Shown here: positions 1-64,000 of the stretch, in pieces
How positions within the stretch are numbered: position 1 is the first letter of the stretch
Layout of the letters: the number at the start of each line of letters is the position of its first letter
Origin: Gossypium raimondii
Taxonomy: Eukaryota; Streptophyta; Magnoliopsida; Malvales; Malvaceae
Assembly: GCF_025698545.1 (NCBI RefSeq)
Contig: NC_068569.1
Coordinates: 24,056,001-24,120,000, forward strand
Direction: 5' to 3'
DNA length: 64,000 nt
Program-made: the position numbers and the translations under genes
Notes under the pieces: model-generated
What the model saw: the letters and a program-made list of their open reading frames with translations, nothing else
The model's database searches: none
What the model was told of the DNA's origin: nothing

Positions 1-3000
1 ACACTTAGGTGTGCGAATAATCTAGGAAAGAGGAAGATAGGTCAACAGAAAGAAGCAATGCTGGGAAAGAAACGGAATAGAAAGACAATGTTTCTTAATT
101 TGGAAGATATCAAACAAGCTGGCCCTATAAAAACTTCTACTCCAAGAAAGCAAAACATTCCAATGCCAGTTGTTACTCGCATTGTGAAAGAATATCACGT
201 TGGTGAACGAATTGGCGAAAAGCAAGGCCGGCCAATAAATGAGGATCAGAAGCAAGTTGATGTACCATGTAATGAAGGAAGCAATCCTGCAGTAGAGTCA
301 TGTGATCCTAAATCTGAATGTAATGGTGATATGAATTCTGGACTACTTGCCAGGCCTAGGAGGTTAAATAGTGGCTCTGATCTTTCTCATTTACCAAGCA
401 TTCCCAAACAGAGTTCATGGAAGCAACCTATAGATTCAAGGCAACTTAAGAATTCACAGTTTCCTAATAGGAAACCAACTCCAATCAGCCAAAGCGCTAT
501 GGACACAAAGATGGTAAACAAGAAACATCTTCCTTCTAAAAAGATAACTGCCACTACTACCTCTTATCATGACACATCTGTTGAACGTTTTATACGAGAG
601 GCGACGAATGAAAAGTTTTGGCACCACCCAGGTAATAATATATGTGTGTGTCTGCATGTGTGCCTTCTTTTTATGGGTTTACAGATAGCTGTTGAATGCT
701 TTTAGACTTCCTTAATCTAGATATTCTTGTTCTCTTTTAAAGGTGCTGTTTCCACTGATTTATTTGCAATATCTGTTAACAATAGTTCTCTTGATCTGGT
801 TATTTATGAGAATTTCCATTGTAGAAACAATTAATGTGACATGTCTTTGGAGTTGCTGGTTTCCTCATTTACTCTTATCCCTCCTTAAAATATAATTATT
901 TGTTTAATGGAACTTTTTCGTTAGGCACATGCATGTTATAGGAGATTACTTGGATGAATATGCTTATTTTTTCTACTATTTGTAAAGCCCCAGAATATTT
1001 ACCTGAGCCCTAATAATTTGTACAATTTCTGGAGCCATTGACATACAATACCGTAAAAGACGGCGTATTTAATTAATGTGAAGTAAAATATATGATCAGA
1101 ACTATTTCTTTCTTTCTTCCCATCATGGTAATTGAGTAAAGTTCCTTTTTCATTTTGCGTTTTTTTGGCTTGGCATCTTTTAGATTGCAGTTGTACTTGA
1201 CCTCTAATTATATTTGATTTCCGTTCATCTCTATCTTGTTTTTTTAATCTTTTGCTTCTTTTGGTGTACTAAATATCTTATGAACTTTTAGCCCTTGTAC
1301 TTGACAACGAATTTTCACTTAATACATCAGAAAACAGTGAACTCCAGTGTGTTCCTGGGCAGTTTGAATCTGCAGAAGAGTATGTCAGAGTATTTGAGCC
1401 GTTGCTTTTTGAGGAATGTCGTGCACAGCTGTACAGTACATGGGAAGAGTTAGCTGAATCAGCTTCAAGAGATACACATGTAATGGTCCGTATCAAAAGC
1501 ATTGAAAGGCGTGAAAGAGGTAAGAGTGGCTTAAAACACTTACCAGTCAACAACTTTGCAGTCTATTATCTTAGTGATAATGTAATTACTGTAGGTGGGG
1601 GGATTAGTAAGTTTGACAATTATGGTTTTGACCTCTAATTTGGTTAAATTTTTGGTTCCAAGGTAAAAATGCTGTCATTGTTTTTGGGAAAGAGAGTAAT
1701 CTTTCTACTAGTTTATTAATTGGCAGAAATTTTTCTTCTGTTGGTTTAGGATGGTATGATGTGATAGTTCTTCCCACTACTGAGTGCAAGTGGGTATTTA
1801 AGGAGGGTGATGTTGCAGTTTTATCTGCTCCAAGGCCGGGTTCTGGTATGATATTGGAATAAGATTTCTTTTCAGATTTATTTAGGAATAATTAAAAAGA
1901 AGTAAATATTTTAGCAATGTTTATTTCTTATATCTTGCAGTTAGAAACAAGTGGAGCAACACCTCTTCAATTGAAGAAGATGAGGAAGCCGAGGTTACTG
2001 GACGTGTGGCTGGTACTGTTAGGCGCCACAGGCCCCTTGATACTCGTGATCCTCTTGGTGCAATCCTTCACTTCTATGTTGGGGATTCCTATGACTCAAG
2101 CAGGTAATTAGAGAAATATCACGTCCTTATTTATATGCGCTTTGTTGCTACAGTTGATTCCTGCAAAAGCTTAGCCAAATTTTCACAAGCATTAATTTTC
2201 TCTTTCTCTGTTTTCTAATGTTGAAATAACATAGTAATGTTTATAGCAAGGTTGATGATGATCATATTCTACGGAAACTTCAACCCAGGGCTATTTGGTA
2301 TCTAACTGTTCTTGGATCTCTTGCAACCAGCCAGCGGGAGTATGTGGCATTGCATGCATTCTGTCGTCTTAATGCCCAGGTACATACATTATTATCATTT
2401 TTAAAGATTCCTGTGGCCAGATGCAGCAGGTCATGTCGCTTGATGCTTTCTTACTATGGTTAACAAAATTTCTCTTGGGCACAGATGCAAACTGCCATCC
2501 TTAAACCAAGTCCAGATCACTTTCCAAAATATGAGCAACAAACTCCTGCTATGCCTGAATGCTTCACCCCAAATTTTGTTGATTATTTACATAGGACCTT
2601 TAATGGGCCTCAGCTTGCTGCAATCCAGTGGGCAGCTACGCATACAGCCGCTGGGACAAATAGTGGGGTGGCTAAGAAGCAAGAGCCATGGCCTTTTACA
2701 CTTGTTCAAGGGCCTCCTGGAACAGGTAAGACACATACAGTCTGGGGGATGCTAAATGTCATCCATCTGGTTCAATATCAACACTACTATACTTCTTTGC
2801 TCAAGAAATTAGCACCTGAAAGCTATAAGCAAGCTAATGAGAGCAATCCTGACAATGTTGCGATGGGATCAATTGATGAAGTCCTTCAGAACATGGACCA
2901 GAATCTTTTCCGCAGCCTTCCAAAACTCTGCCCTAAACCCAGAATGTTAGTTTGTGCTCCTTCTAATGCTGCAACTGATGAGCTTCTTGCGCGTGTTCTT

Positions 3001-4798
3001 GGTCGAGGATTTATTGATGGTGAGATGAAAATTTACCGTCCTGATGTGGCCCGAGTTGGGGTGGACTCTCAAACACAGGCTGCTCAGGCAGTTTCCGTTG
3101 AGCGGAGGTCCGAACAACTTCTGCTCAAGAGTTATGATGAAATTTTACAACATATGCGCACTTTAAAGGCTCGTGAGGCTATGTTATCTCAGCAGATAGC
3201 AACTCTTCAAAGGGAACTTTTTGCTGCAGCTGCTGCTATTCATTCTCAAGGATCTGTTGGTGTTGACCCTGATATTCTTGTTGCTCGGGATCAGAACAGG
3301 GATGTATTGTTGCAGAACCTGGCTGCAGTTGTTGAAAACAGAGATAAGGTTCTAGTTGAGATGTCTCGCCTTCTCATTGTAGAATCCAGGTTCCGTGCTG
3401 GCAGTAACTTCAACTTAGAGGAAGCCCGTGCTAACCTTGAGGCCAGTTTTGCCAATGAGGCTGAAATTGTTTTCACTACTGTCTCAAGTAGTGGCCGCAA
3501 GTTGTTCTCTCGCCTTAGCCATGGTTTTGATATGGTTGTCATTGATGAGGCTGCTCAAGCCAGTGAAGTTGCGGTACTTCCTCCCCTGTCTCTTGGTGCA
3601 GCAAGATGTGTACTTGTTGGGGATCCCCAGCAGCTTCCTGCAACAGTCATCAGCAAGGCTGCTGGCACCCTCTTATACAGTAGAAGCCTTTTTGAAAGGT
3701 TCCAGCAAGCAGGATGCCCAACTATGTTGTTATCTGTGCAATATAGGATGCACCCTCAAATTAGAGATTTTCCTTCTAGGTACTTTTACCAAGGACGTCT
3801 TACTGATAGTGAAAGCGTTTCCAACTTACCTGACGAGGTTTACTACAAGGACCCTTTACTTAAACCTTATATGTTCTATGATGTTACCCATGGCCGGGAG
3901 TCTCATAGAGGTGGATCTGTTTCGTACCAGAACGTGCATGAAGCAGTATTTTGTTTGCGCTTATATGAGCATCTACAGAGAACTATAAAATCTTTGGGTG
4001 TGCCAAAAATCACAGTGGGTATAATCACCCCATACAAGCTGCAATTAAAATGCCTACAACGTGAGTTTGAGAGTGTTATAAAATCAGAGGAAGGGAATGA
4101 TCTATATATCAATACTGTGGATGCATTCCAGGGCCAGGAACGTGATGTTATAATTATGTCTTGTGTCCGAGCCTCAAGTCATGGGGTGGGCTTCGTTGCA
4201 GACATTCGGCGAATGAATGTTGCTCTTACTCGTGCCAGAAGGGCTTTATTGGTATGATTTCTATCTTCTATTATTCTATGGTACCACTTTCTAGCTCAGA
4301 ACATCACGGAACTGCTTGAAGTCATGTTTGTTTCAGGAATTAACATTGATGTTTGAACAGGTTATGGGTAATGCCAAAGCTCTGGTGCAATCCGATGACT
4401 GGGCAGCCTTAATTGCTGATGCCAAAGCTAGGAATTGTTATGTGGACATGGATTCTCTCCCCAAGGACTTCCAAAAAGACTTGGTCTCCAAAGATTTTTC
4501 TGGGCCCAGGGGACTTGGTTACCCTCCATCGCAGGGTAAGGCTTCTAACACAAGGAGTTTCAGGTATGCTGGACCGAGACATAGATCAGGAGATATGCAC
4601 ATGGACTCCAGGTCAGGAACACCTCTAGAAGATGCAGGCAAGTCGATTTATAGGAATGGTAATTATCGGCCATTTAAGCCACCTATGGAACCTTCCTTGG
4701 ATAACTTTGATCAGGCAGGTGATAAATCTAGAGATGCCTGGCAATATGGTACACAGAAGCGAAATTCAGCTGGTGCTCTGTGGAAAAAGGATTCTTAG
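1..4798 (+). CDS. SF1 (UPF1/SEN1-like) RNA helicase, 5'-truncated by the window
   Basis: Seven exons, in frame: 1-631, 1292-1519, 1750-1845, 1941-2103, 2235-2379, 2485-4251 and 4361-4798 (stop TAG). All junctions are GT/AG and the frame is open from base 1, so the start lies upstream. The large exon 6 carries the two RecA-like lobes: Walker A GPPGTGKT (2710-2733), motif II VVIDEAAQ (3535-3558), QYRMHP (3739-3756), VDAFQGQE (4117-4140) and the final arginine motif ALTRARRALL (4222-4251). A helical insertion of roughly 100 residues sits between motifs I and II, as is usual in UPF1/SEN1/IGHMBP2 helicases. The N-terminal part is basic and low-complexity (KKRNRKT), and the C-terminal tail is Gly/Arg/Ser-rich and probably disordered. 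The family unwinds RNA or RNA:DNA hybrids using ATP. The closest remembered homologues are the Arabidopsis At4g30100/At2g19120 type, annotated as tRNA-splicing endonuclease positive effector-related. The exact substrate cannot be told from sequence. Confidence 0.9.
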
Positions 4799-5900
4799 CC
4801 ATTGATTATTTGCCTACAAAATATTTGTGCTCAGTGAAGATCCTGGGAGCAAAACTTCGATCCTTGTGATTGAAATTCGTGAATAGCTATTGGCTCCACA
4901 AAGGATGCAGTTCAGTAGCTCGAGTTATTTATCTGTTCAGCCAACGCAATTTACAAGAAGTTGGTACCACTGCGTGATTTGTGTATGATACTTGCTGGTG
5001 GGCACCAACATGCTTTTGCTCGAGGCCTCGTACTGTTTTTGCTAAAAATCTGTCTCTGCAAAGTTTTTTTCCTGCTATCTTGCAAAGGAGATGGATGATT
5101 TTGGGGTAGGATCTATGAAACTGTACCCTAGATCCAGCCACAAGCTTCGAAGGTAAGAATAAATCATGAAGTCAAAGTTTTGTACTAAACAACTTGTCAT
5201 CTTTATGGTTGCTTTTACATATAATTATATTTGTAGATGTGTCATCCAGGAATTGATTGCTGACATCGAGTATGGTTCTGCCTAACCAACATCACTTAGC
5301 TTGATTACTGAGAGCAAATTGTTGCAATCTGTGGCATGACCTGGATGAAAGTCTTTGATACATTTGGGCAGTCATCCTGGTTTTTTGGCCCTTTGGTCCT
5401 GTATCTCTCTCCACAACATTCAGCTGATCCGCAGTTCCTGAATGCATTTGTTTATGCTCTTCACACTTGAAAGATGCTAACTTCATTACATGCCTTAAGG
5501 TTGCAAATGCTTGCAAAAATCTTGAAGTCTGCTCTGCAGGATGTTTATGCAGAACCGACACGGTTGTGAAAAGCACAGCCGGTACAAACAGATGAAGTAA
5601 ACTGACAAATTTTGAGGTCCGCAATGTACGGGTTAGTTAACTGAATATTCTTTCTTTTCTTTGTTGCCGTTTTGTGTCGGCAAAGATTAGGTGATTTTCT
5701 TCCATAATTCTGTATAGAAAAGGAAGAAAAGAGTACAGAATTTGTTTTTAAGGGAAAATCTCATAGCATAGGAATTGTGATGTTAACTGACTTTGTACAT
5801 ACACCTTCTTCAGGTTCAGTATCCTGTGGAATCATAGAATTCTTTCACAATGTTCTAAAGCTTTGTTCTTAAAAAGAAAAGAAAAGAAAAAAAATCCAGA
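4799..5900 (+). other. 3' flank and probable 3' UTR of the helicase gene
   Basis: No coding exon is visible. The tract is less AT-rich than the intergenic DNA further right and looks transcribed. Short open frames on the minus strand (4929-5141, 5292-5624) have no recognisable domain and are taken as chance. An A-rich AAAAAGAAAAG run near 5870-5895 could mark the transcript end, but no single poly(A) signal stands out. Confidence 0.35.
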
Positions 5901-6514
5901 GATTTGAAATTCCAAGTACCCAGGATTTATGTTATTTCTCTTGTGTTTGTCAGGTATATGATAAAAAGACAATTTAAATATTAAACTGGGGACAGATCAT
6001 CTTTTATTCTTGTTTCGGTAGAGAGAAGCATGTAGAAGGTGATACTACATAAAATTTATATAACTCATCTGAATTCGTTAGACGGAACATGATGAAATTG
6101 ATTGATTTGAAATCGTCTCGGAAATGAAGGAATCAAATTCCATTCCATGTGTTCGGATCTTATCCGATAATGCTGTCGCCATCGAGCACACGTTAACATA
6201 ACCTGGCACCATTTAAAGCAAGGTATCGGCAAAGTTGGACGGAGCTGTTTCAGGGCCACTTTGTAGCTTTGTGCAACTAGTAAGTCCACGTAAACCTACC
6301 CCCATAACTTTGTACCATCTTCAATGGCAACAGCAATGAACACTGGTGATAGTGTTTTTAAGAAAAAGCATATTTGCAGTCCTCTAATATCTAAGAAATC
6401 AATCTAATATCGAAGAAAACTCAATTCACTTCGAGTCGAATTTTACTATTTCAGATCGATTCAATTGGTCGGTTTTTATTTTTGTCCTTTTTTTTCAAAA
6501 ATAACTTTAATATG

Positions 6515-6895
6515 TTAGGTCCCCGTCCAAAACTGTCTAGGTTATAAAACTTTAATTGCATCTTAATCATATCAATTATATTATTTCATTATTAAAACTG
6601 TTAATTTAACTATTAAATGATATGTCAAATTTTATGTGACGTAATTTAAAATCAAGATTTTAAAGAAAGTAAAACGTAATCATATTACTTTCTAAAGTAA
6701 AAACTAAAAGTGAAGTAAAATTGAAGAAAGAGTGAATGTTTTCTTTAAAATTTGTATTTTAAATTATGTTACATAAGATCGATGTGCAATTTAACAATTA
6801 AATTAATTATTTTAGCAATGAAAGGACCTAATTGATATAACATTGATAGTTTGGATATGTAAGAGCTTTGAAGTTTGGAGACCAATTCGAATGAG
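6515..6895. mobile_element. Foldback MITE-like inverted repeat
   Basis: The left arm (from GGTCCCCGTCC at about 6518) pairs imperfectly with the reverse complement of the right arm (ending GGAGACCAATTCG near 6893). Shared blocks include ATTTAAAAT and TTTTAAAGAAA on both sides of a loop near 6700. There is no coding potential. This is the usual build of a non-autonomous DNA transposon; clear target duplications were not resolved. Confidence 0.5.
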
Positions 6896-8127
6896 GGTCA
6901 TAGATTGAGGATTTCGATGTCATTAACTTATAAAAATAAAAAGTAAAATTTAGAAGAGGAAAAATTTAATCCGAATTTAACTTATAAATAAAAAAATTGA
7001 ATCAAATCAAATTAGGGTTCATTTAGAGGACATTAAAATTTACAATGTAATATTGGTATAGATTCAAATGTAACAATGATGATACATCAATAAATATTTC
7101 TTTTGAGACTTGGAGGTAAGGAGTGAAATAGTTAGATTAAATCTAAACTCTCATGCCCTGCAACATAATAAACTTGTTGCTAGATTAAGAAGCTGTTGAG
7201 AACTTCATCAAGTATTAATAAAAATAAAACATAAAATCATGGTAATATATCAAATAGTATTTCCATCTATACTAAAAAATTATTGAAAATAACATTAACA
7301 AAGTTCCCTTGACTTAGATCACTTTCGTTTCAAGGAGGAAATAACAGATTAGTATGGAAAGTTGATTTCAACGAGGTCTTCACAATTAAAAATGTTTATT
7401 CCCTCAACTTGTCTCCACTGAAGACCTCTTTTCGAGAAGGCTCTCCATCAATGATAATATTTGCCCACTTTCCTAAGAAGATAGGGAAACCCCTAAGTAC
7501 CTCTTTTTACATTGCAGTGTTCGGCTCCCCTCGTGTTCTTCACTCCGATTCTCTCACAACTCATTCATCTCCGGTTGGCTTTTTCATTGGCTCCAAGGAA
7601 ATTGTATCAACACTCAAGATTGAATCAAGAAATTAACTCATCTTTAGAGGTTCTAATTCATGTCCTATAGGGGACGTTACAAGAATATCATATCTTCTCG
7701 GGCTTTTCATTCAAGGAATCAACCTGCTCTCAGCCTTGGTGATCACTTCTCCCATCGGTCTCTATCGTCAAAAGGACATGACTAGAGCAGCAGCTATTGT
7801 TTAAAACTCTAATGTGCTCCAACTGTTGTCCATTCAAAACTTCATGTTTCCCAGCAATATTCAGGCTAGAATTTTATCCTCCGTGCAATTCTTTTATCCC
7901 TTTAAGTCTCATAATAGACATGATATCATTCTTGGATGCACCAAAGTAGGGTGAAAACTTCAACCAGCATTGAAAGACACCTATAACCTCCTCCAATTTA
8001 TTACCATTGGACAACAGCCAGATGACAACCACATTCTAGGAAGAGAAACGGTGAAGTGGGCAACATGTGCTTCGAAGACTTTCTTTTGCTTCTCTTGGCC
8101 ATAAATATACCAAAATGATAGAGGTTC
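6896..8127. other. Intergenic, no recognised gene
   Basis: AT-rich until about 7300, then a less AT-rich stretch (7330-8100) with broken reading frames on both strands. The longest is 75 codons at 7409-7636. The compositional change suggests an old, decayed coding insert, perhaps from a retroelement, but no domain could be recognised. Confidence 0.3.
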
Positions 8128-8450
8128 CTTAACTATAACTTTTTTTATCACCTAATTATAAAAAATTACAAAATGATCACTCAAAATTTAATAAATTTAT
8201 TTTTTAGTCACTTAATGTTTAATTGTCTTTTTGGTTACCATCTGGCTAACATGACAATAGAAACACCTAAAAATCTAATATAGTTGAGTGACAAAAAAGA
8301 CAATTGAATAATTGAATAATAATTTATAACATTTCATAGTTGGATAGCCAAAAAGAAATTTACTAATAATTGGATGACCATTTTGTGACTTTTCATAATT
8401 AGATAACAAAAAAATTATCATTAGATGACTACCAATGTAATTTACCCTTT
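8128..8450. mobile_element. Foldback MITE-like inverted repeat
   Basis: The left arm (TTTATCACCTAATTATAA near 8145) is repeated inverted in the right arm (TTCATAATTAGATAAC near 8392). ACAAAATGATCA near 8168 pairs with TGACCATTTTGT near 8366. The outer ends are poorly preserved, so the borders are approximate. It lies about 450 bp downstream of the Ole e 1-like gene and has no coding capacity. Confidence 0.5.
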
Positions 8451-8893
8451 TATTTAAAATAATTACATAAATTTATTTTAGCCGTAATAGGGAAAATACA
8501 AGTAATATAAGTAGATATAAAATATTATTTGATATTATAGAATAGTTTCCATATTTCTTCACTCGAACATAAAAGATTATATGAAACTATAATTTTACAT
8601 CATCTTTAGAAAAATTACAAATAAAAATAATAGTAGATATTATGAATCAATTGTCTTCACATTTTCCATTAATTTGAATAAAATAATATCATATATTTGT
8701 ATTCAAATACAAATATTGAACACAGGTCTTCCAAATAAATAATAAAAAAAATACAAAGATCCTGACAGAAGAAATCGCATATTTTATATTAGAAATTCAA
8801 TAGAATTCAGAGAAAACAGCACGCATGTCGTATTCATGTTCATATTCATATATGCCAAACTAGTAAGTAAATTAGACTTCACAGACCGCCACT

Positions 8894-10052
8894 CTAATCA
8901 TCTTCCTCCTGGTACACCTTCATTACCTCAGCACAGCCAGCTTCAGCCTTGTTGGCCATGAACCCCATTGCGTTGGCAAAACGGGTGTTGGATGAAATGC
9001 CGTTGAAGTTGGTCAAGACCACGCGTGCACGTTCACGTCCCGGTGACATTTCAGCGCACTCCGGCTGCGAGCTCTTAACGAGAACAGCGTCGCAGATCTC
9101 ATCCAAATGATCCTCGGAGACAGCGATCTTGTATTGTCCGGTTGAGTCCGTGTGTCCTTCCTTCTCGTACACGACATCACCGGTCTTCCGGTTGGAACAT
9201 ACCACCTTAACCTTGGCACCTGACAGGAAACCAAATGTACCATTAATCAAACCTAACAGGTAACGGCATATACTCAAATCTTGTGAAAATTATCTCCAAT
9301 CTATCAACAGCAATCAGTTAAGAACAATACTATGTTCCATCTCCATGAACCACCATTTTTATATTCCATTAAGCTAAGCATGATTATGAGAGTCGATCCA
9401 CCTAAGACTTCCAAATAAATCAAAGAAAAACTTCGAATATCTTAAACATATCTATATCCATGTTCGAAACTCACGTCATAATCCGAGTAACGTAGTACAA
9501 AACTATGAGCAAAGCTATCATTTTTGGAACCATACTTTTTCTTAAAAGTTACAACTTTGAACCAATCTGCTCTCAGTTGTCAAATTCTAAGTAAAAAGGC
9601 TATAATTTTCATGGTTTTAGGCTACTTAAAGCTTACACTATGTCCCCTTTTCTCCCCAGATTTGAAACTTTCCAGGTTTCAGTTAACCGCCAGTCCAACT
9701 TGCCAATATTTTATGTTTCAAACATACCCCTAATTTCTTCACTCATGAAACATCAAATCCTCTGAACTACTACACAGAACTACACGTGCACACACACAAA
9801 AAGAAACAGATCTAACAGTGCCAGCAACAAAAACACACTAAAAACAGGCATAAGGAAACATAGAAAAAACATATAAGAAAGGCAAAGATGGAAAGTACCA
9901 GCCATGTTTCTAGTCTTTGGTGTTTCAAACCCAGCACGGCAATGGTCACAGTAAACTTGACCTTGAACCACCAACGGGTTCTTCACCATGCGTGTAGCAC
10001 TAACAAGACATGGAACCACAAATAGTGCAATGAACAGCAATAATTTGGCCAT
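8894..10052 (-). CDS. Ole e 1-like secreted protein (LAT52/pollen extensin-like family)
   Basis: Two exons on the minus strand, 10052-9899 and 9219-8894 (stop TAG), joined by a GT-AG intron in phase 1, give about 159 residues. The ATG at 10052 is followed by a typical signal peptide (MAKLLLFIALFVVPCLVSA). The mature part has the family signature VYCDHCRAGFET and further cysteines in KVVCSNRKTG, EICDAVLVKSSQPEC and GCAEVMKVY, fitting the conserved disulphide set of the Pollen_Ole_e_1 domain. Length matches the family (about 145-170 residues). Members are secreted to the apoplast. Some act in pollen tube growth (LAT52), but many are expressed in vegetative tissue, so a pollen role is not implied. 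The longer frame upstream of this ATG lacks a signal-like start and is probably 5' UTR. Confidence 0.9.
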
Positions 10053-10450
10053 TTTTTTGGCTCTGGGTTTTTCTCTTGAGAATGTAATGAAGTAATGGGA
10101 AGAAGGCGTGGAGATTAAAGTCAAGATAAAAGAGGGGGATAAAAAGAGGGTGATGATAAAGAGGAGTGATATAAGGAAATTAAACAAAAAGTGGGAAACA
10201 GAAAATGATAACGGGCAAGCCGCGTTAACAGAGTGTAATCGTGTGTGTGTGGATGGAGGATTTGGTAAATACTGAAGGGAGATGAGGGTATTTTGGTGAA
10301 TGGAAAGAGTTGGGATGGTGAGGTGGCGAGGTTTTATTGGTGGGAGATAGAACCAACTCCAAGTGGGGACGTCATCGATTGCAGGTTTCACTTTTCACAT
10401 TAGGAACGTTGTGCAAAGCAAGCAAGCATAAGTTGCGGGATGGCATTAGC
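10053..10450 (-). promoter_or_regulatory. 5' UTR and promoter region of the Ole e 1-like gene
   Basis: Upstream of the ATG on the minus strand the DNA is pyrimidine-rich, as in many plant 5' leaders, and less AT-rich than the flanking intergenic tract. A TATA-like element could not be placed with confidence. Confidence 0.35.
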
Positions 10451-10489
10451 ATTACTTCTTTAATTATTTTTCATGTATAATTACTTATT

Positions 10490-10840
10490 TAACCTTTTAA
10501 TTTTATAAAAAAAATTATTTTATCGGATCATCTTAAAATATTTTTTTTTTCAAAAAAATTTTAAACTTATATTTTTTATCGAATCATCTAAAATAAATAA
10601 AAAATTTAGATATCACATACATATAAATTTTCACTTGGATGACACATTAACATTTAATTAATTTTTTAAAATTTTAAAAATTATAAAATATTTTTTAATA
10701 TTTAAAAATTAATTAACTGCTGACATATTATCTACATGGTAATTCACATTAATTTTTCATCTATTTTGAAGTAATTTGATAAAATATATAAATTTAATGA
10801 TTAAAATAGACGAAAAATTAAATAAAATGTTAAAATATTT
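10490..10840. repeat. AT-rich imperfect foldback
   Basis: An inverted repeat centred near 10685: ATTTAATTAATTTTT on the left pairs with AAAAATTAATTAA on the right, and weaker pairing extends outward. It is probably a decayed MITE. Low sequence complexity makes the borders uncertain. Confidence 0.35.
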
Positions 10841-11249
10841 TTTTTGTAAAGACAAAAAAAAAATCATTATGCCTTTTGTCCAACGCCAATCACGCAGGCT
10901 TGCAAGGCAGAAGATTTAATGGGATGGCACTGCTGAAGGCGCCTGCTACAGATGGGCTTAATGCACGGTTATTTACGAGACATTTAAACATTGTGGCTCA
11001 ATAATTTGTGACATGGTTAGGGGAAGTATTAAGAGTACGATTCTTGGAGCCTATGGTTATTTGCCGCGGTTAAGGATGATAATTCTGTTCAAGGATTTGA
11101 ATGTTTGCAAAATACTTTATATAAATTTTGCGAATTCTAGATATTAAAATTATTATAAGCTGCAAATAAAATAGATCTCTTGAGATTTATTATCTGAATT
11201 TATATGTAAGTTTAGATAACTCATGGATAATTCAAATATATTAATTACA

Positions 11250-11650
11250 AAATATATATTTTAGTACCTGAATTTGGCTTCAACATTTAAATTAATATTT
11301 TTTTGTCTAAGTAGGTACTTGAACTTGGCTTTAAGATTCAATTTGATACTTGAACCTAATTTTTTGATCCACATTAGTATTTACAACAAATAACTTATTT
11401 AAACCAATTTGTTCAGGTACTAATTCGAACCAAAAAGCTAAGTTTAGATACTTAATTGGACAAAAAAAAGTTCAAGGATCAAATTGAACCTTGACGCTAA
11501 GTTTAGATACCCAATCGGATAAAAAAAAGTTTAAGTATCAAATTGAACCTTGAGGCCAAGTTTAGGCACCTAATTGGACAAAAAAAAAACACATTAGGTA
11601 CCAATTTGAATCTTCAAGCCAAATTTAAGTACCAGAATGTATATTACCCT
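11250..11650. mobile_element. Foldback element with an internal 59-bp tandem repeat
   Basis: The outer arms are inverted copies: TTAGTACCTGAATTTGGCTT near 11261 against AAGCCAAATTTAAGTACC near 11615. Inside, three units starting at 11437, 11496 and 11555 repeat at exactly 59 bp. Each reads GCYAAGTTTAGRYACYYAAT, then an A-run, then CAAATTGAACC. A partial fourth unit begins near 11617. This resembles a non-autonomous DNA transposon whose subterminal repeats were amplified. Confidence 0.55.
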
Positions 11651-13400
11651 ACATAAATTCATGTTTTATCCATTAATATTTCTCTTAAACTTTAATTATA
11701 GTTTACACGAATAAATAAATAAAGTATAAAAACATAATAAAATATTTTCCAAAAATAAATATACTTAATAATAAAATTAAAGTAAATATTTTAAACATGC
11801 TAATTTTATTAGGAAAAATATATATTCTTTAATATTTTTATCTTAAATCTCATGCTGCCTTTATTAAATCCTATCTTACGTATCTTAAATCTAACTTAAC
11901 AATGATATCGAATCGTAGGAATCCTTAAATTTTTATACCCTTTTATTATTTGACCAACTCAATTAGTTAAATTATTTTAAACTAATTTTTAATTAATACT
12001 TATATAATTAAAATAAATATTATATAAATTTAATAATCGGACATTATTATATCTATTACATATTATAAAAATAGTATTATATACATTTAAGGGCATAAAA
12101 TATGTCAATTGTTTATATATGCAAAACGAATTTATAATTATTATACAATTACATTATTATAATGTTCATTCTTTTGTTAATGACATGCAACCTTTGAACA
12201 TTAAACGTGTAACTAATTTTATAGTAGATTATAATATGTACAATTAGTATTATATAATTAAAATAGATTATTAATGATTATTAACCCTTTTATACAACCA
12301 TGTTATTATAAAGTACATTTTATATTAATGATATGTAAGCTTAAACCTTAACGTGTAATTAAATTTACGGAAAATTATAATATATACAATTATAATTTTT
12401 TGGAATACTTATGTTTAATTTGTCGGGCATATTTAAATTATTGTGAAATTGTTATGTTTAGTTTGTTTGGATTTTTATTTAAATACTTTTGTTAATTTAT
12501 TATTTATAAATAAATTTATTTAAAATTAATGTTTTTATTTTATTTAAATTAATGTTTTGTTAATTTATTTATAAATAATAAATAATAAATCATAAGGTTT
12601 GTTTGTTTTTTTCTTTTGACATAAATCATATCTAAATTTCTTTGGTGTTAGAAAATCATATCTAAAATAACAGTATGCAAGAAAATTTATTTCATAACTA
12701 AAATTACTTTATTAAAAAGGTAAATTAAGAAATTTTTTGGTTAAAAGGAAATAAGAGTAACTTTCTAACTGCGACTCTCTGAGAGTCTATTCTTATTCTA
12801 AACTGTTAAATATTATTTTCTAGTAAAATTCAAACACACTCAGGTGACTTACCAAAATAACACTTTACATTAAATCTCCAGTAGACATCTTCACTATACA
12901 GTTTGCAACTTTATTTTACTCCCTTAACACATACCAAAATAAAATCAAATATTACGTATAAAATTTACAATTAAATATTAAAAACAATATTATGGAAAAG
13001 TTTGCCATTGAAAAATATTTGTTGGCAAGATATATTGTCACATAATATTAAATGAATACTTACCAAATATTGCATAAATGCCATACATTAATTGTTTCAG
13101 TATGTGAGCACAATTTTGACTTAATGACATTCAACTGCATATGTGTCAGCATATGACACATGGCAAAGTATATAAGAATTGAAAGTTTTCAAATTTGTGT
13201 CAAAGCTCTGCTTTATTTTATATTTATATATATAATATAATTATTTGGTAACTTTTAAGTTTAATTAATTAATTATTTTAATTTTAAATTGATTAAAATA
13301 TTTATGATACATAATCAAAAATTGTTGGAAAATGTTTATTTTAATTTATCTTGAAATAAAATTTAATAAAAATAAGACTTAACACTAAACAAGCACCTAT
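11651..13400. other. Very AT-rich intergenic DNA
   Basis: No gene is visible. Near 12150-12395 two stretches about 150 bp apart are imperfect direct copies. Each has a TTAATGAYATG block, a TTAACGTGTAA-like block and an ATTATAATATRTACAATTA end. Everything else is low-complexity A/T. Confidence 0.4.
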
Positions 13401-14480
13401 AAAATAATTAAAAAAAAATAGTTGAGCCATTAATAGAAAAATTTTGCAATAATCGAAGCATTGAAATATGGGTTTTCATTCGAAACCTTAACAAGTCATT
13501 AAATATTGACATGGTAGGTGTCGTGGTAGTTGGTGTGAAAAATAATGATGTGGCAGCTAACATGATAAATGGCACGAAAAAATGTTGAAGTGGAGAGTTT
13601 AATTGATTTTTTTAATAATTTAAACTTAAATATATTGCAATATTATAAATTTTTTGAAAATGTAATAAATATAGAAAAATTAGAAAAATGATAAAACTAT
13701 TAAATATTACAAAATATTCACATGTTATGAAAATATTATAAAAATTAGAAAATACAGATTTTTTAAAAATTAACCTATAAATATAGAAAATTATATGAAA
13801 GTATAAAAATTATATAAAATAATTAAAATGATGAAAATTATAATAAAATTATAAGAAAATATATAAGAAAATTATAGAAAAGTTTGTTATTTTTAAGGTT
13901 TGATTTGGTTTTAATGGGGAGCTTGAACTGTGATAGTTATTGGGCTTGTATAAAGTGTCAACTAAGGGATCTGAGAAACAATAAGTTTAATGTTTGAAAA
14001 CTTAAGGTAAGTGATGATTAATGTTTTTGGTTGAAAAGAAAAAATGAGAGGGAAGTTGATAAGAATGGATTGACGTGAGGTATAATGTAGCGCAGCGTGT
14101 GAAGGAAAAAAATGAATAGTAATTTTTATCAATTCTTTTAAAAAATCATTAGAAATTATTAAAATATTACAAAAATTAAAAAATTATAAAAAACTTATAT
14201 GAGTTACTAAAAATTACAAAAAATAAAAATAAAAATTACTTCTATATTATTTTATAAAGTTTTAATAATTTTTATCATTTTTATAATAACCTTTCATAAA
14301 ATAATTAAAAAAACAATTAAGTTATCTACGTCAAATGTTAGGTCAACTGCCACATCATCATTTTCCCTCACATCAACACTTAACGACCCACTAGGGGCTT
14401 TGATGGATAATCATATTATAGAGATTGAACTAATTGCTAACTTTTGATTAAGAGTTCAATTGATTGTACTTTTCGATTAG
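13400..14480. repeat. Decayed large inverted repeat
   Basis: GATGTGGCAGCTAAC near 13547 is matched in reverse complement by GTCAACTGCCACATCATC near 14342. Flanking low-complexity blocks also agree in inverted sense. It is likely an old foldback transposon about 1 kb long, with no coding capacity. Confidence 0.35.
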
Positions 14481-15086
14481 GACTCAATTGATTTTTTTAT
14501 TATTTTACAAGGGCTTCTTTAGTACTTAAGTTTAAAAATAATAAAGAATGGTTATTTTTATATTTCATTTTAACTTTTAAATAATATATTTTAGATAATT
14601 AAAAGATAATTAAAATTTTTAAATTGGTTATATATAATTTTAAGATAAAAATTTTAATAAAATCTTTTAAATTTTAAATTTGATAGTTTTTTAATAAAAA
14701 TTAAGGCAAGACCCTATTTAATAGAAGGTAAAGTTAATAGCTTTTATATTTTTAATTTGAAAATTAAGTATATAAAATTTGAAAAGGTAGAATGTTATGT
14801 GTTTTGGAAATTTTAGTGTTAAAATAAATAAATAAATATAAATAAATATAATAATTTTACTCTTTTTTTAACATTTTTGCTACTTAAATGGTTTCATTAC
14901 ATGTCAATTAAATAAGAGCATCAACTTATCATTAAATGAGACTATCCACGTTAACATATATGAAATAATCATATATATATATATATGAATAATCTTATTA
15001 TAAAATTTATTTATATCTATTTTTTTGAATAAAATAAAGATACAAAGTTAAGACTTCTATGGGAATATGCTAAATTTTTTACTGCT
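14481..15086. other. AT-rich intergenic DNA
   Basis: No gene or clear element. It includes an (AT)n microsatellite near 14971-14985. Confidence 0.4.
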
Positions 15087-15425
15087 TCACCCTCTAATAT
15101 GATGAGTTCTCTTGACTATGGTAGAATTAGAGTTCCCCGAAAAATCTTTCATGATTATATTAATAGCTTCAATACTATCTATTTGAATTAGGATCCTCTC
15201 AAAATGCCTATCCAAAATAAGGTTTAACCAGTCCAGCATCCCCCAAAGCTCTGCCTCCAATATAGTGCAATTATCCAAATATCTAGCGAACCCAATAATC
15301 CACTCACCATTATAATCCCTCACACAGCCATCATCTATTGCAAAGCCCTTGTTAAACCTAACCGAACCATCTGTATTAAAACTCACCCAGCTATTAGATA
15401 AAGGACAATTATGGAGATGACTTCG
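15087..15425 (-). pseudogene. Non-LTR retroelement RNase H domain remnant
   Basis: A minus-strand frame of about 100 codons reads as a plant LINE-type RNase H domain (RVT_3-like). It has the first catalytic aspartate in FNTDGSV, the glutamate in ILEAELWG and the second aspartate in IQIDSIEA. The frame runs upstream past the first Met toward about 15425 and ends soon after the domain. No reverse transcriptase is found nearby, so this is a 5'-deleted, dead fragment. Such RNase H pieces are very common in plant genomes. Confidence 0.7.
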
Positions 15426-15929
15426 TGCTTTTTTTTTATCACAATGCTAAAATTACACTTCAGCGCACTAGAATCCATGTCCTCCTACATTGACAACAAT
15501 ATCCATACCAATCGAACTAAGACTCAATAAGCTATTATCAAATATATATAGCAAATTCTCGTTAAACTAGATCAATTTTATTAAAACTACCCATGTCCTT
15601 ACAAAAGTTTATTTCAGTATTGTCACATATTCAATTTCAATGCAATACAAACTCACATAAATCTTTAAAAGTTTTAAATAGGATTTTCGGTGATAAATAT
15701 TAAAACAAATATCCTTAATATGATATTTATCTCTTCACTTTGTAAGAAGGTAAATTGAAAAATTGAGAAAATATTAATTTAAAATATAGTTTTTTTTTTA
15801 AAAAATTGCAAATGATTTAAGGATTTATTTATTTATTTTCATCAATATACCTATTTTAAAGATAATATAATGCATAGAATCACTTTTTAATTCAATTTTA
15901 AGTGAATTTTTTTTATGAGAGAAAAAGAA

Positions 15930-16654
15930 ATGAAAAACGTTGCAAGGAAAATTATTAGTGTTATTTGCATCTTCGTGATATGTTTTCCAAATTCAAAGCT
16001 TGTAGCCGCGTGGTCGTCGTTAGCTCCTTCGGAGATTTGCAGCACTGTCATGTATGATATGGCGGATTGCCTTTTGTTTTTAATCAAAGGCAGCACCGAT
16101 AACAGTCCGATTCCTTCATGTTGTTTTGGATTTGAAACAGTAGTGCAATCTAACCCCGATTGCATTTGTGTAGCTTTGCAAAACAGTGCCGATCGATTTC
16201 AATTTTACGAAAGTCCTTACTTCGCCTTCTGCTTGTCAAGTTTTTGATTCTCCTATCAACAAATGCGATGGTAAATGACAATTAAATCACCTATTTATCC
16301 TTTTTTTTTTTTTTGATAACAAAGTGTTGTTGTTTTCCTAATGCAGTACTATCTACTTCGCCTGTTGCAGCTCCTGGTACTTGCTTCTTCCTGTTTTACA
16401 CACTCACATTTATTTGCTTTTACTTGGATATTTTGTTAATAATTGGTAGATGAAGCTTAATAATTATGTATATATGTCATATTATAAACATAGTCACCGA
16501 AGGTTCTTATTGTTTTAGGACCGTCGACTGCCCACCGTTAACTACTGCTCCAGTGCCGATGGCTTTGTCAGGAACGGATTCTCCATTATTTTATTTCCTT
16601 GTACTCATTAACATGCTAATTATTTCATTATTTCATGTAATTCTTGTTCTATAG
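15930..16654 (+). pseudogene. GPI-anchored lipid-transfer-like protein (LTPG), two frameshifts
   Basis: Three apparent exons: 15930-16270, 16347-16376 and 16519-16654. The product starts with a signal peptide (residues 1-27) and has the eight-cysteine motif of the LTP/2S albumin fold (EICST, ADCL, PSCC, CICV and two more). It then has a Pro/Thr/Ala linker and a hydrophobic C-terminus typical of a GPI-anchor signal. The frame fails at 16191-16197, where the run GATCGAT shifts the reading frame by +1. The expected end of the cysteine motif (FTKVLTSPSACQVFDSPINK) continues in the next frame. In the third exon the spliced frame hits a stop unless one C is restored in the run at 16530-16533. Two separate lesions argue for a pseudogene rather than one sequencing error. 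A short truncated protein of about 105 residues could still be made. Confidence 0.75.
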
Positions 16655-17796
16655 GGCATTAGGTATATTCGTCTAATTTTTTTTAAAATATATTTTATAT
16701 AATGTTATAATTATTGTTTTAATTGCTTAGTATACATACACTGATTAGAGACAATTGTTGGGACATTGCGAAAGGTTAATGATATCTTTGTCGTATGACG
16801 CTTTTTAATATTCATGACCTAAGTTTAAAATTTACCAACCCCTTGTTTGTTGTATTTTTGTGTTAATTTTAATTTTAATTATATGTGATTTGTGTTATAT
16901 ATACACACACTCACGTGATCCCTATCATGGCATGGCCTTGTTAAGCTTTTTTGAATGGCGTGAAATTTAGGCTCAATAGTTCACAACAAAAACAGTACTG
17001 TTAGATAAAATTTAAATTTTTTTTACACAGAATAAATTCAATTATCTTTTATTTATTTTAAGTTAATATTCAAATTCAAATTTTAAATAATATACCAAAT
17101 ATTTTATAATTTAAATTCAAACATTTATTTTTTTTCACAACTTAATCTTTTCAATTTATCAAAGATAGCTTTATTTTGCTATCATTTTCTTTTTCAAAAT
17201 TAGGGCTTATTATTTTAAAATTAAGTTGAATTGCAAAATGGCACATCTAGAAAAGTAAAACCGGCCTTTTATGGATCGTATATATAGTAAAGGGGAAGGA
17301 AGAAATTTATGGTTGAACAAGTAAATGGATGAAATTCAATTATTGTATGCATACAGTTGAGAAATTTAATTGATTTTGGTAGAAAGTTACAAGCAACTGC
17401 CAACCATCCAATTTTATTTATTTACTAAACAAAAAGTCCTTTTGCCAATTAATTCATCATTGCCTTCACAATGATTCATTGAATGCAAACCTTTTTTTTT
17501 TTATCTCAACTCAAACATCCAATTATTAATATTATTCTGTATTTTCAAAGGTTAAAAATTGGTATGCAATATAATATTAGAAAAATGGAAATTGACTCAT
17601 ATCATTCATTTAATTTTACCATATACTTTTTCATGCAATAAAATGGAATGAAAATAACATAAGCGGAAGGTTGGTGGACAACACCACCAAATTGTGCATG
17701 ATGAAACGGAGAGTCAAGGCACGTCATCTCCTATCATCAAACCTACTCGCAAATGGCAATGGAACCTTCCAACATTTTTTCTTCTTCCATATTTTA
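16655..17796. other. Intergenic, no gene seen
   Basis: AT-rich DNA with poly(T) and TATA stretches. No recognisable coding or element ends. Confidence 0.4.
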
Positions 17797-18035
17797 GATT
17801 AAAATACTCATAAATGTCAATTTTTTTAAAAAAAATATTTGATTAAGCTGATTTTTGAAAAATGTATGGAATATGTCATTTTAACAAAAACACTTCCCCT
17901 CCGGTTATATCAACGTTAATATTTTTTTTTACAGTTGAAGCGTTTTCATAAAATCAACTTTTTCTCATAAATTTTTCAAAAATTGATTTAATTAGGTTTT
18001 TTATTGTAAAATCGACATTTATAAGTATTTTAATC
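17797..18035. mobile_element. 239-bp MITE with Mutator-like 9-bp target duplication
   Basis: The ends GATTAAAATACTCATAAATG (17797 on) and their near-exact inverted copy ending TATTTTAATC (18035) form terminal inverted repeats of about 70 bp. The flanks are catatttta (17788-17796) and catattgtg (18036-18044), a 7/9 match that fits a 9-bp target-site duplication. It has no coding capacity and lies about 400 bp upstream of the ACC1 promoter. Confidence 0.65.
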
Positions 18036-18439
18036 CATATTGTGAGAATCAAACCCTCCATTTTAATTCTAAAATTTAATAAATAACTTCAGTAAAATTG
18101 AATTATGTAAATTAAAAAAACAAAATTATTCAGATAATTAATATTACTGAAAGATTAAATAAGTAAATAAAATGTTGAATATATATGTTAAAGTTTTAGA
18201 TTTCCAACTTAAGTATCAACGAAGGTGATACATATATTTTACTTACATGGCTTCATATATTAGTGACGAATGTATGAATCCCGGGAATAGAAATTTTAGA
18301 TGTGGATTGGGAGACGATAATTTGATTGATATTTGGCAATATTATTATATATTCTTTTTATTTGGTTCATATTTTTGGTTATCTAATATCTGCAGATGAT
18401 ATGATGATAAACATGAGGGAGAATAAAGGAGGAGTTTAG

Positions 18440-18600
18440 GGGCAGATACCACGTGCAAGTTGACACTTAATTAAACAGGGCCGTTACAAGGAAAAAAACA
18501 CCCACCTCCTTCTACCCCTAACCTAACTCTATGCTACCACATCACTGCTCTACTTATTTAAGGATTTCTTTTTTCTTACATTCTTTTGCATGTACATCTC
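18440..18600 (+). promoter_or_regulatory. ACC1 promoter region
   Basis: A G-box core CACGTG lies at 18450-18455 and a TATA-like TTATTTAAGG near 18555-18563. A long C/T-rich leader follows from about 18590, as is usual for plant housekeeping genes. The placement is inferred from motifs and from distance to the coding start. Confidence 0.45.
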
Positions 18601-21600
18601 TCTTAACACTTCCCATTCACCATTTCTTCTTTGTTTTTCTCTCCTTTTGTTTCCATTCACTAAGAAACACTGAAGTTATGCTTCATACCCATATCGTAAA
18701 TTGATACACTTTTGTTTTTATCCCAACTTTCCTAGAAAGAAATTCATCTTTCTTTCAGGTTTGTTAGTATTCTTGTGTTGTTTACAGAATTGGGTATTGG
18801 TTTTCTTTTTCTTTTTCTTTTTTTTAAGCAAGAAGGGAAATTCTCGTTTTCCTTTTTTTGGATTGATTTTGTTTGGTTTGTCAAGTTTGATACAAAAAAA
18901 AGTTGTCTTTTTTTTAGGCCGGTTGGGTTTGTAATTTTGTTGATTGAGGTTTCAGTTTGGTAAGGTTGGTAAACAATAATTTTTGAACTTTTGGAGAGTT
19001 TTTAATGATGAGCTGTTTTGCTTTCTGAAGTTATGCTTTTGTTGAAATGAAATGTTTATGTGATCTTTCATCTTTGGTTACTGGAAGTGGAAGTGGAAGT
19101 GGAAGTGGAATCAACCATGAATAAATTTTCATCTTTAGCACTAAAAGTTTGATTTTTTTGATACCATCTTCACTAAAATAAGCTATAAGAGTGTAAGGGA
19201 AAAGTTCACAGTGTTGATCATACCAAATTCTGGTATGCACAAGCAAAAATAGCTTTATCATAGCATTTCTTTTTGGTTTGGTTTCAATTTAAATTTGTTT
19301 GATCATGATGTTGGTTCATTTATATGTTTAAGGAATCACAGTTACTTTTGAAGTCTCAATTCAGAATTAGACTGCCATTACTGAAACCTTGCACCCATTG
19401 ATGATGGTTGTTTTTGATGATATGCAGTATGTCTGAGGCCCAAAGAAGGTCAGCTGTGTCTGGTGGAAATAATGGATACGTAAATGGGGTATTGCCAATC
19501 CGGAGCCCGGCTACAATATGTGAAGTAGATGAATTTTGTTCTGCACTTGGAGGGAAAAAGCCGATCCATAGCATTTTAATTGCGAACAATGGAATGGCAG
19601 CTGTCAAATTTATACGTAGTATTAGAACGTGGGCTTATGAAACATTTGGTACCGAAAAGGCAATCCTGTTGGTGGCAATGGCTACTCCTGAGGACATGAG
19701 AATCAATGCAGAGCATATTAGAATTGCCGACCAGTTTGTGGAAGTTCCCGGGGGGACAAATAATAATAACTACGCCAATGTGCAGCTCATTGTAGAGGTG
19801 TGTATAGTGACCTCCGGTAACATTTGCTTGCTTCCGAATTGTTCTTATGTTGATGAATTGCCTCTCAAAAAGCTTGTTTTAGTTCAAAGTACAAAGGAAA
19901 TTTACCACTCTTATGATGTCCTTGCTTTAAATAATTGATTTTCATCCAAATGATTCTGATACATACGACTTCATAGATGTCAATCGCTCAGTAACAGATG
20001 TTTGCATGTAAAGTCCTAGGACATTGAAAGAGAACTGATAAGCAATACGAAGGTTTCTTTTTCTTGCTACTAAAGGTTCATTGGAGTTAGTTCCCGCTTA
20101 CTATGTTTAATTATATGATGAAATTCTATATTTTTTGTCAAATCATATCATGTGTTACTCAGATGGCAGAGATAACACATGTTGATGCGGTTTGGCCTGG
20201 ATGGGGTCATGCATCAGAAAACCCTGAGCTGCCCGATGCACTGAATGCAAAAGGAATCATTTTTCTTGGGCCTCCATCTGTTTCTATGGCAGCATTGGGA
20301 GATAAGATTGGTTCATCATTGATTGCCCAAGCAGCAGATGTACCCACCCTTCCATGGAGTGGTTCTCATGTAATTATCTTCTTTTTTAATATTAAAAAGT
20401 GTCCTTTCCATGGCAGTTTCTCATGCACAGTTGCTACATTCCTGTTTTCCAGGTGAAAATTCCTGCAGAAAGTTGCCTAGTTTCTATTCCAGATGAAATA
20501 TATAGTAAAGCATGCGTTTATACGACAGAAGAAGCAATTGCAAGTTGTCAAGTTGTTGGTTATCCCGCAATGATTAAGGCATCTTGGGGTGGCGGCGGTA
20601 AAGGCATAAGAAAGGTTCATTCATTCATGAAATGTTTTGATTCTCTGACAATTGCGATTTTTACTTATATCCAATGCTCTAGCTCATTCCCTTTTAAAGT
20701 AACTGCTCTTATTTTGGTAAAATTATCATTGATTTAAACACTTTTCATATTATTCGAATTGGTTTGAAGTTTTTGCATGCCTTGTGATGTTTGGTTTTCT
20801 AGGTTCATAGTGATGATGAAGTTAGGGCACTATTCAAGCAAGTGCAAGGCGAAGTTCCAGGTTCACCTATATTTATAATGAAAGTTGCTTCACAGGTGAG
20901 ATTTTAAGCAACGATTCATTTCACAGAAGTGGCAGGAATATAGATGATTTTTTTCTGACAAAACTGTTTGGTATATATATTCTTTCCTGAATTAGAGCCG
21001 GCATTTAGAGGTCCAGTTACTTTGTGATCGGTATGGGAATGTTGCTGCTTTGCATAGCCGTGACTGTAGTATTCAGAGGCGGCACCAGAAGGTCAGTTTG
21101 TTTCTTTGAGGCTATATTTGAATGTTAGTCTTCCATAACAAAAGTGATTCCAGTCAAAGGGAGTTTAATGCTTCAGTTGCATCATATTTGAGACTTAACA
21201 AGATCTGACATCAGCATTCTTTATGTGAAATAGATTATCGAGGAGGGTCCAATCACTGTAGCTCCGTGGGAGACAGTAAAAAAGCTGGAGCAGGCAGCTA
21301 GAAGGTTAGCTAAATGTGTGAATTATGTTGGAGCTGCAACTGTTGAATATCTTTACAGTATGGACACTGGCGAGTACTACTTTCTAGAGCTCAACCCTCG
21401 GTTACAAGTATGTCATAACGATTTTACCCATAGTTCTAGAACATGTCATATGGAGTTAGGTGCCACATTCAGCCAATCAACTTTGTGCTTTTGCTTTTCT
21501 GTTTGTTTTATCCTTTTAGTGTGGTTCTGCAATATATTAATTGTATCTTCATTTGGAAAGGATGTTAAATACAAGTGCTAGCTGGTTTCGGAATCAGTAT

Positions 21601-24600
21601 TGAGCTGAAATAACCATTTATAAAAGCATTCAGTTTTACAACCACAAAGGGTGTAGATTTATTCTACAACATGGTTGGTGGATTCTTAAATTATTTTGGT
21701 TCAAAGAGGTTAAGAAGAATCTTGTGATTTATTTGGCGGACGGATTTTTTGCCTTCTCACTTTCCTTACATAATCAATAATTAAAAGCTTTTGCAACAGG
21801 TGGAGCACCCTGTAACTGAGTGGATTGCTGAAGTGAATCTGCCAGCTGCTCAGGTTGCGGTCGGGATGGGTATTCCTCTATGGCAAATTCCTGGTATGAT
21901 GCCAATATTCAATACTTCTCGTAAACCCTTTTTCACATGATCATGTAATTTATGTAAATGATATCTGTGTGCTTGATTTGATTAGAAATACGGAGATTTT
22001 ATGGAGTGGAACATGGTGGAGGTTATGATTCTTGGAGAAAAGTTTCTGTTGTTGCCACTTGTTTTGATTTTGACAAGGCTGAATCAACAAGGCCTAAAGG
22101 TCACTGTGTAGCTGTGCGTGTGACGAGTGAGGATCCTGATGATGGTTTTAAACCTACCAGCGGAAAAGTACAGGTCAGCCTTACTAAGTTCTCAAAAAAA
22201 TAAGTTGTACTTCAAATATCTCAATTAGTGCTTTGTTTGCTTCATTTATTTTCTTTAAGTTTGTATTGAGCTCCATGACTTTGTACAGGAGTTGAGTTTT
22301 AAAAGCAAGCCAAATGTGTGGGCTTACTTCTCTGTCAAGGTAAGCTTTATTTTTCGGAAAAAAAATATTGGTTTACAGAATCTAAAACTTAATACAATGA
22401 TTGTGCAATAATACTTTACAGTCTGGAGGAGGCATTCATGAATTTTCAGATTCTCAATTTGGTAAGAATTACACTGATATATTTCGATTTTTCTATGAAT
22501 GTTTTTGGACAAGATAGCCGCTTTGTATATAGTTATTCCTTACAAAGATATCATTATTTCTGATAAGAGTGAAATCTTACATTAGGACATGTCTTTGCTT
22601 TTGGGGAATCCAGAGCTCTTGCTATAGCAAATATGGTTCTTGGGTTGAAAGAAATTCAAATCCGTGGAGAAATTCGTACAAATGTTGATTACACAATTGA
22701 CCTTTTACATGTATGTTTATCAAATGAACCATCGTTTTTCGTTATAAAAATGTACGACTTTAGGACTACCAACCACTAACAGCTAAAATGCTATACAGGC
22801 TTCAGATTACCGAGAAAATAAAATCCACACTGGTTGGTTGGACAGTAGAATTGCTATGCGAGTTAGAGCAGAAAGGCCTCCGTGGTATCTTTCAGTTGTT
22901 GCCGGAGCTCTCTATGTAAGTGCTCATATATCAGCATTCAATGTTCTTATTATAGAGTAAGTATTTTACACTGTTTATTTATCTCAGAAAGTGTCGGCCA
23001 GCAGTGCAGCTATGGTTTCAGATTATATTGGTTATCTTGAAAAGGGTCAAATTCCTCCCAAGGTACAGTGCTAAGCCTGAGTTGCTTCTTTTATGTAGGT
23101 CTTTGTTAACATACTGATGTCTGTTGGTCTTGATTTCAGCACATATCACTTATGAATTCTCAAGTGTCTTTGAACATTGAAGGAAGCAAATATACGGTAT
23201 GAGTTTTCAATTATGTCATTGTACCACTATTTTAAGGTTTCCTTTTCTAATTCTCAAGAAATTCTAGCGATTTTGGGTATCATGTTGATGAATCATGCAT
23301 ATTAACATTTTGAAAAAAAAAATGTTTTTAGATTGACATGGTTAGAGGGGGAACAGGAAGTTATAGGTTGAGAATGAATGAGTCGGAGATTGAGGCAGAG
23401 ATACATACATTACGTGATGGTGGTTTATTGATGCAGGTAAGCAATTTCCCTCTAGCATTTTACTACATGTTTTACGTTTGCTTATGTTCTTTATTTCTTC
23501 TGCAGTTATTAGAACCTCTTACTTCTGGTCTTTGTATTACAACCGTCCTTCTGATGCTTACTTTTCAATTTATTATAGTTGGATGGAAAAAGTCATGTCA
23601 TTTATGCAGAGGAAGAAGCCGCTGGTACTCGCCTTCTAATTGATGGAAGGACTTGCCTGCTACAGGTGCAACATATCCCTTTCTTTCATACACTTTGAAT
23701 CCTCCCCTTGACCCAACTTGAAGGAAAAAACAACCCCACGTTTTCCTTTGGTCCAAGAAAATAAGTTGTGAGGTTATTATTTATGATTTTCTTCTTGTTG
23801 ATTTTCCCCCTTTATCCAGAAAGATCACGATCCTTCAAAATTAGTGGCTGAAACACCATGCAAACTGCTTAGATTTTTGGTTTCTGATGGTAGTCATATT
23901 GATGCCGACATTCCTTATGCTGAGGTTGAGGTTATGAAAATGTGCATGCCTCTTCTTTCACCTGCTTCAGGAGTTATTCAAATAAAATCATCTGAAGGTC
24001 AAACAATGCAGGTAATATGTTCTATATGAGAAATATAAAAGTTGAGTTTTTTGGGAAAACTTAGGAAGCCCTTGTTCTTGCAGGCTGGTGAGCTTATTGC
24101 TAGCTTGGATCTGGATGACCCTTCAGCTGTTAGGAAAGCTGAACCATTCCAGGGGAACTTTCCGGTACTGGGGCCGCCCACTGCAATTTCTGACAAAGTT
24201 CATCAGAGATGTGCTGCAAGTTTAAATGCAGCCCGCATGATTCTCGCTGGTTATGAGCATAATATCAATGAAGTGAGTATTTCTCTATCCCACAGTAATC
24301 TCAAGGGGATGAAATAGGCCAGGAATCACAAAATTCTCTTCCGCAGTAGTTTTTCCCTTTTAAACTTAAGTTTCTTTAACTAACTAGCTCTCAAACCATG
24401 GGTTACAGGATTTCGATTTTTAATTCCTTAAAGTTTTTACAAGTGATATATAATATATGGCTAATAAATGGAACTAAAGAGTTCAGAATGCTACAATATC
24501 AGCCAAACTTTAAATAATGCTTACTGAAAATAATAGTCAATTAAATATAAAAAGGAATAACAAAGAATATGAATTGTTCAAAGGTCTTAGTGATGCCTTT

Positions 24601-27600
24601 AGATAGAGAGCAAAGACTGAGTAAAACATTCAACAAAGGGTGAATGGAAAAAGCTCGGATCCTAGGTCCAAGCCATTCTTAGATATTCTTGAAATTTGAT
24701 TCATGATATCAATTTGGCTGACACATGTTACAGGTAGTTCAAAGCCTTCTAAATTGCCTTGACAGTCCCGAGCTGCCTTTCCTTCAATGGCAAGAATGCA
24801 TGTCTGTTTTGGCAACCAGGCTTCCCAAAGATCTTAAAAATGAGGTAAATATTCATTATCTAGAATTTATCTCGGCTTTGGTGCTTCGGGAAGTGACTTT
24901 AGACGTGTATCTTTTGATCCAATTTTATTTTTATTATTACCATTGTATCAGCTGGAATCGAAGTATAAAGGGTTTGAAGTGATTCCAAGCTCCCAGAATA
25001 TCGACTTTCCTGCAAAGCTATTGAAGGGAGTCCTCGACGTGAGTTTCCTTATCCCACAATCCTTATCTTGAAGTTCACTTTCTGTATTGGGAAAGTTAAA
25101 CACTTAGGGCGTCTACTTTGGTTGCAGTCCCATCTATCCTCTTGTTCTGAGAAAGAAAGAGGATCCCTAGAAAGGCATATTGAACCATTGATGAGCCTTG
25201 TGAAGTCATATGAAGGCGGAAGAGAAAGTCATGCTCGTGTTATTGTGCGTTCCCTTTTCGAAGAGTATCTATCTGTTGAAGAGTTATTCAGTGACAACAT
25301 CCAGGTAACTTTGTCGAAAAGAAATACATATTCTTCATAATGGTATTACTGTAGTGCATATATCTTTGTCATGGTTATTTCTTTTGACAATACAGATATG
25401 AATTGCCTTTATTTTGAAGTGTTGAGACATCAATGCATAAATTTTGAACATCATATTTGCACTTCCCTATCTTGTTACAGCCTTCAAGTTTTCGAATGTT
25501 TGTTATTCTGTTTTCATGTTTATACAAGTCATTTCAATGCGATATCACAGGCTGATGTGATCGAACGTCTTCGGGTTCAGTATAAGAAAGATCTACTAAA
25601 GGTTGTGGACATTGTGCTTTCTCATCAGGTACTGCCCCTTTTATAGTTGGCTTTTCTGCCCTTTTTCCTATCATAAAATATAGGCTAAAATAGCAAAACC
25701 CCCATGAACTTTACCAATTTACTTAAGTATAATTTTATTAAACCCAAATAAGTCCTTAATCTTTAATTGTACCAAAATAGGTCCTTAGCCTTTTAACTTA
25801 TACCTAAAAAGCCCTTATCAACCGTCAGTTGAAATAAGGGCTTATTTGGTACAGATTAAACGTTGCAGGTTTATTTGGATACCATAAAAATTAGGGGCTT
25901 AGTTAACAGAAGTGGAATAGTTCAGGGGATCTTTTAATATTTTAGCCTAAAATATTCCATACTCATACTGTACGGTTTGTGCTTTGCTTGCAGGGTGTCA
26001 AGAATAAAAATAAACTGATACTCAGACTCTTGGAACAACTGGTTTATCCGAACCCTGCTGCATATAGAGATCAACTAATCCGATTCTCTGCACTAAATCA
26101 TACTAGTTATTCTGAGGTTAGATATTTTACTAAGTTACTAATTTAATAGCTTACAATAATATGATTTACTATCGTGTTCTTTGTATTCATCATTTCGGCT
26201 TTCCAAACTCAATTCCTTGGAGGACAATATTTGATGTTTTCTCTTTAAGGCTTATTTTTGAATTTGTGCATATAGTTGGCACTCAAGGCTAGTCAATTAC
26301 TGGAACAAACCAAATTGAGTGAACTTCGCTCCACCATTGCTAGAAGCCTTTCTGAATTAGAAATGTTTACTGAGGATGGTGAAAGTATGGACACGCCCAA
26401 GAGGAAAAGTGCCATTAATGAAAGAATGGAGGATCTCGTTAGTGCTCCTTTAGCTGTTGAAGATGCTCTCATAGGTTTGTTTGATCATAGTGATCACACA
26501 CTTCAGAGGCGGGTTGTAGAGACATATGTTCGGAGGCTTTACCAGGTATTAAGGCTTAACTTTCACAGCCTCAGCTTATGTTATTTCGAGACCATTACAT
26601 CATTTTTTAACTGTTTGTATTTGTCACCAGCCGTATCTTGTAAAGGAGAGTGTTCGTATGCAGTGGCATAGATCTGGTCTTATTGCTTCATGGGAGTTCT
26701 TGGAAGAGCATATCGAGAGAAAGAATGAGTCAGAAGAAAAAATGTCTGTTGAGAAACATAGTGAGAGGAAATGGGGCGCCATGGTTATAATTAAATCTCT
26801 CCAATTTTTGCCTGCAATTATCAGTGTCGCTTTAAGGGAAACAACTCATAACCTTGAGAAAGCAACTCCACATGGATCTCTTGAGCCAACAACCTTTGGT
26901 AATATGATCCATATTGCACTTGTCGGCATAAACAATCAGATGAGTTTACTTCAAGATAGGTATATCGAGTGGTCCTCTGAAATTTGCTTGTATTGAAATC
27001 CATAGTTATATAAAATTATACAACCTATTAAAATCCAAAGGCAAGCGTATATCCAATAATAGTTGGAGTGGTTGATTTTCTATTTTTAAAAGTAAATTTT
27101 CTATTTTTAAAAGTAACTTCTTGAATGTAGGACAAAATCATAGATTTTCTTGATCAAAATTCTACTTTTACTTTTTTTCAGTGGTGATGAGGATCAAGCT
27201 CAAGAGAGAATCAAGAAATTAGCGAAAATACTTCAAGATAAAGAGGTAGGGTCAAGTCTACGCTCGGCTGGTGTGGGGGTAATTAGCTGTATCATACAGA
27301 GGGATGAAGGGCGAACACCAATGAGGCACTCGTTTCATTGGTCAGCTAAAAATCTATATTACGAGGAAGAACCTCTTTTGCGACATCTAGAACCTCCTCT
27401 ATCCATATACCTCGAATTGGTCTGTTATTTTAACTGGTACTTGTTTTCCTTCTAAGAAAAAAAATATTTCTATGCACCTTTGATCTGAGGACTGTTAATT
27501 CTTAATCCAGGATAAGCTTAAAGGCTACGAGGGCATAAGGTATACCCCATCACGTGACCGTCAATGGCACTTATATACTGTTCTAGACAAGCCACACGCG

Positions 27601-30600
27601 ATCCAGAGGATGTTCCTCAGAACACTTGTCAGGCAGCCTACATCCAATGATAGGCTTACAGCATATTCGGGACATGATGTTGACATGATGCATAATCAAT
27701 TGTCTATGTCTTTTACTTCAAAGAGCATTTTTCGGTCCATAATGGCTGCTATGGAGGAGTTGGAACTTAACGTGCACAATGCTACTCTAAAGCCCGACCA
27801 TGCTCAGATGTACCTTTGTATCTTACAAGAGCAAGAGATAAATGATCTCATGCCTTATACCAAGTAATTAAGTCTATATTCTTATTTTTGTTCCCTTTCG
27901 CCTCCTCCACTTCTGCAAGATCGGTAAACTTCTTCTATTGCACCAGGAGAGTTGACATAGATGTTGGACAAGAAGAAGAGGCAGTAGAGACGATCTTAGA
28001 AGAACTGGCTCGGGAAATTCATGCGTTTGCCGGTGTAAGAATGCATAAATTAGGTGTTTGTCAGTGGGAGGTGAAGCTCTGGATAGCATCTTTTGGACGA
28101 GCAAATGGTGCTTGGAGAGTTGTAGTGACAAATGTGACAGGTCAGACCTGTACTGTGCATGTAAGTTTCTATCCGGTAAATGGTGGTGCTTCGAAAATTG
28201 TCCACCACACTCTAGATTAATGGTTTGAGAATTGAGAACTATATCTATTATCCGACTAGAGCTAGTCTAAACCTTAAGCTCATTGAAAATGGAGTTTAGA
28301 TGAATATAAGTAAAACAAATTAATATGGCCGTGTTATACTTTCAGATATACCGAGAACTAGAGAATACCAGCAAATACCAAGCGGTATACCATTCCCTTT
28401 CTGTAAGGGGTCCTTTGCATGGTGTACCAGTTAATGCCCACTATCAGCCTTTGGGTGTTCTTGACCGGAAACGTCTATTAGCAAGGAAAAATGGTACCAC
28501 TTATTGCTATGACTTTCCATTGGTAAGCATAGTGCTATAGCATGCAGTCCATATTGGCTACTTTGCTTGTTCTTTTCCTTTTTTATGCGCAATAACCCGT
28601 AGCAGATAAACTTTATCACTGAGAATGAAGCTACTTGCAGGCATTCCAGATGGCCTTGGAACAGTCATTTGCATCGCGATTCCCAGGTTTTAAAAAACCC
28701 AAAGATAAACTTCTTTGTAAGGTCACGGAACTTGTATTTGCTGACCAAAAAGGTTACTGGGGCACTCCTCTTATTCCAATCGAACGCCAGCCTGGCCTCA
28801 ATGATGTTGGCATGATAGCCTGGAGCATGGAAATGTCTACTCCCGAGTTTCCTTCTGGAAGAACAATTTTGATAGTAGCAAATGATGTTACCTTCAAAGC
28901 TGGTTCTTTTGGTCCAAGAGAGGATGCATTCTTTCTTGCCGTGACCGATCTTGCATGCACTAAGAAACTGCCTTTAATTTATTTGGCTGCTAACTCTGGT
29001 GCCCGTATTGGGGTAGCTGAGGAAGTCAAAGCCTGCTTTAAAGTTGGTTGGTCCGATGAATCCAGCCCTGAGAACGGTTTTCAATATGTTTACTTGACCC
29101 CTGAGGATTATGCAAGGATTGGATCATCTGTCATTGCACATGAGATGAGGCTAGCCAGTGGAAAGACCAGGTGGGTGATCGATGCTATTGTGGGTAAGGA
29201 GGATGGTTTGGGGGTCGAGAACTTATCAGGTAGTGGGGCCATTGCAAGTGCATACTCAAGGGCATACAAGGAAACCTTTACCTTAACATATGTGACTGGT
29301 AGAACTGTGGGTATAGGTGCTTATCTTGCTCGTCTTGGCATGCGATGCATACAGAGACTTGACCAGCCGATTATTTTGACTGGTTTCTCTGCATTGAATA
29401 AACTTCTTGGTCGTGAGGTTTACAGCTCCCACATGCAACTTGGTGGACCTAAAATCATGGCAACAAATGGGGTTGTACATCTCACTGTCTCGGATGACCT
29501 TGAAGGGGTATCAGCGATTTTGAACTGGCTAAGTTGCATTCCTCCTCATCTAGGTGGGCCAATACCCGTTTTAAATCCTTCTGATCCTCCAGAACGACCT
29601 GTGGAGTACTTCCCAGAAACTTCATGTGATCCTCGTGCTGCTATTTGTGGTACTTTAGATAGTAATGGGAACTGGAAGGGGGGTATTTTCGACAGGGATA
29701 GCTTTGTCGAGACACTGGAAGGATGGGCCAGAACAGTTGTGACAGGAAGGGCAAAGCTTGGAGGAATCCCTGTAGGAATAGTAGCTGTCGAGACGCAGAC
29801 AGTGATGCAGGTTATCCCTGCTGATCCGGGACAACTTGATTCACACGAGAGGGTTGTCCCTCAAGCTGGACAGGTATGGTTTCCGGATTCTGCCACAAAA
29901 ACAGCTCAAGCAATAATGGATTTCAATAGGGAAGAGCTTCCACTTTTCATCCTTGCCAATTGGAGAGGCTTTTCGGGTGGGCAAAGGGATCTTTTCGAGG
30001 GCATCCTTCAGGCTGGGTCAACCATTGTTGAGAATCTCAGTACATATGGACAACCCGTCTTTGTTTACATTCCCATGATGGGTGAGCTTCGTGGTGGGGC
30101 ATGGGTTGTTGTGGATAGTCGGATCAATTCAGACCAGATAGAAATGTATGCCGAGCGCACTGCTAAAGGTAATGTCCTTGAGCCGGAAGGAATAATCGAA
30201 ATCAAGTTTAGGAAAAAGGAACTAATAGAGTGCATGGGAAGGCTCGACCAACAGCTTATAAGTTTGAATGAAAAACTTCACGAAGCCAAGAGCAATGGAG
30301 GCCATGCCAAGGCAGAGTCTCTGCAGCAGCAAATACAATCACGTGAGAAGCAACTGTTGCCAGTGTACACGCAAATAGCCACTAAATTTGCTGAACTTCA
30401 CGACACTTCTTTGAGGATGGCTGCAAAAGGGGTAATAAAAGAAGTTGTTGACTGGGACCGTTCACGCTCATTCTTCTACAGAAGACTGCGCCGGAGAATT
30501 TCTGAGAATTCTCTAGTCAAAACTGTAAACGATGCAGCCGGTGACCAACTGTCATATAAATCTGCAATGGACTTGATCAAGAGATGGTTTTTTGATTCCA

Positions 30601-31400
30601 ATGTTGCAAAGGGCAGAGAGGATGCTTGGGTTAATGATGAAGCTTTCTTTTCATGGAAGGATGATACGAGAAACTACAACGAGAAGCTACAAGAGCTTCG
30701 TTTCCAAAAGGTATTGCTTCAGCTTACGAATATTGGCAGTTCAGCTTCGGATATGCAAGCTCTACCCCGAGGCCTTGCTGCCCTTCTAAGTAAGGTAAAC
30801 CATCTTGCTTCCCTTCTAAAATATCCCTTCTTGTTTTTATAGCATTCTTGTCTATATCAGAACTGAAAATGATTGTTTTAATCCAACGCAGATGGAGCCA
30901 TCAAGTAGGAAACAAATAGCTAACGAAATCCGTAAGGTTCTGAGTTGATTAGACGTCTTCATGAGAATAATGTCCAACAATCTTCTCACTCACTCATTTA
31001 AATTTTGGTAACTTGATGCGAGTTGATAATCAAACCATGCCTGTAGTGGAACTTCTGCAACAATTCAAGTATTTATGATGGCAATTCGGTCCAACTACGT
31101 GAAGCTTCATGAGAATTGGAGACGTTGGTGGAGTCTGCAGCAAAGTCCATAGCTTTCGTAAGCGTAAATTTAGGGGGGTCCAGGTTGATGGAGTATTAGA
31201 TTTTTAGTGGCATTAGGAAATCATCATGCATTAGCAATCTAGTTTAATGGTTTTGCTGCAGATCTCATGAAAACTTTGCTTGTACGAATAGTTTCCATAA
31301 TCTATGTTTACTCAAACTTGGCTTTGAGTATGTATCCAACGTAGGTATGTTTTATCTTTTATAAGTTTTTCCATGTATTTGTAAAGTTTGCAAAGGGTGA
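18590..31400 (+). CDS. ACC1: Homomeric acetyl-CoA carboxylase (cytosolic, ACC1 type)
   Basis: It makes malonyl-CoA from acetyl-CoA, bicarbonate and ATP in the cytosol, for fatty-acid elongation, flavonoids and other uses. Coding starts at ATG 19429, just after an acceptor at 19427, so a leader intron (donor near 18759) is likely. Coding exons (31): 19429-19797, 20163-20369, 20453-20614, 20803-20895, 20996-21091, 21234-21407, 21800-21893, 21986-22173, 22289-22339, 22422-22461, 22586-22710, 22799-22915, 22988-23062, 23140-23196, 23332-23436, 23579-23665, 23820-24011, 24084-24272, 24734-24844, 24952-25038, 25128-25304, 25551-25628, 25994-26116, 26276-26545, 26631-26959, 27182-27419, 27511-27863, 27947-28160, 28346-28522, 28641-30794, 30892-30948. 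All junctions are GT/AG and phases agree, giving 2262 residues; Arabidopsis ACC1 is about 2254. Domains in order: biotin carboxylase with ATP-grasp loop GGGGKGIRK (20590-20614), biotin carrier site EVEVMKM (Lys about 720), central region, carboxyltransferase (mainly exon 30). The N-terminus (MSEAQRRS) does not look like a plastid transit peptide. Confidence 0.97.
19083..19112 (+). repeat. GGAAGT hexanucleotide microsatellite in the ACC1 leader intron
   Basis: About five tandem GGAAGT-type units lie in the presumed 5' UTR intron. A pyrimidine-rich stretch sits upstream near 18800-18835. This is likely polymorphic in length. Confidence 0.7.
25683..25947. mobile_element. 265-bp MITE in an ACC1 intron
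   Basis: It lies within the intron between exons 25551-25628 and 25994-26116. The ends GGCTAAAATAGCAAAA and the inverted copy TATTTTAGCC give imperfect terminal inverted repeats of about 35 bp (both arms also share CCCYTGAACT). The flanks are taaaatata (25674-25682) and taaaatatt (25948-25956), an 8/9 match that suggests a Mutator-like 9-bp duplication. The splice sites remain intact, so the gene should be unaffected. Confidence 0.7.
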
Positions 31401-31420
31401 TATCACAATACCATGTCCGA
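30949..31420 (+). other. ACC1 3' UTR
   Basis: Moderately AT-rich DNA directly after the TGA at 30946-30948 with no further frame. AT-only sequence begins after about 31500. The poly(A) site was not fixed. Confidence 0.45.
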
Positions 31421-32120
31421 ATATATGTCAGACACCAGGTATTTTCAGCAAAATGACGGAATATTTGTGAATGCAAATTTATCAGGTTTTGACATTTTGT
31501 ATCACTAGTTTTAACCCACGTTAAGAATATCAGTGTTCATTTTAAATAATAAACATAATAAATATTAAAATATTTAATAACATAAAATAATTTTATGGTA
31601 AAAGAATAGCATAAAATAATTTATAAAATTTCGAATCACTCCATATTAAAATAATTTTATCTTTTTTTTAAATTATGATAAATTTAGCTCTTAACGTTCT
31701 ATTTTATTACTTTAGCCTTATTTTTGGATATTTTGGTCATCCATTTTCAAAATTTAGTCATATAATTTCTTTTAGATAAAAAATAACTAATTAAATAGTT
31801 AAAATTTTAACGACCCTAATATGGCGGCTTGCATCGTGGTCTACATGCACATCATTTCTAATGTGGATAATTTTAGAAAAATATCTATGAACATTTTTAA
31901 ATTTATTGAACTTTTACTATTTTTATTAATTTTAAAATTTTTATGAAAAATATATGGATTGTCGCACAAATTGTCATGTTAATGCCATTAAATTTTAACT
32001 TTTTCATCTAAAAGAAAGGAATTTGACTAAATTTAAAGGTCAAGGGTCAAAGTGATTAAAAAAACTGGGATAAATTGACAAAATAGGTCAATATTAGGGT
32101 TAATTTTATCATTATATCAA
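31421..32120. other. AT-rich intergenic DNA
   Basis: No gene, element end or strong repeat was recognised. Confidence 0.4.
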
Positions 32121-32257
32121 AGTAAAAAGGGCAAAATACCAAAAAAACCTTTTTTTTTTAAATTTACCGAAATGGGCCCTGTATTTTATTATTTACCAGA
32201 ATGGACCCTTTTCCCCGAAAACGCGTCCACGTCAGTGCGATGTCAGGGGACGTGTCA

Positions 32258-32372
32258 GCAAAACGCGTCCCTGAGGGCGTGCTTTGCTTACGTGGACACA
32301 AAGCGCGCTTACGAGGACGCGCTTTGTTGCCATGTAGGCAAAGCGCGCCCTCAGGGACGCGTTTTGCTACCA
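32258..32372. repeat. GC-rich hairpin
   Basis: The left arm AAAACGCGTCCCTGAGGGCG (32260 on) is the near-exact reverse complement of the right arm CGCGCCCTCAGGGACGCG (32344 on). The arms are about 30 bp around a loop of some 45 bp that carries further ACGCGCTTTG words. The GC content is far above the surroundings. Confidence 0.75.
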
Positions 32373-32414
32373 CGTAGCGCGCCCCTGGGGACATGTTTTT
32401 GTCGTTTCTTCCAC

Positions 32415-32520
32415 GTTAGGTTTTGGGTTTTTAGGGTTAGGGTTTAAGGTTTTTAGGATTTTTAGGGCTTTGGAGAAAAAATTAAACAAATAAGGGATTA
32501 AGGTTTAGGGTTTCTTAATT
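32415..32520 (+). repeat. Degenerate telomere-like (TTTAGGG) tract
   Basis: Several GGTTTAGGG/TTTTTAGGGTT words are mixed with variants. It is too degenerate to be recent telomeric DNA, but it is clearly biased to the plant telomere heptamer. Confidence 0.5.
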
Positions 32521-32590
32521 AAATTAATTATAATTTTATCAAAATTATATTAGGTTTCGTGTTTATGAGTTTTTAAGATAAAATCAAAGC

Positions 32591-32968
32591 AGGATGCTTT
32601 ATCAGAAGAATTTCTGAAATCGCGCCCACATGGATGCGCTTTTGCTACAGTAGGTCCTGAAAAAATAATTTTGAGTTGACGTTTCTGAGAAAATAGTATA
32701 AAAAAACGCTTCAGGTAGGATGCTTTATCAGAAGAATTTCTGAAATCGCGCCCACGTGGACACGCTTTTGCTACAGTAGGTCCTGAAAAAATAATTTTGA
32801 GTTGACGTTTCTGAGCAAATAGTATAAAAAAATGCTTCAAGCAGGATGCTTTATCAGAAGAATTTCTGAAATCGCGCCCACGTGGACGCGCTTTTGCTAC
32901 AGTTGGTCCTGAAAAAATAATTTCGAGTTGACGTTTCTGAGCAAATAGTATAAAAAACGCTTCAATCG
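32591..32968 (-). repeat. Three-unit 126-bp tandem repeat (42-codon period)
   Basis: Units start at 32591, 32717 and 32843, each opening AGGATGCTTTATCAG, an exact 126-bp spacing. The copies differ at only a few positions. Because 126 is divisible by three, a minus-strand frame stays open through two units and gives a repeated 42-residue peptide containing IIFSGPTVAKA. The units share the GCGCCCACGTGG word with the neighbouring hairpin. Confidence 0.9.
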
Positions 32969-33009
32969 ACTAGCTCATGATGGAAATATCAATTTTATTT
33001 AATACTTAC

Positions 33010-33715
33010 ATGTGCTTCCGACTGTTGGTCTAATAAAAGCCTTATATCTTCAAGAGAGGTAGGTAATCGAGCATAACTTGCCGGACGGTTCCACCTAATT
33101 AAACAAATTTTTAGCATACTATTATTTTTAAAAATCTACATAATAATTGTAAAAAATCTAATATAAAATTTACCTCGTTATGAGTGAGAATGTATATGGG
33201 TGATCCACTCGAGGACGTAGAAACGGAAAGCGAAACTGTGCCCATGACTGCAGTAGTGACAGGAAACTTCTGATTTTCGCTTTACTCGGTCGCGTCGCCC
33301 CGCACATCTCCCGATATAATGTTGCCAAGACGGCAGACCCCCAACTCAATTCACCAGCTGCTTTAAAATCAACGAGTTTCAGCAGCTATCTTAGATGTAT
33401 GAGGTTCCGTGACAAGTTCGGCATCAAATAATCTCCAATTATCTGAAGAATGTATGCCCGAGCATATCGAATTCTTTCTACTTCGGTTGAATCATCATCC
33501 CCAATTACAACCCAAACCGAAGCCCAAATGCACCGGCCCAATTTCCCTAAAAAATATCTGCCTAGGGTTTCAGAGACTGAAACCCTAGGTGCCGCCTCCC
33601 CCTTAGCCTTTTGACTCTTGGCCTTCTGCCAGTCGCCGCCACCGTCGTCGGATGTCCCATCCGCGCCGCCCACGGTCACGTTGACCATGCCACTTGCGCC
33701 GCCGGTCATCTGCAA
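33010..33715 (-). pseudogene. Plant mobile domain (PMD, MAIN-like) pseudogene
   Basis: The minus-strand frame from 33715 reaches the PMD core (RIRYARAYILQIIGDYLMPN) and then a TAG at 33388-33386, where the family has a tryptophan codon (TGG). Past the stop the frame continues with typical PMD sequence (LVDFKAAGELSWGSAVLA, then FRFPFLRPRVDHPYTF) to a donor at 33174. It resumes at 33094 (WNRPASYARLPTSLEDIR) and ends at another donor at 33010. PMD proteins (MAIN/MAIL family, also annotated aminotransferase-like) spread within transposons. The Gly/Asp-rich start (GGASGMVNVTVGGADG) is atypical and may come from adjacent element sequence. The next expected exon is missing and is replaced by the 126-bp repeats. 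Confidence 0.75.
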
Positions 33716-34779
33716 AGAAAAAACAACACAAGCAGTAGCAGAAATTGGCTATAAAAGCCAACAAAAAATGTAATTTTTTTTCTTCTAGCTATTTTTGTAA
33801 CACAAAACAGACATTAGCAAAGAAATATAAAAACAAAAAAGATTCAAGGTGATTTTTTTCTTTTCTTTTCAGTTTTGTGGATCCGTTTTTCTGCTCTTTT
33901 TTTCTTTTCGTTTTACATACATGTAAATAAAAGAGGAGAATAAAAAGGAAAAGGAAAAAGGGACTTACTGAGCCGGCCGCGACCTCGCCGTCGGAGGGCT
34001 TCTTCTCCGTGTCCGATTCAGGCCTAAGGGAGATTGAAGCCCTCTTTTCTTTGGTCTAGCGAGTCGAGAGAGCATAGCTCTCAAGGATGACTTTTAACGA
34101 AGGCTAAAAAGCCTGTTCTGCGTGACGCCGGCCTTGGGTCACGGCGACGGAGCGGCGGTGGCCGGAGGGTTGAGAGAAAGAGTAAAGTCTTTGAAGTTTT
34201 TTTTTTAAAAGATGGTGGCTAAAATGAGGGTTATCAGAAAATTTGGGTTTAAATAACCCTATAAAACAGCGTCGTTTTGCACTCAAGGGTCAGGTGCCAA
34301 AACGACATCGTTTTGGCCCTGACCCACGCAGTGACCCGACCCAGGGGGAGGATCCGCGTGTTTTCTTTAAATGGGATATTTCGCGCGCAGTCCCTCCGAC
34401 TTTGCAGCGCGTTACAATTTGACCCTTTTTCATTATTTTCTTTTATTTTAATTTAGCCACGATGTTTTATTTTTGTTTCAATTTGGTCCACTGAAGCGCT
34501 GCGTTTTGGGACTTTGGTTTGTTTACCATTTTGGTGCCCCCTTTTAGGCGCGTATCACAATTTAGTCTTTTTCGTTTTTTTATTATTTCAAATTCGCCCA
34601 GTTTTTTTGTTTTTACTGCTATTTAGTCTTTTTTAGCAATTTTATTATTATTACTATTATATTAATATATTAATTAGTTTTATATTATTTTCTAACTTTA
34701 TTTTTATTCTATATAAATACATATATGCATTATGCATGTACATATTTTTTATAATAACTTATTTTTACATACATACAAA

Positions 34780-34940
34780 CGTATATATATATATATATAT
34801 AAATATTTTTATTTCTATAATTTTATACATATATATATTTGCACATCTATATACATCTATACGCATTTTTATAAATACATGTATATAAAACATGCTTTTG
34901 TACACCTTTTATATATATATATATATTTACATATATCCTT
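34780..34940. repeat. (TA)n microsatellites
   Basis: Long TATATA runs near 34783-34803 and 34909-34926, separated by ATACAT-rich sequence. The nominal frames over this tract (Tyr/Ile/His-rich) are low-complexity artefacts. Confidence 0.8.
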
Positions 34941-35249
34941 GTTGTATTGTTTTTATATTTTATAATTTCCACATACATATATATGTACATATTTATGTTT
35001 TTTTTTATTACTTTGTTCACGTTTATTTTGATTATTTATTCACGTTTTCATTATTATTATTTCTAACTTGTTCATATGTTGTTATTTTATGTGTTATTAA
35101 TTTGTCCTCTTTATCCATTCATTTTTATTGTTGTTACTTGTGTTATTTTGCTTACATCATCATCATTTCATTACACCAATTTTTTATTTAGATTTCAATT
35201 TTTTTTTTTAAATATAAGTAATACTCGGTATTTGGGATCTTTGAGAGAA

Positions 35250-35690
35250 TCGAGCCCTAACGTATTGGGTTCCGATTCTTTTCGTTGAATCTAAAAATCG
35301 AGATTACTTTTTTTTTAAATGATAAAAGACTCATTATCGGGAATCCAATACGTTGTGTCCTAACGCATTGGATATGACACGTTGTTTTCCCGAGATGAAG
35401 ATTTTTCTTAAAAAATTAATAAAGGTATTATTTTGCATTTAGATTTGAGAAAGTCGTGCCCTAACTTACTGGGTTTCGATTTTCACAATAAATCTAAATA
35501 TGTGAATCTTTTCAAACTCAAGTTTTAGACGATCTCGAGAATTAAAAAAGATCGTGTCCTAACTTACTGGTCGTGATCTCTTTTTAAATCCGAGATTGCT
35601 AAAATATCTTTTAAATAAGCTTTTTTTTACGTATCGAGAATTCGAGACATTGTGTCCTAACTTACTGGATATGATTCTTTTTCTCGATTA
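35250..35690 (+). repeat. Five degenerate ~100-bp units with a CCTAAC(T/G)(T/C)A(C/T)TGG core
   Basis: Core copies at about 35255, 35359, 35459, 35558 and 35656. Each is followed by a GRTWYGATTCT-like or reverse-related stretch and preceded by a TTYGAGA-type block. The even spacing indicates tandem origin inside the LTR-like region. Confidence 0.65.
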
Positions 35691-36056
35691 ACGTGAAATA
35701 TGCTTCTTCTTTTTTCCCAAAAATTTGCATTTTAATACAAGGATCGTGTTTTTAAAATTCTTCAAAGTTTTCAATTTTCGACATTAAGAGATTAACTAAT
35801 CAACTAGGTACCAATTTTGGGCGTTACGAGGGTGCTAATCATTCCTCGTACGTAACCGACTCCCGAACTCATTTTTCTGAATTTCGTGGACCAAACTCGT
35901 TATTTTAATAAAACTAAATCGTTTATTAAAAGCAACCACTTTTCAAGGTGACCCGATCACACCTCATCAAAAAGGATCGGTGGCGACTCCCGTTTTCATT
36001 TTCATTTTTCAAAACCCAAGTCGACCCCGTTTTTCCTCAAAAAAATGGTGTCAACA

Positions 36057-39000
36057 TAGGGCTTTAAGCTCTAACATATCATCTAATAGTTCTTTGCTAA
36101 CCATTTTCACATGATGCATAAAACATAGGCCATCAAAATTTTAAAAAGTTCTTATACCCACGTTCTTTTAATAACAAGCAATCATGCTTAATACTATTCA
36201 AATTATCATTGAAAAAAATTGAACAATCACTCATGACTAAAGTGTATCTTTGATCGCTTCAAGAGTTTTCGCTTTTTTTATTTTTATTTATGGACCCTTA
36301 TCCTCTTTAATTCTTTTTTGAGTTTTCCATAACTATCTTTTCCCCTTAATTCCAAGGTTATTATATCTATTTTCATTCTCCAAAAAATTGGTCATAACTA
36401 CATTAATTACATGAGCTCAAGGAATATGTGTCCACATTAATTGAAGAAGTTCATGAATTATTATGGTCCAATATCGGTGTTCTAAGCTTCCTTCATCTTC
36501 AATGTTGATCGTTTCATCCTCAATGTTTAATGAGAGAATATCATGATTTTGCAATCCAATGTCCAAGGATTAGCTTTGAAAAAAATTATGTATATACCTT
36601 AAACACTAAACTCTAGTTTTAAGATTAAGTTTATTAATGATTAACTGATCATCACAATTTGCTAATTATCAAATGAGTTTTCTTATCCTCTATGTTTTTG
36701 CACAAAATTATCCTATAATTTGAATATCTAAATTAGTAAAAGATTCATCTGCGTATTTCACACTTTTGTTAATCAGTTATTGCACCTCTCTCATTTGGTT
36801 GCTCTTTTCTTTTCTTTTTTTTCCCTTCAACTAAAATGCATATTCAATCTCTTCAAAAAAAATTTCGCTGTCTTTATTTTTACTTATAAACCTTTATCCT
36901 CTTTAATTCTTTCTTGAGTTTTACCATCATTACCTGTTCCATTAGTTCCAAGATTATTATATCTATTTTCGTTCTCAAAAAACTTGGTCATAACCACATT
37001 AATAACATCTGCTCAAGGATTTTGTGCCCATATTAATTGAAGAAGCCTATGAACTACTTTTGTCCAATGTTGGTGTACTAAGCTTCCTTTATATCAGCTT
37101 GTCATTTCACTTTCTATTGTAATTTCCTGATAACTTCTTCCACATAGACACTCAACATCTACCTTTTATCAATACATACATGATTATGCTTGATACTATG
37201 CTTCTTTTTTTCTTTCTTATATTCAACATAAAAATCTCAAAACCAATTCATTAAATGCGCACATCTTCTTTTTTATTATTTCCACAACTTATAGAAACAT
37301 GTTCCTTTTTTCCTAGTTTTTTTTATCAACAAAGACACTTGATTTAACATCGGATGGTATTGGAGGTATGGATTGTTAGAATAATTTTCTAGATAAAAAT
37401 ATTTAACCGATGCCAATACTTCTTTGTATTAAAAAATAGGGAACTTAATGCAATCACAATTGAATATCAAAATCTCTTTAATATGACTTTATTGACTAGT
37501 TAAAATCTGCATAGTTATTTTATCGTAATCATAATTTTCTATGAGTGATTATTTCACTAATACTATCTCTTCTCACATATCAACTGTGTTTCATATAGTC
37601 CAAATGTGTTGATGATTCCACCTCTTCAAACCACCTCGATTTCCAATCCAATCCTCTCTTAAGAAACATTTTTTAACCCCATCCACTTGAAACTCGAGAA
37701 GAAATTGCATATATGATATTATTCAATATTTAGACAAAAAGTACAATTAAAAATATTAATTAGAAGAATTTCACATTAATACAAAATTTAATGAAATAAT
37801 AACACCAATAAAATTATTTAATATTTTAATTTAATAAAATAAAATTATTTACGATTCTAATATTTAATTTTAAAAGTTATTTTATATAAATTTTAAAATT
37901 ATTAAGTCCAAAAATTTTGAAGTAAAAAATCTAATTAAATCATTTACATTGAAAAGGGAAAGTATAATTAAAATAATAAATAAACAATTTCACATTAATA
38001 ATATTTTTAATAAAATAATACAACCAATAAAATTAATTGATATTTTAATTTATTAAAATATAATTAATTAAATTTTGAATATTTAAAATTATTAATAGCA
38101 TAATTATGGTTTAGATACTTAATTATAAAAGTATCAAGGGCAAATATGTCGTTTACTATTTGCAATTTTCGAGTTGGTACTTTTATATATAGTAGATAGA
38201 TAGATAGAAAATATAAGTTTGACAAATAAGGGTGAATGTCCTTTATTATAGGGATTGAATTAAATTAGTCTTTCTATTATTAAGTGAATCGATATAGTTT
38301 TGTACCATTAAAAGGAATAAAAGGTTCAAATTTTAGCAGAGTTAATATTTATTATTTAAAAAAATCATTTATTGCTAATATTTTTAAGTGTTTTATGATT
38401 CTACAAATGAAATATTTGGGACAAAGATTTTTATTCCCGGATAGGCTCAATTTTGAATTAAATAAATTTTAAAATATTTTTATTTAAATTTAATTATAAA
38501 AATATATAAATATTAATGTAAAATTATCTATTTTATTATTTTATTGTTTTTAAAGAGTGAAATGAGTTTTTTCTGGGCAAGCTAACTCAGGCTTGGAAAT
38601 TTCTTAAAATCAACCATCGGCCTAGCCCAATCAATAAGCACCTCAATGACTTATATCCGTGTACTATTTTTGTATATCCTACATGTTCTGTTATTGCACT
38701 TCGGTGCACCTGTGTACTATTTTCGTATATCTTACATGTTCTGTTAAGTCTACTTTGGGCCTCTGTTGAATAATAAAAGACAAAAATAAAGCTATGAATA
38801 ATTTGATAAGATTATGTGTTAGTGATGAAATGATAATGAAAGAAAGTATAATAATTGAGTTATTGTATGGAGATACTAATACTAAATTATTGTTTTATAC
38901 TTATTTGTTACAATGCTATTAAACTATGTTTTCATTTATTTAATAAAAGGTACTTTTAATTTTTATTGTACTTACCAAGCTTTGACAAGTTTATCGCGTT

Positions 39001-40467
39001 ATTTTTAATGCGTAAGTAAAAACATGAAGTCAGGATTTATCGAGGATTAGTCTCTTCACATCTCATCACATCCCAAGAACTTGGAGAAGAGCATGCTATC
39101 AGCACTATTTTGTTTTAAGTATATGACATGTACCTAGGGGAATGTTTATGTAAGTAAATAAGAAACTAATTGATTCTGAAACTTGTGTTTGGTGTGTTTT
39201 GGTGAGTAAATATAAGGTATTATATGGTATGAGTTATGGTTTCTGTTTGAAATGATTATGAATAATTTTGGTATGGTTTGGATGTGTTTAAAAACAGAAT
39301 TTTTAAGTTCCCTATTCCAAGTCTCGAGACATGTGAAATGTGTCTCGAGACATATAAATTTCAAAGCTAAACATCTTTAGTAATCGAGCCATGTCTCAAG
39401 ACATAAGCTTCTTTGTCTCGAGACAGAACAACATCAAAGTTAAACTTCTACAGTGCCTTTGCAATGTCTCGAGATATATAGACCTGTAGCTAAAAATTTT
39501 TATTCGAATTAAATAAGACCTGAAACAAATTTTATATGCAATTAATATTTATTAATAGTCTAATTATATTCCTAAAAGTGTAATAAGATCTTGAATTCAT
39601 TACTAAAAGTTTAATTTTAAAGTGATTGAAATCCTAAATGCATGTTCAATATTAAATGTAACAATTATTGTTGAAGTTCACTTGGGTAAGGGTGTTACAA
39701 ATATACCCTTTATTATTCATTATATTATTAAGTTGACATTAAAATAAATAAATTTTTATATTTTTAAATTAATAGAGTTTTTATTCAAATTATATAGTTG
39801 AGTTGAAATTGAATCTAGCCTATTAAGAATATGTAAAATAATAATTATTAATCATTTTATATTTATTTGGACTCAAATTTCTAAAAATATTTTATTAGAA
39901 GCTTAATTAAGATTAGACTTACTTTTATTTAATCAGATAAGTAGGATATTTTATCTTTTATTTTTCATTGTTATTCCTTTCATTATGAATAGTTTAATGC
40001 CAATGTAGCCTAAACAAAAATTCAGTGTTTGAATTGTGAGATTCGAAATTGTACTTTATTTTCTTTCCGCCTTGATATTCACTTTTTCTTTGGATTTCAG
40101 AAAAGATAGGATCATTTCTTAATTTTGTTTTTTGGTATTGTTTTGATAAGGGCTTCTTGTTTGATGCTTTGAATAATACACGATCAGTAAAAATAATTCA
40201 ATCCGTAATTGTCGTTTTATTTTACTAAAAAAATAAATTGGTGTGGTTCAATTGGGTGATGTCATGGGAACTAGCTATCTAATTTAAATGATTTGCATAG
40301 TTGAGATCATTAATTAGAGTTGGATTCTTCTCATTCGTAACGCTATCGAAGAATTAAACTATGAGAGTTGATAATGTTGTTCGTTTGACAAGAATTAATT
40401 GTCAGGTTGTTCCCAACCATAATTAATTTACCACTACAAAAGAATTGAGGTTGTTCCTCGATCAATT
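36057..40467. other. AT-rich intergenic DNA with old duplications
   Basis: No gene is recognised. Two stretches, about 36270-36490 and 36870-37090, are imperfect direct copies roughly 600 bp apart. Both have CTCTTTAATTCTTT, then GAGTTTT, then TATTAATTGAAGAAG, then CTAAGCTTCCTT. A cluster of GTCTCGAGACA palindromes lies at 39320-39475. A (TAGA)n run lies near 38192-38208. Confidence 0.5.
39320..39480. repeat. Cluster of TGTCTCGAGACA palindromes
   Basis: Copies or one-base variants at about 39320, 39341, 39391, 39414 and 39463. It is possibly a fragment of an LTR or satellite-like repeat; the function is unknown. Confidence 0.6.
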
Positions 40468-40479
40468 TAACACTACACC

Positions 40480-40920
40480 AAAACAGGCTTTTAGCGGCGC
40501 TTTTAGTGGCGTTTAGATAAAAAACGCCGCTAAAAATCAAGCATTAGCGGCGCTTCTGAAAAAACGCCACTAAAGATTGAGCATTAGTGGCGTACTTTGG
40601 AAAACGCTGCTAAAAATGAGCATTAGCGGCGTTTTTCAAAAAGCGCCACAAAAAACCTAAGCACAACGACGTCGTTTTCTGAGTTTTTGGGGCTTTAGTG
40701 GCGTTTTTTAAAAAGCGTTGCTAATGCATGGGGCTTTAGCGGCGTTTTTGAAAAGCGCCGCTAATGCTTAGGGTTTTAGCGGCGTTTTCCAAAAAGCGCC
40801 GCAAAAAACCTAAGCCCAACTACGCCATTTTTTGAGTTTTAGGGGCTTTAGTGGCGTTTTTTAAAAAGCGTCGCTAAAGCATGGGCTTTTGCGGCGTTTT
40901 TGGAAAAGCGCCGCAAAAAA
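40480..40920. repeat. Left subterminal GCGGCG repeat array of the CACTA element
   Basis: Many alternating copies of TTAGCGGCGTTTTT and AAAACGCCGCTAA, spaced 20-50 bp, with point variants (AGTGGCG). They form short hairpins. A second, smaller cluster occurs at 41910-42100. Confidence 0.85.
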
Positions 40921-41149
40921 TATTTTATCTATTTATTATTATTTAATTGGTTTATTATTTAATTGGTTTATTTATATTAATTAAAATTCAAATTATTTTT
41001 AATTGAATATTCAAAAATTAAAATACTATTATTTAAAATAATTTTAAAGTTTTTTAGGTATATGACTGATTTTTTAATTTATATATTATATAATTTCTTA
41101 TATAATCATAAAAAGATAGTATTAATTTTAAAATATTGAATTAATTATT

Positions 41150-41460
41150 ATTGTTTAGGGTTTAGGGTTAAGGGTATATGGTTTAGGGTTTAAAGTTTAG
41201 GAGTTACTATTTTAAGGTTTATAGATTATGGTTTATAGTTTATGCGTTTAAGGTTTAAGGGTTACGATTTATGTTTTAAGATTTATAGATTAAGGTTTAG
41301 GGGTTAGGGGTTAGGAGTTCAGGGTTAAGAGTTAAGGGTTATGGTTTATGGTTTAAGGGTTGGGGTTTAATGTTTAGGGGTTAGGGGTTTAAGGTTTATG
41401 TTTTATGATTCAATGTTTAGGGGATTGGGGATAGGGGTTAAGAGTTTAGGGTTTAGAGTA
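41150..41460 (+). repeat. Degenerate telomere-like repeat inside the CACTA element
   Basis: Repeated GTTTAGGG, GGTTTAAGG and GGTTATGG words over 300 bp, resembling decayed (TTTAGGG)n. Confidence 0.6.
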
Positions 41461-42229
41461 ATTAATATTTTTTAATTTATATATTAAATAATTTCTTATA
41501 TAATTGTAAAGGAGATAATATTAATTTTAATATATTAAAATTATGATTATAGTTTAAATTATTTAAGAGATTTATTATATGGTTTACTTGAGATTTGTTA
41601 AATGATGAAATTTTATACAATCAATTAATGCTTTTATATTTCAAAATATTTAATCTAAACCATTTGATATATTTAAATATTAGATTAAAAAACATTGATA
41701 AATAAATAAATAAAAAGTAATGATTGATATGGATGGGTAACTATCTATTTTGCATAGGATCAAATTATAACAAATAAAAATAAAAATTATATAAAAGATT
41801 TAAAATTTATCTAATTCTTTTAAATATTACTTAATTTTTCAAAAACTATTTATTTAAAATTGATATGAATTATATAATAATTAAATATAAAATTGTAAAA
41901 AAAAGTTAATTATTAGCGGCGTTTATAAGAAAAACGCCGCAAAAGGTAAGCAATAGCGGCGTTTGGACCAAAAACGCTGCAAATATGTATTTAAAATTTT
42001 CAAAACGGCCCGTTTCACTACAAAAATTTAATTTTTAGTGGCGTTTTTGTTGAAAACGCCACAAAGTTATTCAATTAGTGGCTTTTTTTTATAAGCGCCC
42101 CAAATATTCTGACGCGTGATTTTCATTTCAAATTCCCGCTAAAAATCCCTTCTGAAATTTTGCTCAAATGCTTTTTAAACTTTTTCATCTTCCTTTTAAT
42201 TGTTTATTCCATCAACTCGTCTCGAAGTC

Positions 42230-42429
42230 TCAAACCGATTCAATAGCAGTGAGTTGACTTAGCAGCCGCTTATTTCCGTATGGGGATGGAAACGAAGGAT
42301 GAGTTCACGACTCATGAGCCAGAGCAGGCCCAAGTGGGATCTCGAGGACCGAGGTTAGTAATTAACGAGATGGTGATGAGGAACTTCAAGTCTTATGCCA
42401 GTGAGCAGCGCGTCGGTCCCTTTCACAAG
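42230..42429 (+). pseudogene. Captured SMC4 (condensin) first-exon fragment
   Basis: From ATG 42281 (MGMETKDEFTTHEPEQAQ) the frame reads into PRLVINEMVMRNFKSYASEQ and RVGPFHK, then a GT donor at 42430. This matches the start of the ABC head of the condensin subunit SMC4, just before its Walker A exon. The next exon is absent. Flanking 5' UTR-like sequence seems to be included, so a genomic piece with the natural splice site was taken up. Confidence 0.8.
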
Positions 42430-43036
42430 GTTATATTTTCTTTTATCGTTTAATTTTTATAGTTTTTATTTGGTTTCTAGTAAAGTTTGGAAATTGAGAA
42501 GGAAAATTGCAAAATTTATGTAATAATTTCGCGGACTCAACTTGGAAATTGAGAAGGAAAAAATGAAGAACTGAGAAGGAAATTAAAAATTGCATGACTT
42601 CAACTCGAATAGCTTTCTTTTTTTTTCTCCTCTTTGTTGTAATTTTAACGGTTTCCTTTTGGTTACTGAGAAAGCACTGGAAACCGAGAAAGAAAATTGC
42701 AGATTGATGAAATTATCTCAAATTTATATTTTCGATTACTTTTTTTTTTCATAGTTAGATGTAGAAAGTAAGCTTTTAGTTAGTTTGTTAGTAGTCTAAC
42801 TCCTGCTTGGTTGCCAAGAAAAAAAAATGTAAAATGAGAAAGAAAATAAAAATGATATGATAATTGCACGAATTGAATTTGAGATAATTTATTTTTTCTG
42901 TTATCAGTGTTTCCTTCTTCTGGTTGCGAGAAAGAGGTGGAAAATTGAGTGGGAAGTTGCTAGTCTATATGAAAAGTTCTAAAATTTAACTCAAATTAAA
43001 AGTAACAAGAAGTTTACATGACTTGTGTTAAGCATC

Positions 43037-43285
43037 CAACCTAAAACCAATTGGCTATAAGTGGAAGGGCCTGATTTAATGTATTTAATGGGTGCTCGAA
43101 GTCAAACAAATTTATTTAAGGTAGCTGAGATCCAACCAACTCCAGCCTTAAAAAACAGAAAGAAAAAAGAACAGAAGAGATTTTTTGACCCTGTTCTGGT
43201 TAGCTGTTATGAGATTCTTGCAGGTTCTTCAAATGCAATTGCAAATTTTGATAGTAATATACTGCTAACAGAAGCCTGCAACTAG
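43037..43285 (+). pseudogene. Unidentified captured coding fragment
   Basis: A plus-strand frame reads WKGPDLMYLMGARSQTNL, later KNRKKKEQKRFFDPVLVS and CYEILAGSSNAIANFD. Codon use and lack of low complexity suggest real former coding sequence. The donor gene was not recognised. It ends in a stop at 43283-43285. Confidence 0.4.
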
Positions 43286-43699
43286 AAAGACAAGGAGCAT
43301 GTCGAGATTCTCATTTCAGTGACTGTGCTTCTATTTGCAACAATAATGAAAAATTTAAAGGTCAGAAAACTTATGTTGAATACGAACATGCCTAACGTTT
43401 TACCAACTCAAACCAAAAGAAAAATCGGATAGCTTATTTGTTTAATTATTACGTAAAAGATGATTATTTGCTGTCCATGTTCCTATTAGTAGCCTTGTGC
43501 ACTTCTCTTACATGTCCTCGGAATTCATAACCTCTAATAGTACTCAAAATTATGCTCTTTAAGTCCAAAACAAAATTACGTATTTTCTTAGCTCTTTAAG
43601 GTCATGCAATTAACCCTTTTTTTCTTATTTCTTCTTTCCTTCTATTCTTTTATGTATTATTTTCTTATTATTGAAACCAGAATGTGTTTTATTGGACAG

Positions 43700-44066
43700 G
43701 TGCGTGCAGTTCGCTGTGACAATGGAGAAAAGACTGATATCTCTAGAGTCTTTTTGGTTGAACAAGTAAAAGGAATGTTGGATAAGATTCAACAGAACCT
43801 ATTCGATGTGGCAAAACAAAAAGAGATGCCTGCATTGAAGTTGTAAAACGTGGGATGAGTTTGTAAAACCTGTATTTTGTTAGGCAACAACATGAGCTGG
43901 ATCATATTCTAATCTCTCGAGGCATATGTAGCTCATTTTTCTTAAATGATGTTTTATGTTTTGTATATATAAGAGGTGGAGAAAGATGTGAAAGCTCGAA
44001 CAAGGGGTGAGATGGGAGCAGCTAAGTCTCTTTGTACCCCATTCGAACAACCTGAACTCTCAGAAG
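43700..44066 (+). pseudogene. Captured cytosolic prolyl-tRNA synthetase fragment, two exons, frameshifted
   Basis: After an acceptor at 43699 the frame reads VRAVRCDNGEKTDISRVFLV and DKIQQNLFDVAKQK, the C-terminal anticodon-binding region of plant proline-tRNA ligase. The A-run near 43820 has lost one base, and the parent frame (RDACIEVVK) continues shifted. A second loss near 43846 breaks TWDEFV. A second exon (about 43972-44066) reads VEKDVKARTRGEMGAAKSLC, with PFEQPELSEG before a donor. An intron-like gap lies between them, so capture was from genomic DNA. Confidence 0.8.
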
Positions 44067-45153
44067 GTACTTGACTCCATCCATGCAGGCATTTATTTTA
44101 AATAATTTAAAGAATATGAAATTAACCCTTTTCCATCCAAATTTCTTTAGAGCAAACAAGGTTTTATATATAAAATTATATATATATATTGTCAATGATT
44201 ATGTTTGATTAATTCTGCTGGAGTTCAGAACCTTGACAGAGCTGCTATATAAGAAGCTTAGTTGGCATTTCAATTTTCAATTCATCTATAGAAAAATAAC
44301 ATTTAGTCTTTAAATTTGTAAAATTTAAACCCTGATTAAAAAATAATTTATAAAATAATTTTTAATTTTTTAATCAAATAGTTAAACCCTGATTTTGTTT
44401 TGGACTGCATTGATAACATTGACACAAAGGAATCATCATGACTTATGAACTTTCAATTTTACCTATTGGCTATAAGAATTTTATATAACGTTGCAGTCAA
44501 ATATTGGCTTTTCACCATATATAGAACTCCTAATTTCTTTATGTGGTTCATGTTATGCTCTAATTTATGTTTTATTTTTCATTATTATGATAGTGCATGG
44601 CTAATCCTTCTATATGCTTGTTTGATATTGCACCCATCTAAAGCACGAGTAAGCAAGCAACATAAGTTATTCAGCTGAAGGATTAGGATCAACTTTGCTA
44701 CTTAGTATGTACGAAGGTTAGGTTTTGCTTCTAGATACGTATTTCATTTTAGTATCAGTAGCTTTAGGTTATGAAATATTTATGTTTTTGTATTTTTATT
44801 ATTTATTGTGATTTGAGCTTCTGGCATTTTATATTATTGATTCTGAATACGGTGAAGTTGTTTTGGAGTTGTCAATCATTCTAAAATGGGGGCTCTTTGC
44901 GTCTGTGGCTTTTGAATCTACACTTGCTACTGCAGTTTTCTGGTGGTTGCTGATCTTATGATTGGTGTTTACTTTGGGGCCTTGTCCAATTAGGTTTTAT
45001 TTGGTTTGGAAAAACTTTAATATCTTATGCTTGTATTTGTTATTTTGGATATCCAATTTTACTCTTGTTTATCTATTGCATTAAGAAGACATTGTTTAGG
45101 GGTTTATTTCCTGATATCATTCACTTTACTCTTTCTCAAATTTTTGCTTCTAG

Positions 45154-45288
45154 GTGAGACACCGTTTAAGGAAAGATCATGGGATTGATGGTGGAATTCC
45201 TGTTGTTTTCTCTTTAGAGAAACCTAAAGCTCAGCTGCTTCCTTTTAGAAGACCAAGTGGTGAGGAAGACAACCCTTCAGATTATCAA
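45154..45288 (+). pseudogene. Captured exon of a TcdA/ThiF-like tRNA modification enzyme
   Basis: A 45-codon exon bounded by an AG acceptor (45152-45153) and GT donor reads VRHRLRKDHGIDGGIPVVFS and KPKAQLLPFRRPSGEEDN. It matches what I recall of the plant homologue of tRNA threonylcarbamoyladenosine dehydratase (E1-like fold), which has VRxRLR and VVFS.EKP at this point. The exon is in frame and undamaged but isolated. Confidence 0.65.
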
Positions 45289-45974
45289 GTGAGGATGTTT
45301 GCTTCTTACTTTTGCAGTTTTAAAGTACTCTGTTTGATCACCTAACATCATGCAGTGGGGAAATTCATCCAATATATTGAAGCAGAATTTGAAATGAGAA
45401 TTGAAAGTACATTTGGATGGAGCTAAAGTTGTGTTTCTTTTAGCAATATATTTGAACTTGCTGGTGTTAGGTCCCTGGTTTTTGCTATCTCTAGATTTAA
45501 GGGTAGAAGGAAAAGGAAAATATTTAGGTCTACATTAGTATGTAATCTACATGTTTAATCCAACAATTTAATGTGTTATTCTGCTGTCAGTTAGTACCTG
45601 GGCAGGTTCAACAATTTAATGCATTGTATTTTTTATTAGCTTGCAATGTGTATAGTCATAGGAGGTTCAACTAGTCAGTTTGTTTTTCAAATGTATTATT
45701 TATTTTAGTTTTGATTCTAAATTTTTATTTTTACTTTAATATTTACGACAACTTGAGTTCTAACTTTTGAATTTTAATTGTGTTATTAATTTATTATTTT
45801 AAAATTTAAAACTAAATTCATTCATTTTATATTTAGTTTTAAAGTTAAAATTTTCATAGAAAATTTAATTTAAATAATATTTTTATTTATCCTTAAAAAG
45901 TATATTTAAAGTTCAAAATTAAAAAATATAATATAATATAATATTTGATTAAAATATTTTTTTTAAAGGTTATG

Positions 45975-46400
45975 TTTTTAGTGGCGTTTTTGTGAGAAGC
46001 GCCGCTAAAGATATTATTTGATTAAAATAATTTTTTTTAAAGGTTATGTTTTTAGCGGCGTTTTTTGCGAGAAGCGCCGCTAAAGGTTTGTTCTTTAGCG
46101 GCGTTTTTTGCGAGAAGCGCCGCTAAAGATCATGATCTTTAGCGGCGTTTGTGGCAAAAGCGCCGTTAAAGGTCGTGGTCTATAGCGGCGTTTGTCGAAA
46201 AGCGCCGCTAAAGGTCGTGGTCTTTAGCGGCGTTTGTCGGAAAAGCACCGCTAAAGGTTGTGATCTTTAGCGGCATTTTTTCTAGAAACGCCGCTAAAGT
46301 TAGCGATGCAGTCTTTAGTGGCGTTTTTTCCGGCGCTTGTAAAAGCGCCGCAAATTCTTTTAGCGGCGTTTTTTAGCGCCGCTAAAGGCCTAAAAAAGCG
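45975..46400. repeat. Right subterminal GCGGCG repeat array of the CACTA element
   Basis: About a dozen TTTAGCGGCGTTT...GCGCCGCTAAAG hairpin units, better preserved than those at the left end. Confidence 0.85.
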
Positions 46401-46430
46401 CCGCTAAAAGCCTGTTTTGGTGTAGTGTAA

Positions 46431-47184
46431 CTGATTTATCATCAAATGATGAGGCATCTATAATTCATGATCAATTTAGAACCCAAAAGTGAAGTCGCGC
46501 TTGAGCCTAGAGTTTTTATCCTTTTGGTTCAATCTTTTATTTCAAAATTTTATATTCTATTTCACATTTATTTTGATTTTATTTGTTTAATTTTGTTATA
46601 CTTTCAACCCCTTACTCTATTTACGCAGTTTCGCACAAATCTTGGATAAAAATTTATCAATTCAATATATGTGGGACTTTTTATTGGTTTGAATTCTGGG
46701 GTGTAGGATTTTTTATTTTTAGTAGATTTAACATCGACCAGCGTTTTCTTTCTTTTTCATAAATTTTTATTGATTTGAACTACACACTTGAGTATATTAA
46801 TTATTAATGATAGATATTATTTTAGATTGATTATCATTTAATTAGTGCCATAGTTATGTACCAATTACCATATTCTTTCATCATACATTTATTTAGTTTA
46901 TTGTACATATTATACTAAATTTATTTTAAACTCAATTTTATTCGCTTTTCTATCATTCTATTGTCATGAAAGTTTTGCTTTATAATTGTACATTCTTATT
47001 CATTCTAATTTTACTTTAAACTATTTTTCAATTGATATTATTATTATTATTATTATAGTCATTATATTAATAAAATATAAACACATATATTCACTTGCAA
47101 CCCAAACAATATTGAAAACTAATTTTTTAAATGTATAATATTAATAGTAAAATAAAATTGAATATTATAGTTAAAATCCAACCA
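46431..47184. other. AT-rich intergenic DNA
   Basis: No gene or element end was recognised. A short (ATT)n run lies near 47038-47057. Confidence 0.4.
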
Positions 47185-50100
47185 TTGTTTTAAGGGTAAA
47201 CTATCAAAATAGTCACTTTTGTTTACCTCAAGTTACATTTTAGTCACTTATGTTTGAAAGGTTACGTTTTAGTCACTTACGTTATCGTGTTGTAAGATTT
47301 TAGTCAATGGGTCGTTAATTGCCGATAACGGTGTAACGGTAAATTGACATGGCACGTTAAATCATCATTTCAAACAAAAATTAGGTTAATTTATACAATC
47401 GGTGTAATAACCTGTTTTCAGTGAAATCGAAACAGTGGTTTTGAGACTACAAATTCGAAGTCAGAAAATTTTTTATTTAATATTATTTTATGGTCTACAG
47501 TATGATAGAAATACCGTATAAAAATTTCGTTAAGAAATTTTACCGTTACTAAATTGCATTAAGTGCAAAAGTTGAGTTTTAATAGCTAAATGTATTAAAT
47601 AGATATAGAATTTGAAATTGGAGGTCCTTATATAGTAAATAGGCCATTAAGGTGGTTAGTGGATACGTATCAATAGTCATCATTGGAAATTTTATGAAAT
47701 ATTAAGGTTAATTTTAGAAATAAGTGATTTAAGTTAAATAAATAAAATAAAATAATCTATTCCCATCATCTTTCACCCAAAAAAGAAAGAAAGAAAGAAA
47801 GAAACCTAGCCATGGAAGCTTGAATTTGGACAAGCTTATTTTGCTCAAATAGGTATGTATTTTTGTCCTATTTTTAATAATTTTTATGTTTCCGAGATCG
47901 TGGTAGCTTAATCTAGCTAACTCGTGAATTAATTTACAAAACTGTTAAAGTATTAGGGTTTTGCTATTGATGAACATATTTGAGTTTTGAAGTTTGATGA
48001 TAGAAAATGAATGGTTGTTGTTAGATAAACAACTTTTGTAAAGAGAATTTTGATGAAAATATCAATTAGGGATTAAATTGAAAAGATGATAAATTTATAG
48101 TAAAAATTGTGAAATTGTGAATCATGTGGGCTACTATTAATATGGATAAAAATTTACTAGGCTTGAGTAATGATTTAATTGTATGAATTTCATTTTCTGA
48201 GCCTAGGGGCTAAATTGCAATGAATTAAAAGTATAGGGAAAAATAGTAATTTTTCCAAAATGTGTGTTGACCTAAATTGAATATGAATTATACTGAATTG
48301 AGTTAAATTCATTCCTATAAATCCGATTAGACCTAGTACGGAATTAGATCGAGGCAAAGGAAAAATATCAGATTAGTGACCTTGGTATCTACGTAAACTC
48401 GTCGAGGTAAGTTCTTAAATTGTACATTTATATGTGTTAAATTAAATTATTGTTTGTGAGTTGTACAATTGCCATGAATAAATATCGGTTGTATATTCGA
48501 CAATTACCAAGCCCCGTTTGAACCTTAGAAATCCGTAGGATACAAATGACATGTCATTAGGGTCACCGATTTCAACTCTTATGAGCTTCCTGTTATTCAG
48601 CTCACATGAGCTTACTGTTTACAGCTCATATGAGCATACATGTATATGAATTGACGGATTACAGTTCAGTACACCTCGTGTGTATTACCCGTGTATCCAA
48701 CGATATTCTAAATGGTTCTACGAGCACAGTTCTGTTACGAGATTATATGAGTTCGAGATGAACTATTACTGGTATTTACATGAAATATTGGAAATTTGAT
48801 TACCTGATGAATTCATCCATGTGTGTTGGATCTTATATTTGATTTTCATGGCTAATATGTTGGTGATCATGTGTTTAGGTGTAACAGCCCGTTTTCGGTA
48901 AAATTAAAATAGTGATTTCGAGACCACAAATATAAAGTCAAAAAATATATTTTAATATTATTTTGTGATCTAAAACATGATAGTATTGTAGTATACAAAT
49001 TTTGTTAAGAAATTTTAACGTTTACATGTTCAATTTGATGAAAATGACTAAATTGCGTAAGGCGCGAAAGTTGTGTTCTATTAGCTAAAGGTATTAAATA
49101 GCTATAGAACTTTAAATTGGAGGTACTTATATGATAATTAGACCATTAAATGAGTTATTGGATGTGCATGACTTGGTAATTGAGTAGTTTTTAAAGTTAG
49201 GTAAGGGTAAATTTGTAAATAGGTAAAAAATGATAAAATAAACAAAAGACAATAAGGCTATCATCTTTATTGTCCATCTTCAACCAAAAATTATAGCAAA
49301 AAGAAGCCATGGGAGCTTGAGAAATCCGGTTAAACAATCCCTTGCATGTAAGTGCGTTTTTGTTTCGTTTTTAATGATTTTTATGTTTTCGGGATCGTTG
49401 TAGCTTAACCTAGCTAGCCCGAGGATCAATTTGCAAAACTATTGAATTGTTTGAGTTTTTCCATTGATGAATAAGTTAGGGTTTTGAATTTTAATGGAAG
49501 AAAATGAATCATTGTTGTTAGATAAATAACTTTTGTTAAGTGATTTTTGATAAAATTGTCAATTAGAGATTAAATTGAGAAATGTGATAAATTGTGTGGT
49601 AAAAGTGTGAATATGTGAAATATATGGGCTTCTATAAGCATGTTTAATTTTCGGCTAAGCTTGGGTAGGGATAAAATTGAATGAATTTCATTTTCCTAGC
49701 CTAGGGACTAAATTGAAAAGAATTAAAAGTATAGGGGTAAAATGGTAATTTTTTCCAAAACATTATTTTTGGACTAAATTGATTATAATGAAATTTAAAT
49801 TGTTAAATTTTATTATATAGATCAAGAAAAATAACATACGGAATTGGATCGGGGAAAAGATAAAGTGTTGGGTTAATCAATCGTTTTTCTCCGTGCGAGT
49901 TTGAGGTAAGTTCGTGTAATTAAATTGCATATTTATATGTTTTAGTTGAAATATATGTATGTGGATGGTGTAATTACTATGTATAATTATCGAGTGCATA
50001 ACTAACGACGTACGAGGAATACCGAACCCTGTTTGAACCTTAGGAATTCGTAGGATACAAATAACATGTCATTAGGGTTACCGATTCTAGCTCTTATGAG

Positions 50101-50555
50101 CTTACTGTTATTCAGCTTAGAGGAGTTTACCGTTATTCAACTCGAAAGAGCTTACCTTTTATAGCTCGTATGAGTATACATGTACAGGAATTGACGGATT
50201 ACAATTCAATACACCTCGTGTGTACTACCCGTGTTTAAGGGGTTCAACGGGCACAATTCTATTACAAATTTATATGAGTTCGATACGAACTAGTACAGGT
50301 ATTTACATGAATTACATGGTATAGATTTTTCATGTACATGGAAATTTAAATAATTGTTGAACTCATACATGATTTTCGATTTTAATATGAATACATGGCT
50401 AACTTGGTTCATAATTATGTGTTAGGCTTTTGGGCCAAGTTGAGTTGTGATATGCCTTGTTTCACTTACTTAAATTGTGGTTAAATGGGTATGAGAAGAA
50501 TAAAAGATCGGCAAATGCTTCAATTAGAATTGCTATGAAAGTATAGAAAGGTATG

Positions 50556-52900
50556 TGTAATATCCCGAAAATTACTACTGTAATACCCTGAAAATTACTA
50601 CAGTAAGAAAGTAGGTATCCTTGATATAGTAAAATAAGGAAATAAAGTGACAAAAGGAAACTTTGAGTTATGGCAATATTGGAAAGTTTATTATGATATA
50701 TTAATTTAAGAAAGGATTAAATCAAAAAGTGAGAAAAATTTTGTTGATTAAGAGTAAATAATCAAAATTTGAGGGGTAAAATGTAAATATGAAAAATTTG
50801 AAGGACCAATGGTGCAAATATTTTAAGGGAGGAATAATCTAGAAACTAAGGAAAATAGATTAATTAGGACCAAATTGAAAAAGTGAAGAATTTTGAGGGA
50901 CTAAATCACAATTTTACCAAATTTAGTGATGATTCAATGATGGAATTTTTAAAGATTATAAAGGGCAAAATGGTCAATTAGAAGAGAGAGAAATCTAGAA
51001 GGCAATGATGATGTTGGAGATATTTTAGATTAATTAAATAAATATTAGTTTATTAATATTTTAATTTGATTTTTAAATATTATTTTATTATTTTATTTAG
51101 TATATATATAAGAAAAGGAAGATGAAGAATCACCATCCCACCATTTTTTCCCATGCACCAACGTGAGAAGAAGAAAGAAAGAAAGTTTTACTTTCTTTAC
51201 AAATTGGTCATTCCACTAAAAATTTACCATTTTCACCTAGAAATCAAAAGAATTTCTATATCCATCAAAAGAGAAAGATAACAAGGAGACTATGGGGAGC
51301 TATAATATCAAGTTAGATTCAAGAAAGAGAAGCTAGAGGAGAGAAAAAATCAAGTTAAAGGTTGAAACTAATAGGACAAGGTAAGAACATCAAGATTTCA
51401 ATATATTTTTAAGTTTGATATTATTGAAAAGCATAGAAATGATGTTATAGTAGAGTTTTCTTATATAATGTCTTATGTTCTTGATATATTAGTGAAGGAA
51501 ATAAGTGAAAGTGATGAGAAATATTATAGAGAAAAGGAATAAGGAGTTATAAACTTAGTAATCAACATCTTGCACTAAAACAGTTTTGGACAGCACGATG
51601 GTTAAATTTGAAAATCACCATAAATTGTGGAAATCGAATTAGAGGATGAAAAAAATATGAAATTAAATCTTATTTAGACTAGTTTCTCATAGAAGAAACG
51701 GTGTAAGTAATGGAATTGTAAATCATGAGATATAATAAATTTTGTGAGACAATGTCAGAATGAATTTGGGTTACCCTGTTCTGACTTTGGAAAATCATAA
51801 AAAATTTATAAAAATAATTATGGGCTTAAATTTATATTTAAATACTTAACGAGTCTATTTTCAATAGAAACAAACAGTAACATAATCTGAATCCTATATC
51901 AGGAGATAATTAATTTTTAGTGAAGAAGGGTCGAAACTTTCAGACAGCAGAACATGGATGACTTTAAAGAATAAAATGCACTTATTGGCTAAACCATAAA
52001 TTCTGAAATTTTTATGGTAAGAATATATGTGAGTCTAGTTTCATAGAAATTTAGTGGATCTTAATTCGGAGTTTCGTAGCTCAAGATATAAATAATTTAG
52101 TGACTATGCCGAAAGTGGACAGCTGTGAATGAACATATAAATAAATAGTGAAATTATAGATAATGTTACATATAAGCATGTTATATATACTAAGGATGTG
52201 GAATGGAGAGGAGGAGGAGGAAAAATATATGATTATTCAACTAGCATGAGTTTCATTAAAAATGATTAAGTTGCATGTTTTAGGTTCAGGACTAAATTGA
52301 ATAAAAGTAAACTTTTAAGGGTAAATTTGTAAAAATGTCAAAAAGTGACCAAATTGTATAAAATGAATTGTTTTATTATTTAAGTTAATAAATTGAATCA
52401 AATATTATTTTAGATCAAGATTGGGTGGAAATTCAAGGAAAATAGAAAATTACCAAAATGTCCCTGAATTTTGGTATTTCTGCAATTTAGCCTGGTAAGT
52501 TCGTATTAACTATATTCTGTATAATTTTAATTAAAGTGAATGTTATTTTTTGATGAATATTATATAAATATGTGTTTTATTATTGTAATTGAATTATTAT
52601 TGGTAATTTGTATAATTATTAGATGCATTGAAATGATTATCAGAAGCTTGATTGGGTTGGAAGTTTATCGGAGATATATCACACTATCCATTGGTTCTAT
52701 CGGTAATTTTGGGTGATTTGATTCTAGTTATAATGGCATGTATAAGTTAAATTGGCCAACGTTAGCTCATTAATGTTTTGATTTTGATTAGTTATAAATA
52801 TGAATGCTTGATGAAATGAAATGTCTGTAAATTAATTTGTAAACTTCGGTAATGCTCTATAACCCTATTCTGGCGATGGATATGGGTTAGGGGTGTTACA
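50556..52900. mobile_element. Innermost LTR-like element
   Basis: TGTAATATCCCG at 50556 to GGGGTGTTACA at 52900 (2345 bp), flanked by perfect gtatg duplications (50551-50555, 52901-52905). A second copy of the start-like word (TGTAATACCCTG) follows near 50580. A TATA-like stretch (TATATATATAAG near 51102) precedes a GA-rich leader-like region, as expected for an LTR promoter. It lacks coding sequence. Confidence 0.85.
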
Positions 52901-53859
52901 GTATGAGCTCTTGGATGATTGAAATATGTTTAGCCATATGCTTGAATTATGAATGCACATAAGTAGTGTGTACTTCTGTCATGATGTTTTGAGATAAATT
53001 GGCTAGTTATTGTGATAATTAAAATTGAGAGGTTATTGTTGTTTAGGATAAGGCCAAGACACATTGGATTGACTTAAATGGATTACGCTTATAAATTGAA
53101 GTGGTAAACTTTATTTTTGAGCTACGAACTTACTAAGCATTACATGCTTACTTTGTGTTAATTTCATTGTGTACTTAGATATCGGAAGCTCGTTCGGGTT
53201 GGAAGTTGTCGGAGATTTCATCACACTATCTATCGGCTATTTTGGTACTTATGGTTTTATAATTTTGGTTATAATAACATGTATAGGTTATTTTGGCTAA
53301 TGATAGTCTACACGTTTTGTTATGTTTTTAGCCATTTGAATTGGCTTGTGTTTTGGTATATTTTGCTATATATGTATTAATGGCCTTATCATGTTTGATG
53401 TGTGGCTTGGTAGGGTTAATGTGTATTATAATTTGGAGTGATTTAGTGCTTGTTGTGGAAAGCACATGTGTGAAATGATGATAGATTTTTGAATTGTTTG
53501 TATTGGTGTTTTTGGTGTACAAGTTATAAGTGACTTATATGACCATTTGATGCTAAAGATAAAGTACATAAATAGTACTAAATGCTATGTTTTGATTTAT
53601 GATCTATGTGGTAAGTTTTAGTACAAAAATGTATTTAAGCTAGTCAAACAATTGGATAAATTGAATGTTTAGTTTACATGTTATAAGTGGTCATTTGAGG
53701 TGCCTAAGAGCATATTGGTTGTATGTGATGATGTCGCATGATTTAAGCATGACTTTGGTTGGTTTGAATGCTTAATAATGACTTGGTCATATGGAAACTG
53801 ATGTGTTAGGTTGGTACCAAATTTTGGTGAGAAATATGGATTGAAAAATGGCCTATTTT

Positions 53860-54235
53860 TGTCCACACGGTAGAGACACGGATGTGTGTCCCTTGTAATT
53901 TCCAAAGAAAGTAAGTCATTAGCTGCACACGGCCTAGCACACGGGCATGTGGCTTGGCCCTGTGGCACAAGTTAGTATACTCTCCAGTTTTCACACGACC
54001 TAGTACACGGCTTGGTACACGGGCGTGTGAGGTTATTTTGAAGGGCACACGGCCTGGTACACGGGCGTGTGGTTTGGCCGTGTAACCTAAGTCAGTGTGT
54101 TACACGGGTACGGACACGGGCTGGGATATGACCGTGTGTCCCCATTTCGAATGCCCACACGGCCTAAGACACGGGCGTGTCTCTTAATCGTGTGAGACAC
54201 ATAGTCTGGCCACACGGGCGTGTGTCCCCTGCACT
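53860..54235. repeat. Palindromic ACACGGGCGTGTG array
   Basis: Repeated CACACGGCCTRGYACACGGG and CGTGTGG words with short spacers, many able to form hairpins. A shorter array of the same words lies at 55060-55290 in the outer element. Confidence 0.8.
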
Positions 54236-55404
54236 TTGAAAAATTTCAATATTTTTTGAAAAATTTCTTGAGTACTCGGTTTAGTCCCGAACTATTTTTA
54301 ATGTCTATTTTGGGCCTCGAGGACTCATATTAGGGACTATATGTTTGGTTGTGATTGGTTTTGATTTGAATGTGAGATGAAAATGAAATGTCTGATTGTT
54401 TGGTCTGTTAGTCCGGTAATGCTCCATAACCCTATTTCGGCGTCGAATTCAGGTTCGGGTGTTACATTAGGCTTTTGGCTAAATTGGTTGACATATGCTA
54501 TGTTTAATTACCTATTTTATGGATATAAGGTAAGCTAAATTCTGTGTTATACGAACTTACTAAGCTTGAAGCTTACTCTGTGTTATTTTCCATATTTTAT
54601 AGTAATTCGGAAGCTCGTTCGGGTTAGAAGTTGGTCGTAGTTATTTCACACTATCCATCAGTTCTTTTGGTTCTTTCAGTAATTAATCTCGGATATAATG
54701 GCATGTATAGGTTATTTTGGTCAATATTGGTATATAAATGTTTTGTTGAGACTAGCCATTTGAATGGCTTGTGTTTGACATATTTTGATGTGTATATAAG
54801 TGACCTTATCATATTTGTTGTGTGTTTAATATGGTAGAATGAAAGAAAGTAAATGGGGTTTGGATATGCATACATGTATTTGGTCATTTAGGTGAGTTTG
54901 GATACTTGGTTGTATGTGGTGATATTTCATGTTTAAGACTTGATTTTGGCTTGTTTTAAATGCCTTGTTATGGCTTGTTGATGTGCAAAAATGTTGAGTT
55001 AGGTTGATGTCAAATTGCGTGAGAAATGTGGCTTCAAAATTGGCCCATTTTCGTCTACACGGACAGAGGCACAGGCGTATGTGTCAGCCGTGTGTCCTCT
55101 ATATCTTTAAAATTGCGCAAGTCAGTATGCTCAACACAGCCTAGCACACGGGCGTGTGACGTAGCCATGTGACCCAAGTCAGGGAGTTACACGGGCTGGG
55201 ACACGACCGTGTGTCCCTATTTCGAATGCCCACACAGTCTGAGACACGAGCGTGTCTCCTGACCGTGTGAGTCACACGGTCGTGTGTCCCCTGCAACTTT
55301 GAAAAATTTCAATATTTTTCGAAAAATTCTTTGAGTATTTGATCTAGTCCCAACTTGTTTCTAACATGTATTTTGGGCCCCGATGGCTTGTATAAGGGAC
55401 AATA

Positions 55405-57920
55405 TGTAACATCCCGTTTTTCATTAGTGTTAGAAACAATAGTTTTGGGGCCACCAAATTCGACGAGTAAGTTCATAAATATTATTATTTAATATTTACA
55501 AGTCAAATGTGATTTTTAAAAAGGTTTTTGATTTGATAATTTATGTTATATAAGTGATTTATTAAGTTCATGTGGTTTTAGAAAATAAGGTATCGAGACC
55601 TTGTTTTTATAAACTAAGCCGTAAATATTTTTATAAATATTTACGGAGTGTCATTAAGGTGGTATGAAAGTTTCGTTAAGAAATTTTAACGTTTCGATGG
55701 TTAATTAATTAAAAAGGATCAAATTAAAAAATGCATTCCCGGGACTCCGTTCTCGTAAATCGAACTCGTAAATATTTTTAATAAATATTTACGAAGTTAG
55801 TTGTGTAGTTAATTAGGTTTTGATTAAGTGAATTTGCTTGAATTAAAAATAATTAGGTATAAGGACTAAATTGCATATAGGGTGAAAGTTGAATATAGAT
55901 TAAAGAAAAAGTAAAAGGACTAAAGAAGCAATTATTTCATTGCTCATAAATGAGGCGGCATAAGTGTTTATTATTAAAAAATTTAAAGTTAAAATATATT
56001 AGCAAAAACGAAGCAGGAGAAAAAGAAAGAAATGAAAAAACTAGGGTTTCAAAGTTCCGAGTTCAATTGGTTAGTCAATTTAGTCCCTTTTTCTTTTAAT
56101 TTTTATGTTTTTGGAATCCCAGTATTAAATACTACCCGACCTATGTCAAAATTTTAGAAATTATTGAGTTTTTAAATATTGTTAATGTTGACTAATTTTA
56201 GTATTAGGGATTAAATTGATAGATTTTTAAGTTAGAAGTGAAAAAGGATTGAATTGTAGAATACATTGTAAATTTTGAGTAATAGGGACTAAATTGTGAA
56301 AAATTCAAATTTTAGGGATTTAAGTAAAATTAGAGAGTTAAATCTAGTTTAAAGTGGAAATTGAATGAAAATATAGAATTGATTGTGAAGAAATAAAATT
56401 AGTCTCGGTTTAGGGACTAAATTGGAATTTAGACAAATGTTGAGTAAAAATTGAAATATGCAATATGAAATTGAATTGTATTGTATTGATGAATTTTAAT
56501 TATTTTAATTCCGTAGTTAACGTCGTACCGGAATCTTCGACTAAAAATGGGAAAGATAAAGTCAACGAGGAATAGCTCAGAATTTCTGGTTTGTATTTTT
56601 ATAATCTGAATTTAGTTGTTAATTGTTATAATTCAATTTAATGTATATGGTAAGTGTTGAGGTGAGAATTATTGTGTTTTGTAATTGAAATGGATTGGTT
56701 TAGTATGTGATGAATTTATTGAATTTATATTGATTGAATTGGTATATATATTGAATTTATTGATTATTTGAATTGAAATGAATATTGGTTGTATTTGAAA
56801 AGTGAATTGAAACCATATTAATTGTATCGGGCTGAGTCAGATATAGATGGCATGCCATAGGATTGGAAGAGTTCAAGAATTTCTTCGACTTCGAGTCGAT
56901 AAGACACTGGGTGTCAATTTACTACTTCGGATTAATTCGATAAGGCACTGGGTGCCAATTTACTTCAGTTTAACCGATGAGACACTGTGTGTCAAATTAT
57001 TATTTCGAATTATCCGAAGAGGCACTAGGTGCCAAACTGGTGTGTTTTGGTTGGATCCGTGTATCCTTCCGAGTCGGAGTCATGTTAATAGGGGTAAATG
57101 AATAATAAAGTTTTATAATTGATATTGAAATGGTATGGTATGAGAAATGGAAGTGAAATAGTGAATTGAAAATAGAATGTGAAATATGTTGCAAATATAT
57201 GGAATATATGAGTTATATACTCATGAAATGACTATGGAATGGATATTGCAATTGTATAATGAAATATTAAATAAATTGTGAAAAGCTATTTATATAACAA
57301 GTATGAGAATTGAGATATTTGTGAAACAAATGAAATATGATATGATTATTGTAATAATTAAATACTAATATGTGTTTATATTTCAATTGTATATTTGTAA
57401 TTTCTTATCTTTAAATATTCGGATTATAGAAATACCACTGAGTTTATACTCAGCGTACGGTTTTGTTTCCCGTGCGCAGGTTAGGTACTTAACTTTTGAT
57501 CGTCAATTCAGCATCCAACAACCATCCCGAACACAAATGTGGTGATGTTTATCCTTTGTGTCGGCATGTATCTAGGGTGTCTAAATAATAGTTATTTTGT
57601 GGTTTGATTGTAAATAAGGTTATAAGTTTAATTTTGGTTGGTTTTATACATATAAATATGTGTTTGTTTTTGAAATCGTATTATGGCATGATATATTGAA
57701 CTGAACCTAGATAGATGCATGTGAATTTAATTCTATGTTTAAGTGCTCATGAACTAGGCAAATTGATTTGGATTTGGTATGTTTATATGGATTAAAATGA
57801 TGCTTTGATGACTTGTTTTGATGATATGAAATGTTTTAAATTTCTGTCTGTTTGCTCTATAAACTCCAGTAATACTTCGTAACCCAGTTCCGGTGAGGGA
57901 TACGGGTTGGGGGTGTTACA
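55405..57920. mobile_element. Second LTR-like insertion in the outer element
   Basis: TGTAACATCCCG at 55405 to GGGGTGTTACA at 57920 (2516 bp), with perfect caata duplications (55400-55404, 57921-57925). Its interior differs from the 48880 family but shares the terminal motifs. A four-unit repeat of RCACTGGGTGYCAA lies at 56898-57035. Confidence 0.85.
56898..57035 (+). repeat. Four-unit ~40-bp tandem repeat
   Basis: GATAAGACACTGGGTG-type units at 56898, 56939, 56975 and 57015, with spacings of 41, 36 and 40 bp. It lies inside the 55405-57920 element. Confidence 0.7.
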
Positions 57921-58598
57921 CAATATGTAAGATTTTGATTCATTTTTTTATATATGAATGTTATAATATATGAAATGTCTAATTAATTTATCTGTAAACT
58001 CCGATAATGCTCAGTAACCCTATTCCAGCAATGGATACGTGTTAGGGGTGTTACAATAGGTCTCCATATTTTTTCGTTTTGAGTAATTTAATTTTTTTTC
58101 TTTTAACTTTCCTTTTATTTTCTTTTTTTTTTCATTTTCTTCTGCTTCTCCCTTTGTTTTCCTCCATTCTCCATTTTTTTAATGTAGTTTTTCTATGTTT
58201 TCCATTTGTTAAAACTAGTCTCTATACTATTATTTTTTTGAACAATTTAATTTTTTTCGAGTAAGGCGAACTTGTGGACTAGTTTTAACAAATGGAAAAC
58301 ATAGGGAGAAGCAGAAGATAATGAAAAATAAAAGAACGTTAAAAGAACATAAAAGAAAAAATTTAAATTGCTCAAAATAAAAAAAAATATAGGGACCAAT
58401 TGTAGAATTTAACCTAAATTTTTTGTTTGAAATGATTATTTAACGTGCCACTTCAGTTTACCGTTACATCGTTAACGATAATTAATCGCTTAATGACTAA
58501 AATGTTACAACACAATAACGTAACATTTCAAATATAAATTACTAAAATGTAACTTAAAATAAAAAAAAGACTATTTTAATAATTTACCCTTATTTTAA

Positions 58599-58949
58599 AA
58601 AGGTGATATATAATATTTAATGAAAGCTCATTTTCAAATATTTTTATGGATAATTTTGTATATAAACTATAAAAGCTTATATATGGATAAAACGATGTAG
58701 TTTTTTTACAGTTATTTTATGTAAAAACAGAAAATACTAAACTTTATCCGTCTGGACCGACTATTTTTATATAGAAAGCTGTTGATTCTAAATTTAGTTT
58801 TATATATTCTAGGAAACAAAAAACAAATTACCCTTGTTGTTTGTATTTGATATAATGCGGCCCCTCTGAGCCTCATAGACGTTCAAAAGTGCAATCAGCT
58901 TGGTCTCGAGGTCTTAAGTTCTTAAACCAATCTGAAAATCCTTTTAACG
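58599..58949. promoter_or_regulatory. Upstream region of the FAF-like gene
   Basis: AT-rich until about 58850, then a less AT-rich leader. A TATA-like GATATAATG near 58849-58857 lies about 100 bp before the ATG. The assignment is weak. Confidence 0.35.
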
Positions 58950-59411
58950 ATGTTTAGTTCAAGCCTTGTTTCAAGATCAGCTTCTTCCTATTCTTTGATC
59001 GGTGAATACGTTGGCATGGAGAGTTGCTCTGGTGTCGGCATTGATAACCAACACCAAGAGCTTTGCTGCGGAGGTGGCAGTGTTAAGGATCCAGAAAATC
59101 GGGGTAGGAAGAGGAAGATTAATTTTGAGAGGGAAATTCCGCCGCCGATACCCTCGCTTGCTAGCGCCGAGAATCAGCCGTGGCAGTCGCTTTGGGTGCT
59201 TAAAAGGTATTATACTAGCGACGGACGGTTGATTCTCAGGGAAGAAAAAGTGAGACACCATGAATATTTACGAGCTCATCGATCCAATGGTCGTTTAACG
59301 TTGCATCTCGTGATGGATTGCACCCACGACATTGATCATGTAGAAGCAAACGAGGCTCAAGTTCAACTCGATGTTAAAAACATTAATAACGATGCCCAAG
59401 GTGGTTCATAA
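58950..59411 (+). CDS. FAF-domain protein (FANTASTIC FOUR-like)
   Basis: An uninterrupted frame of 153 residues. Residues about 62-121 match the FAF domain: an acidic/proline start (EIPPPIPSLA), then WVLKRYYTSDGRLILREE and VRHHEYLRAHRSNGRLTLHL. A basic patch RGRKRK (51-56) precedes it. FAF proteins are small plant-specific regulators; in Arabidopsis FAF1-4 influence shoot meristem size and the WUSCHEL/CLAVATA balance. This protein is shorter than the founding members (about 240-330 residues) and probably belongs to the FAF-like branch. The first ATG of the frame was used; it starts MFSSSLVSRS. Single-exon structure is normal for the family. It sits about 350 bp from the nested transposon block. 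Confidence 0.85.
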   Translation: MFSSSLVSRSASSYSLIGEYVGMESCSGVGIDNQHQELCCGGGSVKDPENRGRKRKINFEREIPPPIPSLASAENQPWQSLWVLKRYYTSDGRLILREEKVRHHEYLRAHRSNGRLTLHLVMDCTHDIDHVEANEAQVQLDVKNINNDAQGGS

Positions 59412-60470
59412 GAACAAGTAGCAGTGTTGAAGATTTCATATTCAATTTCCGAATTACGAAAAATGGAGGAAAGTGCTTGAACTGCAGCTTTGTAAGAGCA
59501 AAATCCCTCATGTGTTTGCCATTGCAGGCAAGTAGTTTTAGGCTTTGATGCCTTTTCTTTTTCCTCCCTTTTTGGGTGGGTCATCTTCATTGATGAGATA
59601 AAATTGAGGTTGGCGATTGGGTATATAACTATATATGATTTTATCAGGGTTTATTTGGATTTTATTTTTTTTTGGCTCAAACAAAGGTTTCATCAAACAA
59701 ACAGTTATGTACACTGGGTACAAGAAAAAGAGTAGCTTCGACACAAGGAACACCCTAAACATGGCCCAAGTGAAGAAACATATTATAAGCGTAACCACAA
59801 ACAGGAATAAAACATAAACATGACGGTATAAAACTTGTAACCATCAAATTCCTAGAAGCTAGAGATATAAGCATCAGAACGTAAAAGCCAGAAACCATTG
59901 TTCGACCAACGATGCTTACAACAACGACACCAAACCTCGTGTAGCAGGCTTCAGCCACTAGTCCTGAGAAAACCCAGACCAGTGCATTGGGACCGGTAAA
60001 ACAGCGGGCAACAAGGACGCTAGCGGCGGACAAGTGAACTACCCCATGGGCGCAAGGGCCGGGGTTTTGGAGGAAAGTTGGACGGTAACACTACAAGTGG
60101 AAACGTGGCATTGAAACGAAGATAAGATTGGAAAGTTTTCTTAGGAATGTATCTATATAAATGTTCTCCGCATTTACTTGTTGGATATTTTTTATCAGAT
60201 TTTACCTAAATCATGACATTGAAAGTTTGCTCTCTTTGAAGTGGTTTTTTACAGGAATTGCTTGATTCATTGGAATCAGTGACAATTAATCGGAAGATGT
60301 TGTAGTAATTTAAAATCTTGATTTTGTATTTTGTGAATAGAAAAATAAAAATTAGAAAAACTTTTTCATAAGGATACGAATCAAAAGGTATTAAGAAAGG
60401 AAAAAAAAAAGGAAGAAGAAGACAGTCAATCTGCAAGTTTTAAGTATATATAGATGTCATCGCGGTTTAA
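59412..60470. other. FAF-like gene 3' flank, no certain gene
   Basis: It includes the probable 3' UTR. A minus-strand frame at 60033-59755 (92 residues, starting MSAASVLVARCFTGPN) is hydrophobic and not low-complexity but matches no domain I know. It might be a small membrane protein or chance. Confidence 0.3.
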
Positions 60471-60524
60471 CAACTTACAGATCAATCATCAATGCGTCTC
60501 GTGATCGCATTGTGGAAACGTGTG

Positions 60525-61130
60525 TGTCACGGGCCGCAGTTCAAAGCCCGTGACCATCGCACCAAATGCATCCAATGGAGGTCTAATGCTTAGATGGGGA
60601 TTATTTGGCCTACGAGAACTGACCCGATTCAAAGAGATATTGGAGAAGCCTGTCAGATTAAAGTCTGGTTGGCCCGATAGTGAAGAGATCGCAACTTAGG
60701 CTAATATGGTAACTAATCTTAGAAGATAGAGAGAATCATATCTTGTAAAGATTAGATTAGATTTGATAAGACATATCTTGTAAATCCCTAAAATTAAGGG
60801 ATATAGATTAATCTCGTCCGTCGATGTAATTGTATCTTGACCGTCGGTTTTGGGGGAGCTCAACTATAAATAGAGAGCCTCCCCCTCATTTGTACTCACT
60901 CCTGAATTGTTTCATTATTCTTTGTGAATAAGAATTGAGAGCATTTACTCAAACACTTTGCGAGCGCTCTTTCTGTTGTTCTTTTGTAGCTTATTTTGGC
61001 ACAATCGCTTCCGCTATACAAATTGGTGCCTTAGAGGAGTTCTAAGGAATCCTCACTTTTGGGCGTAAAGGCTGACTTGGGCGAGTTTGGAGCAAACGGA
61101 TCGCCTAAGGCCGCACGGTTTGCGAGATGA
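60525..61130 (+). mobile_element. LTR-like fragment with promoter features
   Basis: It begins near TGTGTCACGGGCCGC, where GGGCCGC...GCCCGTGAC forms a short inverted repeat. It has CTATAAATAGAGAGCC at about 60863 (TATA box), then a leader-like stretch with GAATAAGAATTGAGAGC, then TTGGTGCCTTAGAGGAG (about 61022), possibly the LTR/primer-binding boundary. No gag-pol frame follows. The borders and the family are uncertain. Confidence 0.45.
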
Positions 61131-62090
61131 AAGGTCTAGCCCCGTGACATGTGCATGTTCTACGAGGTTGTCCATTTGTTTCTTTTGTTTGGCTTATAGT
61201 TTTACCGGCATCGTCTCACAACGGTTACTTTTCAGCTCCATGTGGACTCGCGTGGTCGACTATGTTTGCTTTGACTTGCTGCTACCATGGAAACATAGGA
61301 ACCCTTTATTTTTGCGAAAGCTACGTCTATTACGAAAGCTAAGACTATTCAATCTGGCCACCTGTATACCACCAATAGCCGACTTGCATGGTCGACACCA
61401 CCAGATCGTTGGATGAAATTCAGATTCAACCATGGGGAAGCTAGAATTGTTGATGAAGGGGTTGGAATATTATATAAGATATACATATTTAAAGTAGGTC
61501 CGGCCCACACGGGATCTACTTTCAACAAGATATTTAAATTTGGGATAATTTTGATCAGGAAAAATAAAATAAGTTAAATGCTCAATTTGTATTAGATATT
61601 ATAGTTATTTAAGTTTATTTTTACTAAATTAATATTTAGATACTACCTTTTATTAGTTTACCAAATTATACTAAAAATGTTACTAAATTTATCATTCAAT
61701 AATTATAAATCCTATAAAAAATCGAAATAAAAAACTTTCAAAACCTTTGGGGACCAAACAAAATTTTATCCTTTTTTAAATACTAATTATAATATTAAAA
61801 TAAAAATATCAAAACTCAAAGGTTCTAAGAGTAATTTTACAAATTTTAAGGGGATTGGAGCCCCTGCCAGCACTTTAGATTCGCCTCTGGATGGAGCTGT
61901 TAGTATCACATCCATGTTGGCTTCATTAGGAGTTTAATTCGATTCTTTTTCAAGTTTATAATTTACATTTTTATTTTTTTTATTTTATATATTAGGTAAC
62001 TTATATCATATGAAATTTAAATATATATTATGTTTAGAAATTTAATAAAAGAAAAAATATATAATGGTAATAAAAATATAGGGAAATTTA
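61131..62090. other. Intergenic, retroelement-like remnants
   Basis: A 109-codon frame at 61087-61416 has no recognised domain. The tract near 61840-61895 (GGAGCCCCTGCCAGCAC... TTCGCCTCTGG) resembles a common cotton repeat end. Confidence 0.3.
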
Positions 62091-62606
62091 TGGGAAAAAC
62101 CAAAAAAAATTTGCAAAGTAGGCCATTTTTCTCATATTTACAAAAATAAGTCGATTTTGGAGAGAGAAACAGAAAACGCTTCAAGAAGCGCTTTCAGCTG
62201 ACATGTCGGAAAACACTTTTTACAAAACGCATTTTCTTTTAACACATCAGTTTTTCGGTCAGATGGTTAAATGCTTGTAATTTTGTCCTTGAGTATCATG
62301 TTTGGTTCATGTCCTACTCACATTTATATATTTTTTTTATTTCATGTTGTTTTAAACTCTTTTTTTATTTTAATTAATAAATATATTATTTTCAATTTTT
62401 TTATCTTTGATGTGTTAAAAAAAACGTGTTTTATAGAAAGCATTTTTCGACATGTCAACTGAAAACATTTCCTGCAAGAAGTATTTTTGTTTTTCTGTCC
62501 AAAATTAATCTATTTTCTAAAATTAACCTATTTCCTAAATTTAGAAAAAACGATCTACTTTACTAAATATATTTTAAAACCAACATTTTTTTTCTAATTT
62601 ACCCTA
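62091..62606. mobile_element. Foldback MITE-like element
   Basis: The left arm (GGGAAATTTATGGGAAAAAC on) and the reverse complement of the right arm (ending TTTTTTCTAATTTACCC) align over about 190 bp. Shared blocks include CAGYTGACATGTCG and TTTTAACACATCA. Overall layout resembles the end of the PMD-associated element at 32120. There is no coding potential. Confidence 0.65.
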
Positions 62607-62867
62607 AAACATACATATATAATTATTATATATTACATAAAATCAAATATTTTAAAATAATATATATGAATGAAACAACTTAAGTTAACCATTTATGTTT
62701 TAACTTTCATTTCCTTTTCATTTGTTTTGAGAAATATATCTATCAATTTCTATTCTTTCTTTCTCTGAACAAAAAAAAAGCAACAAAAAATCTAACTACT
62801 TTAACAACAAAACACATAATTAAAAGAACAACAACAACATGGTCCTGCCTGAAGACAACTATTGGTC

Positions 62868-63083
62868 TTAAATGAAATTTTCTATAGAATTAGAAACCTT
62901 GGAAGAACGGGTTTTCTTGGATACCCAGAAAAAGCAACCAGCCGTAGTGACTTCCTTTTCAATATCAAAAACCTTATTATCGTCAGTTTTTGTCTCTCGT
63001 TTCTCCATTTCCTTCATTTTCTCTTTACATAAAGATAGCATCACGTAAGCCTCTACTAGACCCCCTCCTCCCGCCATCGCCAT
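62868..63083 (-). CDS. Small conserved plant protein of unknown function
   Basis: A 71-residue frame starts MAMAGGGGLVEAYVMLSLCK, followed by a charged helix (EKMKEMEKRETKTDD), a hydrophobic patch GCFFWVSKK and a serine-rich tail. The opening and the GCFFWV motif match what I recall of short uncharacterised eudicot proteins. A TATAAATA on the minus strand (about 63114-63121) lies very close to the ATG, so the transcription start may be further upstream or the leader very short. No signal peptide. Function unknown. Confidence 0.55.
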   Translation of the reverse strand: MAMAGGGGLVEAYVMLSLCKEKMKEMEKRETKTDDNKVFDIEKEVTTAGCFFWVSKKTRSSKVSNSIENFI

Positions 63084-64000
63084 TGATGAACTGAAATAAA
63101 AAACCTTTTTTCTTATTTATAAACTTTCTCCTTGAGAACTGAGATGCGAATGAAGGTTTCTTTTTAGGAGGTTGGAAAATTTATAGGTTACCTAAGGGGA
63201 AAAAGGTGCGAAATTTACATATTTGTGATGTGGAGTGTAAGGACGTGTCGGATTCGCCGTTCTTTTTGAGGGTGTTCAACAGCTCATGCTTTTTTCTTCA
63301 ATGGTCGCCGTTGATTTCTTGTGGACGTTTTAAGGGTCCGGTTATGTTAAAACCTGAACCGCTTTACATTGGTTCATGTCGAATAGGAGGGGTTTTTCTT
63401 TTCTCGAGGTAAAAAGCAGAGAAAAATTAGTATTTTACTTTTATGATATTTTATGTATTTTTATGTTTTAAGTATATATTAAATATAGTTTCAAAAAATG
63501 TATATATTAAAATTATAGATATATGGATATGTTAAATATTTTATATATTATTAAATATGTATTAAAGAATTATATATGCGATGAATTAATTATAATATAT
63601 ATACTTTGTTAAACATTAAAAATTTTTATTTTTCTGTAAGCAGTTTGTTTTTTATTTTTTGTTTTGTTCAGCGGTGATATCAACCTTCGGGTTAGCTATC
63701 ACTTGTTTTTTTTTCCTCCTATCAACTCTTTTTTTCTTTTTTTCTTCTCATTCACTCTACATTTATTTTTTCTTTTTCAATTTACAGATCTATTTTGTGG
63801 ATATTTTTGTTGTCTTCACAAGTTACGATGGATAAATGACGATGCTTGTCGTTCACTAAAACTTTACTGGCCACCAGTAGTTTTTTTGGAAAGTGAGTGG
63901 CTCTTCATCAATTTCTTAATTTGTTTCTGTTTTGAGAATATTTTAGAATAATAAATGATTTCACGAGTTGATTTGGACTCGTGTTGTCTTAAGTTTTATA
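63084..64000. other. Upstream region of the small gene and right-edge DNA
   Basis: 63120-63415 is less AT-rich and may be promoter. 63430-63640 is nearly pure A/T. The frames at 63206-63412 and 63664-63951 are unsupported, with phenylalanine-rich T-run translations. Confidence 0.35.

Follow-up and report, generated by a model that had tools for sequence, protein, structure and literature searches.

A Pack-CACTA transposon of Gossypium raimondii, with a cargo very probably built stepwise by fusion of related elements

The element and its captured gene fragments

We analysed a window of 64,000 nucleotides from Gossypium raimondii (NC_068569.1, positions 24,056,001-24,120,000, forward strand) and give all positions in window coordinates. 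At 40471-46427 lies a CACTA element of 5,957 bp (Table 1). It opens at 40471 with CACTACACCAAAACAGG, whose reverse complement closes it at 46427, and its terminal 17-mer has no other occurrence inside the window. TTAGYGGCG and CGCCRCTAA units are present in the end regions of the element, and none occurs in the 58,043 window bases outside it. On the 5′ side these subterminal repeats occupy 40471-41000, with a few more in 41880-42110; the AT-rich stretch contains degenerate telomere-like ttaggg runs, and portions of the 5′ part are common to other family members. With a TIR that starts with CACTA, a 3-bp TSD, and both direct and inverted subterminal repeats, the element shows three structural features of the CACTA (En/Spm) superfamily, and the well-matched ends and perfect TAA duplication claimed by the sequence-only reading are indeed there. 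Autonomous members of this superfamily encode a TnpD/TnpA-type transposase; the longest stop-to-stop frame inside the window element measures 89 aa. Rfam returned no match within the window at gathering scores. Between 33748 and 58926 no ORF reaches 110 aa, and so we see no adjacent gene reading into the element, which apparently lies in an intergenic stretch.

Table 1. Layout of the element and its cargo
Feature	Position	Strand	Match
Left TSD, TAA	40468-40470
Left TIR, perfect over 34 bp	40471-40504	+
5′ CACTA part: subterminal repeats and AT-rich stretch	40471-42119	+
SMC4 fragment: 160 bp upstream of ATG, exon 1, part of intron 1	42120-42998	+
Piece of middle-repetitive sequence	42996-43212	+
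Fragment C, no recognised protein	43207-43586	+	sequence match on C13
Prolyl-tRNA synthetase (ProRS) fragment: exon A, intron remnant, exon B	43614-44326	+
Filler, 58 bp, at the ProRS/TcdA junction	44327-44384	+
TcdA (tRNA-t6A dehydratase) gene fragment	44385-45602	+	match to L033
3′ CACTA part with subterminal repeats	45603-46427	+
Right TIR, perfect over 34 bp	46394-46427	-
Right TSD, TAA	46428-46430

The first captured piece retains SMC4 exon 1 with its ATG at 42280, a coding sequence at 42280-42429 and a splice donor at 42430. This coding sequence encodes the SMC4 N-terminus (PDB search, best E 7e-6), and its frame had no match in a plasmid collection. The fragment is 91% identical to the SMC4 gene on contig C9, a locus that has SMC family exons. 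We also considered a site on C11 near 6.42 Mb, which is 97-99% alike; there the exons that follow in SMC4 were not observed, and CACTA sequence adjoins exon 1. Judged by sequence, the SMC4 gene is on C9, not C11.

The ProRS fragment comprises exon A at 43700-43871, which is frameshifted and has lost its 3′ end and splice donor by deletion, and exon B at about 43973-44066. Taken alone, the window's ProRS frame gave no PDB match and no relevant Pfam match; the longer exon of the family member L027 matches ProRS in PDB (E 5e-10), and a Pfam scan of the member L031 returned ProRS and nothing else. The best match outside the family, on C6, marks a candidate source locus. Exon pieces of TcdA lie at about 44385-44439, 45154-45288 and 45591-45602. 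Here too the window's frame alone had no PDB match and no relevant Pfam match, and identification came through the donor gene (L033, on C11), which is about 97% identical to the element's piece and has an exon matching tRNA threonylcarbamoyladenosine dehydratase 1 in PDB (E 9e-13). The piece corresponds to donor positions 5821-6114 and 7481-8399, joined at 44678|44679. As we understand it, the unidentified frame of the sequence-only reading is the one of 74 aa at 43061-43285, running from the middle-repetitive sequence into fragment C. The middle-repetitive piece is without 382 bp that are present in the relict at the C11 site, and the best match of fragment C outside the element family is at C13:29274561-29274928.

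Searching the host genome with the fragments led to outside matches on four different chromosomes (C9, C13, C6 and C11), and the fragments were not found contiguous in a normal gene. We reject the reading of the cargo as a normal gene on the strength of these four separate contigs.

Family copies and assembly of the cargo

Matches over 800 bp around the TcdA piece occur at 28 loci, a count in which both the window and the TcdA gene are included. We found four close siblings of the window element, whose TcdA pieces are 98-99% identical to it on C9, C5 and C227, and 95% on C10. The window element differs from the copies L021, L022 and L025 by a K2P distance of only 0.009-0.014, a low divergence that suggests recent movement. 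L022 and L025 contain extra sequence between the 5′ part and the SMC4 part, and the SMC4 exon is absent from L023. A scan of ends and flanks took in 17 sequences, one being the donor gene. Two ends could be located in ten of them, and all ten have matching 3-bp flanks, whose sequence differs among loci; this bears out the expectation of related copies with matching ends. As a non-autonomous element that carries host coding DNA, is multicopy and has matching source loci elsewhere in the genome (a candidate in the case of ProRS), the window element belongs with the Pack-TYPE/Pack-CACTA elements. It holds pieces of several host genes, the recognised ones all in the same orientation, as had been claimed from sequence alone.

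Breakpoints within the family are both shared and nested. The right edge of the TcdA piece falls at donor 8394-8399 in 15 of the 16 aligned elements, the alignment of the sixteenth (L024) ending at 8379. Left edges, in contrast, vary among elements (donor 3276, 3485, 4363, 4819, 5821, 7243 and 7771) and adjoin other genes; internal deletion may account for those at 7243 and 7771, because the elements concerned have cargo in common with L040 and L034. A ProRS deletion of about 180 bp is common to the five copies of the window group and to L029, and is absent in L027 and L031. Elsewhere in the genome, the C11 site near 6.42 Mb has an SMC4 piece beside CACTA sequence, and a site on C13 near 3.59 Mb has fragment C and ProRS, with no TcdA piece seen. 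At up to 4 mismatches no TIR was detected at either site in the stretches scanned, and for this reason we regard both as degenerate relatives that resemble putative parents, with parentage unproven. The ends, duplications, siblings, matching source loci and breakpoints are all directly observed.

Taken together, three older elements seem to be combined in the window element, an outcome predicted by the tandem-fusion model of Pack-CACTA capture described in PMC8903248 and PMC13317346. We infer that the cargo grew stepwise, as nearby related elements in the same orientation fused, with one partner contributing its left part and the other its right part each time. One proposed parent would have carried SMC4 exon 1 (resembling the C11 relict), a second fragment C and ProRS (resembling the C13 relict), and a third roughly 5.1 kb from the TcdA gene. 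Fusion of the second and third would have given elements like L031, L027 and L029, and the SMC4-bearing parent would next have replaced the left half, giving rise to the window subfamily. Insertion was very probably by cut-and-paste at a TAA target, presumably with mobilisation in trans by a CACTA transposase from elsewhere.

A different route to the same mosaic is gap repair after excision, whereby template switching from distant loci fills the middle of the element and no neighbours fuse. The filler at the ProRS/TcdA junction repeats the opening 10 bases of the TcdA piece, AACCCTGATT, and such a repeat, like the frequent internal deletions, is typical of error-prone repair. However, two separate relicts exist: in one the SMC4 piece adjoins CACTA sequence, and in the other fragment C is accompanied by ProRS, with no TcdA piece seen. 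In addition, the constant right part with a changing left is what fusion predicts; this last point is weakened by our search, which found all elements via the right-hand part, such that fusions that discarded it would escape. We consider gap repair unlikely, and very probably the window holds a non-autonomous Pack-CACTA transposon whose cargo was built stepwise by fusion of related elements. The way in which CACTA elements capture host exons has so far been inferred from few cases; here a single genome holds nested mosaics, parent-like relicts and source loci, making the fusion model testable break by break.

Fragment orientation and possible products

This kind of element is already known; what is new is that the fragments recognised so far all point the same way, which is unusual enough to test. 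We scored orientation in a subset of the family, covering the stretches scanned of elements found via the right-hand TcdA part, and within this set all 16 distinct recognised gene fragments lie in one orientation, with none antisense (two-sided p 6e-5). We tentatively propose, with somewhat less than even confidence, that the family keeps host gene fragments in sense only. Either capture would be linked to transcriptional direction, or antisense copies would be removed because of the double-stranded RNA they form with the source genes. If so, selection on captured exons would be recorded naturally in these elements, and tandem-element fusion would be what drives the shuffling of exons, always in the same direction. 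Should the bias be upheld in larger sets, it would allow neutral capture to be told apart from selection against antisense capture and help to predict which Pack elements yield chimeric transcripts.

It had also been suggested that the element could give rise to small RNAs acting on SMC4, ProRS or TcdA transcripts. Its multicopy state and its identity to the source loci, from about 91% (SMC4) to 97% (TcdA), would suit such a role, but antisense RNA from sense fragments would need a second step, and we regard this as improbable.

Even less probable is a functional chimeric gene, in which the SMC4 5′ flank and exon 1 would drive a transcript spliced into ProRS and TcdA exons, its product being retained. 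The start codon and splice donor of SMC4 exon 1 persist, the next natural acceptor (that of ProRS exon A) is undamaged and matches this donor in phase, the recognised fragments are all sense, and fragments in the soybean element Tgm-Express1 are spliced into transcripts according to PMC1947982. Against this, the claim that natural splice sites are kept held for six of nine sites in the window element and failed for three: the donor of ProRS exon A is deleted, the exon B acceptor is changed from AG to AA, and one TcdA donor from GT to GA. The two point mutations are confined to the window copy, both sites being intact in the four siblings aligned. The combination of intact splice sites and reading frame that marks a functional chimeric gene is thus not found, and with these sites lost and the ProRS frame shifted a useful chimeric product is unlikely. 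Moreover, in a codon comparison that used the in-frame sequences of L021, L022 and L025, SMC4 exon 1 of the sibling L021 differs from the gene by four nonsynonymous and two synonymous codon changes, and so shows no sign of constraint; nor do we see an adjacent gene that reads in. Most likely the element has no host function and is decaying as a mobile copy. The probability that this is not a transposon but an artefact of assembly or an ancient cluster of pseudogenes is negligible: nothing was found in favour of this reading, and all ten two-ended sequences, at loci on many contigs, have matching 3-bp flanks that differ in sequence among loci.

Comparison with known systems

Pack-CACTA elements are known from Arabidopsis and maize, as described in PMC8903248 (see also Catoni et al. 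2019, as cited in PMC13317346 and PMC8195511). In comparison with these, the present family offers relicts resembling separate parents and nested left edges in one genome and, for a subset of its members, a scoring of fragment orientation. The soybean element Tgm-Express1 is described as a 5.7-kb CACTA element with five unrelated host gene fragments that include exons, introns and splice sites; it is located within an expressed gene, in an intron, and chimeric RNAs contain its fragments (PMC1947982). The window element is a CACTA element of similar make-up, with exons and introns of unrelated host genes, but unlike Tgm-Express1 it is apparently intergenic and has lost three of nine natural splice sites.

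The Tpn1 family of Ipomoea nil, as presented in PMC5105172 and PMC8195511, is made up of CACTA elements whose ends are conserved, which have subterminal repeats and 3-bp TSDs and which have captured many different host genes; it has a putative autonomous member, TpnA1. Likened by description rather than by sequence, the window family shares these conserved ends, subterminal repeats and 3-bp TSDs, and its captured genes are likewise varied. Helitrons are not known to have a TIR or a TSD, whereas the window element has both. In maize, Helitrons are described as having gained their multi-gene cargo stepwise (PMC3288121), and it is such a stepwise build-up that we propose for the window element.

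Membership of a mosaic Pack-CACTA family

The Pack-CACTA element of the sequence-only reading proved to be real, and under-described there. A search of 750.8 Mb in 281 contigs, with the window at C5:24056001-24120000, showed it to belong to a large Pack-CACTA family of mosaic elements, itself of an already known kind. Its terminal inverted repeat extends over 34 bp without a mismatch (see Table), and both ends are packed with TTAGYGGCG and CGCCRCTAA units, none of which occurs in the window's 58,043 bases beyond the element. No transposase was recognised in it, and an intact one is unlikely because the longest stop-to-stop frame is only 89 aa. Degenerate telomere-like ttaggg runs occupy 41157-41470, in the element's 5' part, a stretch also matched in other family members.

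With window 44380-45960 as query, scoring covered 40 of 735 candidates, which makes the family counts lower bounds: at least 48 matches, and at least 28 loci with a match longer than 800 bp, including the window and the C11 gene for TcdA (tRNA-t6A dehydratase). Ends and flanks were scanned in 17 sequences, namely the window and 16 loci taken from the match list. Both ends were located in ten (up to 3 mismatches allowed), and in all ten the 3-bp flanks were identical left and right (TAA, GAG, TAA, AGT, AAT, CTC, TTT, ATG, GCT and CAA). At the same threshold, the stretches fetched for L025, L027, L030 and L032-L035 showed a single end or neither; this set of seven includes the TcdA gene, L033.

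Close siblings of the window element lie on C9 (L021), C5 at 52.05 Mb (L022), C227 (L025) and C10 (L023), and form the window group with it. Over the TcdA piece, the window element differs from L021, L022 and L025 by a K2P of 0.009-0.014 and from L023, which lacks the equivalent of 42156-42526 (the SMC4 exon), by 0.043. At L023:7042-7671, next to the C10 sibling, another family member has its 3' end 629 bp away, in the opposite orientation. Three same-strand copies of the TcdA-containing part, on C4 at 27107515, 27119853 and 27132412 (spacing 12.3-12.6 kb), represent either tandem duplicates or clustered local insertions; one of them, L035, also contains retroelement-like reverse transcriptase/integrase frames, judged by their motifs.

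Elsewhere in the window, plus-strand exons at 19405-30842, some 9.6 kb upstream of the element, presumably belong, from their protein sequence, to an acetyl-CoA carboxylase-like gene, and frames at 1273-4798 presumably to a SEN1/MAGATAMA3-like helicase. A minus-strand frame at 32550-32969 comprises three near-identical units of about 42 aa and is probably a tandem repeat.

Sources, breakpoints and proposed fusion

The TcdA donor, L033 on C11, encodes a ThiF domain and extends beyond the captured part; one exon matches tRNA threonylcarbamoyladenosine dehydratase 1 (E 9e-13), and the next has a weak PDB match to the same protein (E 0.01). The SMC4 gene, on the minus strand of C9, spans at least 3887753-3896414, its Walker A exon coming after exon 1, and window 42120-42998 matches it at 91% identity. 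For the prolyl-tRNA synthetase (ProRS) piece, the best match outside the family is C6:50227454-50228331 (96% in exon A, 90% beyond), a candidate source that presumably also has one more upstream ProRS exon. Fragment C, which starts at 43207, best matches C13:29274561-29274928 outside the family (96%), with no recognised protein; the adjoining 42996-43212 comes from a middle-repetitive sequence, and some of it occurs at seven further places (95-99%).

Edges of the TcdA piece were compared with L033 in 16 element sequences (the window and 15 loci). In 15, the right edge falls at donor 8394-8399, some 12 bp into an exon, and this common edge therefore derives from one capture; the L024 alignment stops at 8379, and the stretches fetched for L040-L044 end short of the edge. 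Left edges are listed in the Table; at this edge L041 and L042 are arranged like L035. The edges at 7771 and 7243 may reflect later deletions, since the GidA-like cargo of L036 is also that of L034, and the cargo of L030 and L032 is also in L040.

The K2P between TcdA piece and gene is 2.2-3.2% in ten of the 15 elements compared (L024, too short, was omitted) and 3.5-6.3% in L032, L036, L023, L034 and L035. The SMC4 piece is about 9% diverged from its gene, so the pieces were probably captured at different times. A tree of the TcdA pieces has short internal branches, with supports from 0.09 to 0.95.

We propose that the window element arose by fusion of three older elements that carried, in order from the left, SMC4, fragment C with ProRS, and TcdA. 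On C13, L038 and its continuation L046 contain fragment C, a longer ProRS piece and then CACTA 3' subterminal sequence, with no TcdA piece seen and no terminal inverted repeat at up to 4 mismatches. On C11 near 6.42 Mb, CACTA 5' sequence is joined to SMC4 exon 1, after which come other sequence and a remnant of CACTA 3' sequence; later SMC4 exons were not seen in 8.2 kb, nor was a terminal inverted repeat at up to 4 mismatches. A ProRS deletion of about 180 bp is common to the window group and L029 and absent from L027 and L031, so that L029 stands closest to the parent of the window group. Between ProRS and TcdA, the 58-bp filler contains a second copy of the TcdA piece's first 10 bases. This agrees with the tandem-fusion model, reported to originate with Catoni et al. 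2019, which predicts the left part of one element with the right part of another (PMC8903248; PMC13317346). The constancy of the right part among our loci comes partly from the search, because they were found using the right-hand part.

Splice sites and coding capacity

The captured pieces had been thought to keep their natural splice sites; with positions counted by hand and the five window-group copies aligned, this held for six of nine sites and failed for three. ProRS exon A is frameshifted in the window element, L022 and L023. Judged from sequence, a transcript could still be spliced in phase from SMC4 exon 1 into ProRS exon A, but would then meet a stop at 43846. No open frame of at least 110 aa occurs between 33748 and 58926, which gives no sign of read-through from a host gene. 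For this copy, the idea of a chimeric product is weakened.

Table. Ends and splice sites of the window element (window positions), and left edges of the TcdA piece (positions in the donor gene, L033)
Feature	Position	Strand	Remark
Left end, CACTACACCAAAACAGG	from 40471	+	TAA outside
Right end, reverse complement of CACTACACCAAAACAGG	up to 46427	-	TAA outside
SMC4 donor	42430		kept
ProRS A acceptor	43699		kept
ProRS A donor			lost, removed by shared deletion
ProRS B acceptor			lost, AG to AA, only in this copy of five aligned; other AGs beside it
ProRS B donor	44067		kept
TcdA acceptor	45153		kept
TcdA donor	45289		kept
TcdA acceptor	45590		kept
TcdA donor			lost, GT to GA, only in this copy of five aligned
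TcdA left edge	3276		L026, L035
TcdA left edge	3485		L040
TcdA left edge	4363		L034
TcdA left edge	4819		L028
TcdA left edge	5821		L027, L029, L031, window group
TcdA left edge	7243		L030, L032
TcdA left edge	7771		L036

Orientation of captured fragments

Six-frame Pfam scans (E up to 0.01) covered cargo stretches of ten loci (L026, L028, L030, L031, L036, L040, L041, L042, L043 and L044) and left out the window's minus strand, L021-L025, L027, L029, L032, L034 and L035. Together with PDB/Pfam matches for SMC4, ProRS and TcdA, they yielded 16 distinct host fragments: TcdA, ProRS, SMC4, XPG_N, Pescadillo_N, protein kinase (SnRK2-like), STPPase_N, FATC, GIDA, zf-U1, LRR, Peptidase_M1_N, S1-P1 nuclease, Anticodon_1, Ribosomal_L3 and DEAD helicase. 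Within the scanned stretches, all 16 lie on the same element strand as TcdA, and the opposite strand gave no Pfam match in 30 frames across the ten loci. With TcdA as reference, the agreement is 15/15 (two-sided p 6e-5), though fragments sharing one element may not be independent. XPG_N, Pescadillo_N, Ribosomal_L3 and Peptidase_M1_N score under Pfam gathering, Pkinase just under, and the LRR match is a short motif; without the first four and LRR, the agreement is 10/10 (p 0.002).

In L028 (C7:40794500-40804300), N-terminal parts of XPG-like, Pescadillo and SnRK2-like kinase genes precede the TcdA piece, all sense; the three genes are unrelated, and two of their three Pfam matches are weak.

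This sense-only pattern and the parent-like relicts merit follow-up. The literature searched, which included few subscription papers and not the Tpn1 study of Kawasaki and Nitasaka 2004, showed no report of sense-only CACTA capture. In Tgm-Express1, captured introns are spliced from a host transcript (PMC1947982), which makes at least the fragments concerned sense relative to it.
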